The notes beneath the pieces were generated by a model. That model saw only the letters and a program-made list of their open reading frames with translations. It was not told the origin of the DNA and did not search any database. DNA of 64,000 bases from Apostichopus japonicus (Eukaryota > Echinodermata > Holothuroidea > Aspidochirotida > Stichopodidae): assembly GCF_037975245.1 (NCBI RefSeq), contig NC_092575.1, positions 19,611,841 to 19,675,840 of the forward strand, given 5' to 3'. Below, in pieces: positions 1 through 64,000 of the stretch (position 1 is the first letter of the stretch; every line of letters begins with the position of its first letter). The position numbers and the translations under genes were made by a program.

Positions 1-1145
1 CCTTTGCCTGCATGCTTGTGTTCTAACCGAGAGATTCAATACTTAAGTTAGGATACTGTACGTTAGTAATGGGTTGCCACTGACATGACAAACTGATGGA
101 GCCAGGTTGGGTCTCAGATTTCAGAGACAAATGTGTCACTAGCTCCCTTGTTCACTCCTTATTTTCCATTATTGTACACATACAAGAAGTGTTATAAAAT
201 ATGTATAGGATTCTGGTCAATTCTTCAGTTTTGCTTAAAATCCAAATGATTACATCTGGGGGACATACCTGCATTATGCAAAAGGTTATACTTGACAGAA
301 GACATTGCCCTGACAGTGGGACTGGCTGGCCTTACGCTGGATGTCCGATCACCCTAAATTTACTGATTATTAAAATAGTAACACACATTGATGTTTTAGG
401 AACTTGCAGGTAGAAAGCTTATGATCAAATTTCCATGAATATACTCTCATTTTCAATAGTCCTATATGACTCATTTGGGTTAGGCCTATAATTCTACCAA
501 ATATGGCCTGTATTTGATTTTGTAAATATGTTTGCTCTACATTTGCATGTTGTTACCATGTACATTTCTTCAATGTAAATTTAACAACAGTAAGTACTTG
601 TTTAATCATTGTGCTTCAATTTTGTGGAAAAAAATGTACATTTTGTGAGATGGATGTTACAAAAGGATTGCATGAAAGTGGTTCACTGAGTTGCAAAGAT
701 TAAAGGAAATATATCAGAGAGGATTTCTTTCAAATTTTGTTTGTGTCTCTCGACGATAAAGCGATAACTTAGCCTATGTCACACAATTTACAACCATTTC
801 AATTGTAACTGGTTCAGCACCATTTGGAAACTTTTTGTCAGTTACACATGCTAATAAGCCTAATATTATATGTATTTTAAATATTTACATATTTGGCAAT
901 AAAGAGATATCTAACCCATGGCTATGATAATGTGCTAAAAGATAAAGATAGTGGCATTGTTTGATGGTGCATGTGATGCATTTTTTTTTTACTATGTAGT
1001 AACACTGCTCAAATAATCTGACAGGAGTAGTTTAAATGATTCTAAAACTCTCAGGCCCATTTAAGAAGAGAACCTATTAAATCAAGTTACCTTTCTGTGA
1101 TAGTCAAATTGTTGTCTATGTTTTTCTTACCGTTTTATTTTCCAG
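1..1145. other. Intron or 5' part of an upstream gene; no exon recognised
   Basis: AT-rich sequence with no reading frame that resembles a known protein. Because a terminal exon with a good polypyrimidine-AG acceptor begins at 1146, this stretch is most simply the last intron of a plus-strand gene that begins outside the window. That assignment is inference; no donor site was located. Confidence 0.4.
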
Positions 1146-1205
1146 AAACAGTTCAAGGACTTGAGAAAAGACATAGCTCTTCGAGAAGCTGGGGAGGATG
1201 ATTAA
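1146..1205 (+). CDS. Terminal coding exon of an unrecognised plus-strand gene (partial)
   Basis: A pyrimidine-rich tract ending in TTTTCCAG precedes 1146. The frame opening there reads KQFKDLRKDIALREAGEDD and stops at TAA 1203-1205, a charged helical-looking tail with an acidic end. The exon is short, a polyadenylation signal lies 66 bases downstream, and another frame of the same exon is also open for most of its length, so the frame choice rests on the natural-looking C-terminus. I do not recognise the protein. The rest of the gene is to the left of the window or in introns I could not resolve. It is transcribed toward SLX1 (convergent). Confidence 0.4.
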   Translation, partial: KQFKDLRKDIALREAGEDD

Positions 1206-1270
1206 CACAGATTTGGACGTAGTTCAGTTTGCTCCATTTTACTGCTGTACAAAAGAACATGAATTCTATG

Positions 1271-1276
1271 AATAAA
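1271..1276 (+). promoter_or_regulatory. Polyadenylation signal AATAAA for the upstream gene
   Basis: A canonical AATAAA hexamer lies 66 bases after the TAA at 1203-1205, giving a very short 3' UTR. Position and orientation fit the terminal exon at 1146-1205; cleavage would fall near 1290-1300. Confidence 0.45.
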
Positions 1277-1299
1277 GTGAAATACAAACCTTCTTCAGT

Positions 1300-3756
1300 T
1301 TACAAGGTTCTATTATGAATGTCAATGCAATCTCCAAGGATTTATACTCAAAGACTTCCGTGCACTTCGAGCAGAATGGACCAGCGCGGACTATTTGCCA
1401 ACACTCGTTTTACCTGGATTCTGTCCGCCGTTTGGGAATGTACCAACCATAACCGTTGTGAATAACGTCATCTTTGGCTTCTCAAGACTGAACGATGTGA
1501 CTCAATTTAAGGACATAGTAAACGTTGTCAAGTGTTGAACAAGACAGTTAATGTTCTTGCTTCTGATCCATGTATACTTTAGTACAAAATGTTTGTCAAT
1601 ATAATTCTAGGTCCTTAGAGTGGATTTAGGAAACCAAAGAAAGGAAGGTGGGAGGGGTTTGAGTGGGAACTTAAACAAGATATTTATTTCATGTTCTTTA
1701 TTTTGTGAATTGCATCATTCTAGTTGATGCATGGCAGCATGAAAACTGGGCAACCAGAGGAAGTCGTTTCATAATTTTGAGTTCAAATATAAACTGGTGA
1801 AGGTTACAATAATTTCTTATTTTTTTGTTTTCTTCTGTTTGTCAAATGTTGTTGAAATAGCAAAATTTAGAGTCAAATCTCAGTAGGGTACTCAAGTTAG
1901 TGCCACTTAGGGCAGAAGTCATTTTGAAGAAAAGTTTTTAACATTTCATTGTCCAGGTATCTTATAGCAATTGCATGTGCAAAGAAAAATTAAAGACTAT
2001 TATTTTGATTATTCAATTTCATGTACCTTAGCAAAAACAAAAGGAACTATGTTGTTGAGAGATCTTATATTCTTCTCATAGTATCAAACTTACTCAAATC
2101 AATGCAAGCATCTGCTTTAAAATTCTCAAATATTTTTGGTTGGACATTGTCCGGTAAAGTCCAAGCTGCTATCACATCTATTCGAAACTTGGAGGGGAAA
2201 AAACCTGTTCTCTTTGGGTAAATTCGTTGCCATTATGCCAGAAGAAACATATCATATATTAATCGGTTCTTAGAGATTGGCTTGTGATGTTAATGTAATA
2301 TGATATGTAATGGGAAAATTTACAACATTGCTTGATGTTCCTGCTTAACGACCTCCATGACATGGACAAGACGAACATTTACCTTGTTCTTCACACTAAC
2401 TGACAGCTGTTGATGAACAAAAACTCAGGGCTAACTTCCCCTCAAAGGGCCCTCTTATTCTGGACCATTTGAACATTGGAAGATTCCTCTCAATCAATGG
2501 CAGTGTTGTCATTTGATACCAGGATGTGTTCTTTGCTGTCCATTATCCAATGGCTACTGGAGTGTGATATCCCACCACATACTGTACCTCTTTTACACAC
2601 ACTCATAGTGGAGAGAAGGGAGGGGAGTTGTGCACAGAGAACCTGTCACATTTATGTCTATAACTGGTTCAAATGTCTTAATGAAAACAGTCACCATGAT
2701 CAACGAAAGTAGATATTGCCTTGTATGAAATTATCGATGACATGATAAATCACCAAACTAAATTGATCATTATCAGTCAAATTTGTTTGAAAGTCACACA
2801 ATAGCAGAAAACTGTGTTCAATTAAGAGTAACATTGATCACAGACTTCACAGTAGTAAGATGGAATAAAATTGTAGTTGTCAACAAACTTTATTAGAAAA
2901 GTAACATACAAAATATTGCACAGTTATCAACAATCAGAAAGAGAGGAATTGGCTACGTTAGGTTGACATAAAATGTCATTGTTGGAACAAAGAGCAATTT
3001 CAGTTACTACAGCAATCAGAAATAGGAACTGAATTAGTAAGCTTAATTTACATGATTGTAATTATATGAAACAAAGCAATATCCAATTAACATAATTCTA
3101 ATCATTGCTACACAAACATAAATTTTGTTACTTTTACCTTGTGCATCATGTTGCATTTGGTAAGAGATACCTTGAAATGCATAACAACAAAACTTGCCCA
3201 TCAATTACTGTTTGATGGAATCAGCAAATTAACATAACTGTACTTGCTGGAACACAGCTCAAAGTAAAGTTTCGTAACTGTAATTATTGAAACAAACATG
3301 ATGTTAATAATTTCTGTGCCTTGTTTATCACAACATTGAATTTGAAAGACACTTGGTTTGAAAATAATTCCAGTTGTAAGTTGCCCATTAACTACTATGT
3401 ATATACATCTGAACTATGCAATCAAAATTTCAGAATTCAATTGACTATATGACTAAACTACGTCATTTCTCTTTTCATTAGATTTACTACAGCTTTCAGG
3501 AAAATATAGAAGGATACAGACAGTACATGATATGATATGCAAAATAAACATACATAAAATACTGTAATTATAACAAGGAATTGTTTTCTTTCAATAAACA
3601 ATGCTTACTGCTTAACCAACTGCTAATTGTGCATACTTTAAGGAAAGAAAAATAAACAAGACAGAAATAATCTATTCATCCATGATTCATCAATCCAATT
3701 GGCTGGTTTACTAACATAACAATAGTAATCAGGCAGTTATTTCTACTGTACATTGC
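1300..3756. other. Intergenic spacer, no gene recognised
   Basis: Short frames here (for example 2021-2221 and 2476-2712) have no recognisable similarity and no supporting splice or promoter context. A reverse-strand AATAAA (TTTATT at about 2889-2894) could end a long SLX1 3' UTR, but this is not demonstrable from sequence alone. Confidence 0.4.
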
Positions 3757-3760
3757 TTAA

Positions 3761-4110
3761 AGGCATTGAAGACTCGCCCCAAACCGCGCTCAGAAAAAGT
3801 TAACTTCCCATTGCTTGCAAGTAAAGTTTTCTTCTTGTCGCTACAAAATACAGGCAGTAATGAAACGTGATACCTTGTTATCTTTTATCTAGACCTGAGA
3901 TGTCCATCGCTGCTATGCACACAATGTTGTGGGTATTGACTGTAGCTGTATGTATTGACTGTACACTAGTGTCTAATTACTGACGGTAGCAAGCTGTGTG
4001 TGTACTTTCTGGGATCGATGGTGGTGTCCAACACTTCTGTTACACCTCATTCGAAACTAGGTCAGATTACCGGCATGAGGCGTTCCTTTGTGCGCGAGTC
4101 TTCAAACCCT
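3761..4110. mobile_element. TTAA-flanked MITE (piggyBac/Kolobok-type target site)
   Basis: Imperfect terminal inverted repeats: the left end begins AAGGCATTGAAGACTCGC and the right end, reverse complemented, begins AAGGGTTTGAAGACTCGC. Both are bounded by TTAA (3757-3760 and 4111-4114). There is no coding capacity in about 350 bp, so this is a non-autonomous element. TTAA duplication is typical of piggyBac and Kolobok transposases; which one mobilised it cannot be told. It lies between SLX1 and the convergent upstream gene. Confidence 0.7.
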
Positions 4111-4114
4111 TTAA

Positions 4115-4372
4115 GTGACCATGTACGTGTGGGAAGTCCCCACAGGCTTATGGATTACAACTTTCACGTCGGATGGCTTCCACTTCAACAGTTAAAAACT
4201 AATTTGGAATCTTTCCAATTTCAGATGGGAACTCTGTAGATTGCTCTTGGATGCAAAACCCAACTTAAAATGACCCGGCCGGGATCAAACCACAAACCTC
4301 CCTATTGCTAAGCCTCATTGCTTCAAATGTCACTGCCTTTATTCACTCTGCCACCATGCAGAACCATACCAT
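4115..4372 (-). mobile_element. tRNA-derived SINE-like element
   Basis: Read on the minus strand, 4372 to about 4268 resembles a tRNA: a degenerate A-box region (GTGGCAGAGTGAATAAAGG) and, downstream, GGTTTGATCCC matching the RNA polymerase III B-box. A non-tRNA body continues to about 4115. It is not a functional tRNA because no cloverleaf or anticodon arm can be folded. The 3' boundary abuts the TTAA MITE, so the extent is approximate. Confidence 0.4.
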
Positions 4373-5515
4373 GTAGGTCATATTACAGCTGATCAGTTCA
4401 ATTGTCTTCTAACTTTAGTTTCAAATAATCAAGAAACTTTTTTGGTATGTCACTTTGGCCTTCAATGTGATTACAACAGCATCTGAGCTAAAGATTTATC
4501 AGAGCTGAATGGAATAGACTGACTAATGAAAGCTAGGATAGGGTTACCATACATCCCAATTAATCGTGATTGCCCTGTTTTTACAACAGAAAGATACTGT
4601 ACCTTTGGCCGAACATACCGTCCCGATTTGCAAAGGGTTTTTTATGGTTTAAAATATCACTGTTTCAAGGATATGCAAAACTACAAAAAGTACACATCTT
4701 ATCTGCACCATTTATACATGACTAACAGAAGTATGATATAATAGTTGTTTTGATGGCTGCAAGTTAGTCCCACAAGCTTAACAGGAAACACTATGAAGCC
4801 CTCTTTAAAATGCAAAATAATTTTTTCCAATGGAGAGGGAGGGGTGCAGTGTACTTCTTTTCAATCAAAGAAATATGGTAACATTAAGCTAGGACAACAT
4901 ATTAGCCTGATTAAACGGGTAACCATACACTACTGGCAGTGCAATCTCAAAGGTTATGAATCAGCAAGACTTGGTTTTCTTTCTCATAGTATGGAATCCA
5001 CAACTGCGTCTTCTAAACATGAAGTTCTTCTGCCCAATGACTGGCAAGATTTTCATTCTGAAAAGAGAAAATTCGAAACTTTTAGCAAGCAATGTCATGA
5101 TGTAATAAGTAATGATCATGATGCAAGAAAAATGTACATACTTGAGGTCAGTTTTAATGCGGAAAGCTTTTTATGGGTTTGTGGAGCCCCATTTCAAAGT
5201 GTTTTTGGAGCAACAAAAATAACTCCCGCCACCCCAAACCAAATTCCATTTCTGACTTGTAAAGTTCCAATCTTCTATCGTGATCATCTTAACATAGGAT
5301 TATAATCAGTATCTTTGCAATGATAAGAGCATCACCTGGAGGTTACAAATTGGTTTTTGGCCGACTTCCCTTCACGCATGTACTGGAAAGATGGAAAATG
5401 TAATATAGCAATAACACTACTGCCGATATCCCTTACCATCACAGCACACCTGTAGTACTGTCGTACTGTTGTGCCACAACCACATATTCTCAAGATATAC
5501 AATTTTTGAATAGAG
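4373..5515 (-). other. SLX1 downstream flank / probable 3' UTR
   Basis: Sequence immediately 3' of the SLX1 stop. It contains an antisense open frame at 4793-5305 (170 codons, plus strand) with no recognisable domain, no splice context and low-complexity composition; I treat it as fortuitous. No close AATAAA can be assigned with confidence: reverse-strand candidates are at about 4338-4343 and 2889-2894. Confidence 0.35.
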
Positions 5516-8500
5516 TTATACACTATTATTGCATGTTCCTACCTCTGTCATTTCTTTCATGAGATCCGTATAACAGCCTTGTTTTTTCCTGATGATATCA
5601 CCCCATCGTGATGAACCCTTACATCGCGGGCAGATCCCCTCCACAGGTATTAACTCGGAAGGTTCATTCTGGAGAAAATGTTTTGCCAGACAGACGATGT
5701 GTGACATCACTCCGCAGTGAGGGTAGATGCATTCAACAGTCATATCATCTGACTGAAGATGAAGAATGAGCAACATTAAAATGGGAACGAAAAAGAAATT
5801 GTGAATTTTTTCCCCTGGTATACATAATTATTGGAAGCTGACATCGTACAAGAACGACCGTTTGCAAAATCGGGTTGCACACAATTTTCCTGTGGTTCAT
5901 AGACACTTCTTATGAACGTGTAAGCTTCATCTATGGCTTAGAAGCTTACCGATGACCATAGTCCAAGCAAGCTCAGTTCTAATTGGAAGCTCCTGGGTGG
6001 TGGGTGTAAGAGTTTTGCAGATCGCCGTACTAGAACGACAGTGCACATTGCAAGAAGATACAATGCATATATAAGATCATGCTCTGAAACAGATGGGAGA
6101 GCCAGACGCCTTGATCCTATCAGGATATTCTTTGAGAGCAAACCGGAACAGAAACAGAAAGCAGACACATATGTAAATTAGACAGATATACGCAAAATTT
6201 AAATGCTTCAAAATCGACGAATTGAAGTTGACTTCTCTCAAGTCATTGATGGGAAATATTACATGAAGGAAACTCTTAAAATGGGGAAACTTGTTACAAC
6301 TTCACTTTCTGCAATCCTATGTGTGAAACAACAGAGCAAAGAGATACTTTAACCGCTGGATACATCACTAAATGAATATTCAGTACCTTGATCTTCTTGA
6401 CGCAGACCTCACACCTGGAGCTCTGACTGAATGAAATACTCGGAAGATCATCACCATCAGTGTCTTCTTCATTATTATCGCTCTGTTTCTTCACCTGCAA
6501 TGAAAATGAAGAAAGATTGCCATGGAAACATAAAAAACAATCACCTCCTACTACCTACCCAAAAAACACCACCAATTACCCAACAACACCACCAATTACC
6601 CAACAACACCACCAATTACCCAACAACACCACCAATTACCCAACACCACCACCAATTACCCAACAACACCACCAATTACCCAACAACACCACCAATTACC
6701 TGACGAAGGAGTACTTTGAATGAATAGTCTAATGGCAGACAAATGGGGAAAAACAAACGTATTCAACATTGCAAGATGAAATCGTTTGGCTTGGTATAAA
6801 GTCAATATGTTTGCTGGGTAGCAATCAAATCGATCATCAAATTTAAGAGATTTCCATCTCGTGTTATGATTATATTCATCATGAGAAATTACTTTTCCAT
6901 ATGCGAAAATTCCCTAGTTGACCTTGTAGGCAAAACTCACTTCATCGTGACACACCTCCCCAAGATGTAAATTTAATTTCTTCATAGTATAAAGTTGTAA
7001 ACCATCCATTTTGTTCATAGAGACTTATAAAGTGCACAGATATGAGTATGAAAAGATGGGTGAAATGAAATTTAGCTAATATGTATGATGTCAATCCTGT
7101 TCGGTACAAGTATCTAACATTTCCAGTCAGATCGGTAAACGACAGCAAACAACTCATAACGCATACAAGACGACATAGACATTTTGAAGCAGTTGCGTGA
7201 TGTAAGATCCCTTCCAATGCTGAATGACTATGGAGTATTCATAATTTGACCATAGTTATTGTTATGGATACACCCCAGTTTAAAAGAGTAAACCGAAAAA
7301 CAAATTTGTCTGTGGGCACCTATAACATCACACCTGCTTGCTTCAAGTTGTCTTGTGTTACAGACCATGTCAACATAAAATGTCATCTAGAAAATGATAC
7401 ATAGGAATTGAATGCAAATCTCACCAGAATGCTTAGAAACTATGTTCCTATTTCATCGGTCAATTTTTTTTTTAAAGTACAGTATTAGATATATCAACAG
7501 ACCAGATTGGTATTAGTTCCCTATGTTCCATCACTGACATGTAGCATAATTTGTGATTTGTAGTAACTATACATCATGCAAGAAGACACAACTAGAGCGG
7601 GCTAAGCCCGCTGTCTTGTGCCCGAGGGGAAGAGGTGGGGAAGAGGGAGGGGTTACCTGATCCCCTTAATATACTGGGAAGGTATTAACCTTCTTCTATT
7701 ACCTTTTTACTTTTAATTTGACCATAGCCTATTGGTATGTGAGACGGTGGTTGCAAATCAACAGGGAAGTCTGTCCTGTATTCCTGTTTTAACCACTGCA
7801 CCGTCAGTGGCAGGCGCCGCCATGGAGTAGTCTGTAACATATTTGCCAGGACTCTTAATCGGTAGTTGAAGGCTTTTTCCGAGCTCTTTTTGCCAGTCAC
7901 ATGTTTTAATCTTCTGGATTTCTGTGGATGTTGCCAAGCCCACTCAAACTGAAAAGAACATGATGAATAATTGTGACAGTGGTGTGATATAATGAATAAC
8001 ACATAGCAAGAACTTTATAAATCACACTAGAATTTGTCATCACAGAGAAACATTAATTTTTACTGAAATGGTGGTGGCAACAGTAGGGAACTATGGAGCA
8101 TTGTGCTGCTTTTGTAGTTCATGAACACTGCTATGACTTGCCCTCGGCTGCCTTTTGCACGGCAACATGATGGCCTATGTGTCCATGCACGACTTGCAAA
8201 GTTTTCAGTACAGAGTACGCAATTATACAGAGTTACAGAAATGAGACAACGATGTCAATATTATTTTTTTCTGTCTTTCCCAAAGTTTACCAATCAGATC
8301 TCATGTTGACTAACTAAACAGCTTGCATTTTACCCCTCTGATACCTCAAAATGCAATGTGTGAAGGGATGATACCCCTTAACCCCCACAAGGGCCCCTAA
8401 GGAGGTCCCCTTGACCACCGTCAAGAGGGGTGATCGCTTCAGCATCAAGTTGCCCCAAAAAGGTACAGTAGGACACCCACTTTAAAAATTTGTACACCTA

Positions 8501-9649
8501 CATCTACCATTTCTGCCTCAATCCCTGCTTGCCCTGTGTACACCTATGATTGCTTTTCTTTTACAGAACTTCTATTCCTACAGGAGGGATAAAGTTGACA
8601 CAATTAACTTAAATTATGATTTATAGGGGTAAATAATTTAGAATACCAAATTCTCACTATGCTAGGCTTGGTCATCAGTATTCATCTCCTCAAATGAAGG
8701 ATGTACATTTTGACAAGCAAATCATGTGAAAAAAACTTTATTGATCTTGCTGAAAGTTTAACTTACACGTAGAGCAGCGATATCACTTGGAAACCCGTAT
8801 ACAATCAAAACCATATCCCTGGATGAAACAAAGGAAAGTAACACATGCATATAAGTACTGTACTTAACATGAGAGGAGAGGCTAAAATATCTCTCCACAA
8901 TGGAATGCAAGGAAATTTTAGCATGCTGAAATTACAGTTCTGATATTGCTGGTGTCCACCACAGGATATAATATCTCCTCCCAGATTTGACAACATTTGA
9001 TGAAATGACACAAAATATGATTTTCCATATGATATATCAGAAACAGATATACAACACTGATATTAATATCCGTTTGCCTGAAATTAATACCAGTCTCTGT
9101 TGTAAGTTTTTTTGTGTCACAAACTATGGTTTTCAAACTTGAACGTGTGCTGCAGCAGTGTTCACAGTGTTGTGCAACACTTTGTATAAATTTAGAAGGA
9201 GATTGCTTTCATATCTATTATCACAGACCTTGACGACCTTCTAGGAAATTTTACTGTAAAATCACTGTTTATTAGGTCACTCATGGTAACCACAACTCAT
9301 CCGCTGATTTTATTTTAATGTTTGAAAAGGCTTGTCAAAAGAAAGATTATATAAACATAGGTAGCAAAAATATTAAAAAAGGCCGTCAAATTTTGATCCC
9401 TAGCAATACAAGTCAGTTTCAAATTCAAAAACCGATTTACAAACTTAACACAGATTAACTAATACGTTAATATTACCATGGACCCTTTCCGCTAGTTCGT
9501 CTTGCACCGCCAAATTTCGAGCCCTTGTTGTGTTGAGTTACCCGTCTTCGAGGATCTACTGTGTACCCAATGTAGGCCCTACCTTTGTATTTGGGGTTTG
9601 TGCAATACAACAAGTAAACTCCATAAAAATTTTCAACCTCGAGAACCAT
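5516..9649 (-). CDS. SLX1: SLX1 structure-specific endonuclease subunit (GIY-YIG nuclease), five exons
   Basis: Spliced CDS (minus strand): 9649-9477, 8818-8767, 7948-7703, 6494-6387, 5752-5516. It totals 816 nt, 271 aa, close to the usual length of about 275. All introns are GT-AG and phases join exactly. Visible parts: the GIY-YIG core, with GVY at residues 10-12, YIG at 26-28 and the DPRRR arginines at 34-36; the conserved RFEWAWQHP block carrying the catalytic-type Glu at residue 77; and a C-terminal SLX1 zinc finger (CEVC at 185-188, then CIYPHC, SHIVCLA and CPRC at 234-237). SLX1 is the catalytic partner of SLX4 in the nucleus, cutting Holliday junctions and branched DNA. The ATG at 9649 is chosen because the GIY motif follows almost at once, as in relatives. 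The gene is divergent from NIPSNAP. All catalytic and metal-binding motifs look intact. Confidence 0.93.
5940..6180 (+). pseudogene. Stop-to-stop open frame antisense in SLX1 intron 4 (unknown coding remnant)
   Basis: Between a TAG ending at 5941 and a TAG ending at 6180 the plus strand stays open for about 79 codons without a start methionine. The translation is rich in R, K, D and E and looks protein-like, for example [20 protein letters not shown] and [19 protein letters not shown] do not recognise a family. It lies in the intron between SLX1 exons 4 and 5, opposite in sense. It could be a fragment of a mobile-element protein, an exon of a nested gene, or chance. Confidence 0.25.
6561..6700. 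repeat. 20-bp minisatellite, seven copies
   Basis: A 20-bp unit, CAACAACACCACCAATTACC, is repeated head to tail about seven times with one visible substitution (CAACACCACC). It lies in the SLX1 intron between exons 3 and 4, just upstream of exon 4 in transcript order. The open frames across it are a by-product of the repeat. Confidence 0.9.
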
Positions 9650-10819
9650 GTTTAACAGCAACAAATCTCTTTCCGACCTAACTTCGTTGTGGAATGTACC
9701 GTAGATTATCTGTGCTGGTTGAATTATACTGTATGTACTAGAACAACACTAGTTAGAGTAGCAGCTCCCTGGTACTACTGTAAAACGGCTTACGTATGAG
9801 TTCGCCATTGTAAAATCAGACAATGGTAAGCGGTGCTTTCCCTATTAGAGACCCTATGGTAGCCCTATGTGACAACAACGACCCTAGCCCTGTAACATTT
9901 ATTGTCACGTAGATTTATGCTTATGCTTCACAATGGTTTCAAAAGTATCGCAACTTGCATATACGTCTACTACACAAACTACGAATTCATATGAATTCCT
10001 TGGTACCAACGACCGAATGAAAACAGGGAAAAGTGAAAGAGCGTCAAATACTAGCTGAATCTGATCCTTCACCCGGCCTACTGTAAGGCGAGGTTTTAGT
10101 TGTATCAGGTTAACGCGTTTGTTACAGGTTAGCAAAAATAAAACTAGACACCGAACTCTCCTTCCAAATGCGCCACGGCAGATCATGTACAGAAGAGAGC
10201 TCAATTTGGGGATTGGGGTACAAACTCGAAGGTCGCATGCATGATCGAGTTACACGTTACTTTGGTTATGGGCAGAAAAATATGATCAAGCATCCCGACG
10301 AATGGACCCTCTCTGCATCATCATCATAAATTCAAGTGTTCAACTGTTGAACAATGTGGCACTTTTCAATCACTTTTTGTTCCCAACAAATTGGCACTTT
10401 CACGGTTTTCTCAGTTAATTTCTCAACAACAATTAAGGTCTGTTTGTAATACCAAAGCGAGGGCACTTTTCCATTACAGAAATCGCAAAGGGTGTTTTTT
10501 ATTAACAAGAATGACAGTTTTAAATTATGATATGGGGCCTTCAAGTTTTAACTATAAAACACAGAGGCCACGCGGCCACTTCTCTGCGTTCCCTTCCCAA
10601 AATGGTTGGCTCAAGCCGAAGCTGTAAGAAATAATTCTTGACATGTCAATCACGCAGAGTTGATATGGCGCACTTGCAATTTATGTGATAAGTAAATATA
10701 TCATACCTGGTGATCTACGTGGTGAGCTACTACTAACTACCACTACAATTGGTAACGTACGATCTTTAGAGGTTCTCGAGGTAGAGGAATACACCGTCCA
10801 TGATACACAAGATAGCAAA
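9650..10819. promoter_or_regulatory. Shared upstream region of divergent SLX1 and NIPSNAP
   Basis: The 1.17 kb between the SLX1 start (minus, 9649) and NIPSNAP start (plus, 10820) must hold both promoters and 5' UTRs unless there are unrecognised non-coding first exons. No TATA box or CpG-island-like run stands out. The frame of NIPSNAP exon 1 is open upstream to 10685, but the first in-frame ATG is 10820. Regulatory function is inferred from position only. Confidence 0.4.
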
Positions 10820-13510
10820 ATGGCACTGAAATCTCTAAGAGTAGTTGCTGAAATGAGAGGCTTTCTCGGCAAACTCTGCTGCTCAGAGTCACTAGGTCCA
10901 ACACGATGTTTCAGCAGGTAATATTATAATCCGTTCCTAGGTCTTGCCTAGGCCTAGGTTATGTTAGGCCTGGACCTATTCACTAACGTTGCAGTAGCAC
11001 GACAAAGACGAACAGATGACTGAGTTTGCCTAATGTAGCCTAGGCTAAGAGTCATGCTGTGGGGCATTCTATCTTTGTCCAACTAATGCCATGGCTGAGG
11101 GCGCAGCTTGGTAAAGGTTGGCTATGTTAAGCATATGACCTAAAATTATGTCCAGTTACATCAATTAGATCTACTGTAGGCCCTTTAGCTAATAGTATTA
11201 CTTATGAAAACTAAAGGACCTAGGCAAGCAACGAATCACAGGCATAAAATCATAAGGAATAGCATTAGCAGCTGTGTCTTTCAGTTGCTCAACGTTTACA
11301 TCAATATACACCTTAGCTTATAATAGGCAGCACAGTACCCCAATTCTTAAACTTATATCAGAGCCATAGGCTTCCAGATTTGGCAATAACCATTTTAAGT
11401 AAGCCTGTTTCGTCTATTCACTTCAAGGAAATGGCCCCAAAATTTAATGAAAGGGGTCCTACTGTCTGCAGATCATTGTTCCAGACTAGCACCAAATGTT
11501 TGAAAAAGGCCTGCATAGCCTTAATATTAGATGTTCCTAGAAACAGGTGGAGCATGACTCTGAATAACACCTGTACACATTGTCATCGGTGAAGTATAGG
11601 GTGCGTCGGTATATTGATATACCAGGTATAGCCTACCTGATATTTCATTCATACCCATACTGATGGTATTGCAAACTGACATAAACGAATGAACCGAAAA
11701 TACCAGCTATATACGAAACAAACCTTGAACACCCAGTAAAAATAATACCCGATTAAAATACCGACCCAGATATAGTAAACACCAACTCAAAGAAATTTCA
11801 GCTGCTACTGTTTATCCTGTATACCTTACCACCCACCCCCCCCCATAGTCCCCAAATGTTAAACTTCTTGCTGCACAATCTTAGCACTTGCACCTGTTGC
11901 TTGTATTGTACCGGACAAAAGGTCAACGAAGGGATACACTGATATGTTTCTTGTGTTTTCACTTTCAAAAATGGTTTACTCCTAATCAGTCAATCACTAG
12001 CACGGATGGGTAACATTTACACAGGATAATTTGAAACAGTCTACGTACGGATGGGGGGGGGGCGCGGTGGGCTCTGTGGGGAGGTATAGAATGAAGCACA
12101 GCACCTGTTGGAGGTTTTGAAACATGTGCTTCGGTACGCAGGGAAAAGGGATTGGATGGCATGTGTGTGCACATTAATAACAATACATGTATGCGTTTTT
12201 GTCTCTAGATTGGCAGTTTCTGTTAGTGATGCAATGGGCTCTAAGAGAAGCCCGCGCTGGTAAAACGTGCTTGAAGTAGGGTTAAGACACGCGAGTAAAA
12301 TACAGACATTTTTGCATTCCCAGCTTTCTGTTCCAACTGTCAGAGAGATTGGCAAAGTTTCATCTAATTTCTAAAACAATCCATAATAAACTAATTGATG
12401 GGATAATCTGGTCTCTATCTCACTACTTTCACAATTCCACAGAGCTTTTGTGGTTCTATAATGTCAATCTCTTTACATTTGAGAATACCATTTCAAAGAA
12501 AGGAATGCCCCAAAGTTCTTTTTTACAGACTGCTACTTGACAATTTTCATGTTGTTTGTGGTTGAGCTGGGCCCCGTAGTGGAGTGTACTGAACTGTACG
12601 TTCGTGTTGAAATGAAAGACACATAAACAACACTGATTTTTTGTACTTTATTTTATTTTTAATCAAAAATTTAAATAAGTTGCTGCAAAAGAAAAAACCC
12701 CAAAATGGGAAAGTTGTCGTCATAAAACTGCAAATACATTTGTAGGCTAGACTACAGTTTCCATACGGTTCATGCTAGTGTTTGATAATACAGTTGTCAG
12801 TTAACGCTGGAAGTTGCAGTTGGTAATAACAGGTATTCGTCGGTGGGTATATCGGTATCTGTTTTTGCTTATAAATACCAAGGCACCCTATTGCAGTACA
12901 TGCCTGTTACATGTAGATCTATCTGTCGTTTTTTACAAAATATGTCAGTGTTTGTTGAGTTGTTTATATAATTAAACAAACCTTTCATTTTCTCATTCTT
13001 TATGATGCCCTAAAATGTGTCCATCATTACTCAATAAAATTGCAACCTTTTTTTTTTCTCAGGTCAATTCCTGCTATGGTCAGTGGCCCAGGTAAATGGA
13101 TTGACAAACTTCTCCATGTCAAACAAGTAGAGCCAGCAACAGAATCTCACTCAAAAGCTCTTACCAACAAGGAATTTGTTTTTGAAATGCAAGGTATGAT
13201 AAAAACTCAGTAGCATCGGATTGATTCACACCGACTATTGAAGAAATCAGTAATGTTTCCATATATATATCTCTAGAGTAAGGCAAAAATATGTCACCAA
13301 AACAGAACTAGTATTGTCCGATACAGGTGACAATCCCCTACAGTAGAATTACGACCTTCCTTATTGGTTTCGAACCTCTGGACATACAATCAGCGTCCAT
13401 AACTTAGTGGTGAGGTGTCCGCATATAAAGCGGGAGGCCGGGGTTCAAACCCCGGTGGAGGCTGGAAGTTTTTTCACTGTTCTTGATTTTCCAACTCATT
13501 ACGATTTCAA

Positions 13511-13586
<76 letters not shown>

Positions 13587-16500
13587 GTAGTTATCTTCTT
13601 GTGTATGTTGTATTTTGTACTTCCAGTGGTCTGTATAGAAAGACATGTCAGGGGTGATACTTTTTTTTGTATTAAGAGATTTGTCTGGAGGAATATGAAA
13701 GGCATCTGTTTAATACTGCTTCATATCACATTAGATATTAGGGTAACCTCTAAACCATTTGTGTACATTACCTCAATGTGGAGTTTAATAGGCAAATATC
13801 ATTTCTCTATGTCACTGAAAGGAGGCGGGAGGGCAGGAGGGAGGGGTGTGTGTAGGTGGTTCATCAGAACGTAGTTAATTTATGTACAACTTCACCGATA
13901 TGTTTTCTCTTCCTTGCCTCAACAGTTCATAATATTAAGCCAGATAGAATGGGAGATTACATCACCTTAGCGTAAGTGTTAGAAGATGTATACAAGTATT
14001 AAAGAAGTATATATAGGGCAGGTCCAAGCTATTGTATCCCTAGAAGCCAAATTTCAAACTTTACTGAAACACCCTAAATGTGGTGTCATGTTAAAGCTGA
14101 ATTATTGAAGTTTCAGATTTTCATAATTTTTTTGAATTTTTTTGCCTATTCAAACAATTACAGCCAGCTAATTTGCATAAATTCAAATTGCAGTGTGACG
14201 TACGGGACATTTGAAATCCTATTTTGCTGCCAGCAATATGAACTTATTGAATATAAGTTATGTGGGACATGATACACCGTTCCTTCCAATAATTTTGACA
14301 TATTATGTTTGGGGGTTCATTAATTAAATATGCTAATTAGCTAGTGTCCAAATACTGATGTCCCGTACGTCACAATTTTCAGCACTTTTTTCAAGTTTTG
14401 ATATATGGAGGAACAATTTTTTTTTTTGTGATATTCTATAAAGTTCTAATTAAGAACATTGCTCAACAATATCCATCCCCAAAAAATTGAAATAATATTC
14501 ACTGCAAATCTAATTATCAAATTTAAAAATGTGACGTACGGGACAAAATGTGACGTACGGGACATAGTGTGGTGGAAACCCTGTATTTATACATAATAAA
14601 CATGCATGGGCTCTAATGGGGACCTCTACTGGAAACCTTCCAACGCTTACAAGTTTATTTTGTTGAAAGCTGGTAGTTGCAACTTATAATCCCTGCATGC
14701 CTGAAGAGCACATCATGGCACCAAATAAACTATTGACTGATGACCACCAACAGCCCGGGTGTTGTTTGACTATTGGGAAGTCAATTGTGCGTGTGGGGGA
14801 TACAGAATCATCTACAATGCTATGCAACAACATTGACACTGAATGAGGACGACTTCAAGAATGTTGAGTTTGCATTTCAAAATTTCGTAGGCCTATTGTG
14901 AAGTGTGACTATGATAATGTGCAACTATGTTCTTGTTTCCTGAACTTAGATAGTAGACATTGAGATTTTTAGTTACAAGTGTAGAGTTTCGCTCGCCCAA
15001 TTTTGCATATAGGGCAATCACTCATGAGTTTGTTCAATAACCAGTATTAGGTCTATAGAGTTTTCTTTGTTGTACTATGTAGTTTCATAGATGGACATTA
15101 CGTGGCATTACTGTGGACATTTTGGTATACACGTTGGTATTTTGATTTTTGAATGGGATGGATCATATTTCAACTTCAGGGTCATTAGTGGGGAGTATGA
15201 TACAGTGTTGTACAGTATATACCAATTTTTAAACAGTTTTGCACCAAAACTTTGCACCTTGAATCATTTGTGGTCTAAAAAAGCTAGAATTGATGTTATG
15301 AGTACTTGATGTATGTGTAGAGTAGATTAATACTTTATGCATTCCATGTTTTATGTGGAATGATCTCACAAGTACAGTCACTGCTCTTTTCCGTATCCCA
15401 GAAAGAAGGAAATATGGCATGAAATTACCAATGACATTGTTCTGGCATATCCAAATTAATGATTTTATGTAGAAATCAGCCTGTTATGGTACATTCAGGA
15501 ATAAAAATATGAGTTTTCATAGTCAATTTGTATATGGACAAATTGTCCCGTACGTCACATGTCCCGTACGTCACAGGACAATTTTCATTTGTGTAACCAC
15601 TGTACTGGAATGGCTTCATATTTTTTTCTAATATGTTACAGCTTAGCCCTTGGAAGGTTAGGCTATTCACTAGTTATAACAGCTTGATCACTGCCCTCCT
15701 AATTTCAGAGCGGTTTCAGCTTTGCTCTTTAGTAAAAAAAACACAAAATTCTCTGGTCCCGTACATCACACTGCACATTAATTAAGATGGGACCTAATTA
15801 AAGCAAGTGTAGGAAATCTTCATGAGTTTGTAATAAAGTAGCAGCAATAACAAATATGAAAACCTGAAAAAGTTTCTGGAAAATAGATTTTATATAACGT
15901 TTAGACAAATTTAAGTCTCTGAAATGTCCCGTACGTCACAGTTCAAATAGCTTGGACCTGCCCTATACCTTATTTATAAATTGCTGTCTGTATTTATCCG
16001 ATTTCATTCCAGTGTGTATGATAACATGGTTACATGCACAGTAGGCTAGTTGCATCTCTTACTATCTCACCACTACATGTTATTCACCAGTGGTGAGATG
16101 TTGTACTCTATCTATGTAATAGTCACATGGTCAACAGAGTTCAACAGGTCAAACTTGGCCATACTTGTGCACACACCAAAATATCCAAATGACTGAAAAT
16201 GTGTTATGTGCACGTCTTTTAAATTTTTGTGGGAAACTCTGGATTGTTTAAATTGAGTTCTGAACAAAATTTGCTGGAAATTTGTCTTTTTGGGCTAGTT
16301 TGCCAAAAGGAAAATATTTATGAAAGGGTCCCATATAGGAAGTAATAATTGTGTCAATCAATTGTTTGAATGAATATTTAGAGTCTATTTACATAAAATG
16401 TCAAAGGTCATGAGGTTACTAAACATTTAAGTGTCATGTATGTTCTTCAAACTGTGTGAGTCAGAGAGGATGACATCATACTGTTCATATTATATACTGT

Positions 16501-19500
16501 ACCTATAGTTTGTTAACCATTACTATAGGTTAGGTGCTATTTGGTATTTGGAAAAGAAAGGTACATTCTCAAGATTTAAAGCATGTGATTTGACATCCAT
16601 GCAAAGAGAAAAAGACATTATACTTGCAGCACAACCAGCTGCTTTAAAAAGATATGTTAACAGCTCATGAGAGAATTCTTCCTCTTTGGTCAAATCCACA
16701 GACTAGTAACCTATTTTTGTAATCATTGAGCAACAAGTTTGAAAAATTTGGTTACAATTTATCAACATATGTGTTAACAGCTGAGTTAGTGATCATCAAG
16801 GGCAATTGAGCTAAAATAGAAAGTCTTGGTTTGATTTTAACTATGTCAGTTTACAAATCATCTAGCCACTCTCGCAAACACGTTGCATTGAGAGAAAACT
16901 TCTTAAGAGAGAGACCAGTGACATCTTAGCAAATATTAAATGTTTCACATTCTTAAGGACAAGTCAACAACAATTTTACCACAGATCTAAGCAAATAATC
17001 AATGTTTCACATGCTAAGAACATCTACCATGGATAAGATCACAGACCAGCTATCTTGTGATCAACTTTCTGGGTAAGGTACGAGCAATCATGACCAGAGA
17101 TAGGAACATGGGTTTTCAACTAGCATCGTAGAATATTTCATATCTTCCATATTTAAGTCTCACATTGTCTGCCCACTAGAATATCCCATTAATTTGCTCA
17201 TCAATACTTTCAATACCTGTCTCTTTGCAATTTTTTACGTCAACATCTACAGTATCTCCTGTGCAGACAATGCGCTATGTATACGATACTTCAAATCTCA
17301 TGAATTCTCAATTACATCTTGGCTTTATCAAATTTATACATCTACTGTAAGTTGTGGTTAATTTCTAACTGTTCACTGTACAGGAAATTTAAGCACATGT
17401 TTCAAATAGAATTTACAAGAAAAAAAAAACAACAAGAAAGGTTGATATATTTCAATTATTTCCCCCCGTTTTGTTGTGTTTTCAGAGAGCATCATCTAAC
17501 TAGAGTACATGAGATGGAACATTATCCATGCAGACTGTTTGGAAGTTGGAGTACAGCATTTGGGCAACAAGATCAAGCCGGTAATTATTTAACAATTTGC
17601 ATTGCAAATATCATTTACCACACAAATTATGACACAACAGTCTGATAAAGTTGCTGTTCATTGCAAACCTTAATGGTAGTAAACGTAAATCAATTGTACT
17701 TGATATATGAAATTAGTTGTGCCTGTTTCCTTTAAATTGCCAGAGCATAATTTCAAACACAACCCAAAGTTCATTATTAAGGTCGGTGCCTTTCGATCAT
17801 AAGGTCCCGAGTTCAAGTCACTCCAAGATTAATGTATGTTGTCCACTTACAGAGTTGTTGACAATTCATAATCATGGACGTTAAATATGAATCTAATAGA
17901 CTTGACTTCGGTCAGCTTGCGGCTTTGCTAAGCCAATGATGGTTTCTTCGCAAATTCCTGCTTGCAGGAGGATCTAAATACATTAATGCTGTTTTGAAAT
18001 GTTTTCTAACTTGCTGTGTCTTTCTCACAACATGACACAGAGATAAAAGAAAAAAGAAGAGAACAAAACCCAAAACAATAACAACATGCTACTGTGAACT
18101 CTTGGCAATTTGGCAGGTTAAGGAAAGAGTTTGTGACACAAACAGTGGGAGGGGGTGGGATGGAGAGGGCCAGGCAATTATTTATTTGTGGTAGTCTGGT
18201 CAAACCCAAATCAGCATCTATATAACTTCCAGCAATGCCACTGGATGACTAGTGTCTGACATTAAATTAAATAAAAATTAATTAAGATTAGAATATATAC
18301 CTCTTTAATTGACATTTATTAGAAAATCGTTCAGATAGCAAGATACTATCTTGTCAAGAAACAAAAAAACCATTAATTCTTTATTTGATGAATCTGGTCA
18401 TTTCAACAATTTCCGAGGAAAGTTAAAGTGTTGACTCCTTTTCCAGTTTAAGATTTTTTTCTGGAAAATTTTGAAATGGCACTGAAGTTATTATATTTAT
18501 TAGTTTCAACAATTATATGCAAAATGACTTTTTGTCAATATTTGAGCAACATAAAAAATTTCCTGAAAAATGTTGATATTATTAGATTGTACCATTTCAA
18601 ATATTTTATGCAAAATATGAAATTGTTGACCTCTTTCCAAGCTTGCAGTTAAACAATTTCCTGGAAAACTTAGGAAATGACCACTTACATTTCACCTCAT
18701 CATGTCCCCCAAAAAACCCTGAAAAAGGCAACTTGGTATAGTTAGATGTTCTTGTCTCGATGCGATGGTACATATAAGCTGTCATAATTTTGAATTATAT
18801 TTTAACCAATCAAAAGTCATGAATCTGTCTGCATCTCTCTTACAGTTCATGTCTGGGTATATGAAGATGGCTACAGATCTGTCAAACATATGTCAGAGCT
18901 GCTTTGGGAAGATAAGGTAGAGTAGATAACTGTTAATATTTTCACAGGGGTCAAAGGTCAACCATTTATGACCTCATGGTTTCATGCTGATCATATTCTG
19001 CACAGTTGAACAGGCTTTTAACCACTGACTAGTGATGATGCCAGTTTCCGTTTCTTTCACTTAAATGGTGAACGGCTGTTTTTCGGAAACATTCACGATC
19101 TGTTAGTTGTCTCCATGCTTACTTTCCAAGGGAAAAACCGCTAATTGCAAAGTGTTCCATCATTTTTTTCTTTATTTCCATGTGTTGAGATGGCGTACTT
19201 GGCCCTCAAATTCTGTGAATTTCCAAATTTTACTATAATACTGAAGCCCAAAAAATAAGAAAAAACCTTGAAGAGTCAAAACCCATTTCCTGTACCTTTT
19301 GGACAAATGACTTGTTTATTAGAGAAATGCAAGGAAGCATTCAATTAACTGTTCATGGCAGTTTGTTTTCATTTCCATAATAAGATAGAAACAATCCTAG
19401 CATATATAACTTCCAGCAATGCCACTGGTATTTCAATAATGTAATACAGTACAAAAGTGATCAAGAATTCTTTCTGCCATGTAAATTTAACACAAGCTTT

Positions 19501-22500
19501 CAGTTTGCACACAGTTCTAAGCAAAAGTAAGAGAAGGTTCCCCCCAGGCGTGTTGTCGTACACCTACCCACCCCCCCAACCCCACCCCTGGATCTGCCCG
19601 CACCTGACTCTGATGCTGTTTTTGACCTAATTTTCGATCGCAAATGTACAAACAGTACAAGCAGTAATCTGTTGCACCAGGTAAATCTGATTTCATGGGA
19701 ATTAAGGATCTTGATTGTCATTAGTGCAGTCTAATATTGACAATATATGACATGTTCCTCTCAAGTCTTTGTGTGGTTAGAAATTTTACCCTTACAGACA
19801 TGTACTAATAAGATGATCTTGTAACTCGTATTACACTCTTTATGAGCGAAAAATTGAAATGGATTCTGTGTCGGTGGGGCTCTCCAACAGAAGGAGCTGA
19901 CACATCGGTCCTGGTGTGCGTAATCTGTTCTATTTACAGATCTCCGAATCAAAAGCAAATCTTTCTGGCGCTGTAACATATCTCTGCTTCAAAGTAACAT
20001 GATCATGTGAATAATATGATAATAAATTTACATTAGATATAACACAAGTTAATGCGCTTAAAAAGAATAAGTCTGACTTGAAGATTTAAAAATATGTTTT
20101 CAAATGTGCTCTTCTTTAGTAAATTGTGAATGCATGTGCATGGTTTATGATAATTATGGTGCTGTTATGACCACCAGCTTTGTCTAGTTTCGCAGAACTA
20201 GATTGGACCAATATGACAGTTTACCTGTACAGATCTCTGAATCAAAAGCAAATTTTTCGTTGCTGTAAACATATCTCTGCATCAGAGTAGCATGATCATG
20301 TGAATAATATGATAATAAATTTACATTAGATACAACACGAGTTAATCCTCTTAAAAAGAATAAGTCTGACTCGAAGATTCGAAAAATATGTGTTTTAAAA
20401 GTGCTCTTCTTTAGTAAATTGTGAATGCATGTGCATGGTTTATAATAATTATGATGCTGTTATGACCACCAGCTTTGTCGAGTTTTGCAGAACTAGATTG
20501 GACCAATATGAGAGCGCCCTCTATTAATTTTTGGCTGTGGCTGGAGAGCAACTTTAATAAAGTTCAGGAACCTCCCCTACATTGTGAAAGCAATACAGTT
20601 TGTGGACAGACTGGAATGTACTGTTGATTTAAGGGGAAGGCTTAAATCTAACCGGAATATTTCAATGGAACTGAAATGCTCCACTCTCAGAGGAGTACGT
20701 CAAGTTATAACAGTGATAAAACAGGAGTAGTCCAAATGGAACCATGAACATTTGACTTCTCAATTTGACAGGAATAATTGTGTTTAAACAAAGGATAGTC
20801 CAGAGTTTTTTTTATGTTAATGATAGATGACCCGAAAAGTACGAAAGGACACCTTACCAAAGCAGTGTCTCTATGGGAGGGGTGAGGGGGGGGTACATGG
20901 TCCACCTATGGGATGGTGACATGGAAGCAGAATCTGTGATGTCACAACCATGTTTGTACTGTTTAAAAACTTTTATTGATCTCCTGGTAAGTTGCCAATG
21001 TTATTTTCTTTCAACCTGTAAATCAGATATAAATAATTGCTTTGAAGTGTTGTTTTGCATTTTTTTTATTCATTCTTCATTAATATGAAGAACTTCAGGA
21101 CTATTCTTTTTAAGAGGCACCTTCCCCATGAAACAAAGAAAAGGTGCAGTTTTAACAGCACGGTATGCTTTTAACAGGAAATTCCTGGAATGCTCCATTT
21201 TTAACAGGAATATTTGCAGTACAAGAAGAAAAGAGGAGAGATGTTAGTTAGCAGGAGTAATGAACTTTTACTGCCTTTCAGTTTCTGGGGACAGCCACCC
21301 GAGAGAGAACCAGGCAACCTCTACGAACTCCGTTCCTACCACCTTAGGGTCAGTATTTTGTCAAATATCAATATATGATTGTAGATCAAAGTGTGTGTAT
21401 GCAGCATTCCGATAAATCGGCTAAACCAGATGGGACACAGGAGCCATCTCCCCCATTCCCCCCTGGCACTGTCAGTCGTTAGTGAAGGTTACAAATGGTC
21501 ACTGGTCAAATTCATCTTACCCCCTGGAACAGTTTGGATACCCCTGCCAAGAATAAGTAGTTATGACATCAACAAGATAATAAATGATAGACTAAGTTTC
21601 GAAACTAGTTTTATTCCTTGATACTTAGATTTCAAATAGAAAAGAATTGTTTGTATAATTTGACATTTTTTCATCGATGGATCCAGGAAGTCGATTTTTG
21701 ACAGAGTATATTATATTTTTTTGTAGGTCATGAATCATATTTAGATGATTTGCTGTCTTGTAGTTAGGACAGTAGAATTAGAAGGTAGAGATTAATTTAT
21801 CGTTGTCATTCTTTGAGGAGTGGTTGTCATTTTTGCCGTGATTTATCTTGACTCCTTTGTACATATATGTCTTTCACAGCCTGGGACCCTTATCGAATGG
21901 GCAAATAACTGGTGAGTAGTTTATACAAAGTTTTCAGTGAGGTCACGTGATCCTTTGTCGCAGTTATTTTCCTTTGAGAACATGTATTGGATGGACCAGA
22001 GTAAAAAAACTTGTATAGCCATTTGCAAAATTCTGTATGAAAGCATGTTGAATGGAGTTTTGTATTTATGGCAGCAGTGGAAAAGTTGACTGTACTAGTG
22101 AAATGATATGAAAACAGTTTGTTAATTTTGAATGAGTCTTCCTGCAGTGTAGAATGACGGCTGTGGGACCCGGGGGGACAGAGAATGGAAACGGGATGAT
22201 GAGCAAAGTAAGATGGAAGTAACCGGAGGTTGTGTTGGAAAACTAAACTGAAATCAAATAGGACGGAAGAGAGTGGCAAGTTCTCTTGAAGTTTAAACCA
22301 CCCGTGATAAAAAAATTGTGAATTTCGCATTGTGTCGAAAAAATACTTCAACCAAATCGTTCTGTTCCTAATATACAATGAAACTAATGTAATTGTGATA
22401 CAAAACCAGCTACACTCAGCTGGAAGAGCTGATATAGCTGATAAAAGTATGTAAGATGTTCATTATAGGAACGGAGATTAAGACCAGACGCATGATAGAG

Positions 22501-25500
22501 AATACATTAACCCCCCCCCCAAACCCTTATACCTTGGAATGAAGATGTTGGCTACCCTTCCCCAGGAGGCTCTTCCCTGCCAATCTGTCTAAACCCTATC
22601 ATCTGTTTAATATTCATTCCCAAATAATTGTTAATCCAGGTCAAGAGGGATTAGTCATCGTAGAGAGCAGGATGAGGCAGTAGCCGGTATGTTCTGTCAG
22701 ATTGGAGACTTGTACGTAGTTCACCACCTTTGGGGTGAGTAACGTCCATTTCCATACTTTGAATGTTTAATGAACAGTCCGCAATCTATGGGGCGCAATC
22801 CAAAACTAGGTGTGTCAACAAGGGATCGATTAACCGTTTTTAGAAGCATCAAGGCCGTTGTTAGTGCTGGCTTTCATGTATTCCAAGCATTGTTTTAGAA
22901 AGGGCGACATTTGGTGGGTCGTGGCTCAGTGCCCATGCAAGATCATGAAGTCATGGACCTACAAATTTGTGGACAGCTATCCCGAATCGCTATCTCTTGT
23001 AATAGTTCTGAACTACCAGGATTTGAAGATTTGAGTGATATCAAGCCATTTAAAAGTGGTATTAAGGTCAGGTGTATAGAAGGGTGACGTGAAGTTTTAG
23101 AAATAGTGTTCTAGGTGAGATTGCCATTCATCCTTCTCGAATAAAGAGGTAAATTATTATCATCTTTTAAAATTGCTAGAAGTGTTCTGTAAGTCTATCT
23201 GTAAGATGCATAAAGCCTGCAATGAACACTCACTCCCCCCTCCCCCCAAAAAAAAGAAAAAAAGGGAAGCTAATTGAATGAAGTATAAAGGTAAGCATCT
23301 TTGGATCAAGATTGTGGTGGTGGGGAAGTGAAGGGGGGGGTAGATAACTGAGTAGTACCTGTTGAGGATGTTGGGTACTAGTGGATAGAGAAAGACTGGT
23401 TGCTTGGGTTGAACTTTTCTTCAGTAAACAAAATTGCAAAATGTTTTGCATGAAATCTGTTTCATCTCTTCATCCATGTATCAGTTTTAGTGATGACATT
23501 TTTTAAAATCTCTCTACAGCTTACAAGGATCTGCAGACGAGGAAGGACATCCGTGAAGCTGCCTGGAGAAAGCCTGGGTGGGATGAATGTGTTGCCTACA
23601 CAGGTAAGGGTTATCCAGTTATGGTCAATTGAATTCAGTTTACATTGCAGTGTCTTAGACAAAAATTGTTACATAGGTACATGTATCAAGCAGTAATACT
23701 ATGGAGCAGAAATCTATTCTGGGAGAAATGATTTTATTTCCAAGTGGAGTTCAAAGGAAACCTACGAGTTATGCCAAACTCCACACAAACCTTACCCTTC
23801 CAACTTAATAGCTTGCATAACATTTTTTTCCCTCTCAACTGCTTGGATTGCTCAGCCAGTTGGGACAAATTCCTTGTTAATACCTCTCTGAACTGTCTTC
23901 CCATATCATGCTTTCAAAGCACTGGTAATGAGATTACAAACAGTTCCTAACCATTTATCTGATAGAAACATGATATTCATACTGTCAGTACCAGTGCCCC
24001 GAAGCCGGACATGACAGTACAGATAGAAAAAAATTGTCCCAACTACAGGGTTCGTACGGGTGCTTGAAAACCTTGAAAATGCTTGAATTTGATTGGTCAG
24101 GTTTCAAGGCCTTGAAAGTACTTGATTTCTTATATTTTTGGAAAATGTCATTGAAAAGTGCTTGAAATTTAACATGCTTAATGCAAAACATATTTTGTAT
24201 GTAATTGTTACACAATAATTACCGTGGAATAGTCAAATTGTGACAAACAAAAAACTTAAAAGATTGTCTTAGTTGTCAAAAAAATTACGAGTGAGGGTCG
24301 CGCACAATCACCGCAAACTTCTCGCACAGTCACTGGCAAATTACGGCCTCCACTAAGCAATTTCAGTACCAGCGACAATTACCAAAACTCCCCACAAATC
24401 TCCGACCACATGGTAGGCTATCTTCACACTGAGTCAACATGGAAATCTAACCTAGCCATCTGTTTATTCGCTCAATTGTGTCGCAAATAAAGAATAAAAA
24501 TATCCATGAAAAACTTCAATCTTCGACCACATTTTAGCCTAACAATCACACTAAGTCAATGGGAAATGTAGCCTAACCATCGGTTTGGTTTGCCCCCCAA
24601 ATAAACTTTGCGTAGCTTTGTTTACACACTTCCTTGCTGCTATCCTCGCGCGCATGGTAGCCGAACACCACACATAGTCAACGGGAAAATCTAGCCTAAG
24701 CATCTCTTTATTTGCTGAAATTGTGACGCAGTTAGCTAGAACTAAAATGTCTGTGAAATACTGCAACCTTCGACCACATGTTAGCCTAACAGCCACACTA
24801 AGTCGATGGGAAATGTAGACAACTATCGGTTTGCAAAAAAAAAAAAAAAAAATGCGTAGCTTTGTTTACAATTTCAATTTACTGAAAATCGGCAGTTGTT
24901 TGGATGGTACTCAGTGTGCTATGTCTTAAAGAGGGAATGTTGTATTTTACGTACATCGTTGCTGTGGCGATGGATTGAAGGTTTTAACTTTGATTACTTT
25001 TCAGCAGTATATAATGGTTTCGTATTTGGTGGTGATTTCATCCACACACGTTGTTTTCTATGTGTTTCTACATGTTTTCTATTTCAGTTGATGGGTTGTT
25101 GGTTTTTCGTTATATATTTGGTGTCTGACGTTATTTGCTAAACGATCGCAAATTTTTGCGATTAAAATTTTAATGAATTTGCTTTAAGGTCGCAGCACTA
25201 GGAAGAGGGTACTTGTGCTTACTTTATCCTATTAAATGCTTACAGCCATTTCCTTAAACAGCATGTTGAATTTTAGAAAAGAGCACCCCTAAACCTTAAG
25301 AAAAAAAACCCTCGTAAATTCATTAAGAGGGTCGTTTTTAACTTTTCATTTTCCAAAATTGCCCCCAAAGCCAAATCTTAATTTCTACCCTGGTTGTAAC
25401 CAGGGGCGTATCCAGGATTTCCCAATAGGGGGGGGGTGCCAGGCATGAATGATCGCCGTCCTGGGGGATGGGTCTAAGGGGAGGGGGTGTACAATTTTTG

Positions 25501-28111
25501 CTTTCAAAGAAGGGCTGAAATGCAAAATGGTGTCATATGCATGGGCGGCGATCCGTACTTCCGAGTGGGGGGGGGGGAATATGACCTTGTTGACTATCTA
25601 AGCGTAGCGCCACCATGAGTTGGCGCGAAGCGTACAAGAACATTTTGGGATTAACAAACCCTTTAGATGGCCGGAAACGGCACTTCCTGAGGTTTCCAAG
25701 CGGCATATACCCAACTTTAAAATAGGGATGTCATGTCCGAAATATCTCATAATCAGGATCCAAAATACTTTTTTTTTTAATTTCGGGTGTTATTTTGGGA
25801 AAATTGCCCCTGTCAATCTTGTTTCAGGCGCAACGTTAGAATGTTCGAGAGCTCTGTTATATTATTCGATGAAGAAAATGGCCTCATGCAGGCTATTATA
25901 GGCCTATACACATGCAATACACAATTACACATAGTTACATTCCTAGGTACCGATTGCTAGGGCATCCAGGTGAAACGTGTATTAAGCATTACCCTGGTTA
26001 CATGAGATTCTCAGCTGTTCGAGGGAACATGTACGTGTGTAGGCCTACTATAGGGCCTATATGAATACTATGAGGGTGCATATATGTACTATATCAATAC
26101 CGTGGGCGCAATAATACATTTTGTTGTTATAGGGCCAATGAAGCCTACAGTCAACTATTTTTGCTTTATAAAGACGCTCTATTTGAAAAGATCGCACTGC
26201 GTTTATTGTAGGCGAGAAATGAAGCTAAAAAAGAGCCGTATATTAACGAAGATGCATAAATGTAGGCATGAAAATATTCTTATCCCTGGCATTTGGTGGG
26301 GGGGGTATGGTGCATTACATCCCCTCCACCCATTTTCATGGGGGGATATATCCCCCTCCACCCAGGATCGCCGCCCATGGCCATATGTGATCCATTTTTC
26401 GACCTTAATAATAAGCAACATTTCCAGTAAATATGGACACAAAATGCACAATTTAGTATGGCTGGCATGTCATTTAGTGTTTATAGTGATAATACAAACA
26501 CAATTACCATCTATGTTTCTAAAACTATTATGCCGCCGAAGTTCGCCAGAACCTTTTTTTGGCAAACAAAAAATAAAGCATACGGGAGGGGGGGGGGGGG
26601 GTTGAGCGATCACCGACATCTCACATAAAGGTCGTTATCAATTTTTTTTTTTTTTTTTTTTTTTTGCTAAACTTTTTTTTTTTGGGTGACGGCCAATGGG
26701 GGGGCGCGCGCCTGTTGCGCCCCCCCTGGATACGCCCCTGTTGTAACAACAGTCGATCAGACACGGACAGTCTATAGGCCGAGTGAAAATGCATTGCTGG
26801 ACGTACGCATGTGAGCTGTACAGTAGTAAACAATCTAAATCCTACCTACCTGAACGATAAATTATTATCATTCTAGTTGGTAGGATTTATATTGTATATC
26901 ATAAACAATACTGTTTGTATGCGGCGCACGTGTAGCGTCGTTACAATTCGGATATATCACGTAAACACATGCATGCTGTGAACAATTTTGGTGGAAAATT
27001 TGGAAGGACTACCAAGTTTTTTGCAGGACTACCAAAATCTTTGAAAATCTTTGAAACTGGTAGTCCCACGGACAACCTTCTCAAATACCTGAAAATCCAA
27101 CGCTGATCATGTCTTTATATACCCAGCGTACACATTGCATTAGATATGTTTTATGCCTCTGTCTCACAGAATGTCTATTCTTAATGATAAGCATGTGCTT
27201 GAAAACATAAATTTGGTGCTTGTAAAGTGCTTGAAAAGTGCTTGAATTTTGTTGTGAAAAAAGTGTACGAACCCTGCATCTAGGTGGCATATCATAACTA
27301 CAAATGCATGTAAAATACAGTGTATTATATATTATACCACAGATTTGTATTGAGTCCTTATGTGTATGTCTGTACCTGGGCGTGATCTAACATATATTTG
27401 CATGTTGTAGAAACATGATATTCATACCGCTCATACTCACACTACGAGTGCTCTGAAGCAGGGCATGACAGTACAGTATATAGAAAAAATTGTCCCAATT
27501 GAAAAGGAGCAATGCTGCTTGAGAGTAGCATCCCTCACAAAATACAATACATTTGTGAGATCTTGGCAAAATCTTACAGTTCTCCTGCCTATGGACAGGA
27601 AGTTTTCCTTAAACTTAATTTATGTTTGTTGGGATTAACTTCATTATCTTAATTAAGGTAATTAAGGCTTTATCTTGCCCATTTGGTTCCTCAATAAGTG
27701 ATTCTGTAGTATTTGTAATCTCGCTTTGATAACTAATACTCTTTGCATTCAGAAGGTCTGTTTAACAAACCAAACTCCCCCTCCCCCCTCCCTTCTCCCC
27801 CTCCCCACTCCCCCCCCTCCCTCATAACCTTACAATACATATCTTACATATCTTAACTGTAACACCGAGCATCAATGTACAAGGCGCATGGGATCAGTAG
27901 TGTTGAATTTCTGCAAAATTGCTGTTTCTACTTAAATATTTTTAATACCAGATATATACCAGATATATTCCCCCATCACCACCCATTTCTCCATTTGTTA
28001 ATTTATTTATTTATGATTTATTTTCTGTTTCTTTTTTTTTCAACAGTGCCTTTGATCAGGCGGATGGAGACAAAGATCATGATCCCCTTGCCATGTTCCC
28101 CTATGCAGTGA
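10820..28111 (+). CDS. NIPSNAP: NIPSNAP1/2 family mitochondrial protein, ten exons
   Basis: Spliced exons: 10820-10917, 13063-13193, 13926-13971, 17486-17580, 18846-18916, 21208-21348, 21880-21911, 22640-22734, 23520-23603, 28047-28111. This is 858 nt, 285 aa, matching vertebrate NIPSNAP1/2 (about 284-286). Every junction is GT-AG and the phases agree. The N-terminus ([18 protein letters not shown]) is basic, hydroxylated and acid-free early, as in a matrix-targeting presequence. Two tandem NIPSNAP ferredoxin-like units follow: [10 protein letters not shown] and FGQQDQAVHVW near residues 103-127, then [20 protein letters not shown] and [20 protein letters not shown] near 185-245. The C-terminus ends [15 protein letters not shown], the family tail. 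Relatives are mitochondrial proteins linked to mitophagy signalling and branched-chain or lipid metabolism; exact function here is by homology. Introns 3, 4, 5 and 9 are swollen by repeats. Confidence 0.95.
11597..12890. mobile_element. TIR-bounded element in NIPSNAP intron 1
   Basis: The left end TAGGGTGCGTCGGTAT and the reverse complement of the right end TAGGGTGCCTTGGTAT match at 13 of 16 positions and lie 1.3 kb apart in opposite orientation. The inner sequence is AT-rich, with short repeated GGTATA/TATACC motifs near both ends and no transposase frame. This fits a non-autonomous DNA transposon; the family and exact target duplication are not clear. Confidence 0.45.
13393..13584 (+). mobile_element. 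tRNA-like SINE head followed by a (TA)n microsatellite
   Basis: The segment 13393-13465 has a tRNA-like layout: an A-box-like TTAGTGGTGAGG and, 31 bases on, GGGTTCAAACCCCGG, a B-box with a perfect T-arm stem. A short unrelated tail (to about 13512) runs into about 70 bp of pure TA repeat (13514-13584). It lies in NIPSNAP intron 2, so it is read as a short SINE with an expanded tail. The anticodon arm is poor, so a working tRNA gene is unlikely but not excluded. Confidence 0.5.
14016..15963. mobile_element. 1.95-kb non-autonomous DNA transposon with CGTACG motif array
   Basis: Perfect 18-bp terminal inverted repeats GGGCAGGTCCAAGCTATT (14016-14033, and its reverse complement at 15946-15963) are flanked on both sides by TATA, consistent with a TA or TATA target duplication. 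Inside are eight copies of TGTGACGTACGGGACA or its complement (one degenerate): plus orientation at 14194, 14530 and 14549; minus orientation at 14359, 15544, 15560, 15755 (degenerate) and 15925. There is no transposase frame (longest about 72 codons). The repeated motif is a plausible transposase-binding site array. It occupies NIPSNAP intron 3. Confidence 0.75.
17779..17975 (+). mobile_element. tRNA-derived SINE fragment in NIPSNAP intron 4
   Basis: The tRNA-like 3' half (GATCATAAGGTCCCGAGTTCAAGTC) with a B-box-like GAGTTCAAGTC is followed by a body ending near the inverted motif CCTGCTTGCAGG. The A-box half is weak and no cloverleaf closes, so this reads as a decayed SINE, not a tRNA gene. 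Boundaries are approximate. Confidence 0.35.
19935..20512 (+). repeat. Tandem duplication, unit about 293 bp, in NIPSNAP intron 5
   Basis: The segment beginning TACAGATCTCCGAATCAAAA (19935) and ending GATTGGACCAATATGA is repeated almost at once from 20228 with the same order of landmarks (ATGATCATGTGAATAATATG, GTGCTCTTCTTTAGTAAATT, ATGACCACCAGCTTTGTC). Differences are mainly point changes and single-base indels. There is no coding content. Confidence 0.85.
24405..24870 (+). repeat. Two-copy tandem repeat, unit about 243 bp, inside the hAT-like element
   Basis: CGACCACATTTTAGCCTAAC (24529) recurs as CGACCACATGTTAGCCTAAC (24772), and the phrases around AGTCAAC/GGAAAATCT, TGCGTAGCTTTGTTTACA and GGGAAATGTAG recur with the same spacing. 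A 20-base poly-A lies in the second copy near 24836. No coding content. Confidence 0.65.
25401..26740. mobile_element. Nested TIR element, CAGGGGCGTATCCAGG family (copy A)
   Basis: Terminal inverted repeats CAGGGGCGTATCCAGG (left 25401; right end 26740) are directly flanked by TTGTAAC on both sides (25394-25400 and 26741-26747), a clean target-site duplication. It is 1.34 kb long, with G and C homopolymer runs and a frame at 26084-26605 that is not recognisable as a transposase. CAG...CTG termini suggest a hAT-superfamily relative, though only 7 bases of duplication can be counted. A second copy lies at 63512 in the opposite orientation. Confidence 0.8.
27777..27824 (+). repeat. Pure C/T (polypyrimidine) tract
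   Basis: About 48 bases of CCCTCC-type repeats without a purine except one A. It lies in NIPSNAP intron 9, about 220 bases before the last exon, and is distinct from that exon's own acceptor tract. Confidence 0.8.
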
Positions 28112-28379
28112 TCAGCCCCCCTTTTCCTGAATGAAAACAAAACCAAGACAAGGAAAGACAAGAGCTGGAAGCTGGTGTATTGTTGTTGTTTTTTACTCCA
28201 GTGCAAGTTCTTGTATGATATATCAGATAGACAAAATTCGAAAGAGGTTGATTGATTTAGAAGACTTTTAAAAAAATTCAAGGTTTCATCGTCAATCATA
28301 GAAAACTTGACATTTGTTTCGATAAATATAACTTGCAAACTGATAATGGTAGTCACTTTGTGTGCCAGTTGTTGTTCCT

Positions 28380-28905
28380 TCAGGTGATATCTCACTGTTC
28401 ATATTTGCAATAGTGTGTCAGATGTCCCAGGCCCTCAATGATATCACACGATTAATGCTACTCATACCTTTTGTGTCAGCTCGTCCACTCGATGATATCT
28501 CATCGTTGATGCTAGTCGTGTTTAGATGGTTATCCCAACAGTGGCATATTACTGTTTGTTATGTCAGGTTGTGTTAGGTAAACCCTCAGCCATGAATCCT
28601 TGTCAATGCTAGTCAAGTGTTATGTCAGCTATCCCCACGGTGGATTCAATACTGTTCAATCATTTTGTGACAACTTTATATTTTCTCAACAGTGATATCT
28701 TACTGTTTATTTCTATTTTTTAGTTAACTTCACAGTGGCACCTTACTCATAGGGTATATTGCAACAGTTTTGAATATCAGTTAGCCTAACAGTGGTAATG
28801 TTGTTTTTTAGTCATGTTCTGTCAGTAATAGTTATGTATTTATCCACACAGTAGCATCTTACTGCCAAGTAATGTGACAACAGTGATATCTTATTGTTAC
28901 ATCTT
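28380..28905 (+). repeat. Degenerate minisatellite around GTGATATCTTACTGTT
   Basis: Variants of GTGATATCTTACTGTT recur at about 28383, 28436, 28491, 28540, 28692, 28732, 28850 and 28882. Spacing is near 50 bp or multiples for the first copies and irregular later. Sequence between copies is diverged, so this is an old array. No reading frame spans it. Confidence 0.55.
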
Positions 28906-28926
28906 ATAGTGGCAGTTGTCAAAATG

Positions 28927-28980
28927 AGTCATAAAAGTACCGGTTCATTATGATGCCATTTTACCGGTACTTTTATGACT
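28927..28980. repeat. Perfect 18-bp inverted repeat (hairpin)
   Basis: AGTCATAAAAGTACCGGT (28927-28944) and its exact reverse complement (28963-28980) are separated by 18 bases. In RNA this gives an uninterrupted 18-bp stem. It lies 0.8 kb after the NIPSNAP stop, before the candidate polyadenylation signals. Confidence 0.9.
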
Positions 28981-29536
28981 TAATTGAGCCAGATTTTAAA
29001 GACTTCAGTGAGCTAGGAGCTTTTATGACTTGACTTGGTCATTCCTTTCTACCTTTAGTGAGCCTGGGACTAGTGGAATCAATGTATCTTAATGGCTGCG
29101 GAACTCGGGGTTTTATATTTGATGGTGGTAATTGGCATGATCCAACTCAATGAAGTAATACCTTTATACAACAGTGTCTAGTGCTTTACCTTTCTCAGAA
29201 TACATGTGGGTGGGTAGATGAAGTGTATAAAGGTTTGGGGGGGGGGTGTGTGGGTGGGGGAGGGGGGGTGTGGGTGGGGGAGGGGGTCATAAAGTTCATA
29301 GGTGGTGGATAAATACCAGATTTTATGCTGATATAATCTACCAGATAAATATATTGAGGATTTGGTCTTTTCTTACAAGACAAGAAAACCATGATGTTAT
29401 TTGTCGTTTTTTGTCAGCCTGTGTGGAAGGGTCATGACATCATATTTCCTGAAGCTGCCATGTTCAGAACAATAAAACAAAGCATGAATAGAATGAGGCT
29501 TGCATTTGAGATTTGTAACAGAACGATGGAAATAAA

Positions 29537-31799
29537 AGTTAGTTAAAAATTGTACACAGAAACTTTCCGGGTTTTTGAATACTTGTGCGCTATGTGACTG
29601 TTTACTTCAGTGGCGGTTGAAGCTAAGGTTAAATGCCAGAAATACTTTAGGAGAGGCCCGGCCCGTCACTAGTTACCCCCTGGTTCCCCCTCTATTGCTA
29701 ATTTTGGTTGGTCTTTAAGGGATAACAGTAGAGCGGGGGGGGGGAGGGGGCAAGATTTTTTCAAGTCGACACTTGTGCATTATGTATAGAGTAAACGATG
29801 GATAGTGCCATGATGATAATGTATGGGCTAACACCATTTTCCTCGCCACCAATATTCAGCAGGGGGATCCCCCCCCCACCTCGAGGCCTTTTTTGATAGT
29901 GACCGATCCATCGAAAGGGACAGAGTCGTCGGGGAAATGCTATATTTTCCATAGATTCACATTGGTTAATTAGTTGTTGTTCAGCCTAAGGAGTTCCCCT
30001 TATCGATAAAACAAAGATAAACCATGTATTTGTATTTACCATATGACCAGATTTTTTTTTAAGAAATGAACATTTTCCATTCAAATTTTTTTGTCGCTTC
30101 ATGTCAAATTGATCATTAAATAGGGGGAAAAACTTTAAAGGGCATGACGTTACGATATACTATACTAGCATGGATCGTCTATGTGTTTATAGCACAAGTA
30201 ACCGAGACAGGTAACAACACGATATACATTAGTAAGTAGAGTATTGTGATATTTATTCATTTCTCTGGCTAAATCACCTCTATTTCACTCCTTTGTTTAT
30301 CCATGAGCATATCAATACAGTACATTTACATGTACCAAGGAAAGTCACAACTTTTTAGTAAAATATCAGCACAGCAGGAGATAACATGTAGTTATGACTG
30401 AAACCGGAAGTAATGAATAATGATACAATTGTTTCAATACATAACCACAGGCCATAACCACATCCTGATTAGCATATTGTATCGTGTACATTGAAAACAA
30501 ATTGTGACATTTGTTGCATTCATCTGGCAACCGTATAGAGTCAGTAATGTAATAAATGGTAATGGAGCAGGAGTCAAAGTCAGTGTAATGGTTTTTTTAA
30601 ATAATGTACAAATCATGAATTTACTGACAAACATTCTTATATACATGTTGTAAAGTAAATACATTTGAAATGAATAAAACAATGACAACTAAAGAAAACC
30701 TTAAAATGAATCAAAGTTCAAGAAAAAAACAACATCAATAACATATACCAACAGTAGCCTATCACATACTTCTTTATAGGTCTATTAATCAAATTCAAGC
30801 CTTCACGAATTGATTATTTATGTTTCAGAAATTGTTTCTTTCCTCTTAGGTATATACTGAAGTCGTCTGAGCTTTAAAAAAAGGAATAAAGAATTGATTT
30901 GCATCAACATATTTAACAAAAGAAAGCCTAAAGCCATAATGATGCATGCATACGTGGGTTACTCGCAGTTGCTAAAGAAAATAAATTAAGGACATTATTT
31001 ATAATTGATATTGTAGAAGTGCCCTTATCATGTATTCCCCCAATTTAAATCATTTGGAAATTTACATACATGAGAGTTACATATTCCTTGAAATTTGAGA
31101 GACCAAAATCTGAAAAACAGAGAGTATACTTACATTTGAAATGTTGCATATTGTAGTCGTGTATTTGTCATATAATAAACACATATACACCGTGCTGCTC
31201 ACGGAATAGACGCATAAGTCACTGACGCATATGAAATAAGTAAGTTATATTTAGAAAGTTAATTCTTTTGAAAGATACATTTTAGTCTGCTTCATGCCAT
31301 ATAATAGTGTAACATTGCAAGAATAAGATATTTAATTAAGAAGCACAGAAAAAAAATGAACATCCTCCATATATGCTACACCACTAAGAGGTTCTTAGAA
31401 TACCACCCATCCAATTGCAGCCTGCATTAACCCATCCTGTGATCATCTCTCGGGCACCAGTCAGACCTTAACCCACCCATCCCTACCCCCCTGCCACTGA
31501 GTCGCCCCACCCCATATAGCCACATCTATGAATACAAAATCACCACATCTGCCTTTTATTACCTGTCAATGCATGTAACCGTCCTCGCCCAACATTACCG
31601 TCCCGCGCATCTGTCCGATATATCACATTGCTCCACCTATCCGATATCCTACCCCATCCGACATAACTCTACCCCATCCGACATAACCCCACTCCATCCA
31701 TCACAGACCCACTTCATCCGATATCATCTTCTCACCATATATCGCGGCATATGATATCATCTTTATTACTGCCGCGCTGGTCCCTGCATCCACCACTGC
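29537..31799. other. Intergenic region between NIPSNAP and the first sulfotransferase
   Basis: No gene is recognisable. It contains G/C homopolymer runs (29737-29750, 29868-29877), AT-rich sequence, and from about 31600 to 31735 a low-complexity stretch with repeated CCATCCGACATAAC-like words. On the minus strand an AATAAA lies at 31767-31762, about 33 bases past the sulfotransferase stop; it is that gene's likely polyadenylation signal. Confidence 0.45.
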
Positions 31800-34700
31800 T
31801 CATTGAGATAGTGAATGTCTTTGTCTGCGAAGCGCGTCTCCCGATGAAGTGTAAGCAACATAATTCGTGCAATTTGCTGAATTGTTTTTCACGTTATATC
31901 GCACGTTCTCGTGATTTCCAGCTACGATTGCTACCTTACTCTCCCCAACACATTCTTCTTGCATCGCAGTTAAATAATCTCGAAAATATCTCAAATCCTT
32001 TTCAAATTCTGGTCCATACTCATCCACCATTTGCCAAAAGGTTTCATTAAAGTGTGTATATAGCATCATGTCCGCTTTATTCAGTTCTTGTATTTGTTCT
32101 CTGCTGCTGGAATCAGCCTGTAGAGGATTTGGTTGTTCACGCATCTTAAGGTACAAAATATCCTCAAACTTCCAACAAAGTAGACGTTTTAAAAGGATCA
32201 ACGATTCATCGAAATATTCTGTAATTAAAACTAAACTGAAAAGTTTTGAATACTCCTCAATCTTCTTCTGTACATACGCCGTATTTTGTAAATGAGTATA
32301 CTCGGAGGAATATTCTATGTCTCTTATTTGCTGGTTGCAAATACTTGTAGCAGACGATCCGAGTTTGTTTCGAAACTTCAAAAATGCTTTCACTGGATCG
32401 GGTTCCAAGTGGAGAAACTTCTTCACCTTGTTAACATGATGAAAATATTGAAATGAGGATAACCATTGGTCGACGGGATGACGTAATATTGTTATGTAAG
32501 ATGTGGATGGATTCATTAGTTGGCGAAGTTCTTTCCAGTCTGGTCGCATGTGAACGTTTGTGATGTTAAACTGGTATCTTTTGTAATCTCCAACAGCTAC
32601 TCCAATGGGAGGTAAGAGGCTCTTTAGCGGCATACCTTTCAATCTACGAAACACGTGTCCTGCAGACGACTTGTTGCTTAAGATGAAAGACAGGTTATTT
32701 GACACACCGTATCTGTTCAAGATATTACGCAAAGTAGTACTACCTGTTTTGTGTGTCTTAAGAAAGGCTATGTTTCCATTCGGTTGACAAATTGAGACGT
32801 TGCCCCTATGTGGAACATTCAGCCATGATCTGTCGAGGCTCTGGGGGCTTGTGTAACTAAATTATATGAAGAAAAAAAACAGAGAGAAATTTCTTTCTAA
32901 GTTGTATGTCTGTGTGAAATGTGGTATAGCAACTTAAAGAGGACGTCTAGACGATCGTGTGGGGCGGGCAGGGGGAAGAGACGGGAGTGCGGAATTGGGT
33001 TTGGATATTCTCCTTAACCGGTCGGTGAAATGAATTGCATTTTAGTAGAAGAAAACCGTACAACCATTCTACATAATCTTTCCAAAATCGATCATATTTG
33101 CAAACATCCCATTCGATTTCTACCCAGTCTGAACCATGCTTGCCCATAAATAAAACATATAAGAAGCCCTTCATGTAAGTCCATGGGGGAGGGGTACGTT
33201 CTGTAAAGGAACCAGTGGTGTTGGAGGGGGCGGGAAGGTCGGATGATTTTCCATCATTCGGTCAGGCTCAGCAAAACTCTCTTTTAACTCATATTGCTTG
33301 CTGAAGTGCATCTTTACAACCACTTTGAGATTTTAAATTTACGTCTAACAAGAGGAGCGCAACCAACGCCCACCTTTGGAATAAAACCATGTCTGCTTCG
33401 ACTTCCATGAAGTTAACACCATTCCATGCGTCCTGTGGAAATCCCATCGGCTATATCAGATTCAGTTTATCCACCTCAATGAATCCAACATGCCCACGTG
33501 AGGCATCTGCAAACATGACCAAGTTGGAAGATTAACTTAAAATTCCTATATACTCGTTATCCCCTCAAACCAATATTGAATGTGCATTTGCTGTCTTATG
33601 TGACTGAAAGCATGCAAACATCAACATTTCTGGTTAGATCAATCAGGGAGTTGTTCCCTGGATAAGCAGGTCCACCCCTCCACTGACAAGCAGAATATTA
33701 CAACAACAAACAAATCCCTGTGTACAGCATATAAACATATGGCATGTACATATGCGGTACAACCACAACAAATATTTATTGTTTGAAAAGTTGCCAAACA
33801 TTTGACAACCTCAGAACCCCTCAGCCTTACCAAAATTTCTCAAAGGAGACCTTTCCCTAAGAACTCTTCCCTGATAAACAATATCTCAAACACCTTCTCT
33901 CATTCTCACCACCCCCCCTCCCCAAACCCTGCCCACCCTAAAATGGTGTCTAACATATCAGGAAAAGGGATACATACATTCCAAAGCTACAAATTACTTA
34001 CTTGAATATTTGTCTGATGTCTTTTTCATAGGTAAAGAAATTTGGCGTGTACTTTGACGTCATCTCAGAATTTAAGGCAAACAACAATGAAAATGACACA
34101 ATGAGGACACCAATGGCGACATTAACTTCTCTCTGTTGGAAAGAACAAACACAGAGACTCACTTTAATGTGCAGGGTATACGTGTTACTATGCGTCTCAC
34201 TGTCACGTGTTTGAAATTGATATTATTGTATGTAGATACTGGCTAGTGGTGGGCGAAGTTGTTATTGGTGGGTGAAATATTGAAGGGGGGGGGGGATTGG
34301 GGAGGTTAGAAGAGTACACCGTAGACAAGGGCAACTTTGGGCTTCAATGGTATATATTCAATGGTATTTATACAACACCTAATTATATTCCGGCCATTTG
34401 ATTGGTCAATTGCACGTCGATTGCATGCAAAATCCGCTCTATTGCACTCTATAAAATAGAACCATGTGTTATACTTTTTTGATAGCACTTTTTTCAATGG
34501 TAAGAGAGCAGAGAAACCTGTCTGTTCAAAACAATCTGTTGCATGAGTGCATTTTACATCCAATTATTTCCAAATTTGAAGGTGTTGTATAAAACAAATA
34601 ATGAATGGTTTCCATTCGTGCAATAGTGCAAATATTTCATTTGTTGAAAGATGTAATTTGTTCCATTCCATCTTTCAACTAATGAAATATTTGCACTATT

Positions 34701-35016
34701 GCACTCATAACCATTCATTATTTGTATAATATTCAATGGTATCAATGATGTTAAGGTAAACTTCTGCTTTATAGGTACTACAATGAACAGCAGCCCATGT
34801 ACACTTGTGTAACGTGGAATAGGGAAGGAGTTGGTTAATGGCATCGAGCAGCACTACGAAACGCTGTTTCTATAATGAAATTAGTAGAAATCTCTTGGTT
34901 TTTATCCAAATTCAAGTTTATTATTCCTTGCATGGTACCAACGTGGCACATATATGGTATCTGCGTGGACATGGACTTTAAAAAAATAAAAGAAAGTAAA
35001 AAAAACTCACTCTCAT
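31800..35016 (-). CDS. GAL3ST: Galactose-3-O-sulfotransferase (GAL3ST / cerebroside sulfotransferase family), paralogue 1
   Basis: Exons (minus): 35016-35011 (ATG AGA), 34132-34002, 32856-31800, giving 397 aa. Junctions are GT-AG and phase-consistent. The start exon has its own acceptor at 35086, so 35085-35017 is 5' UTR. Residues 5-21 (VNVAIGVLIVSFSLLFA) form a signal-anchor membrane segment, fitting a type II Golgi enzyme. The PAPS 5'-phosphosulfate loop is FLKTHKTGSTT (residues 77-87); the 3'-phosphate site is in TILRHPVDQWLSS (168-180); the family block NVHMRPDWKELRQLMNP lies between. The family moves sulfate from PAPS to C3 of galactose on glycolipids or glycans; the acceptor cannot be told. 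Length is near the vertebrate ~420. A close paralogue lies at 61740-62903 on the same strand. Confidence 0.88.
32857..34001 (-). other. Intron 2 of sulfotransferase paralogue 1
   Basis: AT-rich, with a G-rich patch near 32956-32980 and 33182-33235. No nested gene or clear element seen. The acceptor is ATATAATTTAG before 32856; the donor is GTAAGT at 34001. Confidence 0.6.
34369..34724. repeat. Two adjacent inverted-repeat (foldback) units in sulfotransferase intron 1
   Basis: Unit 1 (about 34369-34593) has inverted ends TATACAACACCT / AGGTGTTGTATA. Unit 2 (34595-34724) is a long imperfect hairpin: CAAATAATGAATGGTT and TGCAATAGTGCAAATATTTC on the left arm are matched on the right by GAAATATTTGCACTATTGCA and AACCATTCATTATTTG. 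They meet back to back, consistent with MITE insertion or a compound foldback element. No coding content. Confidence 0.65.
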
Positions 35017-35085
35017 GTTGTAAGATTATAGTGACTAGTTCTTCGACAAAACTTTGGATTGACTCCTCTTCGAATGTTGCTACTC

Positions 35086-36410
35086 CTGTGAAAACAACAG
35101 TTAAACACAAAACAAAGACCGTTACACAGTGCCGAACAAGAAGAGGTGGGCTGAGGGGGGGGGGGGGGTGATTCCAAGATCTCGCGTGCTTTGTTTTTTG
35201 TGAAGTTAAAGCAAACTAGAGATTCAATGATAAGTAGGAATATCAAAAAGTGTGGGATTGGGAGGTACCAAAACAGAGTTTTATTTTTTTATGCTACGTT
35301 GTCCCAGAAATTTCCCCAAGATTTCAATTATTGATCCCAAGTTTCGTTATTTTCCTCTGAGTTTTACTTCGAATATCACTTTTTCTTCTCTATTTCAACT
35401 TACCTGTAAGACCAAAATTTCTGAAGGTTAATCTAAACATTTTCAACTTTTTGTAGACATTTTTCTTGACTTCTTTCAAACAAAAACAAATAGTTTCGAC
35501 ATCATTCATCTCAAAATTTTGAATATTCCACGTTTTCAAAATTTCGTTTATATTTTGCAACTTTCGACATTTTCTTTGCCCTGGAAATTTCAACAAGTAC
35601 GGTACATTTCGAAATTTGGACTCGTTCCTAAATATTCAGATATTACGACTTTTTGTATCAACATTTCGACTTTGAATATCTCAATGCTTTTGATTTTTTT
35701 TAGTTCCGTTATGTCCCCAATCTCCGAATGCAATATATGATGAATATGGAGATACAGCGCGAGGCATACTCGGGCAATCATGGAGCGGGAAATTAGTAAA
35801 TATACATGTAGGAGAGAACCAGGATTCATACACATATTAACACAGATAGCGGTTGCAAACTTATTGGGAGGCTTGAGGCCAAAGATATTAAAAGACAACA
35901 AGCCAAGTCTCTTTAACTCTAACTCCTACAACTGATCTTAATGGGATTCATATTAATATAATATTAATGATTAACGATTAATGATTAACGTCATTATCGT
36001 TTCTGGAAGATTTCCAAGTAGGTTATGCGGAAATCAACTCACATTCTCGGAATGTCACACGTCACGTGTTTAACTCCGAGACGCAAGTCGCTCCTTAAGG
36101 TCACTTGTTGGCTTTCGGAAGTATCGCCAATCGTGCAGCTTACTCCTCGAACTGGAAATGAATGTCGTAACCCTTTTACCCGTAACAAAGGTTGGGGCGG
36201 AATAAATTACCCAGCTCCCGGCTCCGCCGTCACGGCAGAGTTTCCTAACGCACTTACGCCCCCCCCCCCCCCGCCCACGAAACAAATAGTTAGATTATCC
36301 ACCACGTTTAAGGGGTGTTAATTATCTGAAGTGATCCTTATAAATTCTTTTACACTAAACCGATGATGGCAGTTTTGATTCCTTGTCGGAGGCAAACGGT
36401 ATCTATGCGA
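35086..36410. other. Upstream flank of sulfotransferase paralogue 1
   Basis: Non-coding. The 5' UTR exon (35085-35011) has a splice acceptor, so one or more untranslated exons should lie upstream; I could not locate them. Contains G-run 35154-35168, C-run 36258-36271 and AATTTCGA-rich sequence near 35400-35660. A (GT)n tract begins at about 36413. Confidence 0.4.
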
Positions 36411-36448
36411 TTGCGTGTGTGCGTGTGTGTGTGTATGTGACACTTGCT

Positions 36449-36925
36449 TGTAAACACTGTAACTCAAAAATTGAATAGTGTATTAACTTCATATTTGGTA
36501 TGTGAATCCGTCTTATAAAGTACAAGAAGCCTTGTGTTTTTGTGAAGTTCAATGGTCATTTGGAGTCAGCAGAGTTCAAAGTTTAAAAATTTGTGAACAC
36601 GATCACTCAAAAAGTATATATTTGTTGAACTTCATAGATGGTATGCATATTCAGCGTGCTGAGTGCAAGAACCCTATTGAAATTGGTGAAGGTCATAGGT
36701 CATTTGCGGTCAACATTTAAGTGGAAGTGTGAAAATTTTGTAAACACGATATCACAAGACTATACATCTTTCTTGAACTTCATACTTAGTATGTTGATCC
36801 AGCTTGGTGGAGTGCAAGATTCCTATTGAAACGGGTAGAGGTCAACGGTCAAATGAGGTCAACAGGCATGCTCAAAGTCTGAAAACCTTTTAAACATGGT
36901 AACTCAAAAGTAAAAGCCTCAATTG
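36449..36925 (-). repeat. ~147-bp satellite-like tandem repeat, array 1 (3-4 degenerate copies)
   Basis: The anchor TGTAAACACGATATCTC-like recurs at 36451, 36593, 36741 and 36891 (spacing 142, 148, 150). Each unit contains GAACTTCATA..GGTATG and AGGTCA..GGTCATTTG blocks. The array is bordered by (GT)n and ATGTGACACTTGCTTGTAAACAC. It is the reverse-complement orientation of the array at 45785-46220, with the same boundary sequence. No coding content. Confidence 0.75.
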
Positions 36926-39900
36926 ATCTGTGAATTCTCAAATGGTATGATTTTCTTTTGATGAAAATAGTTCAAATTAGGTCAAATTTCAGCTCAGTTT
37001 AGTTCTGTGAATGGGCTCTATAGGGCTTCATCGAAACATACTTTGGCATACAGGTAATGAAATCTGCTTCAGAAATCATACCGCACTCACAAAACGACAT
37101 GTAAAAACTGCTGTGTAAGACAAGTCAGGTAAAACTAGAACACGTGTTAGCTAAACGTCAGCTTACTGAAATTACATAACCTCTGAGTTTCAACAGCTAC
37201 TATACACTCTTAAAACAACCTGGTGAAAATTTTTATGGTCAACAATATGCTAACATTATCCAGGATAATGTCTACATTAGTTAACATAATCCTTGTTACG
37301 CCTGGTTAATCTAGTGCGGTAAACCTGATCATAACATAACTCATGGTGAACTAATTAAAATAGATTATTAGCATATTGCAATCCTCGCCTCTGATTGGTC
37401 GAAAGCGCCCCTACATACCATTCTCGACCCCTGACCAATACCCATAGCTCCGCCACTGCAAATAACCATCTAATTATGGCAGATGACGAAGTCAAATTCA
37501 TTCTAGATCAATAGGGTATGAGTTACCCTAAATGAGTGTTTGTTTAAAGGGTAAAGGTGAAATACCGGGATCATGTCTATTTCGTCATTTCTGTTATACA
37601 GTCAGTTCCCACGTTATTGTAAGTATAACCTAACGTTAGCCCTTACGTTGTCAGGCTAGGTTAGGCCAAATCTTTTCTTGATGTGGAATTTATATACTGT
37701 AGCATGGACTTCGTACTTTTTGGTGAAATTAGATCTTCCTGTCGGTTGTCATGGTGAAATCGTGTATTTCTTAGGGGTGTCCGAACTTCGCAGTGTTCCG
37801 AGCTTCGCAATACTGACTATACTAACTATGAGATATAGAATAGCCTAGCTAAATTATTAAGTACCTTCAGGACTACACCTAAGAAAGTGTATGCATACAG
37901 TGTGTCATACCCTTACTCAGCAAGACCTAGACCTTCGCTAAATCACAGGCGCTTCTACTTCTACCGAATGTGAGTTATTGTGGTTTATGGTAACTTCTGA
38001 GTGCACACCTAACGAAAGCCACAAATATTTCCCCACAATTTTTTTACGCTTGGGTCAGCACACTTTAGACCCTGTAGCTTGCCTTCGCTTTTAAAAAGAC
38101 TAGGCCTTTATAAGCTAAACAGTGCATATGTTAAGACCACATGTTCGGGGAAATGGCTATAGGCTACTAGTAATTGACGACATTGAAAGAAGGAAACCAT
38201 AGCTGTTGCATGTGATGCATTTATTGTAGTGGCCTAGACTAACCTAGTGTAAATTTTACCCAGGCTAGGCTATAGCAATTAAGCTATATTAGGTTATAGG
38301 TATTGATAATGTGAAATTTATTGAGAATAATGATAATTATATACTATTAATTTATAAAACCATGAAACTTGTTTATAGTTAACCTTAATCTAGACTTTAC
38401 TTCAAATCTGAATTGGCCAACTTGCTTTAGGGTAGGGGGGGGGGGTACTGGTGTGTCAAGCTCTAACAGGTTTTGGCTGAAATGTAAGTTAATTAGTCTA
38501 AGCCTATCCATGCGATGATATAGGTATAGTCTAGCCCTAGTCACATGTAAGTTTTATCCACATGAGAAATGTAAAATGAAACACTACATTACTAGGTCAC
38601 AGCTTTGCACTCCTTACACTCCTTACAATATAAAACAAACATGAATATGAATTGTTGGATTATTACATCTCATGCTGTTCTTATACTACGATTATACTCC
38701 CCAAAAGTAGGTTTCGGAGCATTGTAAGTTAGGCAGATTATATTTCCCTTTTAGGCACAGCAGATCATGAAATTGGTGTAAATATCAATAAACTGAACTG
38801 CTCATGGCATGATTTTCTGAACATTAAAAAAGGGACACATTTACAGTTTTCATTGAAGATGTCACTGCCCTATCATACATCTATTCAAAGAGGAATGTTT
38901 ACAATAGTACATATATATATAAACTGGTAAGTATTTAAACATGGTAGAAAACTCAAATAAAGACCTTTGGAATAAATTTTTAAATGAAGATCTTTGGAAT
39001 TAAGTTTTACTTTTAAAATATTTTCTAACAAATGTGACCAGCTTCTGTTAGGTGCAGTAATAAATAGGCCCTAACTCTTTTCTGTAGTTATATATGTGTC
39101 ATTTTGTTTTGGCAGAAAAAGAACATTTGTCCCAAGAGGAGCTTACAGCCATGGCAGAGTACAGTACATAAAACACAACCTTGAGCCTTGCATACCATTG
39201 CAAACTACATGAACAAACTGCTGGCTGCAGGTTACTTAGTCCTGGGGGGGGGGGGGGGGTAAGCACTGTTCAATGTAATGCAACTGAATACTGTCAAGCA
39301 GTAAAATATCTCCATACCTAAATACTGATATGCTTAACTACAGAAGATTTGCCATTCAAATTTATATACCATTTTCATATAAAAGAAGGAAAAGGTGAAC
39401 ATGTTCGTTTATTTTGCTGCAATGTTCATCCTGCGTACACTGGGCTGACCCTCTCTTTCTGGAAAGGCTCGAAAACGATTACAGAAATCATTTATCAATA
39501 CCAGAGAATTCCCGCAACCCTTCATGATTAATCATGAACAGTGTCATACACATAAACTGTCTATAACCCTTCACTCATTGTTTTTACCAAGATTTGGAAT
39601 TTAACACGTCTTTAGAAATGTTGCGTCCGCTCAGAAAACCTTGCATCCCTACAGACCTCGATGAAAACATGCAGTTTAAAGTACCTCTACAGGAACGCAC
39701 AATACTTAGTTATATATCCCCTGACAATCATTTGCTTGTGCACAAAACAAAAATCAAATGATGAAAGCTGTAACTAGTATACAACAACAAAAATATTGTC
39801 GAATTCTGAAGCGCGAAGCTTGCCGTGGACTAGTTACCATATAGTTACAAACAACACCGGTCCCTTTGTGTTCATTGAAAACTTTAAATGCAAGAATGCC

Positions 39901-41239
39901 TCCAGACATTGATATTGGGGCCAATTAGCCAAGAAAATCACAAAAACAATTAGAAACCGCAATTGACTATTTTAGCAGGAATGTCTATATAATGGAATTG
40001 TTGTTAACAAAGTACTTGCGATGATTGATATGATTTATTTGTTTTCAAATATATTGGGCAAATATTCAGTAAATTTAGTGCACACGATGTGTGCGAAGTA
40101 CCACGTCAGGCAATAACTCCAGTACAATTTTTTGGTGCTTTCATTGTACAACCAAACAATCCTTAAAACTGTCTTAAATGAGCACTGGCTATGAGAGAAC
40201 CTACAGCTCCGCACAAGTAGAGCAAGGAAAACAGTTTTTGGTACAACAAAGACATGCTTCATTTTGCCTAATATTAAACTACTACTCATGCCATCAAGTT
40301 AAACGTTCCACACAAAAATTAGTTGCAAGGCTATTGATACCATGTTCTAGTTACTGGAACCATTGCAGTAACTATATTGTCTTACTTCCATACACTTCCT
40401 CCTTTTAAAGCGTTGATTTGTATTGATTTATCTTCGCAAAAGATTGGTCACTTACTCTCCGCCAAGTGTGGAAGCATAACTTGAAGCCACTGCTGAAGTC
40501 TTCAAATTTATATTACAGGAATTTTCTTGAGATAGTGAAATTCAGTTAAATTAAATTGCATGTATCTTCGAAATTTCAAACAGAATAGCCAAATCTGGGG
40601 ACTGTACAACATTTAATTGTACATTATTCTAAGCCTATCCTACAGTCTATATCGTAGATGGCAAGTCCCTGATTTCTAGTTTATGTCTCTGTGGTGTATA
40701 TGAGTCTTACATGTCTTAATTTGTTTCATCTGTTTAAGTCAATGTAAGTACAGCTAACCTGTGTGTTCATGGCATTGCATCATAATTACAGATAGAGCAA
40801 GACTTTGATTATTTGCAACAAAGGTGTAAGAGCTCTCTTGATCAGAAATGGATGCTTTGGCACAACAGATAATCACTATGCGGATCATGTGTATTCCGCA
40901 TGGCCAAGCCTACTGATTACCTTCCACAGTATAAATGTTCATCATCAAAAAGTTTGGTAGCAGTGCGCGCCTAGCAGGCAGCCTCTCAACATCTCTTCTT
41001 TCTCTGTCATATCTTGCTTTTTCTAATAAATCATTCTGTTCAAGTTCTGAACCAGTGGATAAGTTACCTATCAGGACTCTGGTGGGAAATGTCTGTGCTT
41101 ATTGGATCTTCAGTGTTTTTTTTTGTAACTTTGTGAAATAAATATAACTTGTTGTGCTTTCTTCAACACATGTTTTGCTGTACTTCCCTTCCACCGTGGA
41201 TCTTTTTTAAGCTTGTGCAGCCAACCTTGACTAAGCCAA

Positions 41240-41497
41240 GTGACTTTTAATCTTAGTTTTCTTTTCACCAGAAGTGTACTGTACAATAGCTCTGTTCACT
41301 GGACAATGGGAGTATTGATTTTCGTAATCCTCCTCTGTGGAGTTCTAGGGAATAGCCAGTGTAATGCTGTACAGGATGTTAAAGCAACCTATAACAGAGA
41401 CCAACTGCTTGAACTTAACACTGCCAAAAATGACAGCAACATATGTTTACTTGTGTTTAATTTGGACTTCAGTATTGCAGTATTGCATTTCTTATAG
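41240..41497 (+). other. Short open frame with signal-peptide-like N-terminus inside the 4.9-kb element
   Basis: From ATG 41306 the frame reads MGVLIFVILLCGVLGNSQCN, a textbook hydrophobic core with a small-residue cleavage region, then VKATYNRDQLLELN, before stopping at 41497 (63 codons). The second phrase resembles segments preceding the endonuclease domain in some LINE ORF2 proteins, but the match is from memory of the pattern only. No downstream domain follows. Could be a chance frame. Confidence 0.2.
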
Positions 41498-41715
41498 AAA
41501 TTCATCGTATAAATATTTGAGGAATTCATATAACTATTTTGTGAATGTTCATTTACTCAAAATTCAAAAGTAAGGAGGCACAAATAAACTTTCAGTAACA
41601 TTAATTATGTTGTTTTATAATTTATGTTTTGCCTTTCCATAATTTGATGCATTGCAACTTTAATCGAGGATAAGGTGGTATAGCCAATAGAATTAAAAAG
41701 AAAAGTTGTGATTTA

Positions 41716-42010
41716 ACCAGGAATAAGGTGGCAAATTCTTTGATATTAACCAGGGTAGTAGTCACATTAATCAGGAAACGTTTAATGTAACCAGGAAAGA
41801 GGTGGAACGTTCTATGATATGAACCAGGATAGTATTGGCACCAGCCAGGAAATGTTGGTCAATTTAAGCAGTAAAGAGGTGGAATACGTTTGATAATAAC
41901 CAGGATGGTAGTCACATCAACCAGAAAATGTTGGTTAATTTAACCAGGAATGAGGTGAAATACCCATAGATATTAACCAGAATAGTAATAAAATCTAACC
42001 AGGAAATTTA
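41716..42010 (+). repeat. ~76-bp tandem repeat (about four copies) with AACCAGGA core
   Basis: Units beginning AACCAGGAATAAGGTGG, AACCAGGAAAGAGGTGG, AAGCAGTAAAGAGGTGG and AACCAGGAATGAGGTG follow each other, each containing a second ATTAACCAGGRTAGTA phrase and a third CAGGAAATGTT phrase. It lies just inside the right TIR of the 4.9-kb element and is probably part of it. Confidence 0.75.
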
Positions 42011-42424
42011 ACCAGGATTTCCTGAATATTTCTACCAGGATTTTGTTTACATACCATTTACCAGGATACCTGGTGAAAACAGCCAGAATATGGGGGATGG
42101 CATATAAACGCAACTCCTGGTGAACTTTCACCGGGTTGTTTTTAGAGTGGTATACCTAGCTTGTGTTTAAATCTCTTTTCTTACATAACGTAGGTAAAAT
42201 AGAACCATCTTTGCGGTATATTAAACAACTAAGATATATTGCGACTATACTGGGAATCGGTAAAATGCCTTACTTATTAAGTGATGTAAAAGTACAAGGG
42301 CTGCGTGGCTCATATCCATGCGGCGACAACCAGAGAAGCAAGTAGTTGACTAATACGAACGATGGAAATTTCATGGAAACGAACACTCACAGAGTGGGGT
42401 CTTGAAGACTGTCACATTTGACAC

Positions 42425-42711
42425 CCGATACACACAGAGAACACTGTAACTACCGTACATCTTTTAAGTTTTCTACCACAATAAAAACTGGATCGTGCTT
42501 TAAATCAGTAGCAATGTGCTATTATGATTACAGTAAGAACTGAGGATAAGTGTAATGCCAACAAATCTAGTTTGATGCATTTTACTGTAAACCTTATTGA
42601 ACATTGCTACCGATTTAAAAAAAAAATACATAAGCATGATCCAGTTTTTACTGTCCGGGTACAAAACTTTAAGACTTACAGTAGTTTATGTAATCTCTGT
42701 GTGAATCGGTT
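42425..42711. mobile_element. Foldback MITE, copy 1 (CACACAGAGA ends)
   Basis: The left end CCGATACACACAGAGA pairs with the right end TCTCTGTGTGAATCGG, and the interior arms are complementary (AAAACTGGATC..GGTAGCAATG-like versus CATTGCTACCGATTTA..GATCCAGTTTT). Nothing coding. Other copies: 61385-61697 (complete) and 53736-53832 (right arm only). Confidence 0.75.
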
Positions 42712-42794
42712 GCATTTGAAGTTTTGAATTACTGTCTAACAGTGAAAACGCTACATATTTTGAAAACGGTGTACAAATATGACTATACTTATGG

Positions 42795-42930
42795 AACCAG
42801 ACTGCAAAACTGCAGTGCGGTTTCGATAATGCAACATGAATAAACTTATATGAATGTGACACACTATAGGCTTTATAGGTATAGCCAGGATGCACAAGAA
42901 ACTTCAATTTAAGTAGCACAGCAAAAAGCA
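42795..42930 (+). repeat. Dispersed repeat family B, copy 1 (short)
   Basis: GAACCAGACTGCAAAACTGCAGTGCGGTTTCGAT ... TATAGCCAGGATG matches 44203-44440 and 59008-59245. This copy ends soon after GCCAGGATGCACAAG; the other two extend about 130 bp further. Confidence 0.7.
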
Positions 42931-43034
42931 TTGGCAGCTAATGACCGAGATGGAAACTTTTCTTGTATTTAGCATACAGACTGATCTCTACCTAGGACAA
43001 CATATTCTTCTAACCAATGTGGTACACCTATTAA

Positions 43035-43437
43035 GGCCTGGTCACACTACAGCGATATTTTATCGGAATACGGTCCGATTTTTTCGATTTTAGGCCGAAG
43101 AGTGAGGTTTGTGGTAGTGAATGTAATGAATGCAGTGGAATATTCGAATACCTACTTCAAATCTGAGGGGTTCTAGAACTGACTACATTCTGAAGTGACG
43201 TCACATCGAAAAACGATAAAAATCGGAAGAGAAATCGGATTGCTATCCGATAAAAGGAAACGGAGTCAATATCAAAAGTAAGGAGAGGGCTATTCCACAT
43301 CGGAATGGCTCAACAGATAGCAAATCAGGTCCTTTATCACTGTGGCTAGAAGACCCGAACGGAAAACAGGCTGTTTCGATTCCTCCGGGAAAATCGGATA
43401 GTATTCCGATAAAAAATCGGTATAGTGTGACCGGGCC
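43035..43437. mobile_element. 403-bp MITE flanked by TTAA (piggyBac/Kolobok-type)
   Basis: Ends are GGCCTGGTCACACTA and, inverted at the right, GGCCCGGTCACACTA, each directly bordered by TTAA (43031-43034 and 43438-43441). The subterminal regions are full of ATCGGAATA / TATTCCGAT and AAAATCGG words on both sides. No coding capacity. Confidence 0.85.
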
Positions 43438-43560
43438 TTAAGCCGTATACATTAAGCAGGCGCCGGGCGATTTTTATTTTACCTCCTGGTTCCCAAGATT
43501 TTGCGTCTGGTTTGACTCTAAACCATCTAACTAGGCGACAGTTAATTTTCGTAATCGGCA

Positions 43561-43637
43561 CCTGGTCATTTCCCCAACGTTACTACATCCGAACCTGAAG
43601 TTTAAAGTTGGCACTGAATCTCGACAACTGCGATATA
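43561..43637 (+). repeat. Dispersed ~75-bp repeat C, copy 1
   Basis: The phrase CATTTCCCCAACGTTACTAC ... CCTGAAGTTT ... GAATCTCGACA recurs in direct orientation at 45558-45632 with a few substitutions. Function unknown; probably both are pieces of one mobile element. Confidence 0.6.
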
Positions 43638-44202
43638 CGATGTACATGCAAAATTGGTTCAATGAAATATAGCTATCGGTATAACTAACACCATGCTTTA
43701 CAATGGAAGGAGATACGACTGAGCTAAATGTTCTTTTTCAATTTCCATTGTTGCTATTATCCTCGCGGAAGTCGTGTGTACAGTCTATTGCGAGTTTGGA
43801 CGTGTGCGTGTGGCTCGCAATATCCTGATATGTAGATATATTGTGGATATTATCCTCCTTTTGCGCCGATTGATCGCATTAATTGTTGAGTGATGTAAGC
43901 ATATCAGATTGTATTATGGTGCGAACTTCGAGGTGCTTTTATCTGTGATGATGAAATCAATTTGTACAATGTTATAGTAGAAACATATAATTAAATACAT
44001 ATAGACAAGTATATGAAACCTTACATACATCTGGTAAGTAACACATGCAAGGTTTCTTTCTTAGCGTAAAAGCTAACTGTAAACCCATACCCAACTCAAC
44101 ATACACAGCAACAACCACAGCATCCTGAGTAGGCATTTTTTCAAAGCACAAACATGTTTGCAAAGGCTTAATTAGTACAGGCAAGCACTTGGGTATATTT
44201 CA

Positions 44203-44440
44203 TAACCAGACAGCAAAGCTGCAGTGTGGTTTCGATGATGCTATATGAACACTCTTATATGAATGTTGACACACTAGACTTTAGGGTATAGCCAGGATGA
44301 ATAACACACTTCAGTCTAAGTAGTGCAAAAACAAGAGGTCTAAGAGGTTGTTCCTTACGAAGTGTTACTTTGTTTGCTCACTTCTTTGAACACAAATATG
44401 TCGTTGACAGTTTCGAATATCGCTTGTCAAAACTCACTCG
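44203..44440 (+). repeat. Dispersed repeat family B, copy 2
   Basis: Shares ACCAGACAGCAAARCTGCAG, TATAGCCAGGATGAATAA, AACAAGAGGTCTA and GAACACAAATATGTCGTT with 59008-59245 in the same order over about 240 bp. No terminal repeats or coding frame seen. Confidence 0.75.
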
Positions 44441-45557
44441 GCACTGTGATTGCTCTTCAAGTCTCCATAGTACAGATATAAAACATCAATACTGTCTGTG
44501 AACAAAGGTTACGCACTGGGGCAGATACATGGTGCTACGTAATTGCACATTGGATAACTATATTTCTGTGCAGTGTAAAATTTAAACTTATTTCACCACA
44601 AGTAAGTGTTGAACGAAGTAAAACATGTCGCAGAATCATAAATAAGCAGATTGGCCTATTGTAGTGTTCCAAACAATTAAAAATAAATCATCTGCAAAAA
44701 TACCTACGAAGATAGCTTAAGTTATGTTACATTAGGGCTCCTCAATAACTAGGCATGTACTATACAGTAGCTAGGCGTGCGAGACTCCCAAGACTCTACA
44801 GTAATTCATTGATACTTTGAACCTATACTCAGTTGATTAGGGCGACTTCGTACATATTTTCCCAATTATTTACCTTGTCTTAATGTCTGCAGATTGGTGT
44901 GCGAAAAATATCGCTATAACCCAGTTACACTAAAGAACTCATATCGATCTTTACACAATGAAAATCTAAGGTTGAAAGAGCATCATTCTTCAACTCGCAA
45001 CTGGTATTGAGTGAATTTCTTTGCAAAAAATCACAGCAGCAATAACAACAAACTTGTCTCAAGACTACTTAAATTGTTGTATATTTTGCAAACTATTACT
45101 GATGGCATGTAGGGAATGTCTTAAGAAATCATTCAGATGTCTGTCCACCTTATTGTTAGAATTCTGACAAACTTTTTTGAAAATGCTTATCGTTAGAAGT
45201 CTACCTGCATATACTCTACTGTGCAGGGATTGCGTGCGCATTTAACCAAGCTGTCGTGATATCGGCAGTTGATCTTTTTTTGATTGGTTGAGAAATTAAT
45301 GTATGCACACATTGTTTTTTATGAATGCCTTTAAAACGCATTTACGTTCTTCGTAAGCTCAATCCGCTCGGTCTAATACATATTTATTTTAGAATTTATG
45401 TGATAGTTTCCGCTGTATGTTTGTTTCTCATGAAGTTTGTGAAAAATCTCCGCACATGAAATATTCCCGTACATAATGCACGTGCAGATAGCAAACCATT
45501 TTACACAGTAAATTCGCATTGAGATCAGTTATTGATGGAAATCTAACTAAACGGCGC

Positions 45558-45632
45558 CTAGCCATTTCCCAACGTAACTACATCCAAACCTGAAGTTTTT
45601 ATTTGGCCCTGAATCTCGACAGAAGAACGACG
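45558..45632 (+). repeat. Dispersed ~75-bp repeat C, copy 2
   Basis: Second copy of the 43561-43637 phrase (CATTTCCCAACGTAACTACA ... CCTGAAGTTT ... GAATCTCGACA), same strand, about 2.0 kb away. Confidence 0.6.
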
Positions 45633-45784
45633 GAAAACTTCAACAACGGAAGCAAATATATACTACCGATGATTCAGTGATATCGTTCGTTCCAATAGCA
45701 ACGTTGTGTGTACAAATAGTATCGTTTTGCACACTATGTATGTAGCGAAAGTATGCTGCGAAGCGACACACTGAAGGCTATGGA

Positions 45785-46220
45785 TGACTAGTGACCCCAA
45801 ATGACCTTTTACCTCCACAAGAAACAATAGGCTTCTTGTACTTAACGTTTCACAACTGCATACTAAATATAAGATTGGTCCAAGATTCCCTTCTTGAGAT
45901 ATCGTGTTTACAAGGTTTTCACAATTTGACCCCTGTTGACCCCAAATGACATTTGACCTCTATAAAAAGACAATAGGCTTTTCTACTCAATGTGGTACCC
46001 CTACACACAAACTATGAGATTGCACCAAGCTCCCCTTATTGAGATATCGTGTTTACAAAGTTTTCACAATTTGACCCCTGGTGACCCCAAGTGACCTTTG
46101 ACGTCCCCAGTAAACAATAGACTTCTTCTTCTCAATGTGGTATTCCTACACACCAAATATGACGTTGGTCCAAGCTTCCCTTCTTGAGATATCGTGTTTA
46201 CAAGCAAGGCGTCACACACA
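45785..46220 (+). repeat. ~147-bp satellite-like tandem repeat, array 2 (about three copies)
   Basis: TTGAGATATCGTGTTTACAA recurs at 45893, 46039 and 46186, and TGACCCCAAATGACCTTTGA-like phrases at about 45792, 45937 and 46083, giving a 146-147-bp unit. The array ends in GTTTACAAGCAAGGCGTCAC followed by ACACACATACACAC. This is array 1 (36449-36925) in the opposite orientation, sharing that boundary. Confidence 0.85.
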
Positions 46221-46505
46221 TACACACTCTTCCGCCTGCAAAGGTTACGCGGTAACAAAGGTTACGATTATCATCGAAACCAATAATACCCAGACACAAG
46301 AAAGCACCCAATAAATAGTGCTTTGTTAAGCCTGATAACAATCGTTATAGCTGACATTGACCACTTTCATCCTTGTTTGTGGAACTATTGCTTTGACTAC
46401 ATGCGTTTGTATAATAAGTCTGAAATCTGATACGTTTAAGGAAGGTTATCATTTCTTTGGTTGTAATCCTGAGCTTAAACTTTTTCAATCTTTTTATTCA
46501 TTTAG

Positions 46506-46655
46506 AGTATCATAAGAATGCTGCAATTCATCTTCTCCCTGTTAATTTCTCTGGATGAAGAAAATGTTATTGAGGAAGAGTGTCCAGTGTGGAGGCATGC
46601 TCTACTCTCTTTAATGTGGCACGTTGGTTTAAAAGCCAAGCTAGGCCCTCACTGA
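46506..46655 (+). pseudogene. Possible exon remnant after a good splice acceptor
   Basis: A pyrimidine-rich tract ending TTCATTTAG precedes a 50-codon frame to TGA 46653-46655, reading RMLQFIFSLLISLDEENVIE then ECPVWRHALLSLMWHV. A second frame at 46728-46964 (HEPHCKEFMGSTLATADRLS and so on) follows closely. Neither is recognised. They might be pieces of one decayed gene or mobile-element protein; chance is also possible. Confidence 0.2.
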
Positions 46656-47372
46656 TATGCTATGATAGATTGATGACAATTTAATGTGGTTAAGAATAAG
46701 TTTCTTGGAAAAAAATAAACCAAAGATTTGTTTTCCAAATTAACTTACTTAAGGCACGAACCACACTGCAAGGAGTTCATGGGAAGCACCCTTGCTACAG
46801 CTGATAGATTGTCTCAAGTTGTGAGGCCACTTTATTATTTGCAGAATTCACTGGAAGTTCACTCGAAGTGTTACAACAAGCTTCTTACAGTATTCATGGG
46901 TATTATTGCCAATCATTTGCCAGAGGGTAAATTGACACTGATTGCTTCTAACTTAAAGGTTTGAATGTCTTCGGGCGTAATATCTGCATTACCTGTTTCC
47001 TTTCAGTGCATATGTCCAATGAAATGGGATGGAATATTGATGTACCAAATAGGAATATATTTCTTTCAAGTTTTGTATGATGATATTGAATGAACCTCCA
47101 CAAATGACATATTGGTCCAGAACCTGTCTGTTAAGAGGAATGTATGTGCCTCCTGTTACATTGCACATAACCATTCATGATTAATTACCATTTTAACTCC
47201 CCCACAAAACATAACCTCCAATATACTCCATACAAGAGGAATCTTAATTGCATGTTAGTTGTGTCTGGTTGGAGGGGGATGGGGGTGGGAGGTTGGCTTC
47301 ATCAAATGAACAATTGTGAGACTTTAGGGGCAAATTATATCCGTACATTTACATTGGCTAACATAGTACCTA

Positions 47373-49588
47373 CACTGTAAAAAAAAAAAACAATCGTAAA
47401 GGTTTGTCTTGATTTGGATTATTGTTTACAGAGGGACTGGATTTTCTCAGTTAAGATCACATTACGATTTTTCTAAAACCAACGTAGAGCGCAAGGTTTC
47501 CTCGTTTGTACGGGTAAGAAAGTAGAACATTAGTTGGATGTACGGGTAAGAAAGTAGAACATTAGTTGGATGAACGAAATCTATCAGAACGCTTTCTTAC
47601 TGAATACACGGATAACGTTTGACCAGGATATCCGCATAGTAACTCTTACTCTGTCTAAGAGGTCATGCTGAGTCTGCAAGCTTTGTTTGTTTTGACAAAA
47701 GCGCACATATACGATTCTGTGTTTGTTTCTGTTTCTGTTAATTCATTTCATTTCATGCCATTTCATTTATTTCGTCTATACATAAGAACAATAGAACAAA
47801 GTGGTATAGTATAAATAGGACACTAGAAAAACAATAGTAGTTTATCGAGCTAGCGACCAAAAATAACAAAAAAACAAAGAAAGAAGGTAACAATTAAGAG
47901 TAGAGAAAAATTAACATGAGATAATTAAATACTCGTTATCTCGGGTATCACAGCAGTGCTATAGTAACAATGCGTGGACAATCTTATTTCCTTAAGACTA
48001 GGGCTCTCTTTAACGGCCAAAGTTTACGTATTCCAGCCTCTTTTATAGTCCTAGGATAGAAACTATACTGAAAAGCACGATGATTATGTGGAATTTTAGT
48101 ATAGCGGACACGCCTCCCTGGTTTCAAGAAGGGATTAGTCTCGTTTGAGACTGCAACTAGGCCATTCATAATTTGATAAAAAAAATATGAGTCTGGCCCT
48201 TTCCTTCTTTCTATGAGGGTTCCCATTTCAAAGTCTTTAAGAACTCAGCGACTCTGGATTGCCTACGAAAATCACGAGTTACAAAACGTGCTGCCTTCCT
48301 TTGATTTTTTTTTCTATTTTATCTTGGTCTGAGATAATATAAGGGTCCCAAATCTGAGCTGCATATTCAAGAGTAGACCGACACATAGACATATAGACCA
48401 ATTCACGTAATTCTGGTGGGCAAGAGCGCAAATTCCTATTCAGGAAGCCTAGGGTTCTGCTGGTCTTAGTGCATATATTATCAATATGTGTAGAGAAAGA
48501 TAAATTCTCACTAAACAGGATACCAAGATAAGGTTGCGCAGTGACGCACTCTGGGTTGTGTGTGACAAGAAACTATTGATCCAACAGGAGAGATCTCCCA
48601 GAAATCCATAATGGCCGATCTTGACCAGCAATTTACGATGAGAAACTACATCAATTACCTTAGAACAATCAAAAATATTTGTATCAACCTGGGTATTCTT
48701 ATCATAATAGTGATCTAAATCTGAAAGAGTCATGAGAAACTGAGTAGTACAAGAACGACCTCTTCTAAAACCATGTTGTAGGTCTGTTAAAATGGCATGA
48801 TTGTCCAAATGATCCATTATGTGTTTCACCACTATGTGTTCTAACAACTTCGAACAGACACTGAGAGACTGGACGGTGATCGGAGTTTTAAAAAGGAGAA
48901 AATTATTAGAGACTAATTTTGTCAGTTTCAAACACACTCTCCAAGTTACACTTGTACTAAAGCAGGCCACCCCCCCCCCACCACATATATGGTGCTTGTT
49001 CCATGTGTTTGTTATCGTTAGTGATACATATGCAATACGTATACTGTACATTGTTAAATTGTCATTGATTATCTTTGCATGGAATGATTTGTTTGGTTTT
49101 AATAAATATTTCTTAATTCTTACTTTAAAATCAAGTTGTGTATCATTTTCAGCCTCACAGCTTTTACTATTCATTGTTATTATTCTGTTCATCAATCGTA
49201 AAACACATCTGATCTGTTGCTGTTTTTTTTTCTTAAGGCAGAGAATTCCATCATACACATAATTTTCAACGCAAATATATGTACTGTGTAAATAGTACTC
49301 TAAATAGATAATTGGAAGATAATCTCGAAATTCTCAATAAGGAAGACTAAAACTGAATCCGTTGACGGTAACTCTAAAAGCGGCAATATTCCAGGAAACA
49401 TTTGCGTTTGTTAAGGAGAAAACACCTTCGGTTACAGCAACTCAATAATGATGAAACACGCAAAACAGGATAAACGTTTAACCAAGATACGGTTAACATC
49501 TCATGGTTTAATCTGAGGAAACGTGACTTTTCGTTGCAGCAACTTTAAACCATTTTCCAGTAAACGTTTACGATTTTATTTTACAGTG
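47373..49588. mobile_element. 2.2-kb TIR element (CACTGTAAAA ends, TA flanks) hosting a LINE
   Basis: The left end CACTGTAAAA (47373, followed by poly-A and CAATCGTAAA) and the right end TTTTACAGTG (finishing 49588, preceded by CGTTTACGATTTTA) are inverted relative to each other, with TA immediately outside on both sides. Inside, most of the sequence from about 47740 to 48900 is a minus-strand LINE fragment, apparently inserted later. No transposase seen. Confidence 0.6.
47740..48900 (-). pseudogene. Non-LTR retrotransposon (LINE) reverse transcriptase remnant
   Basis: Minus-strand translation shows RT fingers/palm sequence: ITVQSLSVCSKLLEHIVVKH, HGFRRGRSCTTQ, the motif-A region NIFDCSKVIDVVSHRKLLVK and WINSFLSHTTQ. 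Immediately after HTTQ the sequence jumps, in another frame, to YLGILFSENLSFSTHIDN and RSTLEYAAQIWDPYI, normally well C-terminal. The catalytic motif C region (xADD) is therefore deleted. The C-terminal FYPRTIKEAGIRKLWP block follows at about 48000. A tail of ATGAA-type words lies at about 47745-47775. Dead copy, truncated at its 5' end. Confidence 0.85.
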
Positions 49589-52500
49589 TAACTATATTGT
49601 CAGTTTTACTCTAGAAGGGCATCAGTTTGGAGCATTACCTGGCAAACATATACATTCATCGTGCACAGCCGTATACGTATATAATAGGATGGAATAAAGG
49701 TCTCTCTACAACAAGTTTTCGTGGCAAACACAAATCAACAAAAGTTGTTAAGTCAAACCATGGAGCTATAAACGAGATAATAGCTCCATGGTCAAACATC
49801 TCTCCCACAAACACTTTACCTGCACTGAGGCGTATCAATATTAGTGCATTGGTGCGTGCTAAGTTTTACAAACGTGTGGTATAGGCGCACAAAAATAAGG
49901 TAGTTTAGATCATTGTGAAGTCACTGGTATGGATACAGTGTGATGTACAAAGTAATTTTTTGTAAACTTCAGGTCATGGTTATATATAGTCAGGTTCAGT
50001 TAATCACTGAAGTGTCAAACATTATATATTCCAGTAAAACATTGCATGTGATATGAAAAGTTACGTTCAAGTTGTCCAATCAAAGTTGATGTTACTGGAT
50101 ATATGCAGTTTAAAGGAATCATACTTCCATCCAATGATTAACATGTTCCCTGTAATGATTTTTACTTTTTCTTTTCATTGATATTATTATACTTAAATTC
50201 TCCAAGCATGTTCATCCATTGCATTGTTGAGGGTATATGCACTTCATCACATGTTGTACTTCTAGTTGTTTTAGTGATATGCAAGCTTCTTTAATCATAT
50301 GATACGTGATTGCGGACTGTAAAGTTCGGCATGCTCACAATCATGATCTTTCCATGTTCTTCCGTTGTTTGGAAAATGCTTTCATGCTTTTATTCAAAGT
50401 TTAAAAATTCAATCAAGGTTTTTGATACATAACCTCAACTTTGAACTGTTTTATAGACAACGACTTTAAATCTTCTTTTGTTAATGGAATTATCCACTTT
50501 AGAACAAAACATTGTGATATATACATATAGACTAGACATGTCATTGGACATGTCCATAATTTAGCTCTTCACATCAGCCCCACAGATAGATAGATGCTGT
50601 GATACAACCATGGCAGTTGAATTTCTGATATAGAGAATTCCTCTTAATTGTGCATTTTCAGCTTTATTTTTAATACTATTCAGAACAGCCTATTCAAAAG
50701 AAACTCTTAAAATGCTGTATCAAACACCTGGATGAAGATATTTCACATGGCTGATTCTTAATAAATGTCTCATCTCAGCAAATACAAGAACTGTTCTTTC
50801 TATCTTTATTTCTCTGTGTGTTAAGTGTCGGATTTTTTTTAAGGTTAAACAAGCTGTGCAGTAAATACCTAAATAATTATTAATATCGTTTACATCTCTG
50901 TTGTGTAAATGATCGTTACTCGTACATAAGGTATCCTGTACACATTTTATTTTAGGTAAGAGAAATACGTCATTCCGAAGTAACTTACATTATACAGATT
51001 GTTTGTAGCAATCACTATATTCCTATCCCAGTTACATGTAAACGTTTACTTATATCTGTGGTTAGGTAACATTTTCTAAGAAGTTTTGGATTTCTTATGT
51101 TACTTTGTGGTTAAGTAATATTTTACTTAACCAGTTTATTTTGTTTTGAGAGAGTACTTTTGCGTTAAACGGGCACTTAAACCTCCTATAAATTTTCTCC
51201 CGCTGAGCTGGCAAGGGGTCAAGAGGTTTTCTCAAATGGTGGAAAACTTGGTCATTTCAAAATTCAATACTGTAAAATCGTTATCAGTGAATGATCTGTT
51301 ATCAGTTGATGTCCATAAGGGATTTCTACAAATCCATTCTGGTTCTCACTTAATTCTTTGTTCAAATTTAGCTCACTTGTTCTAACATTGGCCAGATAGT
51401 ATTAATTTGAATTTTGAGCAAATTTTATGGCAAGGAATCACAAAGCTGACTGGCTTTCTGGCCCCCCCTCAAACCCACCCCCACCCCCGCGGATTAGTCC
51501 GAATAGTTGATTTTAATTGCTTATTAAGTACATTGTATGCACTCAATGAAATACACGTACTTTTCAATTGATAGAAGAAAAGAAAAAACAATAAAGAAAT
51601 GCATAATGCAAATTCTTCATCACAATTCATTGTTAACATAATTTGACACATGCACCTATTAGAATTATCGTTACCTCGTACAGTTTTGTGTCGTTTCTGA
51701 GGAGGCTCACTTAGTGTTCTATATGCTATATGCACACTAAATTGTCATGGTAAAATAAAATTGGATGTTCGAAGGATCATTTCTCCAAGCCTTAAAGTGT
51801 AAGAAATACGTAATAGTCAAATATGATTAATTCACACCGCCTTTATAGCGACTAACTTCCTTTCCGAAAGTTTGATAGTTTAAATAGGATGCAAGTGGGT
51901 ATTTTATATTAAGCTTATTCTCATAAAGTATAAGATATTATCAGCAAACAGTGGATGTTGATAAGATTTCAGGGCAACTATAGTCATTCTTAAATCCTAG
52001 TAGTTATTAGTAATTCAAATGTTCCATAAATGTCTTTTTTCTTTCTTTTTTTGTCTGAATATCGTTGGATGTCTTGTTTCAAATTATCCTACACGCTCTT
52101 ACCTCTATTATTTTAGAGAGGATTAATGCTAACAAAATTCTTCTTCTTGTGTTTCTGTAAGTTCATGTTTAAGAGCCAAACTCTGATTTGTTTTGACATT
52201 TTTAACAATTATTATTTTGCGCATACTTTGCATGTAAATTTTAGACTGCAGAAACTGGAATTCAGTCATCCATATAATAACTTATATGTTTTTTTTAAAA
52301 AATATTTTATACTCGCATAAACTATAGACTGATGATGAAATGGTTAACACGGTGTTTCTATACGTACCACGTCAAATTTGATCATTCCTTCCTCCAAATT
52401 AGTTCCTATATGCCACTTTCCCAACTTGTTTTCTATATGACCCCTTGTATCTTTGCTCAAAAGGCAATGTTGCAACTCCAAGGCGAACAAAATCAACAGA

Positions 52501-53735
52501 GAACGCAGAAAAGACAGACTAGTACAAGTCTTCACGTCTTGCTTGGATGTTAACATAGCGATAAGTAATATCCAAAATGGCGACACAGTGATAAATCGGC
52601 TTGGTATGTACTATGTATTGGCTATACAACATGCTAACTCGGGTCACACTTTCGTGATGACGTCATAATATTGAAATCAGTTCTTAATTCACTTTTATTA
52701 CTATCTTTCCTGCTAATCCGATTAATCCATAAAAGGTAAATGATAAGGGACTTGAACATCGTCAGAAAAAAATCTCTGATCACCTGTAAACGAGAGAAGG
52801 ATCAGTATGAACCGCGGTGTATTAATCTACAAACATCACAAAGTGGGTCATAATACTATAACATCCTTTACATTTAGTTTAATTAAAGTACCTCCTTTCT
52901 GTCTATTTACACATGTCAAATTATCCATGAATAAAGTATAACCTGTCAAATGGTCTGAAATAGTACATCCCTTAATCAAACTTGTTAATTTTTCTATACG
53001 GTTTATAGGCCTGTATGCATAAATACTGTAGCCTTGACTATGGACCAATGCCGGCGTAATTATACCCTTTATAATGTGTATTAGTAACCGCTACTTTAGT
53101 AAGTGTTGTGGTTCTTTTAATGATTTACTCAAGACGCCATTTTGAGAGCGTGTCGATCTAACTTTATGAATGGTCGGGTTTCTTTTAATGCGGCCATAGA
53201 TTTTATAATAGTAACACAATTAACTTAGTTACTGTTTGCCTAAAAGCACTGTTCATTCGATGTGTTGTTCAGTATCTCCACACTCACGCCACGGCCATAT
53301 TGTTGAATATTGTTTGTTTCTCTTTCATTACGTGCTTGTTGTTGTTGTTGTTGTTATTTTGCATTGCGGTATTAGCATACAGTTGGTATCACCTAGGTAA
53401 TTTGTTTAATCAAACAAGCCCATTTATACTTGCAAGAAAGCTTATGACTTAAAGTCTTTGCAAGCCTATACAAGAAAATATATTTTTTTTTTACAACGGA
53501 CGTCTTACCTTTCTAGTCGTTCTTCGAAGGAACATGCAAGTAAAATCAACACAATGAACAGGGAACGATTTCAATTTGTCCTGCTAATTAGCAATGAACT
53601 TTGAAATCTACAGCCTTCAAGGTAAATATTTGAAGTCCGAACAGGAGGGGTTAAACAAACACTTCGTTGATGTTCAACACTGAACACAACATGTTTGACA
53701 CATATTCTTTAGACCATAGGCAACGGTAACACTTG
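49589..53735. other. AT-rich intergenic DNA, no gene recognised
   Basis: Several short frames have no recognisable protein character or splice context. Simple repeats include (GTT)n at 53336-53356. Nothing else supported. Confidence 0.45.
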
Positions 53736-53832
53736 CTATCCGATTTATGAGCACGATCCAGTTCTTACCGCTGTGTGGTACAACACTTTTAAGACATACA
53801 GTATAGTTACTGTTATCTATGCGTGAATCAGG
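53736..53832. mobile_element. Foldback MITE, solo right arm (copy 2)
   Basis: Matches the right arms of 42425-42711 and 61385-61697: CCGATTTATGAGCACGATCC, then GGTACAACACTTTTAAGAC, TACAGTATAGTTACTGTTAT and GCGTGAATC. The left arm is absent, so this is a truncated copy. Confidence 0.6.
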
Positions 53833-53989
53833 TGCCCGTAGTCCGCGCCCATTATAATACCAGCAAGAATCGTACAATATTTTATTGTGGCGCAATTCTT
53901 TATTATTAACATTAATATAACGGTAAATTTGTTAACTGTTTGAAATTTTTGACGACTCTGTTTTATTTGGCTATCAGCGTCCATATTGT

Positions 53990-54394
53990 GGGCGTTGTGG
54001 TCTAAGGATTACAGGTTCGAACCCTGGCCAGATCATTGCGTTGTGTCCTTGTGCAAGGCACTTTATCTTCATTGCCTCTCTTCACCCAGTTGTATAAATG
54101 GGGACTTACTTGCGAGGTGACTTGTAAATATAGTTGCGTGCGCCGGTTTTTGGCTTCACCCTATGGGAAGTCCCCCAGGGGACACTTGGTTGTGGTGCAC
54201 TGTGGTGCCCCAGGAGAGATTGTTTCAATTGTGCACACGTTGTTGTGTAGGTGTGACCAGTATCAATGACCAGGGTTAAGTACAGCGCGGCGAGACTTTA
54301 TTGTAAGTTGCGCTATATAAGAAATGTTAATCCAGCGCTTCTGAGCAGCTTTTTTTTTAACTGGATAAAAGCGCTTTATAAATTCTTATATTAT

Positions 54395-54427
<33 letters not shown>

Positions 54428-54475
54428 TACTATTACTATTATTATTATTATTATTTTTATTATTATTATATGCAG
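53990..54475 (+). mobile_element. tRNA-derived core SINE with (ATT)n tail
   Basis: The head has a B-box ACAGGTTCGAACCCTGG with perfect T-arm complementarity. It is followed by the widespread animal core motif TGTCCTTGTGCAAGGCACTT ... ATTGCCTCTCTTCACCCA ... GTATAAATGGGGAC, a unique body, and a LINE-like 3' end (GCGCTATATAAGAAATGTTA; AAAGCGCTTTATAAATTC) that runs into (ATT)n/(ACT)n at about 54393-54470. The order head, core, body, LINE-derived tail, microsatellite is the expected structure for a SINE mobilised by an L2/CR1-type LINE. Confidence 0.85.
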
Positions 54476-55489
54476 ACATAGCGCATGTTTGGATAGGTGT
54501 GAAAAAATATGTAATTGTCTTTTACTATCGGATTCAAAAGTAAACTTACTCCGGAAGAATCGCAGATTTTCGAATATATGTTTCATTTCGAATTCTTGTT
54601 TACACTACAATACACTTGAAAATTCAAGTCATATTTGTTTAACCAAAATTCTTTGCAAGGATCCAAAGATTATTCGGTTGACCAACCAACAGAGCACTTT
54701 CAAAAGTGATGTCAACAATGCATGAATGAAGAAAGTGTTACCAGGCATGAATGTACCACTGTAGAACAATCACTGCACCTCCTCAAGTTCCTTTCTATTA
54801 AGGAAGTATGTGCGCGCACGCGCGTCTGAGGTGGGTGTTGTATGTTTGCGCTTCAATTATATTTGTTTTCTATTTCCTAACACATCCAAGCAGAGATTTC
54901 GTGACAGATGGCAGCAATTCAGAAAGCTACTGCTATATGCTTAGCTATTTGTTGGGAGATTACTGATGAAATATGAAAATTGAAATACCAATGTCATCGC
55001 GCTTGCAAAACATCAAGTATTCACTCTGTTCGATCCCGGGATGGGATTATTCATGAGTATTGGCCAACAATTAATCAAGGGGTACGAACTGTTTTAAATT
55101 GAGAAATGCTTTTATTCGGTTTTTGGAAAAGATGTTCAAAGTTGTGAATTCCTGTTGAGTTGTCTGTATTTATTGAGACTTTAACAGAATAGCCGAACCG
55201 TTAACTGGGGGTGGGGGGGGGGGGGTGGGGCGGGGGTGAGGGGAACAACTTACGTTCCTGGCAGAGAACTGTTTAAAAGGTAGAAAACACAGAACTGGGG
55301 ATGGTTGGGCGAATGGCGAACGTCATTGATAAATGATATGTAATTAAGATCTTATAGTTGTTTACAGTATCACTACATCAAATGATAAACTACATACTAT
55401 ATAATTGACTATTTAGAGAGTTGATATATAGCCTCAAAATGGCATACGGATACACCGATGTGGCTGAATCACAGCACATATATGGCAAG

Positions 55490-55960
55490 CCAAATAATGA
55501 GATATTCCAGGTGTTTCGTCATCGTTTGAAAAACCTAAAGTATCGCCTGAAAATCCACGTATATCGGTCGAAAGTCAAGGGTTTATCACAGATAAACCTG
55601 GATTATAGGTTCAATCCTTGATTTTCGAGCTGGATTGTCGACCGATAATCCGAGATTATCGAATTATGTATATGCTAGGTTTGTCGGTCGAAAAATCATG
55701 TATTATACCTACTGATAATCAAAGTTTTACGTGATATTACTGGTTTTACAACCGATAATCCAGGTATCTCGACCAATAATCAAAGGTTTTCCATTGATAA
55801 TCCAAGTTTATCGGTTAGGCCTATATTCCATGTTTTTTCGAGCGATCATAATCAAGCTTTATCGCTGAAAAAAACCCCATGGATTTTCGGTTGATAAACC
55901 TGGATTATCGTGTGGAAAAGTTGGATTACCGGTCAATATTCCAGGTTTTCAGAAACGATT
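55490..55960. repeat. Degenerate array of CCGATAATCCAGGTTTATCGG-type words
   Basis: Variants of GATAATCCAGGTTTATCGGT in both orientations recur at roughly 25-35-bp spacing for about 470 bp, for example ACCGATAATCCGAGATTATC, ACCGATAATCCAGGTATCTC and TGATAATCCAAGTTTATCGG. Because the unit is nearly palindromic, the strand is ambiguous. Edges carry similar ATATTCCAGG phrases. No coding content. Confidence 0.65.
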
Positions 55961-56174
55961 CAAAATGTAATTCATAAGATATCAACTTTAAATATTATTT
56001 ACGAACCCTACCCCCCGCCCCCCGCCCCCTTCACAAAAAAATGTAACCTTTAGAACAGAAGTGATGTATCTTTTCAAAGATTGTTTTTGGCAAAATTCAA
56101 ATAGAAACCTTATCCACGTAGCCGGCTAGACTGGTCCCGCCGTGGTCAGATTGAGGAAGGGAAATCTTCTAAAT

Positions 56175-56513
56175 ATGCTAACGTAACCAGTGAAGCCAAC
56201 GGAGCTAGCTAACGATGGACTTGGACTTTTTTCAAACAGCAACAGGTTGTCAAAAGAATCCTGTACAAAATGCCGATACCCGAAACTTCTCGGGACAACG
56301 TAGCCAGAGTTACCAGTGGAACCACACCGCTAGCTAACGTTGAATTTAGAATATTTTTCAAACACCAAATATTTTTCAAATGAATCCTGTAAAAAATGTC
56401 AATTCTTGAAATTTAATTCTCCATGGCAACGTGTATAGCCAGCGGAGCTAGCTCAGATTTTTTTGTCAAAAAAAAGAAGAAGACGAAGAAAAAGAAGAAG
56501 AAGAAGAAGAAGC
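56175..56513 (+). repeat. ~125-bp tandem repeat (three copies) ending in a (GAA)n microsatellite
   Basis: Landmarks AACGTA(A/G)CCAG ... GGAGCTAGCTAACG / CCGCTAGCTAACG / GGAGCTAGCTCAG occur at about 56180, 56300 and 56425, with TTTTTCAAACA and AATCCTGTA(C/A)AAAATG phrases between. The third copy runs into AAGAAGAAG repeats (56466-56513). Confidence 0.65.
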
Positions 56514-58069
56514 TGGAAACGATGTATGTTTAGTCGTTCTCAAGAGCAATTTTGTCAAAGAGTGATTTGCTAGCCTAGACTGACAGGGACAACGAAGTCA
56601 CCGTTTCCTAAGGCGTTGTTCGCGAGTTGCATGCCAGGTTTTCTGCAATTACTCCAATCAGAACAACTTCAATGTTATTGATATGACTAAGAAGAAAACG
56701 TTGCTCATACCCGGTTTGTGGTGTTGTCCATATTTTCACCGGAGGAAGTCATATTTGTCCATCTAAGAAACTCTCTCTCTGTACCGGTGATGTGTTGTTG
56801 TATATATCACCTCTCCCGTGTCCGGTACTATCTAAAGTATAAGCCTATTTCGACCAACCGCGTCTCGTCAATGTTTCACTCAGTGCATCATCGATCACAT
56901 TCCTAGTTACAAGAAGCCTAGAAGAAGCTTAGTAAATACTAATTGACTGGAGTTTGACAATAGGATTACGGTATCGAACGATGCAAACATATACTGACTA
57001 CTGTATACGGCGGTATAGCAATGAATATGTACGTTACAACCAGGACCTGTAGAAAAGTCCCATAAACAAAAAAAAAAAAAGGCGTGAAAATATTTGCAGG
57101 TATTCTGTGCAGTAGTTTATAGTTTATACAGCGTGCGTGTGTAGTATATGTATGTGAGTATGTCAAATGTATATAGGCTACTATCAGAAAACTGCAGCGG
57201 GAAAGCAATGCAAATAAAAAGATACGGCCGCTGTGTCTTCTTGGTGAATAAGACGGGTAGGAAAGAGACACATAAATTTCCAAACGCACGAACGGAAAGA
57301 ACTAAAAAAAAAAAACTAGTTTTTGATTTTGCTCAGATTAGTACCAAATGAATTCAGACTCAAAAATTACACAAGTCAATTAACAACGGAAGAGTGTATG
57401 GAACGAGAAAAACAGAACGCAGGGAACGTAAAATACGTTACTCCTCTTCATTTATTGAATTTTAGAAAGAACATTCCGTTTTGATACCTATGATTCTCCT
57501 AGAAAAATACAACCAAATAGAAAATGCTAACAGTGCACTTTGCATTTGAATACCACTATTGGGTAGTGAACCTCTCTCAAAATCTGTATCATGAGGTACC
57601 ACCCCAACCTGAGAATAGTCTGTATACATGGGTTATGTTATCTAACTAGTTTTCAAGATATTTATCTTTCAGCAGCGTTGATGTTTGGACTGCTTCTTTA
57701 ATATTCAATGGCCCAATTTCAAGTTAGTAAATTTAAACAAATTGATAAACGTTCTGCATAAATACTTTCCTAGTAGTTCCGAATCTCTTAATTATTTCCA
57801 CGACATCAAGATCTTGACGTCGTGCTTAATCAGACAATTAAGTGTCTTAATGAGGAAAGCTACTTTAAGCGTGGCAGTAAAATGTTTACTATCAGCTGTA
57901 TACGAATCATTTCAGTGGCCATATTTGACCTTCTAGCATATTTTTTGGTCAATACTTGTCACCTTTGACATTAAGTTCATGGCAATGTCATGTTTTCAGG
58001 TACAATAATAACTATATAGATCAATTGTTGAATAGATAATAATAACTGTTTTAAGTAAACTTTTATATT
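56514..58069. other. Intergenic DNA, no gene recognised
   Basis: Short frames only; none recognised. Nothing further supported. Confidence 0.45.
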
Positions 58070-58347
58070 TATATATGTTTTTATGGAGAACATAATGTTT
58101 CGAACTTTTCACTTCTTATATTAAACTCTCGGTCATTTTTCTCCAAATGTTTTATACATTATCTCAGAGTTATCGACTATTTTTCTCTACGAGTGGACTT
58201 TAAGTATCAAAATATCGGTGTTTGGTCAAAAAAAAAAAAATCCACTATTTTCTCCAAATATCGATCTGGCCATCTTTCTTCTTAAATTCTACCTACTTTA
58301 ATGTTTTTATGGAGAACATAATGTTTCGAATTTTTACTTCTTATATA
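58070..58347 (+). repeat. Partial direct duplication, spacing about 227 bp
   Basis: TGTTTTTATGGAGAACATAA followed by TGTTTCGAA(C/T)TTTT(C)ACTTCTTATAT appears at 58076 and again at 58301, and a TTTCTCCAAAT phrase occurs in the interval and before the second copy. It reads as an old tandem duplication or the direct ends of one repeat. Confidence 0.6.
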
Positions 58348-59007
58348 GTGTGATGCCGTTCGTCATCATATCTGTCGCCCTCTATTTATTCAGGCTATAC
58401 AAGTCACCGTTTTTAGCCACATGTGCTCTCCATGTGGACAGTGACGTATTACAGGTCACGTGACGTCTGTCCATCAGCTCAGGTGGATCAGATCTCGAGA
58501 CTTGTAAGTCAGTCTTCGGTCCCGTTTCGAATCGTTCGGTTCGGTAGTAGCCCTGGCTCCGATCATTGTGGTCGTATTTGTATCTGTTTCGTATTTCGTC
58601 TTTCATATACACGTTTGTACGTATCATATATGATAGGACTTTACTTCGGTATTGAGACCTCGATTGTAACCATGTTCGTTTAAGTACATGTTTTTCTATA
58701 TAATTTTGAGGGCTCCGTGCCGATGTATTGTGGCTGATTGTAGTAATAGATTACGAAATCTCAGCGTTCGTTCTTTAATCGTTTATCTATGTGTTATATT
58801 CTCTGCATGTAATAGCGAGTTTCAAGGCTCGTCGCTATTCAATTAAAAACGCATGCTCACGAAAACAAACATTACAATACTAAGGGGGAGGAGTCTACTA
58901 ACATAATTAATAATGAAATCCACACAAATATCCCCGTCTCTCGGAAATTAAGTGATTAAAATCGTGGGCTAAAAGCAAGACGAATACCCCGGAGCCAATA
59001 AGAAAAA

Positions 59008-59245
59008 CTAACCAGACAGCAAAACTGCAGTGTGGCTTCGATGATGCTACATGAATAATATTATGTGAATGTGACAAACTATGCTTTAGGGTATAGCCAG
59101 GATGAATAAGACCATTCAATCTAAGAAGTGCAGAAACAAGAGGTCTACTAGAGAAGTTGTTACTTTACGGAGTATTGCTTTGTTTGTTCACTTCGTTGAA
59201 CACAAATATGTCGTTAACAGTTTCGAATATCGCTTACCAACGAGC
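59008..59245 (+). repeat. Dispersed repeat family B, copy 3
   Basis: Direct-orientation copy of 44203-44440, with the same ordered phrases ACCAGACAGCAAAACTGCAG, TATAGCCAGGATGAATAA, AACAAGAGGTCTA and ACAAATATGTCGTT. The copies differ mainly by point changes. Confidence 0.75.
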
Positions 59246-61384
59246 CAAGCAGCAGGTATCCAGTCAGATTACTTGTATAATATAAGAGGAAGAGACAAGT
59301 CAAGACTCGAGTCGTATACGGTACGCGTAATTTTTTTTTTCCTAGGACGAATAAGGGCATAGGCCAATCAAATCCCTGGATTCCAAACATGTGACGCTTT
59401 TTCAAAAAACATGTTCTGAATCTTTTTTCCTAGTTTTGACTCCAGATTATGAACGACAATCCTTCATTTTCATGAGATTAGAATCTCTAACCCACTTTAT
59501 AAACCCTAACTCTGATTTCAAACGAATTTGTAAATTCCTGAAAAACATGAAACCCTTATCCGTCCTGGGAATAAAAATTAGGCATACGGTACGCGACGGA
59601 GATAACTAGACTTCCTACCTACACTGTGGAGCTCTTAAGGGCACAGTCGCAGCAATCAACTGGGGCTCGCAGAACTGGTCCAAAGACTAAGTAAATTGCG
59701 TATGTTGCTACTGAGCTGAGGGATCATGTGTCCTACTAATCGATCTCCCCAGTTTCTATTAACATATCTATGGATCACATGACACCACCTAATTGACGCA
59801 ATTAGTTGGAATTTGAATGTGGCTTCAGAGGTAACACTCCTATGTGCTTTACCTACCGTGGGTTTGCATTATAATTGGGGGGAGGGGGGGGGGGAGAAGG
59901 GATACAGGGAGCGAAATAAGGGAAACTTGTCAGAAGAAGCATGTTTGTTTATCTTTATTATTTGTATTGATTTCATTCGCAATTAAAACAAGTGTGAATA
60001 TATACACCCAAAACCAATACATCACACCGCACCCCATCGAAGAAAACCACGCGACAGCTTGACGATGTAAAACAGGCCAAGTATTTGAGGTCAATTAACA
60101 AAGCTAGAAGAGTTGATAAAAGAAACCTAAAAGAAACGCGTTAAAAAGTGACAAAGTTAGAAATAAGAGAAAATAATAAAAGGAGAGACGGAATATGATA
60201 AGAACAAAATGAAACAATTCCTAACCAGTAAACACCCTTGTTACAATTACATAGGTAGTATTTGATATCGTCAGGTTGTATATGATCTCCAAACGCTTTG
60301 GTTAGGTTACTATAATGTCCTTGTGGATTTATCCTTGAAACCTGATGCATACTTAGCTGTCACTGTTGTAAGCAGTTGTAGAATTTCATCACTTGAAATA
60401 GTACTCTTTTTGTATAGATATATTATTTTCCTATGTGATTACTGGATAATTATTGAAATATTATAAAGAAACACATTTTTAAGCTCAGTTGCTATGATGA
60501 CATCACTCTTCTGTTGCATTAAACAAAATAGCAAAAATTTTAAGAAATTCTTCGCGATACAAAATGCTATGAAAGATGTTAATTGTTTTGCCCTGAATAT
60601 GCAGAGTTAAAAAATATATATATATATATATATATAATTCTACATTCAGCTTTAGTAAAACCCGTCTCCATTAATAGAGAAAAGCATTGGATTGAAGAAA
60701 GGTACACATAAATGTGTCTCGATGATGTATACTATTTAAACTTGCTCAAGTCTTCGACTTCGTGTGTGAAAAAAAAACATTAAGATAAGTCATATATCTA
60801 CCAAATGATTGGAATGACGTCATCCTTCATTAAAGGGAAACTCTAGGCGATAACTTCAGTTTGAGACGGTACACACCCAATGCTGTCGGTCCAGGTTGTA
60901 CTTCTATGAAACTTTTACTTTTTAAGCAGCAGAAGTTCATTAATTAAAGTGACTGGACTTAAAAGTCTAATACTGACAGACCATTCTATCCGTTCCTCAG
61001 ATGCAACACGTAACTCAATAGGGCAAAAAATAACACTTTCATGGCTTACAATGACACGTTTATAATATAATGTAAGTTTGCAAGGATAAAATGGTGTCGA
61101 TTGTCAACTAAGGGTGCCGCCCTAAAATGACCATGTTTGGGTTGAGTTGTTAGAATCGACCAAACAACGGATTAACATGAACATTTAGGCCTGTACTGAG
61201 GAGATGACGTTATCATCCATTTAGCCAGCTTACAGGAGCATTTATCTTTGTCATATTTTAAAGGTGAACCTCTTGCCAAACCAGAAGAGCCTGTAGCAAA
61301 TATTTCTACCATTCAGTTTTTTATATATATTTTTTATGGACTATACGATGTATCAAGACTGTCATATCAGCCGATACACATATA
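59246..61384. other. Intergenic DNA, no gene recognised
   Basis: Contains G-run 59879-59894 and a (TA)n microsatellite at about 60607-60637. No coding or clear mobile sequence recognised. Confidence 0.45.
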
Positions 61385-61697
61385 GAACACAGTTACTCAG
61401 AACTGCATATCTTACAGTTTTGTACCAGAGTAAAAACTGGATCGTTCATGTTATCTATGTTATACATCCGATACCATGCGCTACTATAGGATTACAGTAA
61501 GAACTGAGGATATTTGTAATCCCAACAAATCCAGTCGTTTGTGATTTGTTGGGATTACACGTTTCCTCAGTTCTTACTGTAATCCTAATAGCACATTGCT
61601 ACCGATTTATCATATTTATCAGCACGATCCAGTTTTAACTGTATGGTACAAAGTGTTAAGATTTACAGTAGTTACTGTAATCTCTGTGTGAATCGAC
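61385..61697. mobile_element. Foldback MITE, copy 3 (near-perfect central hairpin)
   Basis: Same family as 42425-42711. The centre is a strong hairpin: GGATTACAGTAAGAACTGAG at 61490 pairs with CTCAGTTCTTACTGTAATCC ending near 61590, with an inner TGTAATCCCAACAAATC / GATTTGTTGGGATTACA pair. Outer arms pair AAAACTGGATCG with CGATCCAGTTTT. The right end is TCTCTGTGTGAATCG. It begins about 40 bp downstream (3') of sulfotransferase paralogue 2, so it may be transcribed in that gene's 3' UTR. Confidence 0.8.
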
Positions 61698-61739
61698 TGG
61701 TAAGATATTATATTGCCTATGGTCATTCTTTAATAGCTG

Positions 61740-62903
61740 CTACACAGTTGCTCTTTTCTGTTGTCGTTTCATAGCTTCCATTGCGTAACCATAGTTCACG
61801 ATCGACTTGCAAATTTCCGATTTAGCTTTTACTTTGTACTTGATATTTTCGTGATTCCCAGCTACGATTGCTACCTTACTCTCCCCAACACATTCTTCTT
61901 GCATCGCGTTTAAATGATCTCGGAAATATCTCAAATCCTTTTCAAAGTCTGGTCCATACTCATCCACCATTTGCCAAAAGGTTTCATTAAAGTGTGTATA
62001 TAACATCATGTCCGCTTTATTCAGTTCTTGTATTTGTTCTCTGCTGCTGGAATCAGCCTGTAGAGGATTTGGTTGTTCTCGCATCTTAATGTACAAAATA
62101 TCATCAAACTTCCAACAAAGTAGACGTTTTAAAAGGATCAACGATTCATCGAAATATTCTGTAATTAAAACTAAACTAAAAAGTGCTGAATAATCCTTAA
62201 TCTTCTTACGAATAAAACTCGTATCATTTAAGTCTCCGTTTGTCATTGAAAATTCCATGTCACGAAATTGCTGATTGCAAACTATTGCGCTCCATTCTTT
62301 GAATTTGGCGGGAAACTTCAGAAACGCTTTCACCGGATCGGGCTCCCAAAATCGTAGCGGTTCGACTATTTTGTAATGATGAAAATATTGATACGAGGAT
62401 AACCATTGGTCGACGGGATGACGTAATATCGTCATGTAAATTGTCGATGGATTCATTAGTTGGCGAAGTTCTTTCCAATTTGGTCGCATGTGAATGTTAG
62501 AGATATTAAATTGATAATTTTGGTAATCCCCAACCTCTACTCCGATAGGAGGTAGGAAGTCTGTGATATATGTTGGTTTGGATGGCGACATTATATGGCC
62601 AACCACTTGTTCCTTGTTCAGCAGAAAAGACAGGTTATTGGAAAGACCGTACCTGTTCAAAATATTACGTAAGGTGGTGCTGCCTGTTTTGTGCGTCTTA
62701 ATAAAGACCAAATTACCCTTTGGTTCACAAGACGAGGAGTCGTTAGTTTGTGAAACATTAAGCCAACTTCTGTCAGGCTGGAGATTTGTTAAGCTACGGA
62801 TAAAAAAAAAGAGAGAAAGAAAGAGAGAGAGAGGCAGAGATAGAGAAACACTATAAATATGCAATATTTTCTTTGCGGATCTTACGTACGGGGTATTATT
62901 CAT
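61740..62903 (-). CDS. GAL3ST: Galactose-3-O-sulfotransferase family, paralogue 2 (5' end uncertain)
   Basis: The catalytic exon by comparison with paralogue 1 is 62793-61740 (acceptor ATCCGTAG; 350 codons plus TAG), starting LTNLQPDRSWLNVS. It keeps the PAPS 5' loop FIKTHKTGSTT, the NIHMRPNWKELRQLMNP block and TILRHPVDQWLSS. The same frame stays open upstream through the acceptor and polypyrimidine tract to an ATG at 62903, adding MNNTPYVRSAKK and a hydrophobic S/L/P/F stretch. This gives an uninterrupted 387-aa frame. By homology the real N-terminal membrane exon should be separate and upstream, but none resembling that of paralogue 1 is found in 62904-64000; it may lie beyond the window. 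The enzyme would act in the Golgi on galactose-terminated acceptors. No disabling mutation is seen. Confidence 0.82.
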   Translation of the reverse strand: MNNTPYVRSAKKILHIYSVSLSLPLSLFLSLFFFIRSLTNLQPDRSWLNVSQTNDSSSCEPKGNLVFIKTHKTGSTTLRNILNRYGLSNNLSFLLNKEQVVGHIMSPSKPTYITDFLPPIGVEVGDYQNYQFNISNIHMRPNWKELRQLMNPSTIYMTILRHPVDQWLSSYQYFHHYKIVEPLRFWEPDPVKAFLKFPAKFKEWSAIVCNQQFRDMEFSMTNGDLNDTSFIRKKIKDYSALFSLVLITEYFDESLILLKRLLCWKFDDILYIKMREQPNPLQADSSSREQIQELNKADMMLYTHFNETFWQMVDEYGPDFEKDLRYFRDHLNAMQEECVGESKVAIVAGNHENIKYKVKAKSEICKSIVNYGYAMEAMKRQQKRATV

Positions 62904-63039
62904 CTATATAGTGTATAATATTAGAATTTTAGTGTTAGAATTTGTGGCGGAAATTGCTTTGCCGACTTTTTGACATGTCCACACATTTGGCACAGTGCAT
63001 GTACACTTATGCCTCTCATACGACATTTTCATATTTGCT

Positions 63040-63335
63040 AATAGTAGTTGTACCAGAGGTCATTGTCTTAAACTCCAAAAGTCACAAAGTAGGATTAATA
63101 TTCGGCATAAGTTTTTTTCTAATAGGATTGTGCATGAGTGGAACGGTTTCCCTGAGAAAGTTGTACTTGCAAGTAGTGTCAATGGATTAAGAATGCTTTG
63201 GACAAGCACTTTAAGCATTGTAATCGGGTCTGAGTGTTTGTGTCTTCAGTTTTTTCTCTCTCCTATAGGGTCCTTGATGGGGACTTGAGTGTCCCTCCTG
63301 ATCCCTTTTTCTACTAAACTAAACTACGACGATAA
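63040..63335 (+). pseudogene. 3'-terminal LINE fragment (reverse transcriptase C-terminus)
   Basis: The plus-strand frame reads HCLKLQKSQSRINIRHKFFS then NRIVHEWNGFPEKVV, the characteristic C-terminal block of CR1/Rex-like LINE ORF2 proteins (consensus idea: N.R..FFS.RVV..WN.LP..VV). The sequence ends in a short ACTAAACTAAACTA tail typical of a LINE 3' terminus (about 63313-63328). Everything upstream of the C-terminus is missing (5' truncated). Confidence 0.75.
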
Positions 63336-63359
63336 TATATGAGAGAGTAAATGACAACA

Positions 63360-63445
63360 CAGAGACTCCCCTCCCATCCCCACCCATCTCGCCCTCCCCA
63401 CCTCATCCACCCCTACCCATCTCGCCATCCGCACTTCATATTACA
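63360..63445 (+). repeat. C-rich low-complexity tract
   Basis: Loose repeats of CCCATCTCGCC, CCCCACCTCATCC and CACCCCTACCC. It resembles the C-rich tract near 31600-31735 in composition only. Confidence 0.55.
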
Positions 63446-63511
63446 TTTCCACCTTCTGGTTGATAAAACATATAACTCACACTACACGGTTTTTACACAT
63501 GTACATGTGAA

Positions 63512-64000
63512 CAGGGGCGTATCCAGGGGGGGGGGCGCAACAGGCGCGCAACAGGCGCGCGCCCCCCCCCTATTGGCCGTCACCAAAAAAAAAAGTTTAG
63601 CAAAAAAAAAAAAAAAAAAAAAAAAATTGATGACGACCTTTATATGTGAGATGTCGGTGATCGCTCAACCCCCCCCCCCCTTCCGTATGCTTTATTTTTT
63701 GTTTGCCAAAAAAGGGTTCTGGCGAAGTTCGGCGGCATAATAGTTTTAGAAACATAGATGGTAATTGTGTTTGTATTATCACTATAAACACTAAATGACA
63801 TGCCAGCCATACTAAATTGTGCATTTTGTGTCCATATTTACTGGAAATGTTGCTTATTATTAAGGTCGAAAAATGGATCACATATGGCCATGGGCGGCGA
63901 TCCTGGGTGGAGGGGGGATATATCCCCCCATGAAAATGGGTGGAGGGGATGTAATGCACCATATCCCCCCACCAAATGCCAGGGATAAGAATATTTTCAT
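63512..64000. mobile_element. CAGGGGCGTATCCAGG element, copy B (cut by window end)
   Basis: It begins CAGGGGCGTATCCAGGGG and continues base by base as the reverse complement of copy A's right half (26740 back to about 26270), including the C/G runs, the poly-A, GTTTGCCAAAAAAGGGTTCT and the CATATGGCCATGGGCGGCGA phrase. Point changes and run-length differences only. The left TIR would lie beyond the window. Confidence 0.85.

Follow-up and report, generated by a model that had tools for sequence, protein, structure and literature searches.

The locus described here raises the question of why a transposon lying in an intron carries eight copies of one 16-bp motif, and whether these serve the mobilisation of the element or the host. 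A preliminary description of the window (the whole 64-kb stretch of DNA analysed) had reported perfect 18-bp terminal inverted repeats (TIRs) with TATA on both flanks, and the sequence itself, together with a search of the window at up to three mismatches, confirmed both. Specifically, the element spans 14016..15963 (1,948 bp); its left TIR, GGGCAGGTCCAAGCTATT (14016..14033, + strand), is matched by a perfect inverse at the right end (15946..15963, - strand), and no other match was found in the window. The tips of the element read GGGCAGG. The TATA sequences at 14012..14015 and 15964..15967 represent the target site duplication (TSD). Since TATA is palindromic, this copy alone leaves the TSD length ambiguous, and the length of 4 bp was established from other copies. 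In the search for a transposase gene, a six-frame scan of positions 9801-19762 detected no Pfam domain over the element, the only match being below threshold (E 0.037), and the longest stop-to-stop frame within the element is 84 amino acids. We classify the element as a non-autonomous DNA transposon of the cut-and-paste type, belonging to a multicopy family of the sea cucumber Apostichopus japonicus.

Its residence in an intron, also proposed beforehand, was borne out by the structure of the host gene. Six exons located by eye on the + strand, at 10820-10917 (the first, taken from its ATG), 13063-13193, 13926-13971, 17486-17580, 18846-18916 and 21208-21348, have AG/GT borders and keep one reading frame when joined. 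The protein predicted from these exons and a further exon piece (23520-23603) matches Pfam NIPSNAP (E 4.9e-14). The transposon lies in intron 3 of this NIPSNAP gene, beginning 44 bp past the end of exon 3, and exon 4 is the next exon after it. Intron 2 contains a tRNA-Tyr-like sequence with anticodon ATA (13392-13464; Rfam tRNA, 42.4 bits), which could be either a genuine tRNA gene or a repeat of tRNA origin. Upstream of NIPSNAP, and head to head with it, is a gene for the SLX1 structure-specific endonuclease (5516-9748, - strand), recognised by GIY-YIG and SLX1_C pieces. Elsewhere in the window, two galactose-3-O-sulfotransferase frames about 30 kb apart (31800-32861 and 61740-62903, - strand; Pfam E 1.2e-56 and 5.1e-55) are apparently a duplication, and a frame at 48449-49333 (- strand) resembles, by eye, a non-LTR reverse transcriptase in its C-terminal part, with only a weak, unrelated Pfam match.

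A motif search allowing up to three mismatches found exactly eight 16-mers in the window, seven of them exact and one, at 15755, with two mismatches. Shuffled sequence of the same 64 kb gave a mean of 0.26, and eight were reached in none of 100 shuffles, so that the places, the orientations and the more-than-chance density first described, as well as the lack of further copies in the window, all stand. On the left side, sites a (14194..14209, +), b (14359..14374, -), c (14530..14545, +) and d (14549..14564, +) start 178, 343, 514 and 533 bp from the left end; on the right side, sites h (15925..15940, -), g (15755..15770, -), f (15560..15575, -) and e (15544..15559, -) lie 23, 193, 388 and 404 bp from the right end. 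Each half of the element therefore shows, from the outside inwards, a single site, a second single site and a tandem pair (c and d with a 19-bp period, e and f with a 16-bp period). In order and spacing, this agrees with the mirrored arrangement originally claimed; the orientation of site b does not fit it, and this outlying orientation is fixed in all 41 eight-site copies of the family. All eight sites fall within 550 bp of an end, leaving a central 979 bp without sites, a gap with a probability of 0.018 for eight random positions.

The 16-mer is a quasi-palindrome, with a self-complementary core that reaches TGTnnCGTACGnnACA and comprises 12 of the 16 positions; as a single strand, no stable hairpin fold was found for it. 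In the window copy, 15 of the 16 motif CpGs are kept, and the remainder of the element has a CpG observed/expected ratio of 0.25. Site g, the only inexact one, reads exactly TGTGACGTACGGGACC in 37 of the 41 eight-site copies; the C at its last base is thus the family norm, and its CpG-to-TpG change is not. Comparing the two halves outside the sites, the best local score in inverted orientation was 34 (shuffles averaged 25.1, and 1 of 200 scored as high), and no significance was obtained in direct orientation (65 of 200 shuffles). This left-right homology is too weak to support an ancestral inverted duplication.

The whole genome assembly (671,581,487 bases, 671.6 Mb, in 35 contigs) was then considered. 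The exact TIR occurs at 204 places and the exact 16-mer at 636, with none for the reversed-pattern control of either. A DNA similarity search with the element returned 145 matching pieces from 40 scored of 159 candidates. Of 30 loci excised, 23 contained both ends, and seven with one end outside the excised stretch were dropped; 20 further regions taken from listed pairs of exact TIRs all had both ends, giving 43 complete copies in total. An exact 4-bp TSD, with distinct flanks, is present in 36 of them (seven have no exact one). The TSD is TNNA-like, starting with T in 25 and ending with A in 24 of the 36. All eight sites, at up to three mismatches, were found in 41 of the 43 copies, in the order + - + + - - - -, and the other two copies have seven. 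Exact 16-mers number one in two copies and 4 to 7 in the others; copies usually have no more than seven, as site g carries a terminal C throughout the family. The two pair periods and the 23-bp distance of site h from the right end are invariant in all 41 eight-site copies; the 178-bp distance of site a from the left end is kept in 35, the 165-bp spacing between a and b in 37, the 195 bp between f and g in 34 and the 170 bp between g and h in 36.

The centre of the element is more variable. A unit of about 250 bp, single in the window copy (15038..15308, +), gives 1 to 6 matches per copy among the 43, and in many relatives, for example L028, L033 and L034, it is tandemly repeated at about 245-255 bp per unit. 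This tandem unit is a possible seed of satellite DNA. In addition, one locus (L003, C16:30365957-30370882) shows a second exact TIR 749 bp from its own left end, suggesting a neighbouring or nested partial copy.

Two outcomes would have separated the array from the element: TIR copies devoid of 16-mers, and 16-mers away from TIRs. Neither was seen, given the 43 complete copies described above and the finding that all 100 listed 16-mers (of 636) have an exact TIR no more than 4,017 bp away. With C or G as its next base, a context foreign to the family norm, the 16-mer is present at two genome places, both inside family copies. The TIR followed by A or C occurs at one place, and the TIR followed by G at 95. 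One TIR, at C4:225697, has no exact 16-mer nearby among the matches listed. In conclusion, the exact 16-mer in the A. japonicus genome is essentially confined to this transposon family.

The single place with the TIR followed by A or C turned out to be an older copy, L055, of 1,973 bp and with the TSD AAAA, in which five of the eight sites are recognisable at up to four mismatches in unchanged positions. Searching with L055 revealed another, L056, in which the full set of eight sites is preserved, again arranged + - + + - - - - and at similar distances, and which has no exact TSD. Outside the sites, both are 63-66% identical to the family. Compared with the ends of the main family, L056 is identical at 86/96 motif non-CpG, 25/32 motif CpG and 526/830 other positions, and L055 at 78/90, 18/30 and 553/833, respectively. 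Three old fragments (L057, L058 and L059) retain five, three and three sites.

An autonomous relative, the search for which had been suggested as a check, was looked for and not found among the TIR pairs listed (to about C10). Specifically, of the 100 TIR places listed out of 204, 44 pair, with spans of 1,828-6,452 bp, only two of which exceed 3,157 bp. These two, L032 and L033, contain nested insertions and the tandem unit; L033 holds no frame of at least 120 amino acids and L032 one of 130, and the L033 insert gave no Pfam match. In a viral contig collection, the exact 16-mer and the exact TIR were each found at 0 places. A genome contig collection yielded one two-site match (L001), on a Streptomyces jeddahensis contig, where two 14-bp motif cores 28 bp apart lie inside a 21-bp tandem repeat; we regard it as a coincidence.

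The aligned copies allow the demands of transposition to be told from those of the host. If a site is required for jumping, it is expected to lack variants inherited through several jumps and to decay normally once a copy has landed; if it benefits the host, it is expected to persist after insertion. Variants present in at least two of the 43 aligned copies (the left side has 41 rows and the right side 43) were taken as shared. Such variants affect 2 of 96 non-CpG motif positions, against 313 of 1,215 other non-CpG positions (Fisher P 1.2e-9), and 7 of 32 motif CpG positions, against 7 of 12 others (P 0.03), the Fisher tests assuming independence of linked positions. The eight site slots together hold 9 shared-variant positions, where random 16-bp blocks average 27.2 (P 0.006). 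The TIR holds none in 36 positions, a figure biased by the choice of copies by similarity or exact TIR, which leaves decayed copies under-sampled.

Private changes gave a different picture. At CpGs they are equally frequent in the motif (16 of 1,341 cells, 1.19%) and elsewhere (6 of 492, 1.22%; P 0.61), and at non-CpG positions they are rarer in the motif (12 of 4,024 cells, 0.30%, against 346 of 50,138, 0.69%; P 0.0013). Random-block sampling of all private changes was not significant (P 0.15), and a version of the whole comparison with 23 copies showed the same pattern as that with 43. Since the sites avoid shared variants and their CpGs gain private changes as often as CpGs elsewhere, the evidence on balance favours a constraint on the sites that acts mainly during transposition. 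This supports recognition sites for a mobilising protein, against a host motif kept after insertion. The lower private rate at non-CpG positions leans the other way and leaves room for some protection after insertion, but sister copies missing from the sample, by making inherited variants look private, could produce it as well.

On these grounds, we infer that the element is probably mobilised by cutting at the TIR tips, with its eight 16-mers as putative binding sites of the transposase or of an accessory protein of an autonomous relative. As the 16-mer is nearly palindromic, the protein would probably bind as a dimer, and the tandem pairs together with the spread sites may gather several molecules at each end, raising their local concentration and aiding the pairing of the ends. 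Copies that lose sites would stay in place and decay freely, seldom spawning new copies, and inherited variants would for that reason avoid the sites. A neutral origin of the array, by which a short repeat multiplied once in an ancestor and is common to the copies by descent, would be in keeping with the derivation of all copies from few ancestors and with the two pairs as simple tandem duplications; it would not lead shared variants to avoid the sites, nor leave the sites better conserved than the remainder in the two old copies, and we give it hardly any credence. The preliminary description had left a choice between transposase-binding sites and a motif for a host factor. Its transposon with integral 16-mers has held up, with a constraint carried through transposition; the part that invoked a host factor and a CRE half-site has not. 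If the 16-mers were sites of a host DNA-binding protein, for example of CRE type, and the element a regulatory module kept by the host, the TGACGTAC within the motif, which we take to resemble a CRE half-site, the insertion in a gene 44 bp from a splice donor and the somewhat rarer private non-CpG changes in the sites would all be accounted for. The equal private changes at CpGs, however, indicate no clear upkeep of the sites after insertion, the conserved unit is the whole 16-bp quasi-palindrome, the eight-site order is constant across copies with unrelated flanks, and the sites of a host factor would be expected elsewhere too, and not in one family only. We therefore judge this explanation very unlikely.

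The transposition-linked constraint would be explained equally well if the sites served mobilisation through a host architectural or chromatin factor that pairs the ends, in place of the transposon's own protein. The 165-195 bp spacings, near what we take to be one nucleosome repeat, are consistent with such a factor, but so long a site would be odd without host sites, and no exact 16-mer was found outside the family among the matches listed; this possibility appears quite unlikely. Also improbable is a long-range end complex in which the sites stand about one nucleosome apart and mobilisation depends on chromatin phasing and on CpG methylation over 550 bp per end. The inter-unit spacings of 165, 169, 195 and 170 bp, the tandem pair on each inner flank and the two CpGs per site are the features behind this proposal, and to our knowledge such a mode is undescribed for animal transposons.

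Recognition of the 16-mers by the transposase or its accessory protein remains our preferred reading. Setting shared against private variants makes it possible, without an experiment, to tell what a transposon requires to jump from what its host retains, and here it points to a specific candidate 16-bp recognition site in an echinoderm transposon. This site is a ready test substrate if a partner protein is found. In addition, whether mobilisation in an animal is blocked by methylation could be tested concretely on the CpG-bearing sites, and the central unit, with its 1 to 6 repeats, provides a natural series in which to follow the seeding of tandem repeats by transposons.

Among the matches listed in literature searches, the papers with exact strings contain only TIR 10-mers, never the motif 14-mers, and none has a title on transposons; nor did any listed paper treat this family, and no paper was found that combines GGGCAGGT with TIR, transposon and TSD. 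Comparison with known systems places the element among those with repeated subterminal motifs. In plants, En/Spm (CACTA) elements carry many subterminal 12-bp motifs in both orientations, bound by the accessory protein TNPA, and the sea cucumber element resembles them in its multiple subterminal copies in both orientations. Unlike En/Spm, with a 3-bp TSD and CACTA tips, it has a 4-bp TSD and GGGCAGG tips. TTAA is the defining target of piggyBac and Kolobok, and both were rejected because TTAA is found in 0 of 36 exact TSDs; furthermore, the sea cucumber ends begin with GGG, unlike those of piggyBac (CC).

With piggyBac and piggyBat, the element does share a 4-bp TSD (PMC10045372, in the excerpt available) and palindrome-like repeats inside the ends. 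As described in the accessible part of PMC11707139, these systems have imperfect-palindrome end repeats to which a dimer binds through a pair of cysteine-rich domains, each monomer contributing one, and this by analogy suggests that the sea cucumber quasi-palindrome may likewise be read by a dimer. Since extra piggyBat sites can restrain activity (PMC11707139, same part), some of the eight sites are possibly inhibitory. The length of the TSD also fits Sola2, for which the available text of PMC3627910 gives AT-rich 4-bp TSDs (AWWT in three families, ATAT, AAAT or ATTT in others), but the sequence here is mostly TNNA, not AWWT. Tc1/mariner, with its TA dinucleotide (PMC10045372, in the same excerpt), was rejected on the basis of 4-bp TSDs without TA at a fixed place, such as TGGA, AAGA and ACCA. 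The TNNA-like 4-bp TSD rules out PIF/Harbinger and ISL2EU as well, whose TSD is TWA or AT according to the portion of PMC4482050 consulted, and the same portion assigns 5-8 bp to hAT elements, which are ruled out by the 4 bp found here. A parallel to the array itself is offered by hAT elements: in Herves, a repeated subterminal motif is needed and sufficient for transposase binding, and Ac, Tol2 and Tag1 are cited alongside it as having subterminal transposase-binding repeats (PMC3143072, in the sections available). As in Herves, the sea cucumber motif is repeated near both ends; unlike the Herves motif, which in those sections is 8 bp long and confined to the outer 100 bp, it is 16 bp long and spread over 550 bp. 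In conclusion, judged by the literature (an unpublished library entry may exist), the family is a new one of a known kind; its sites are long, invariant, quasi-palindromic and set far apart.
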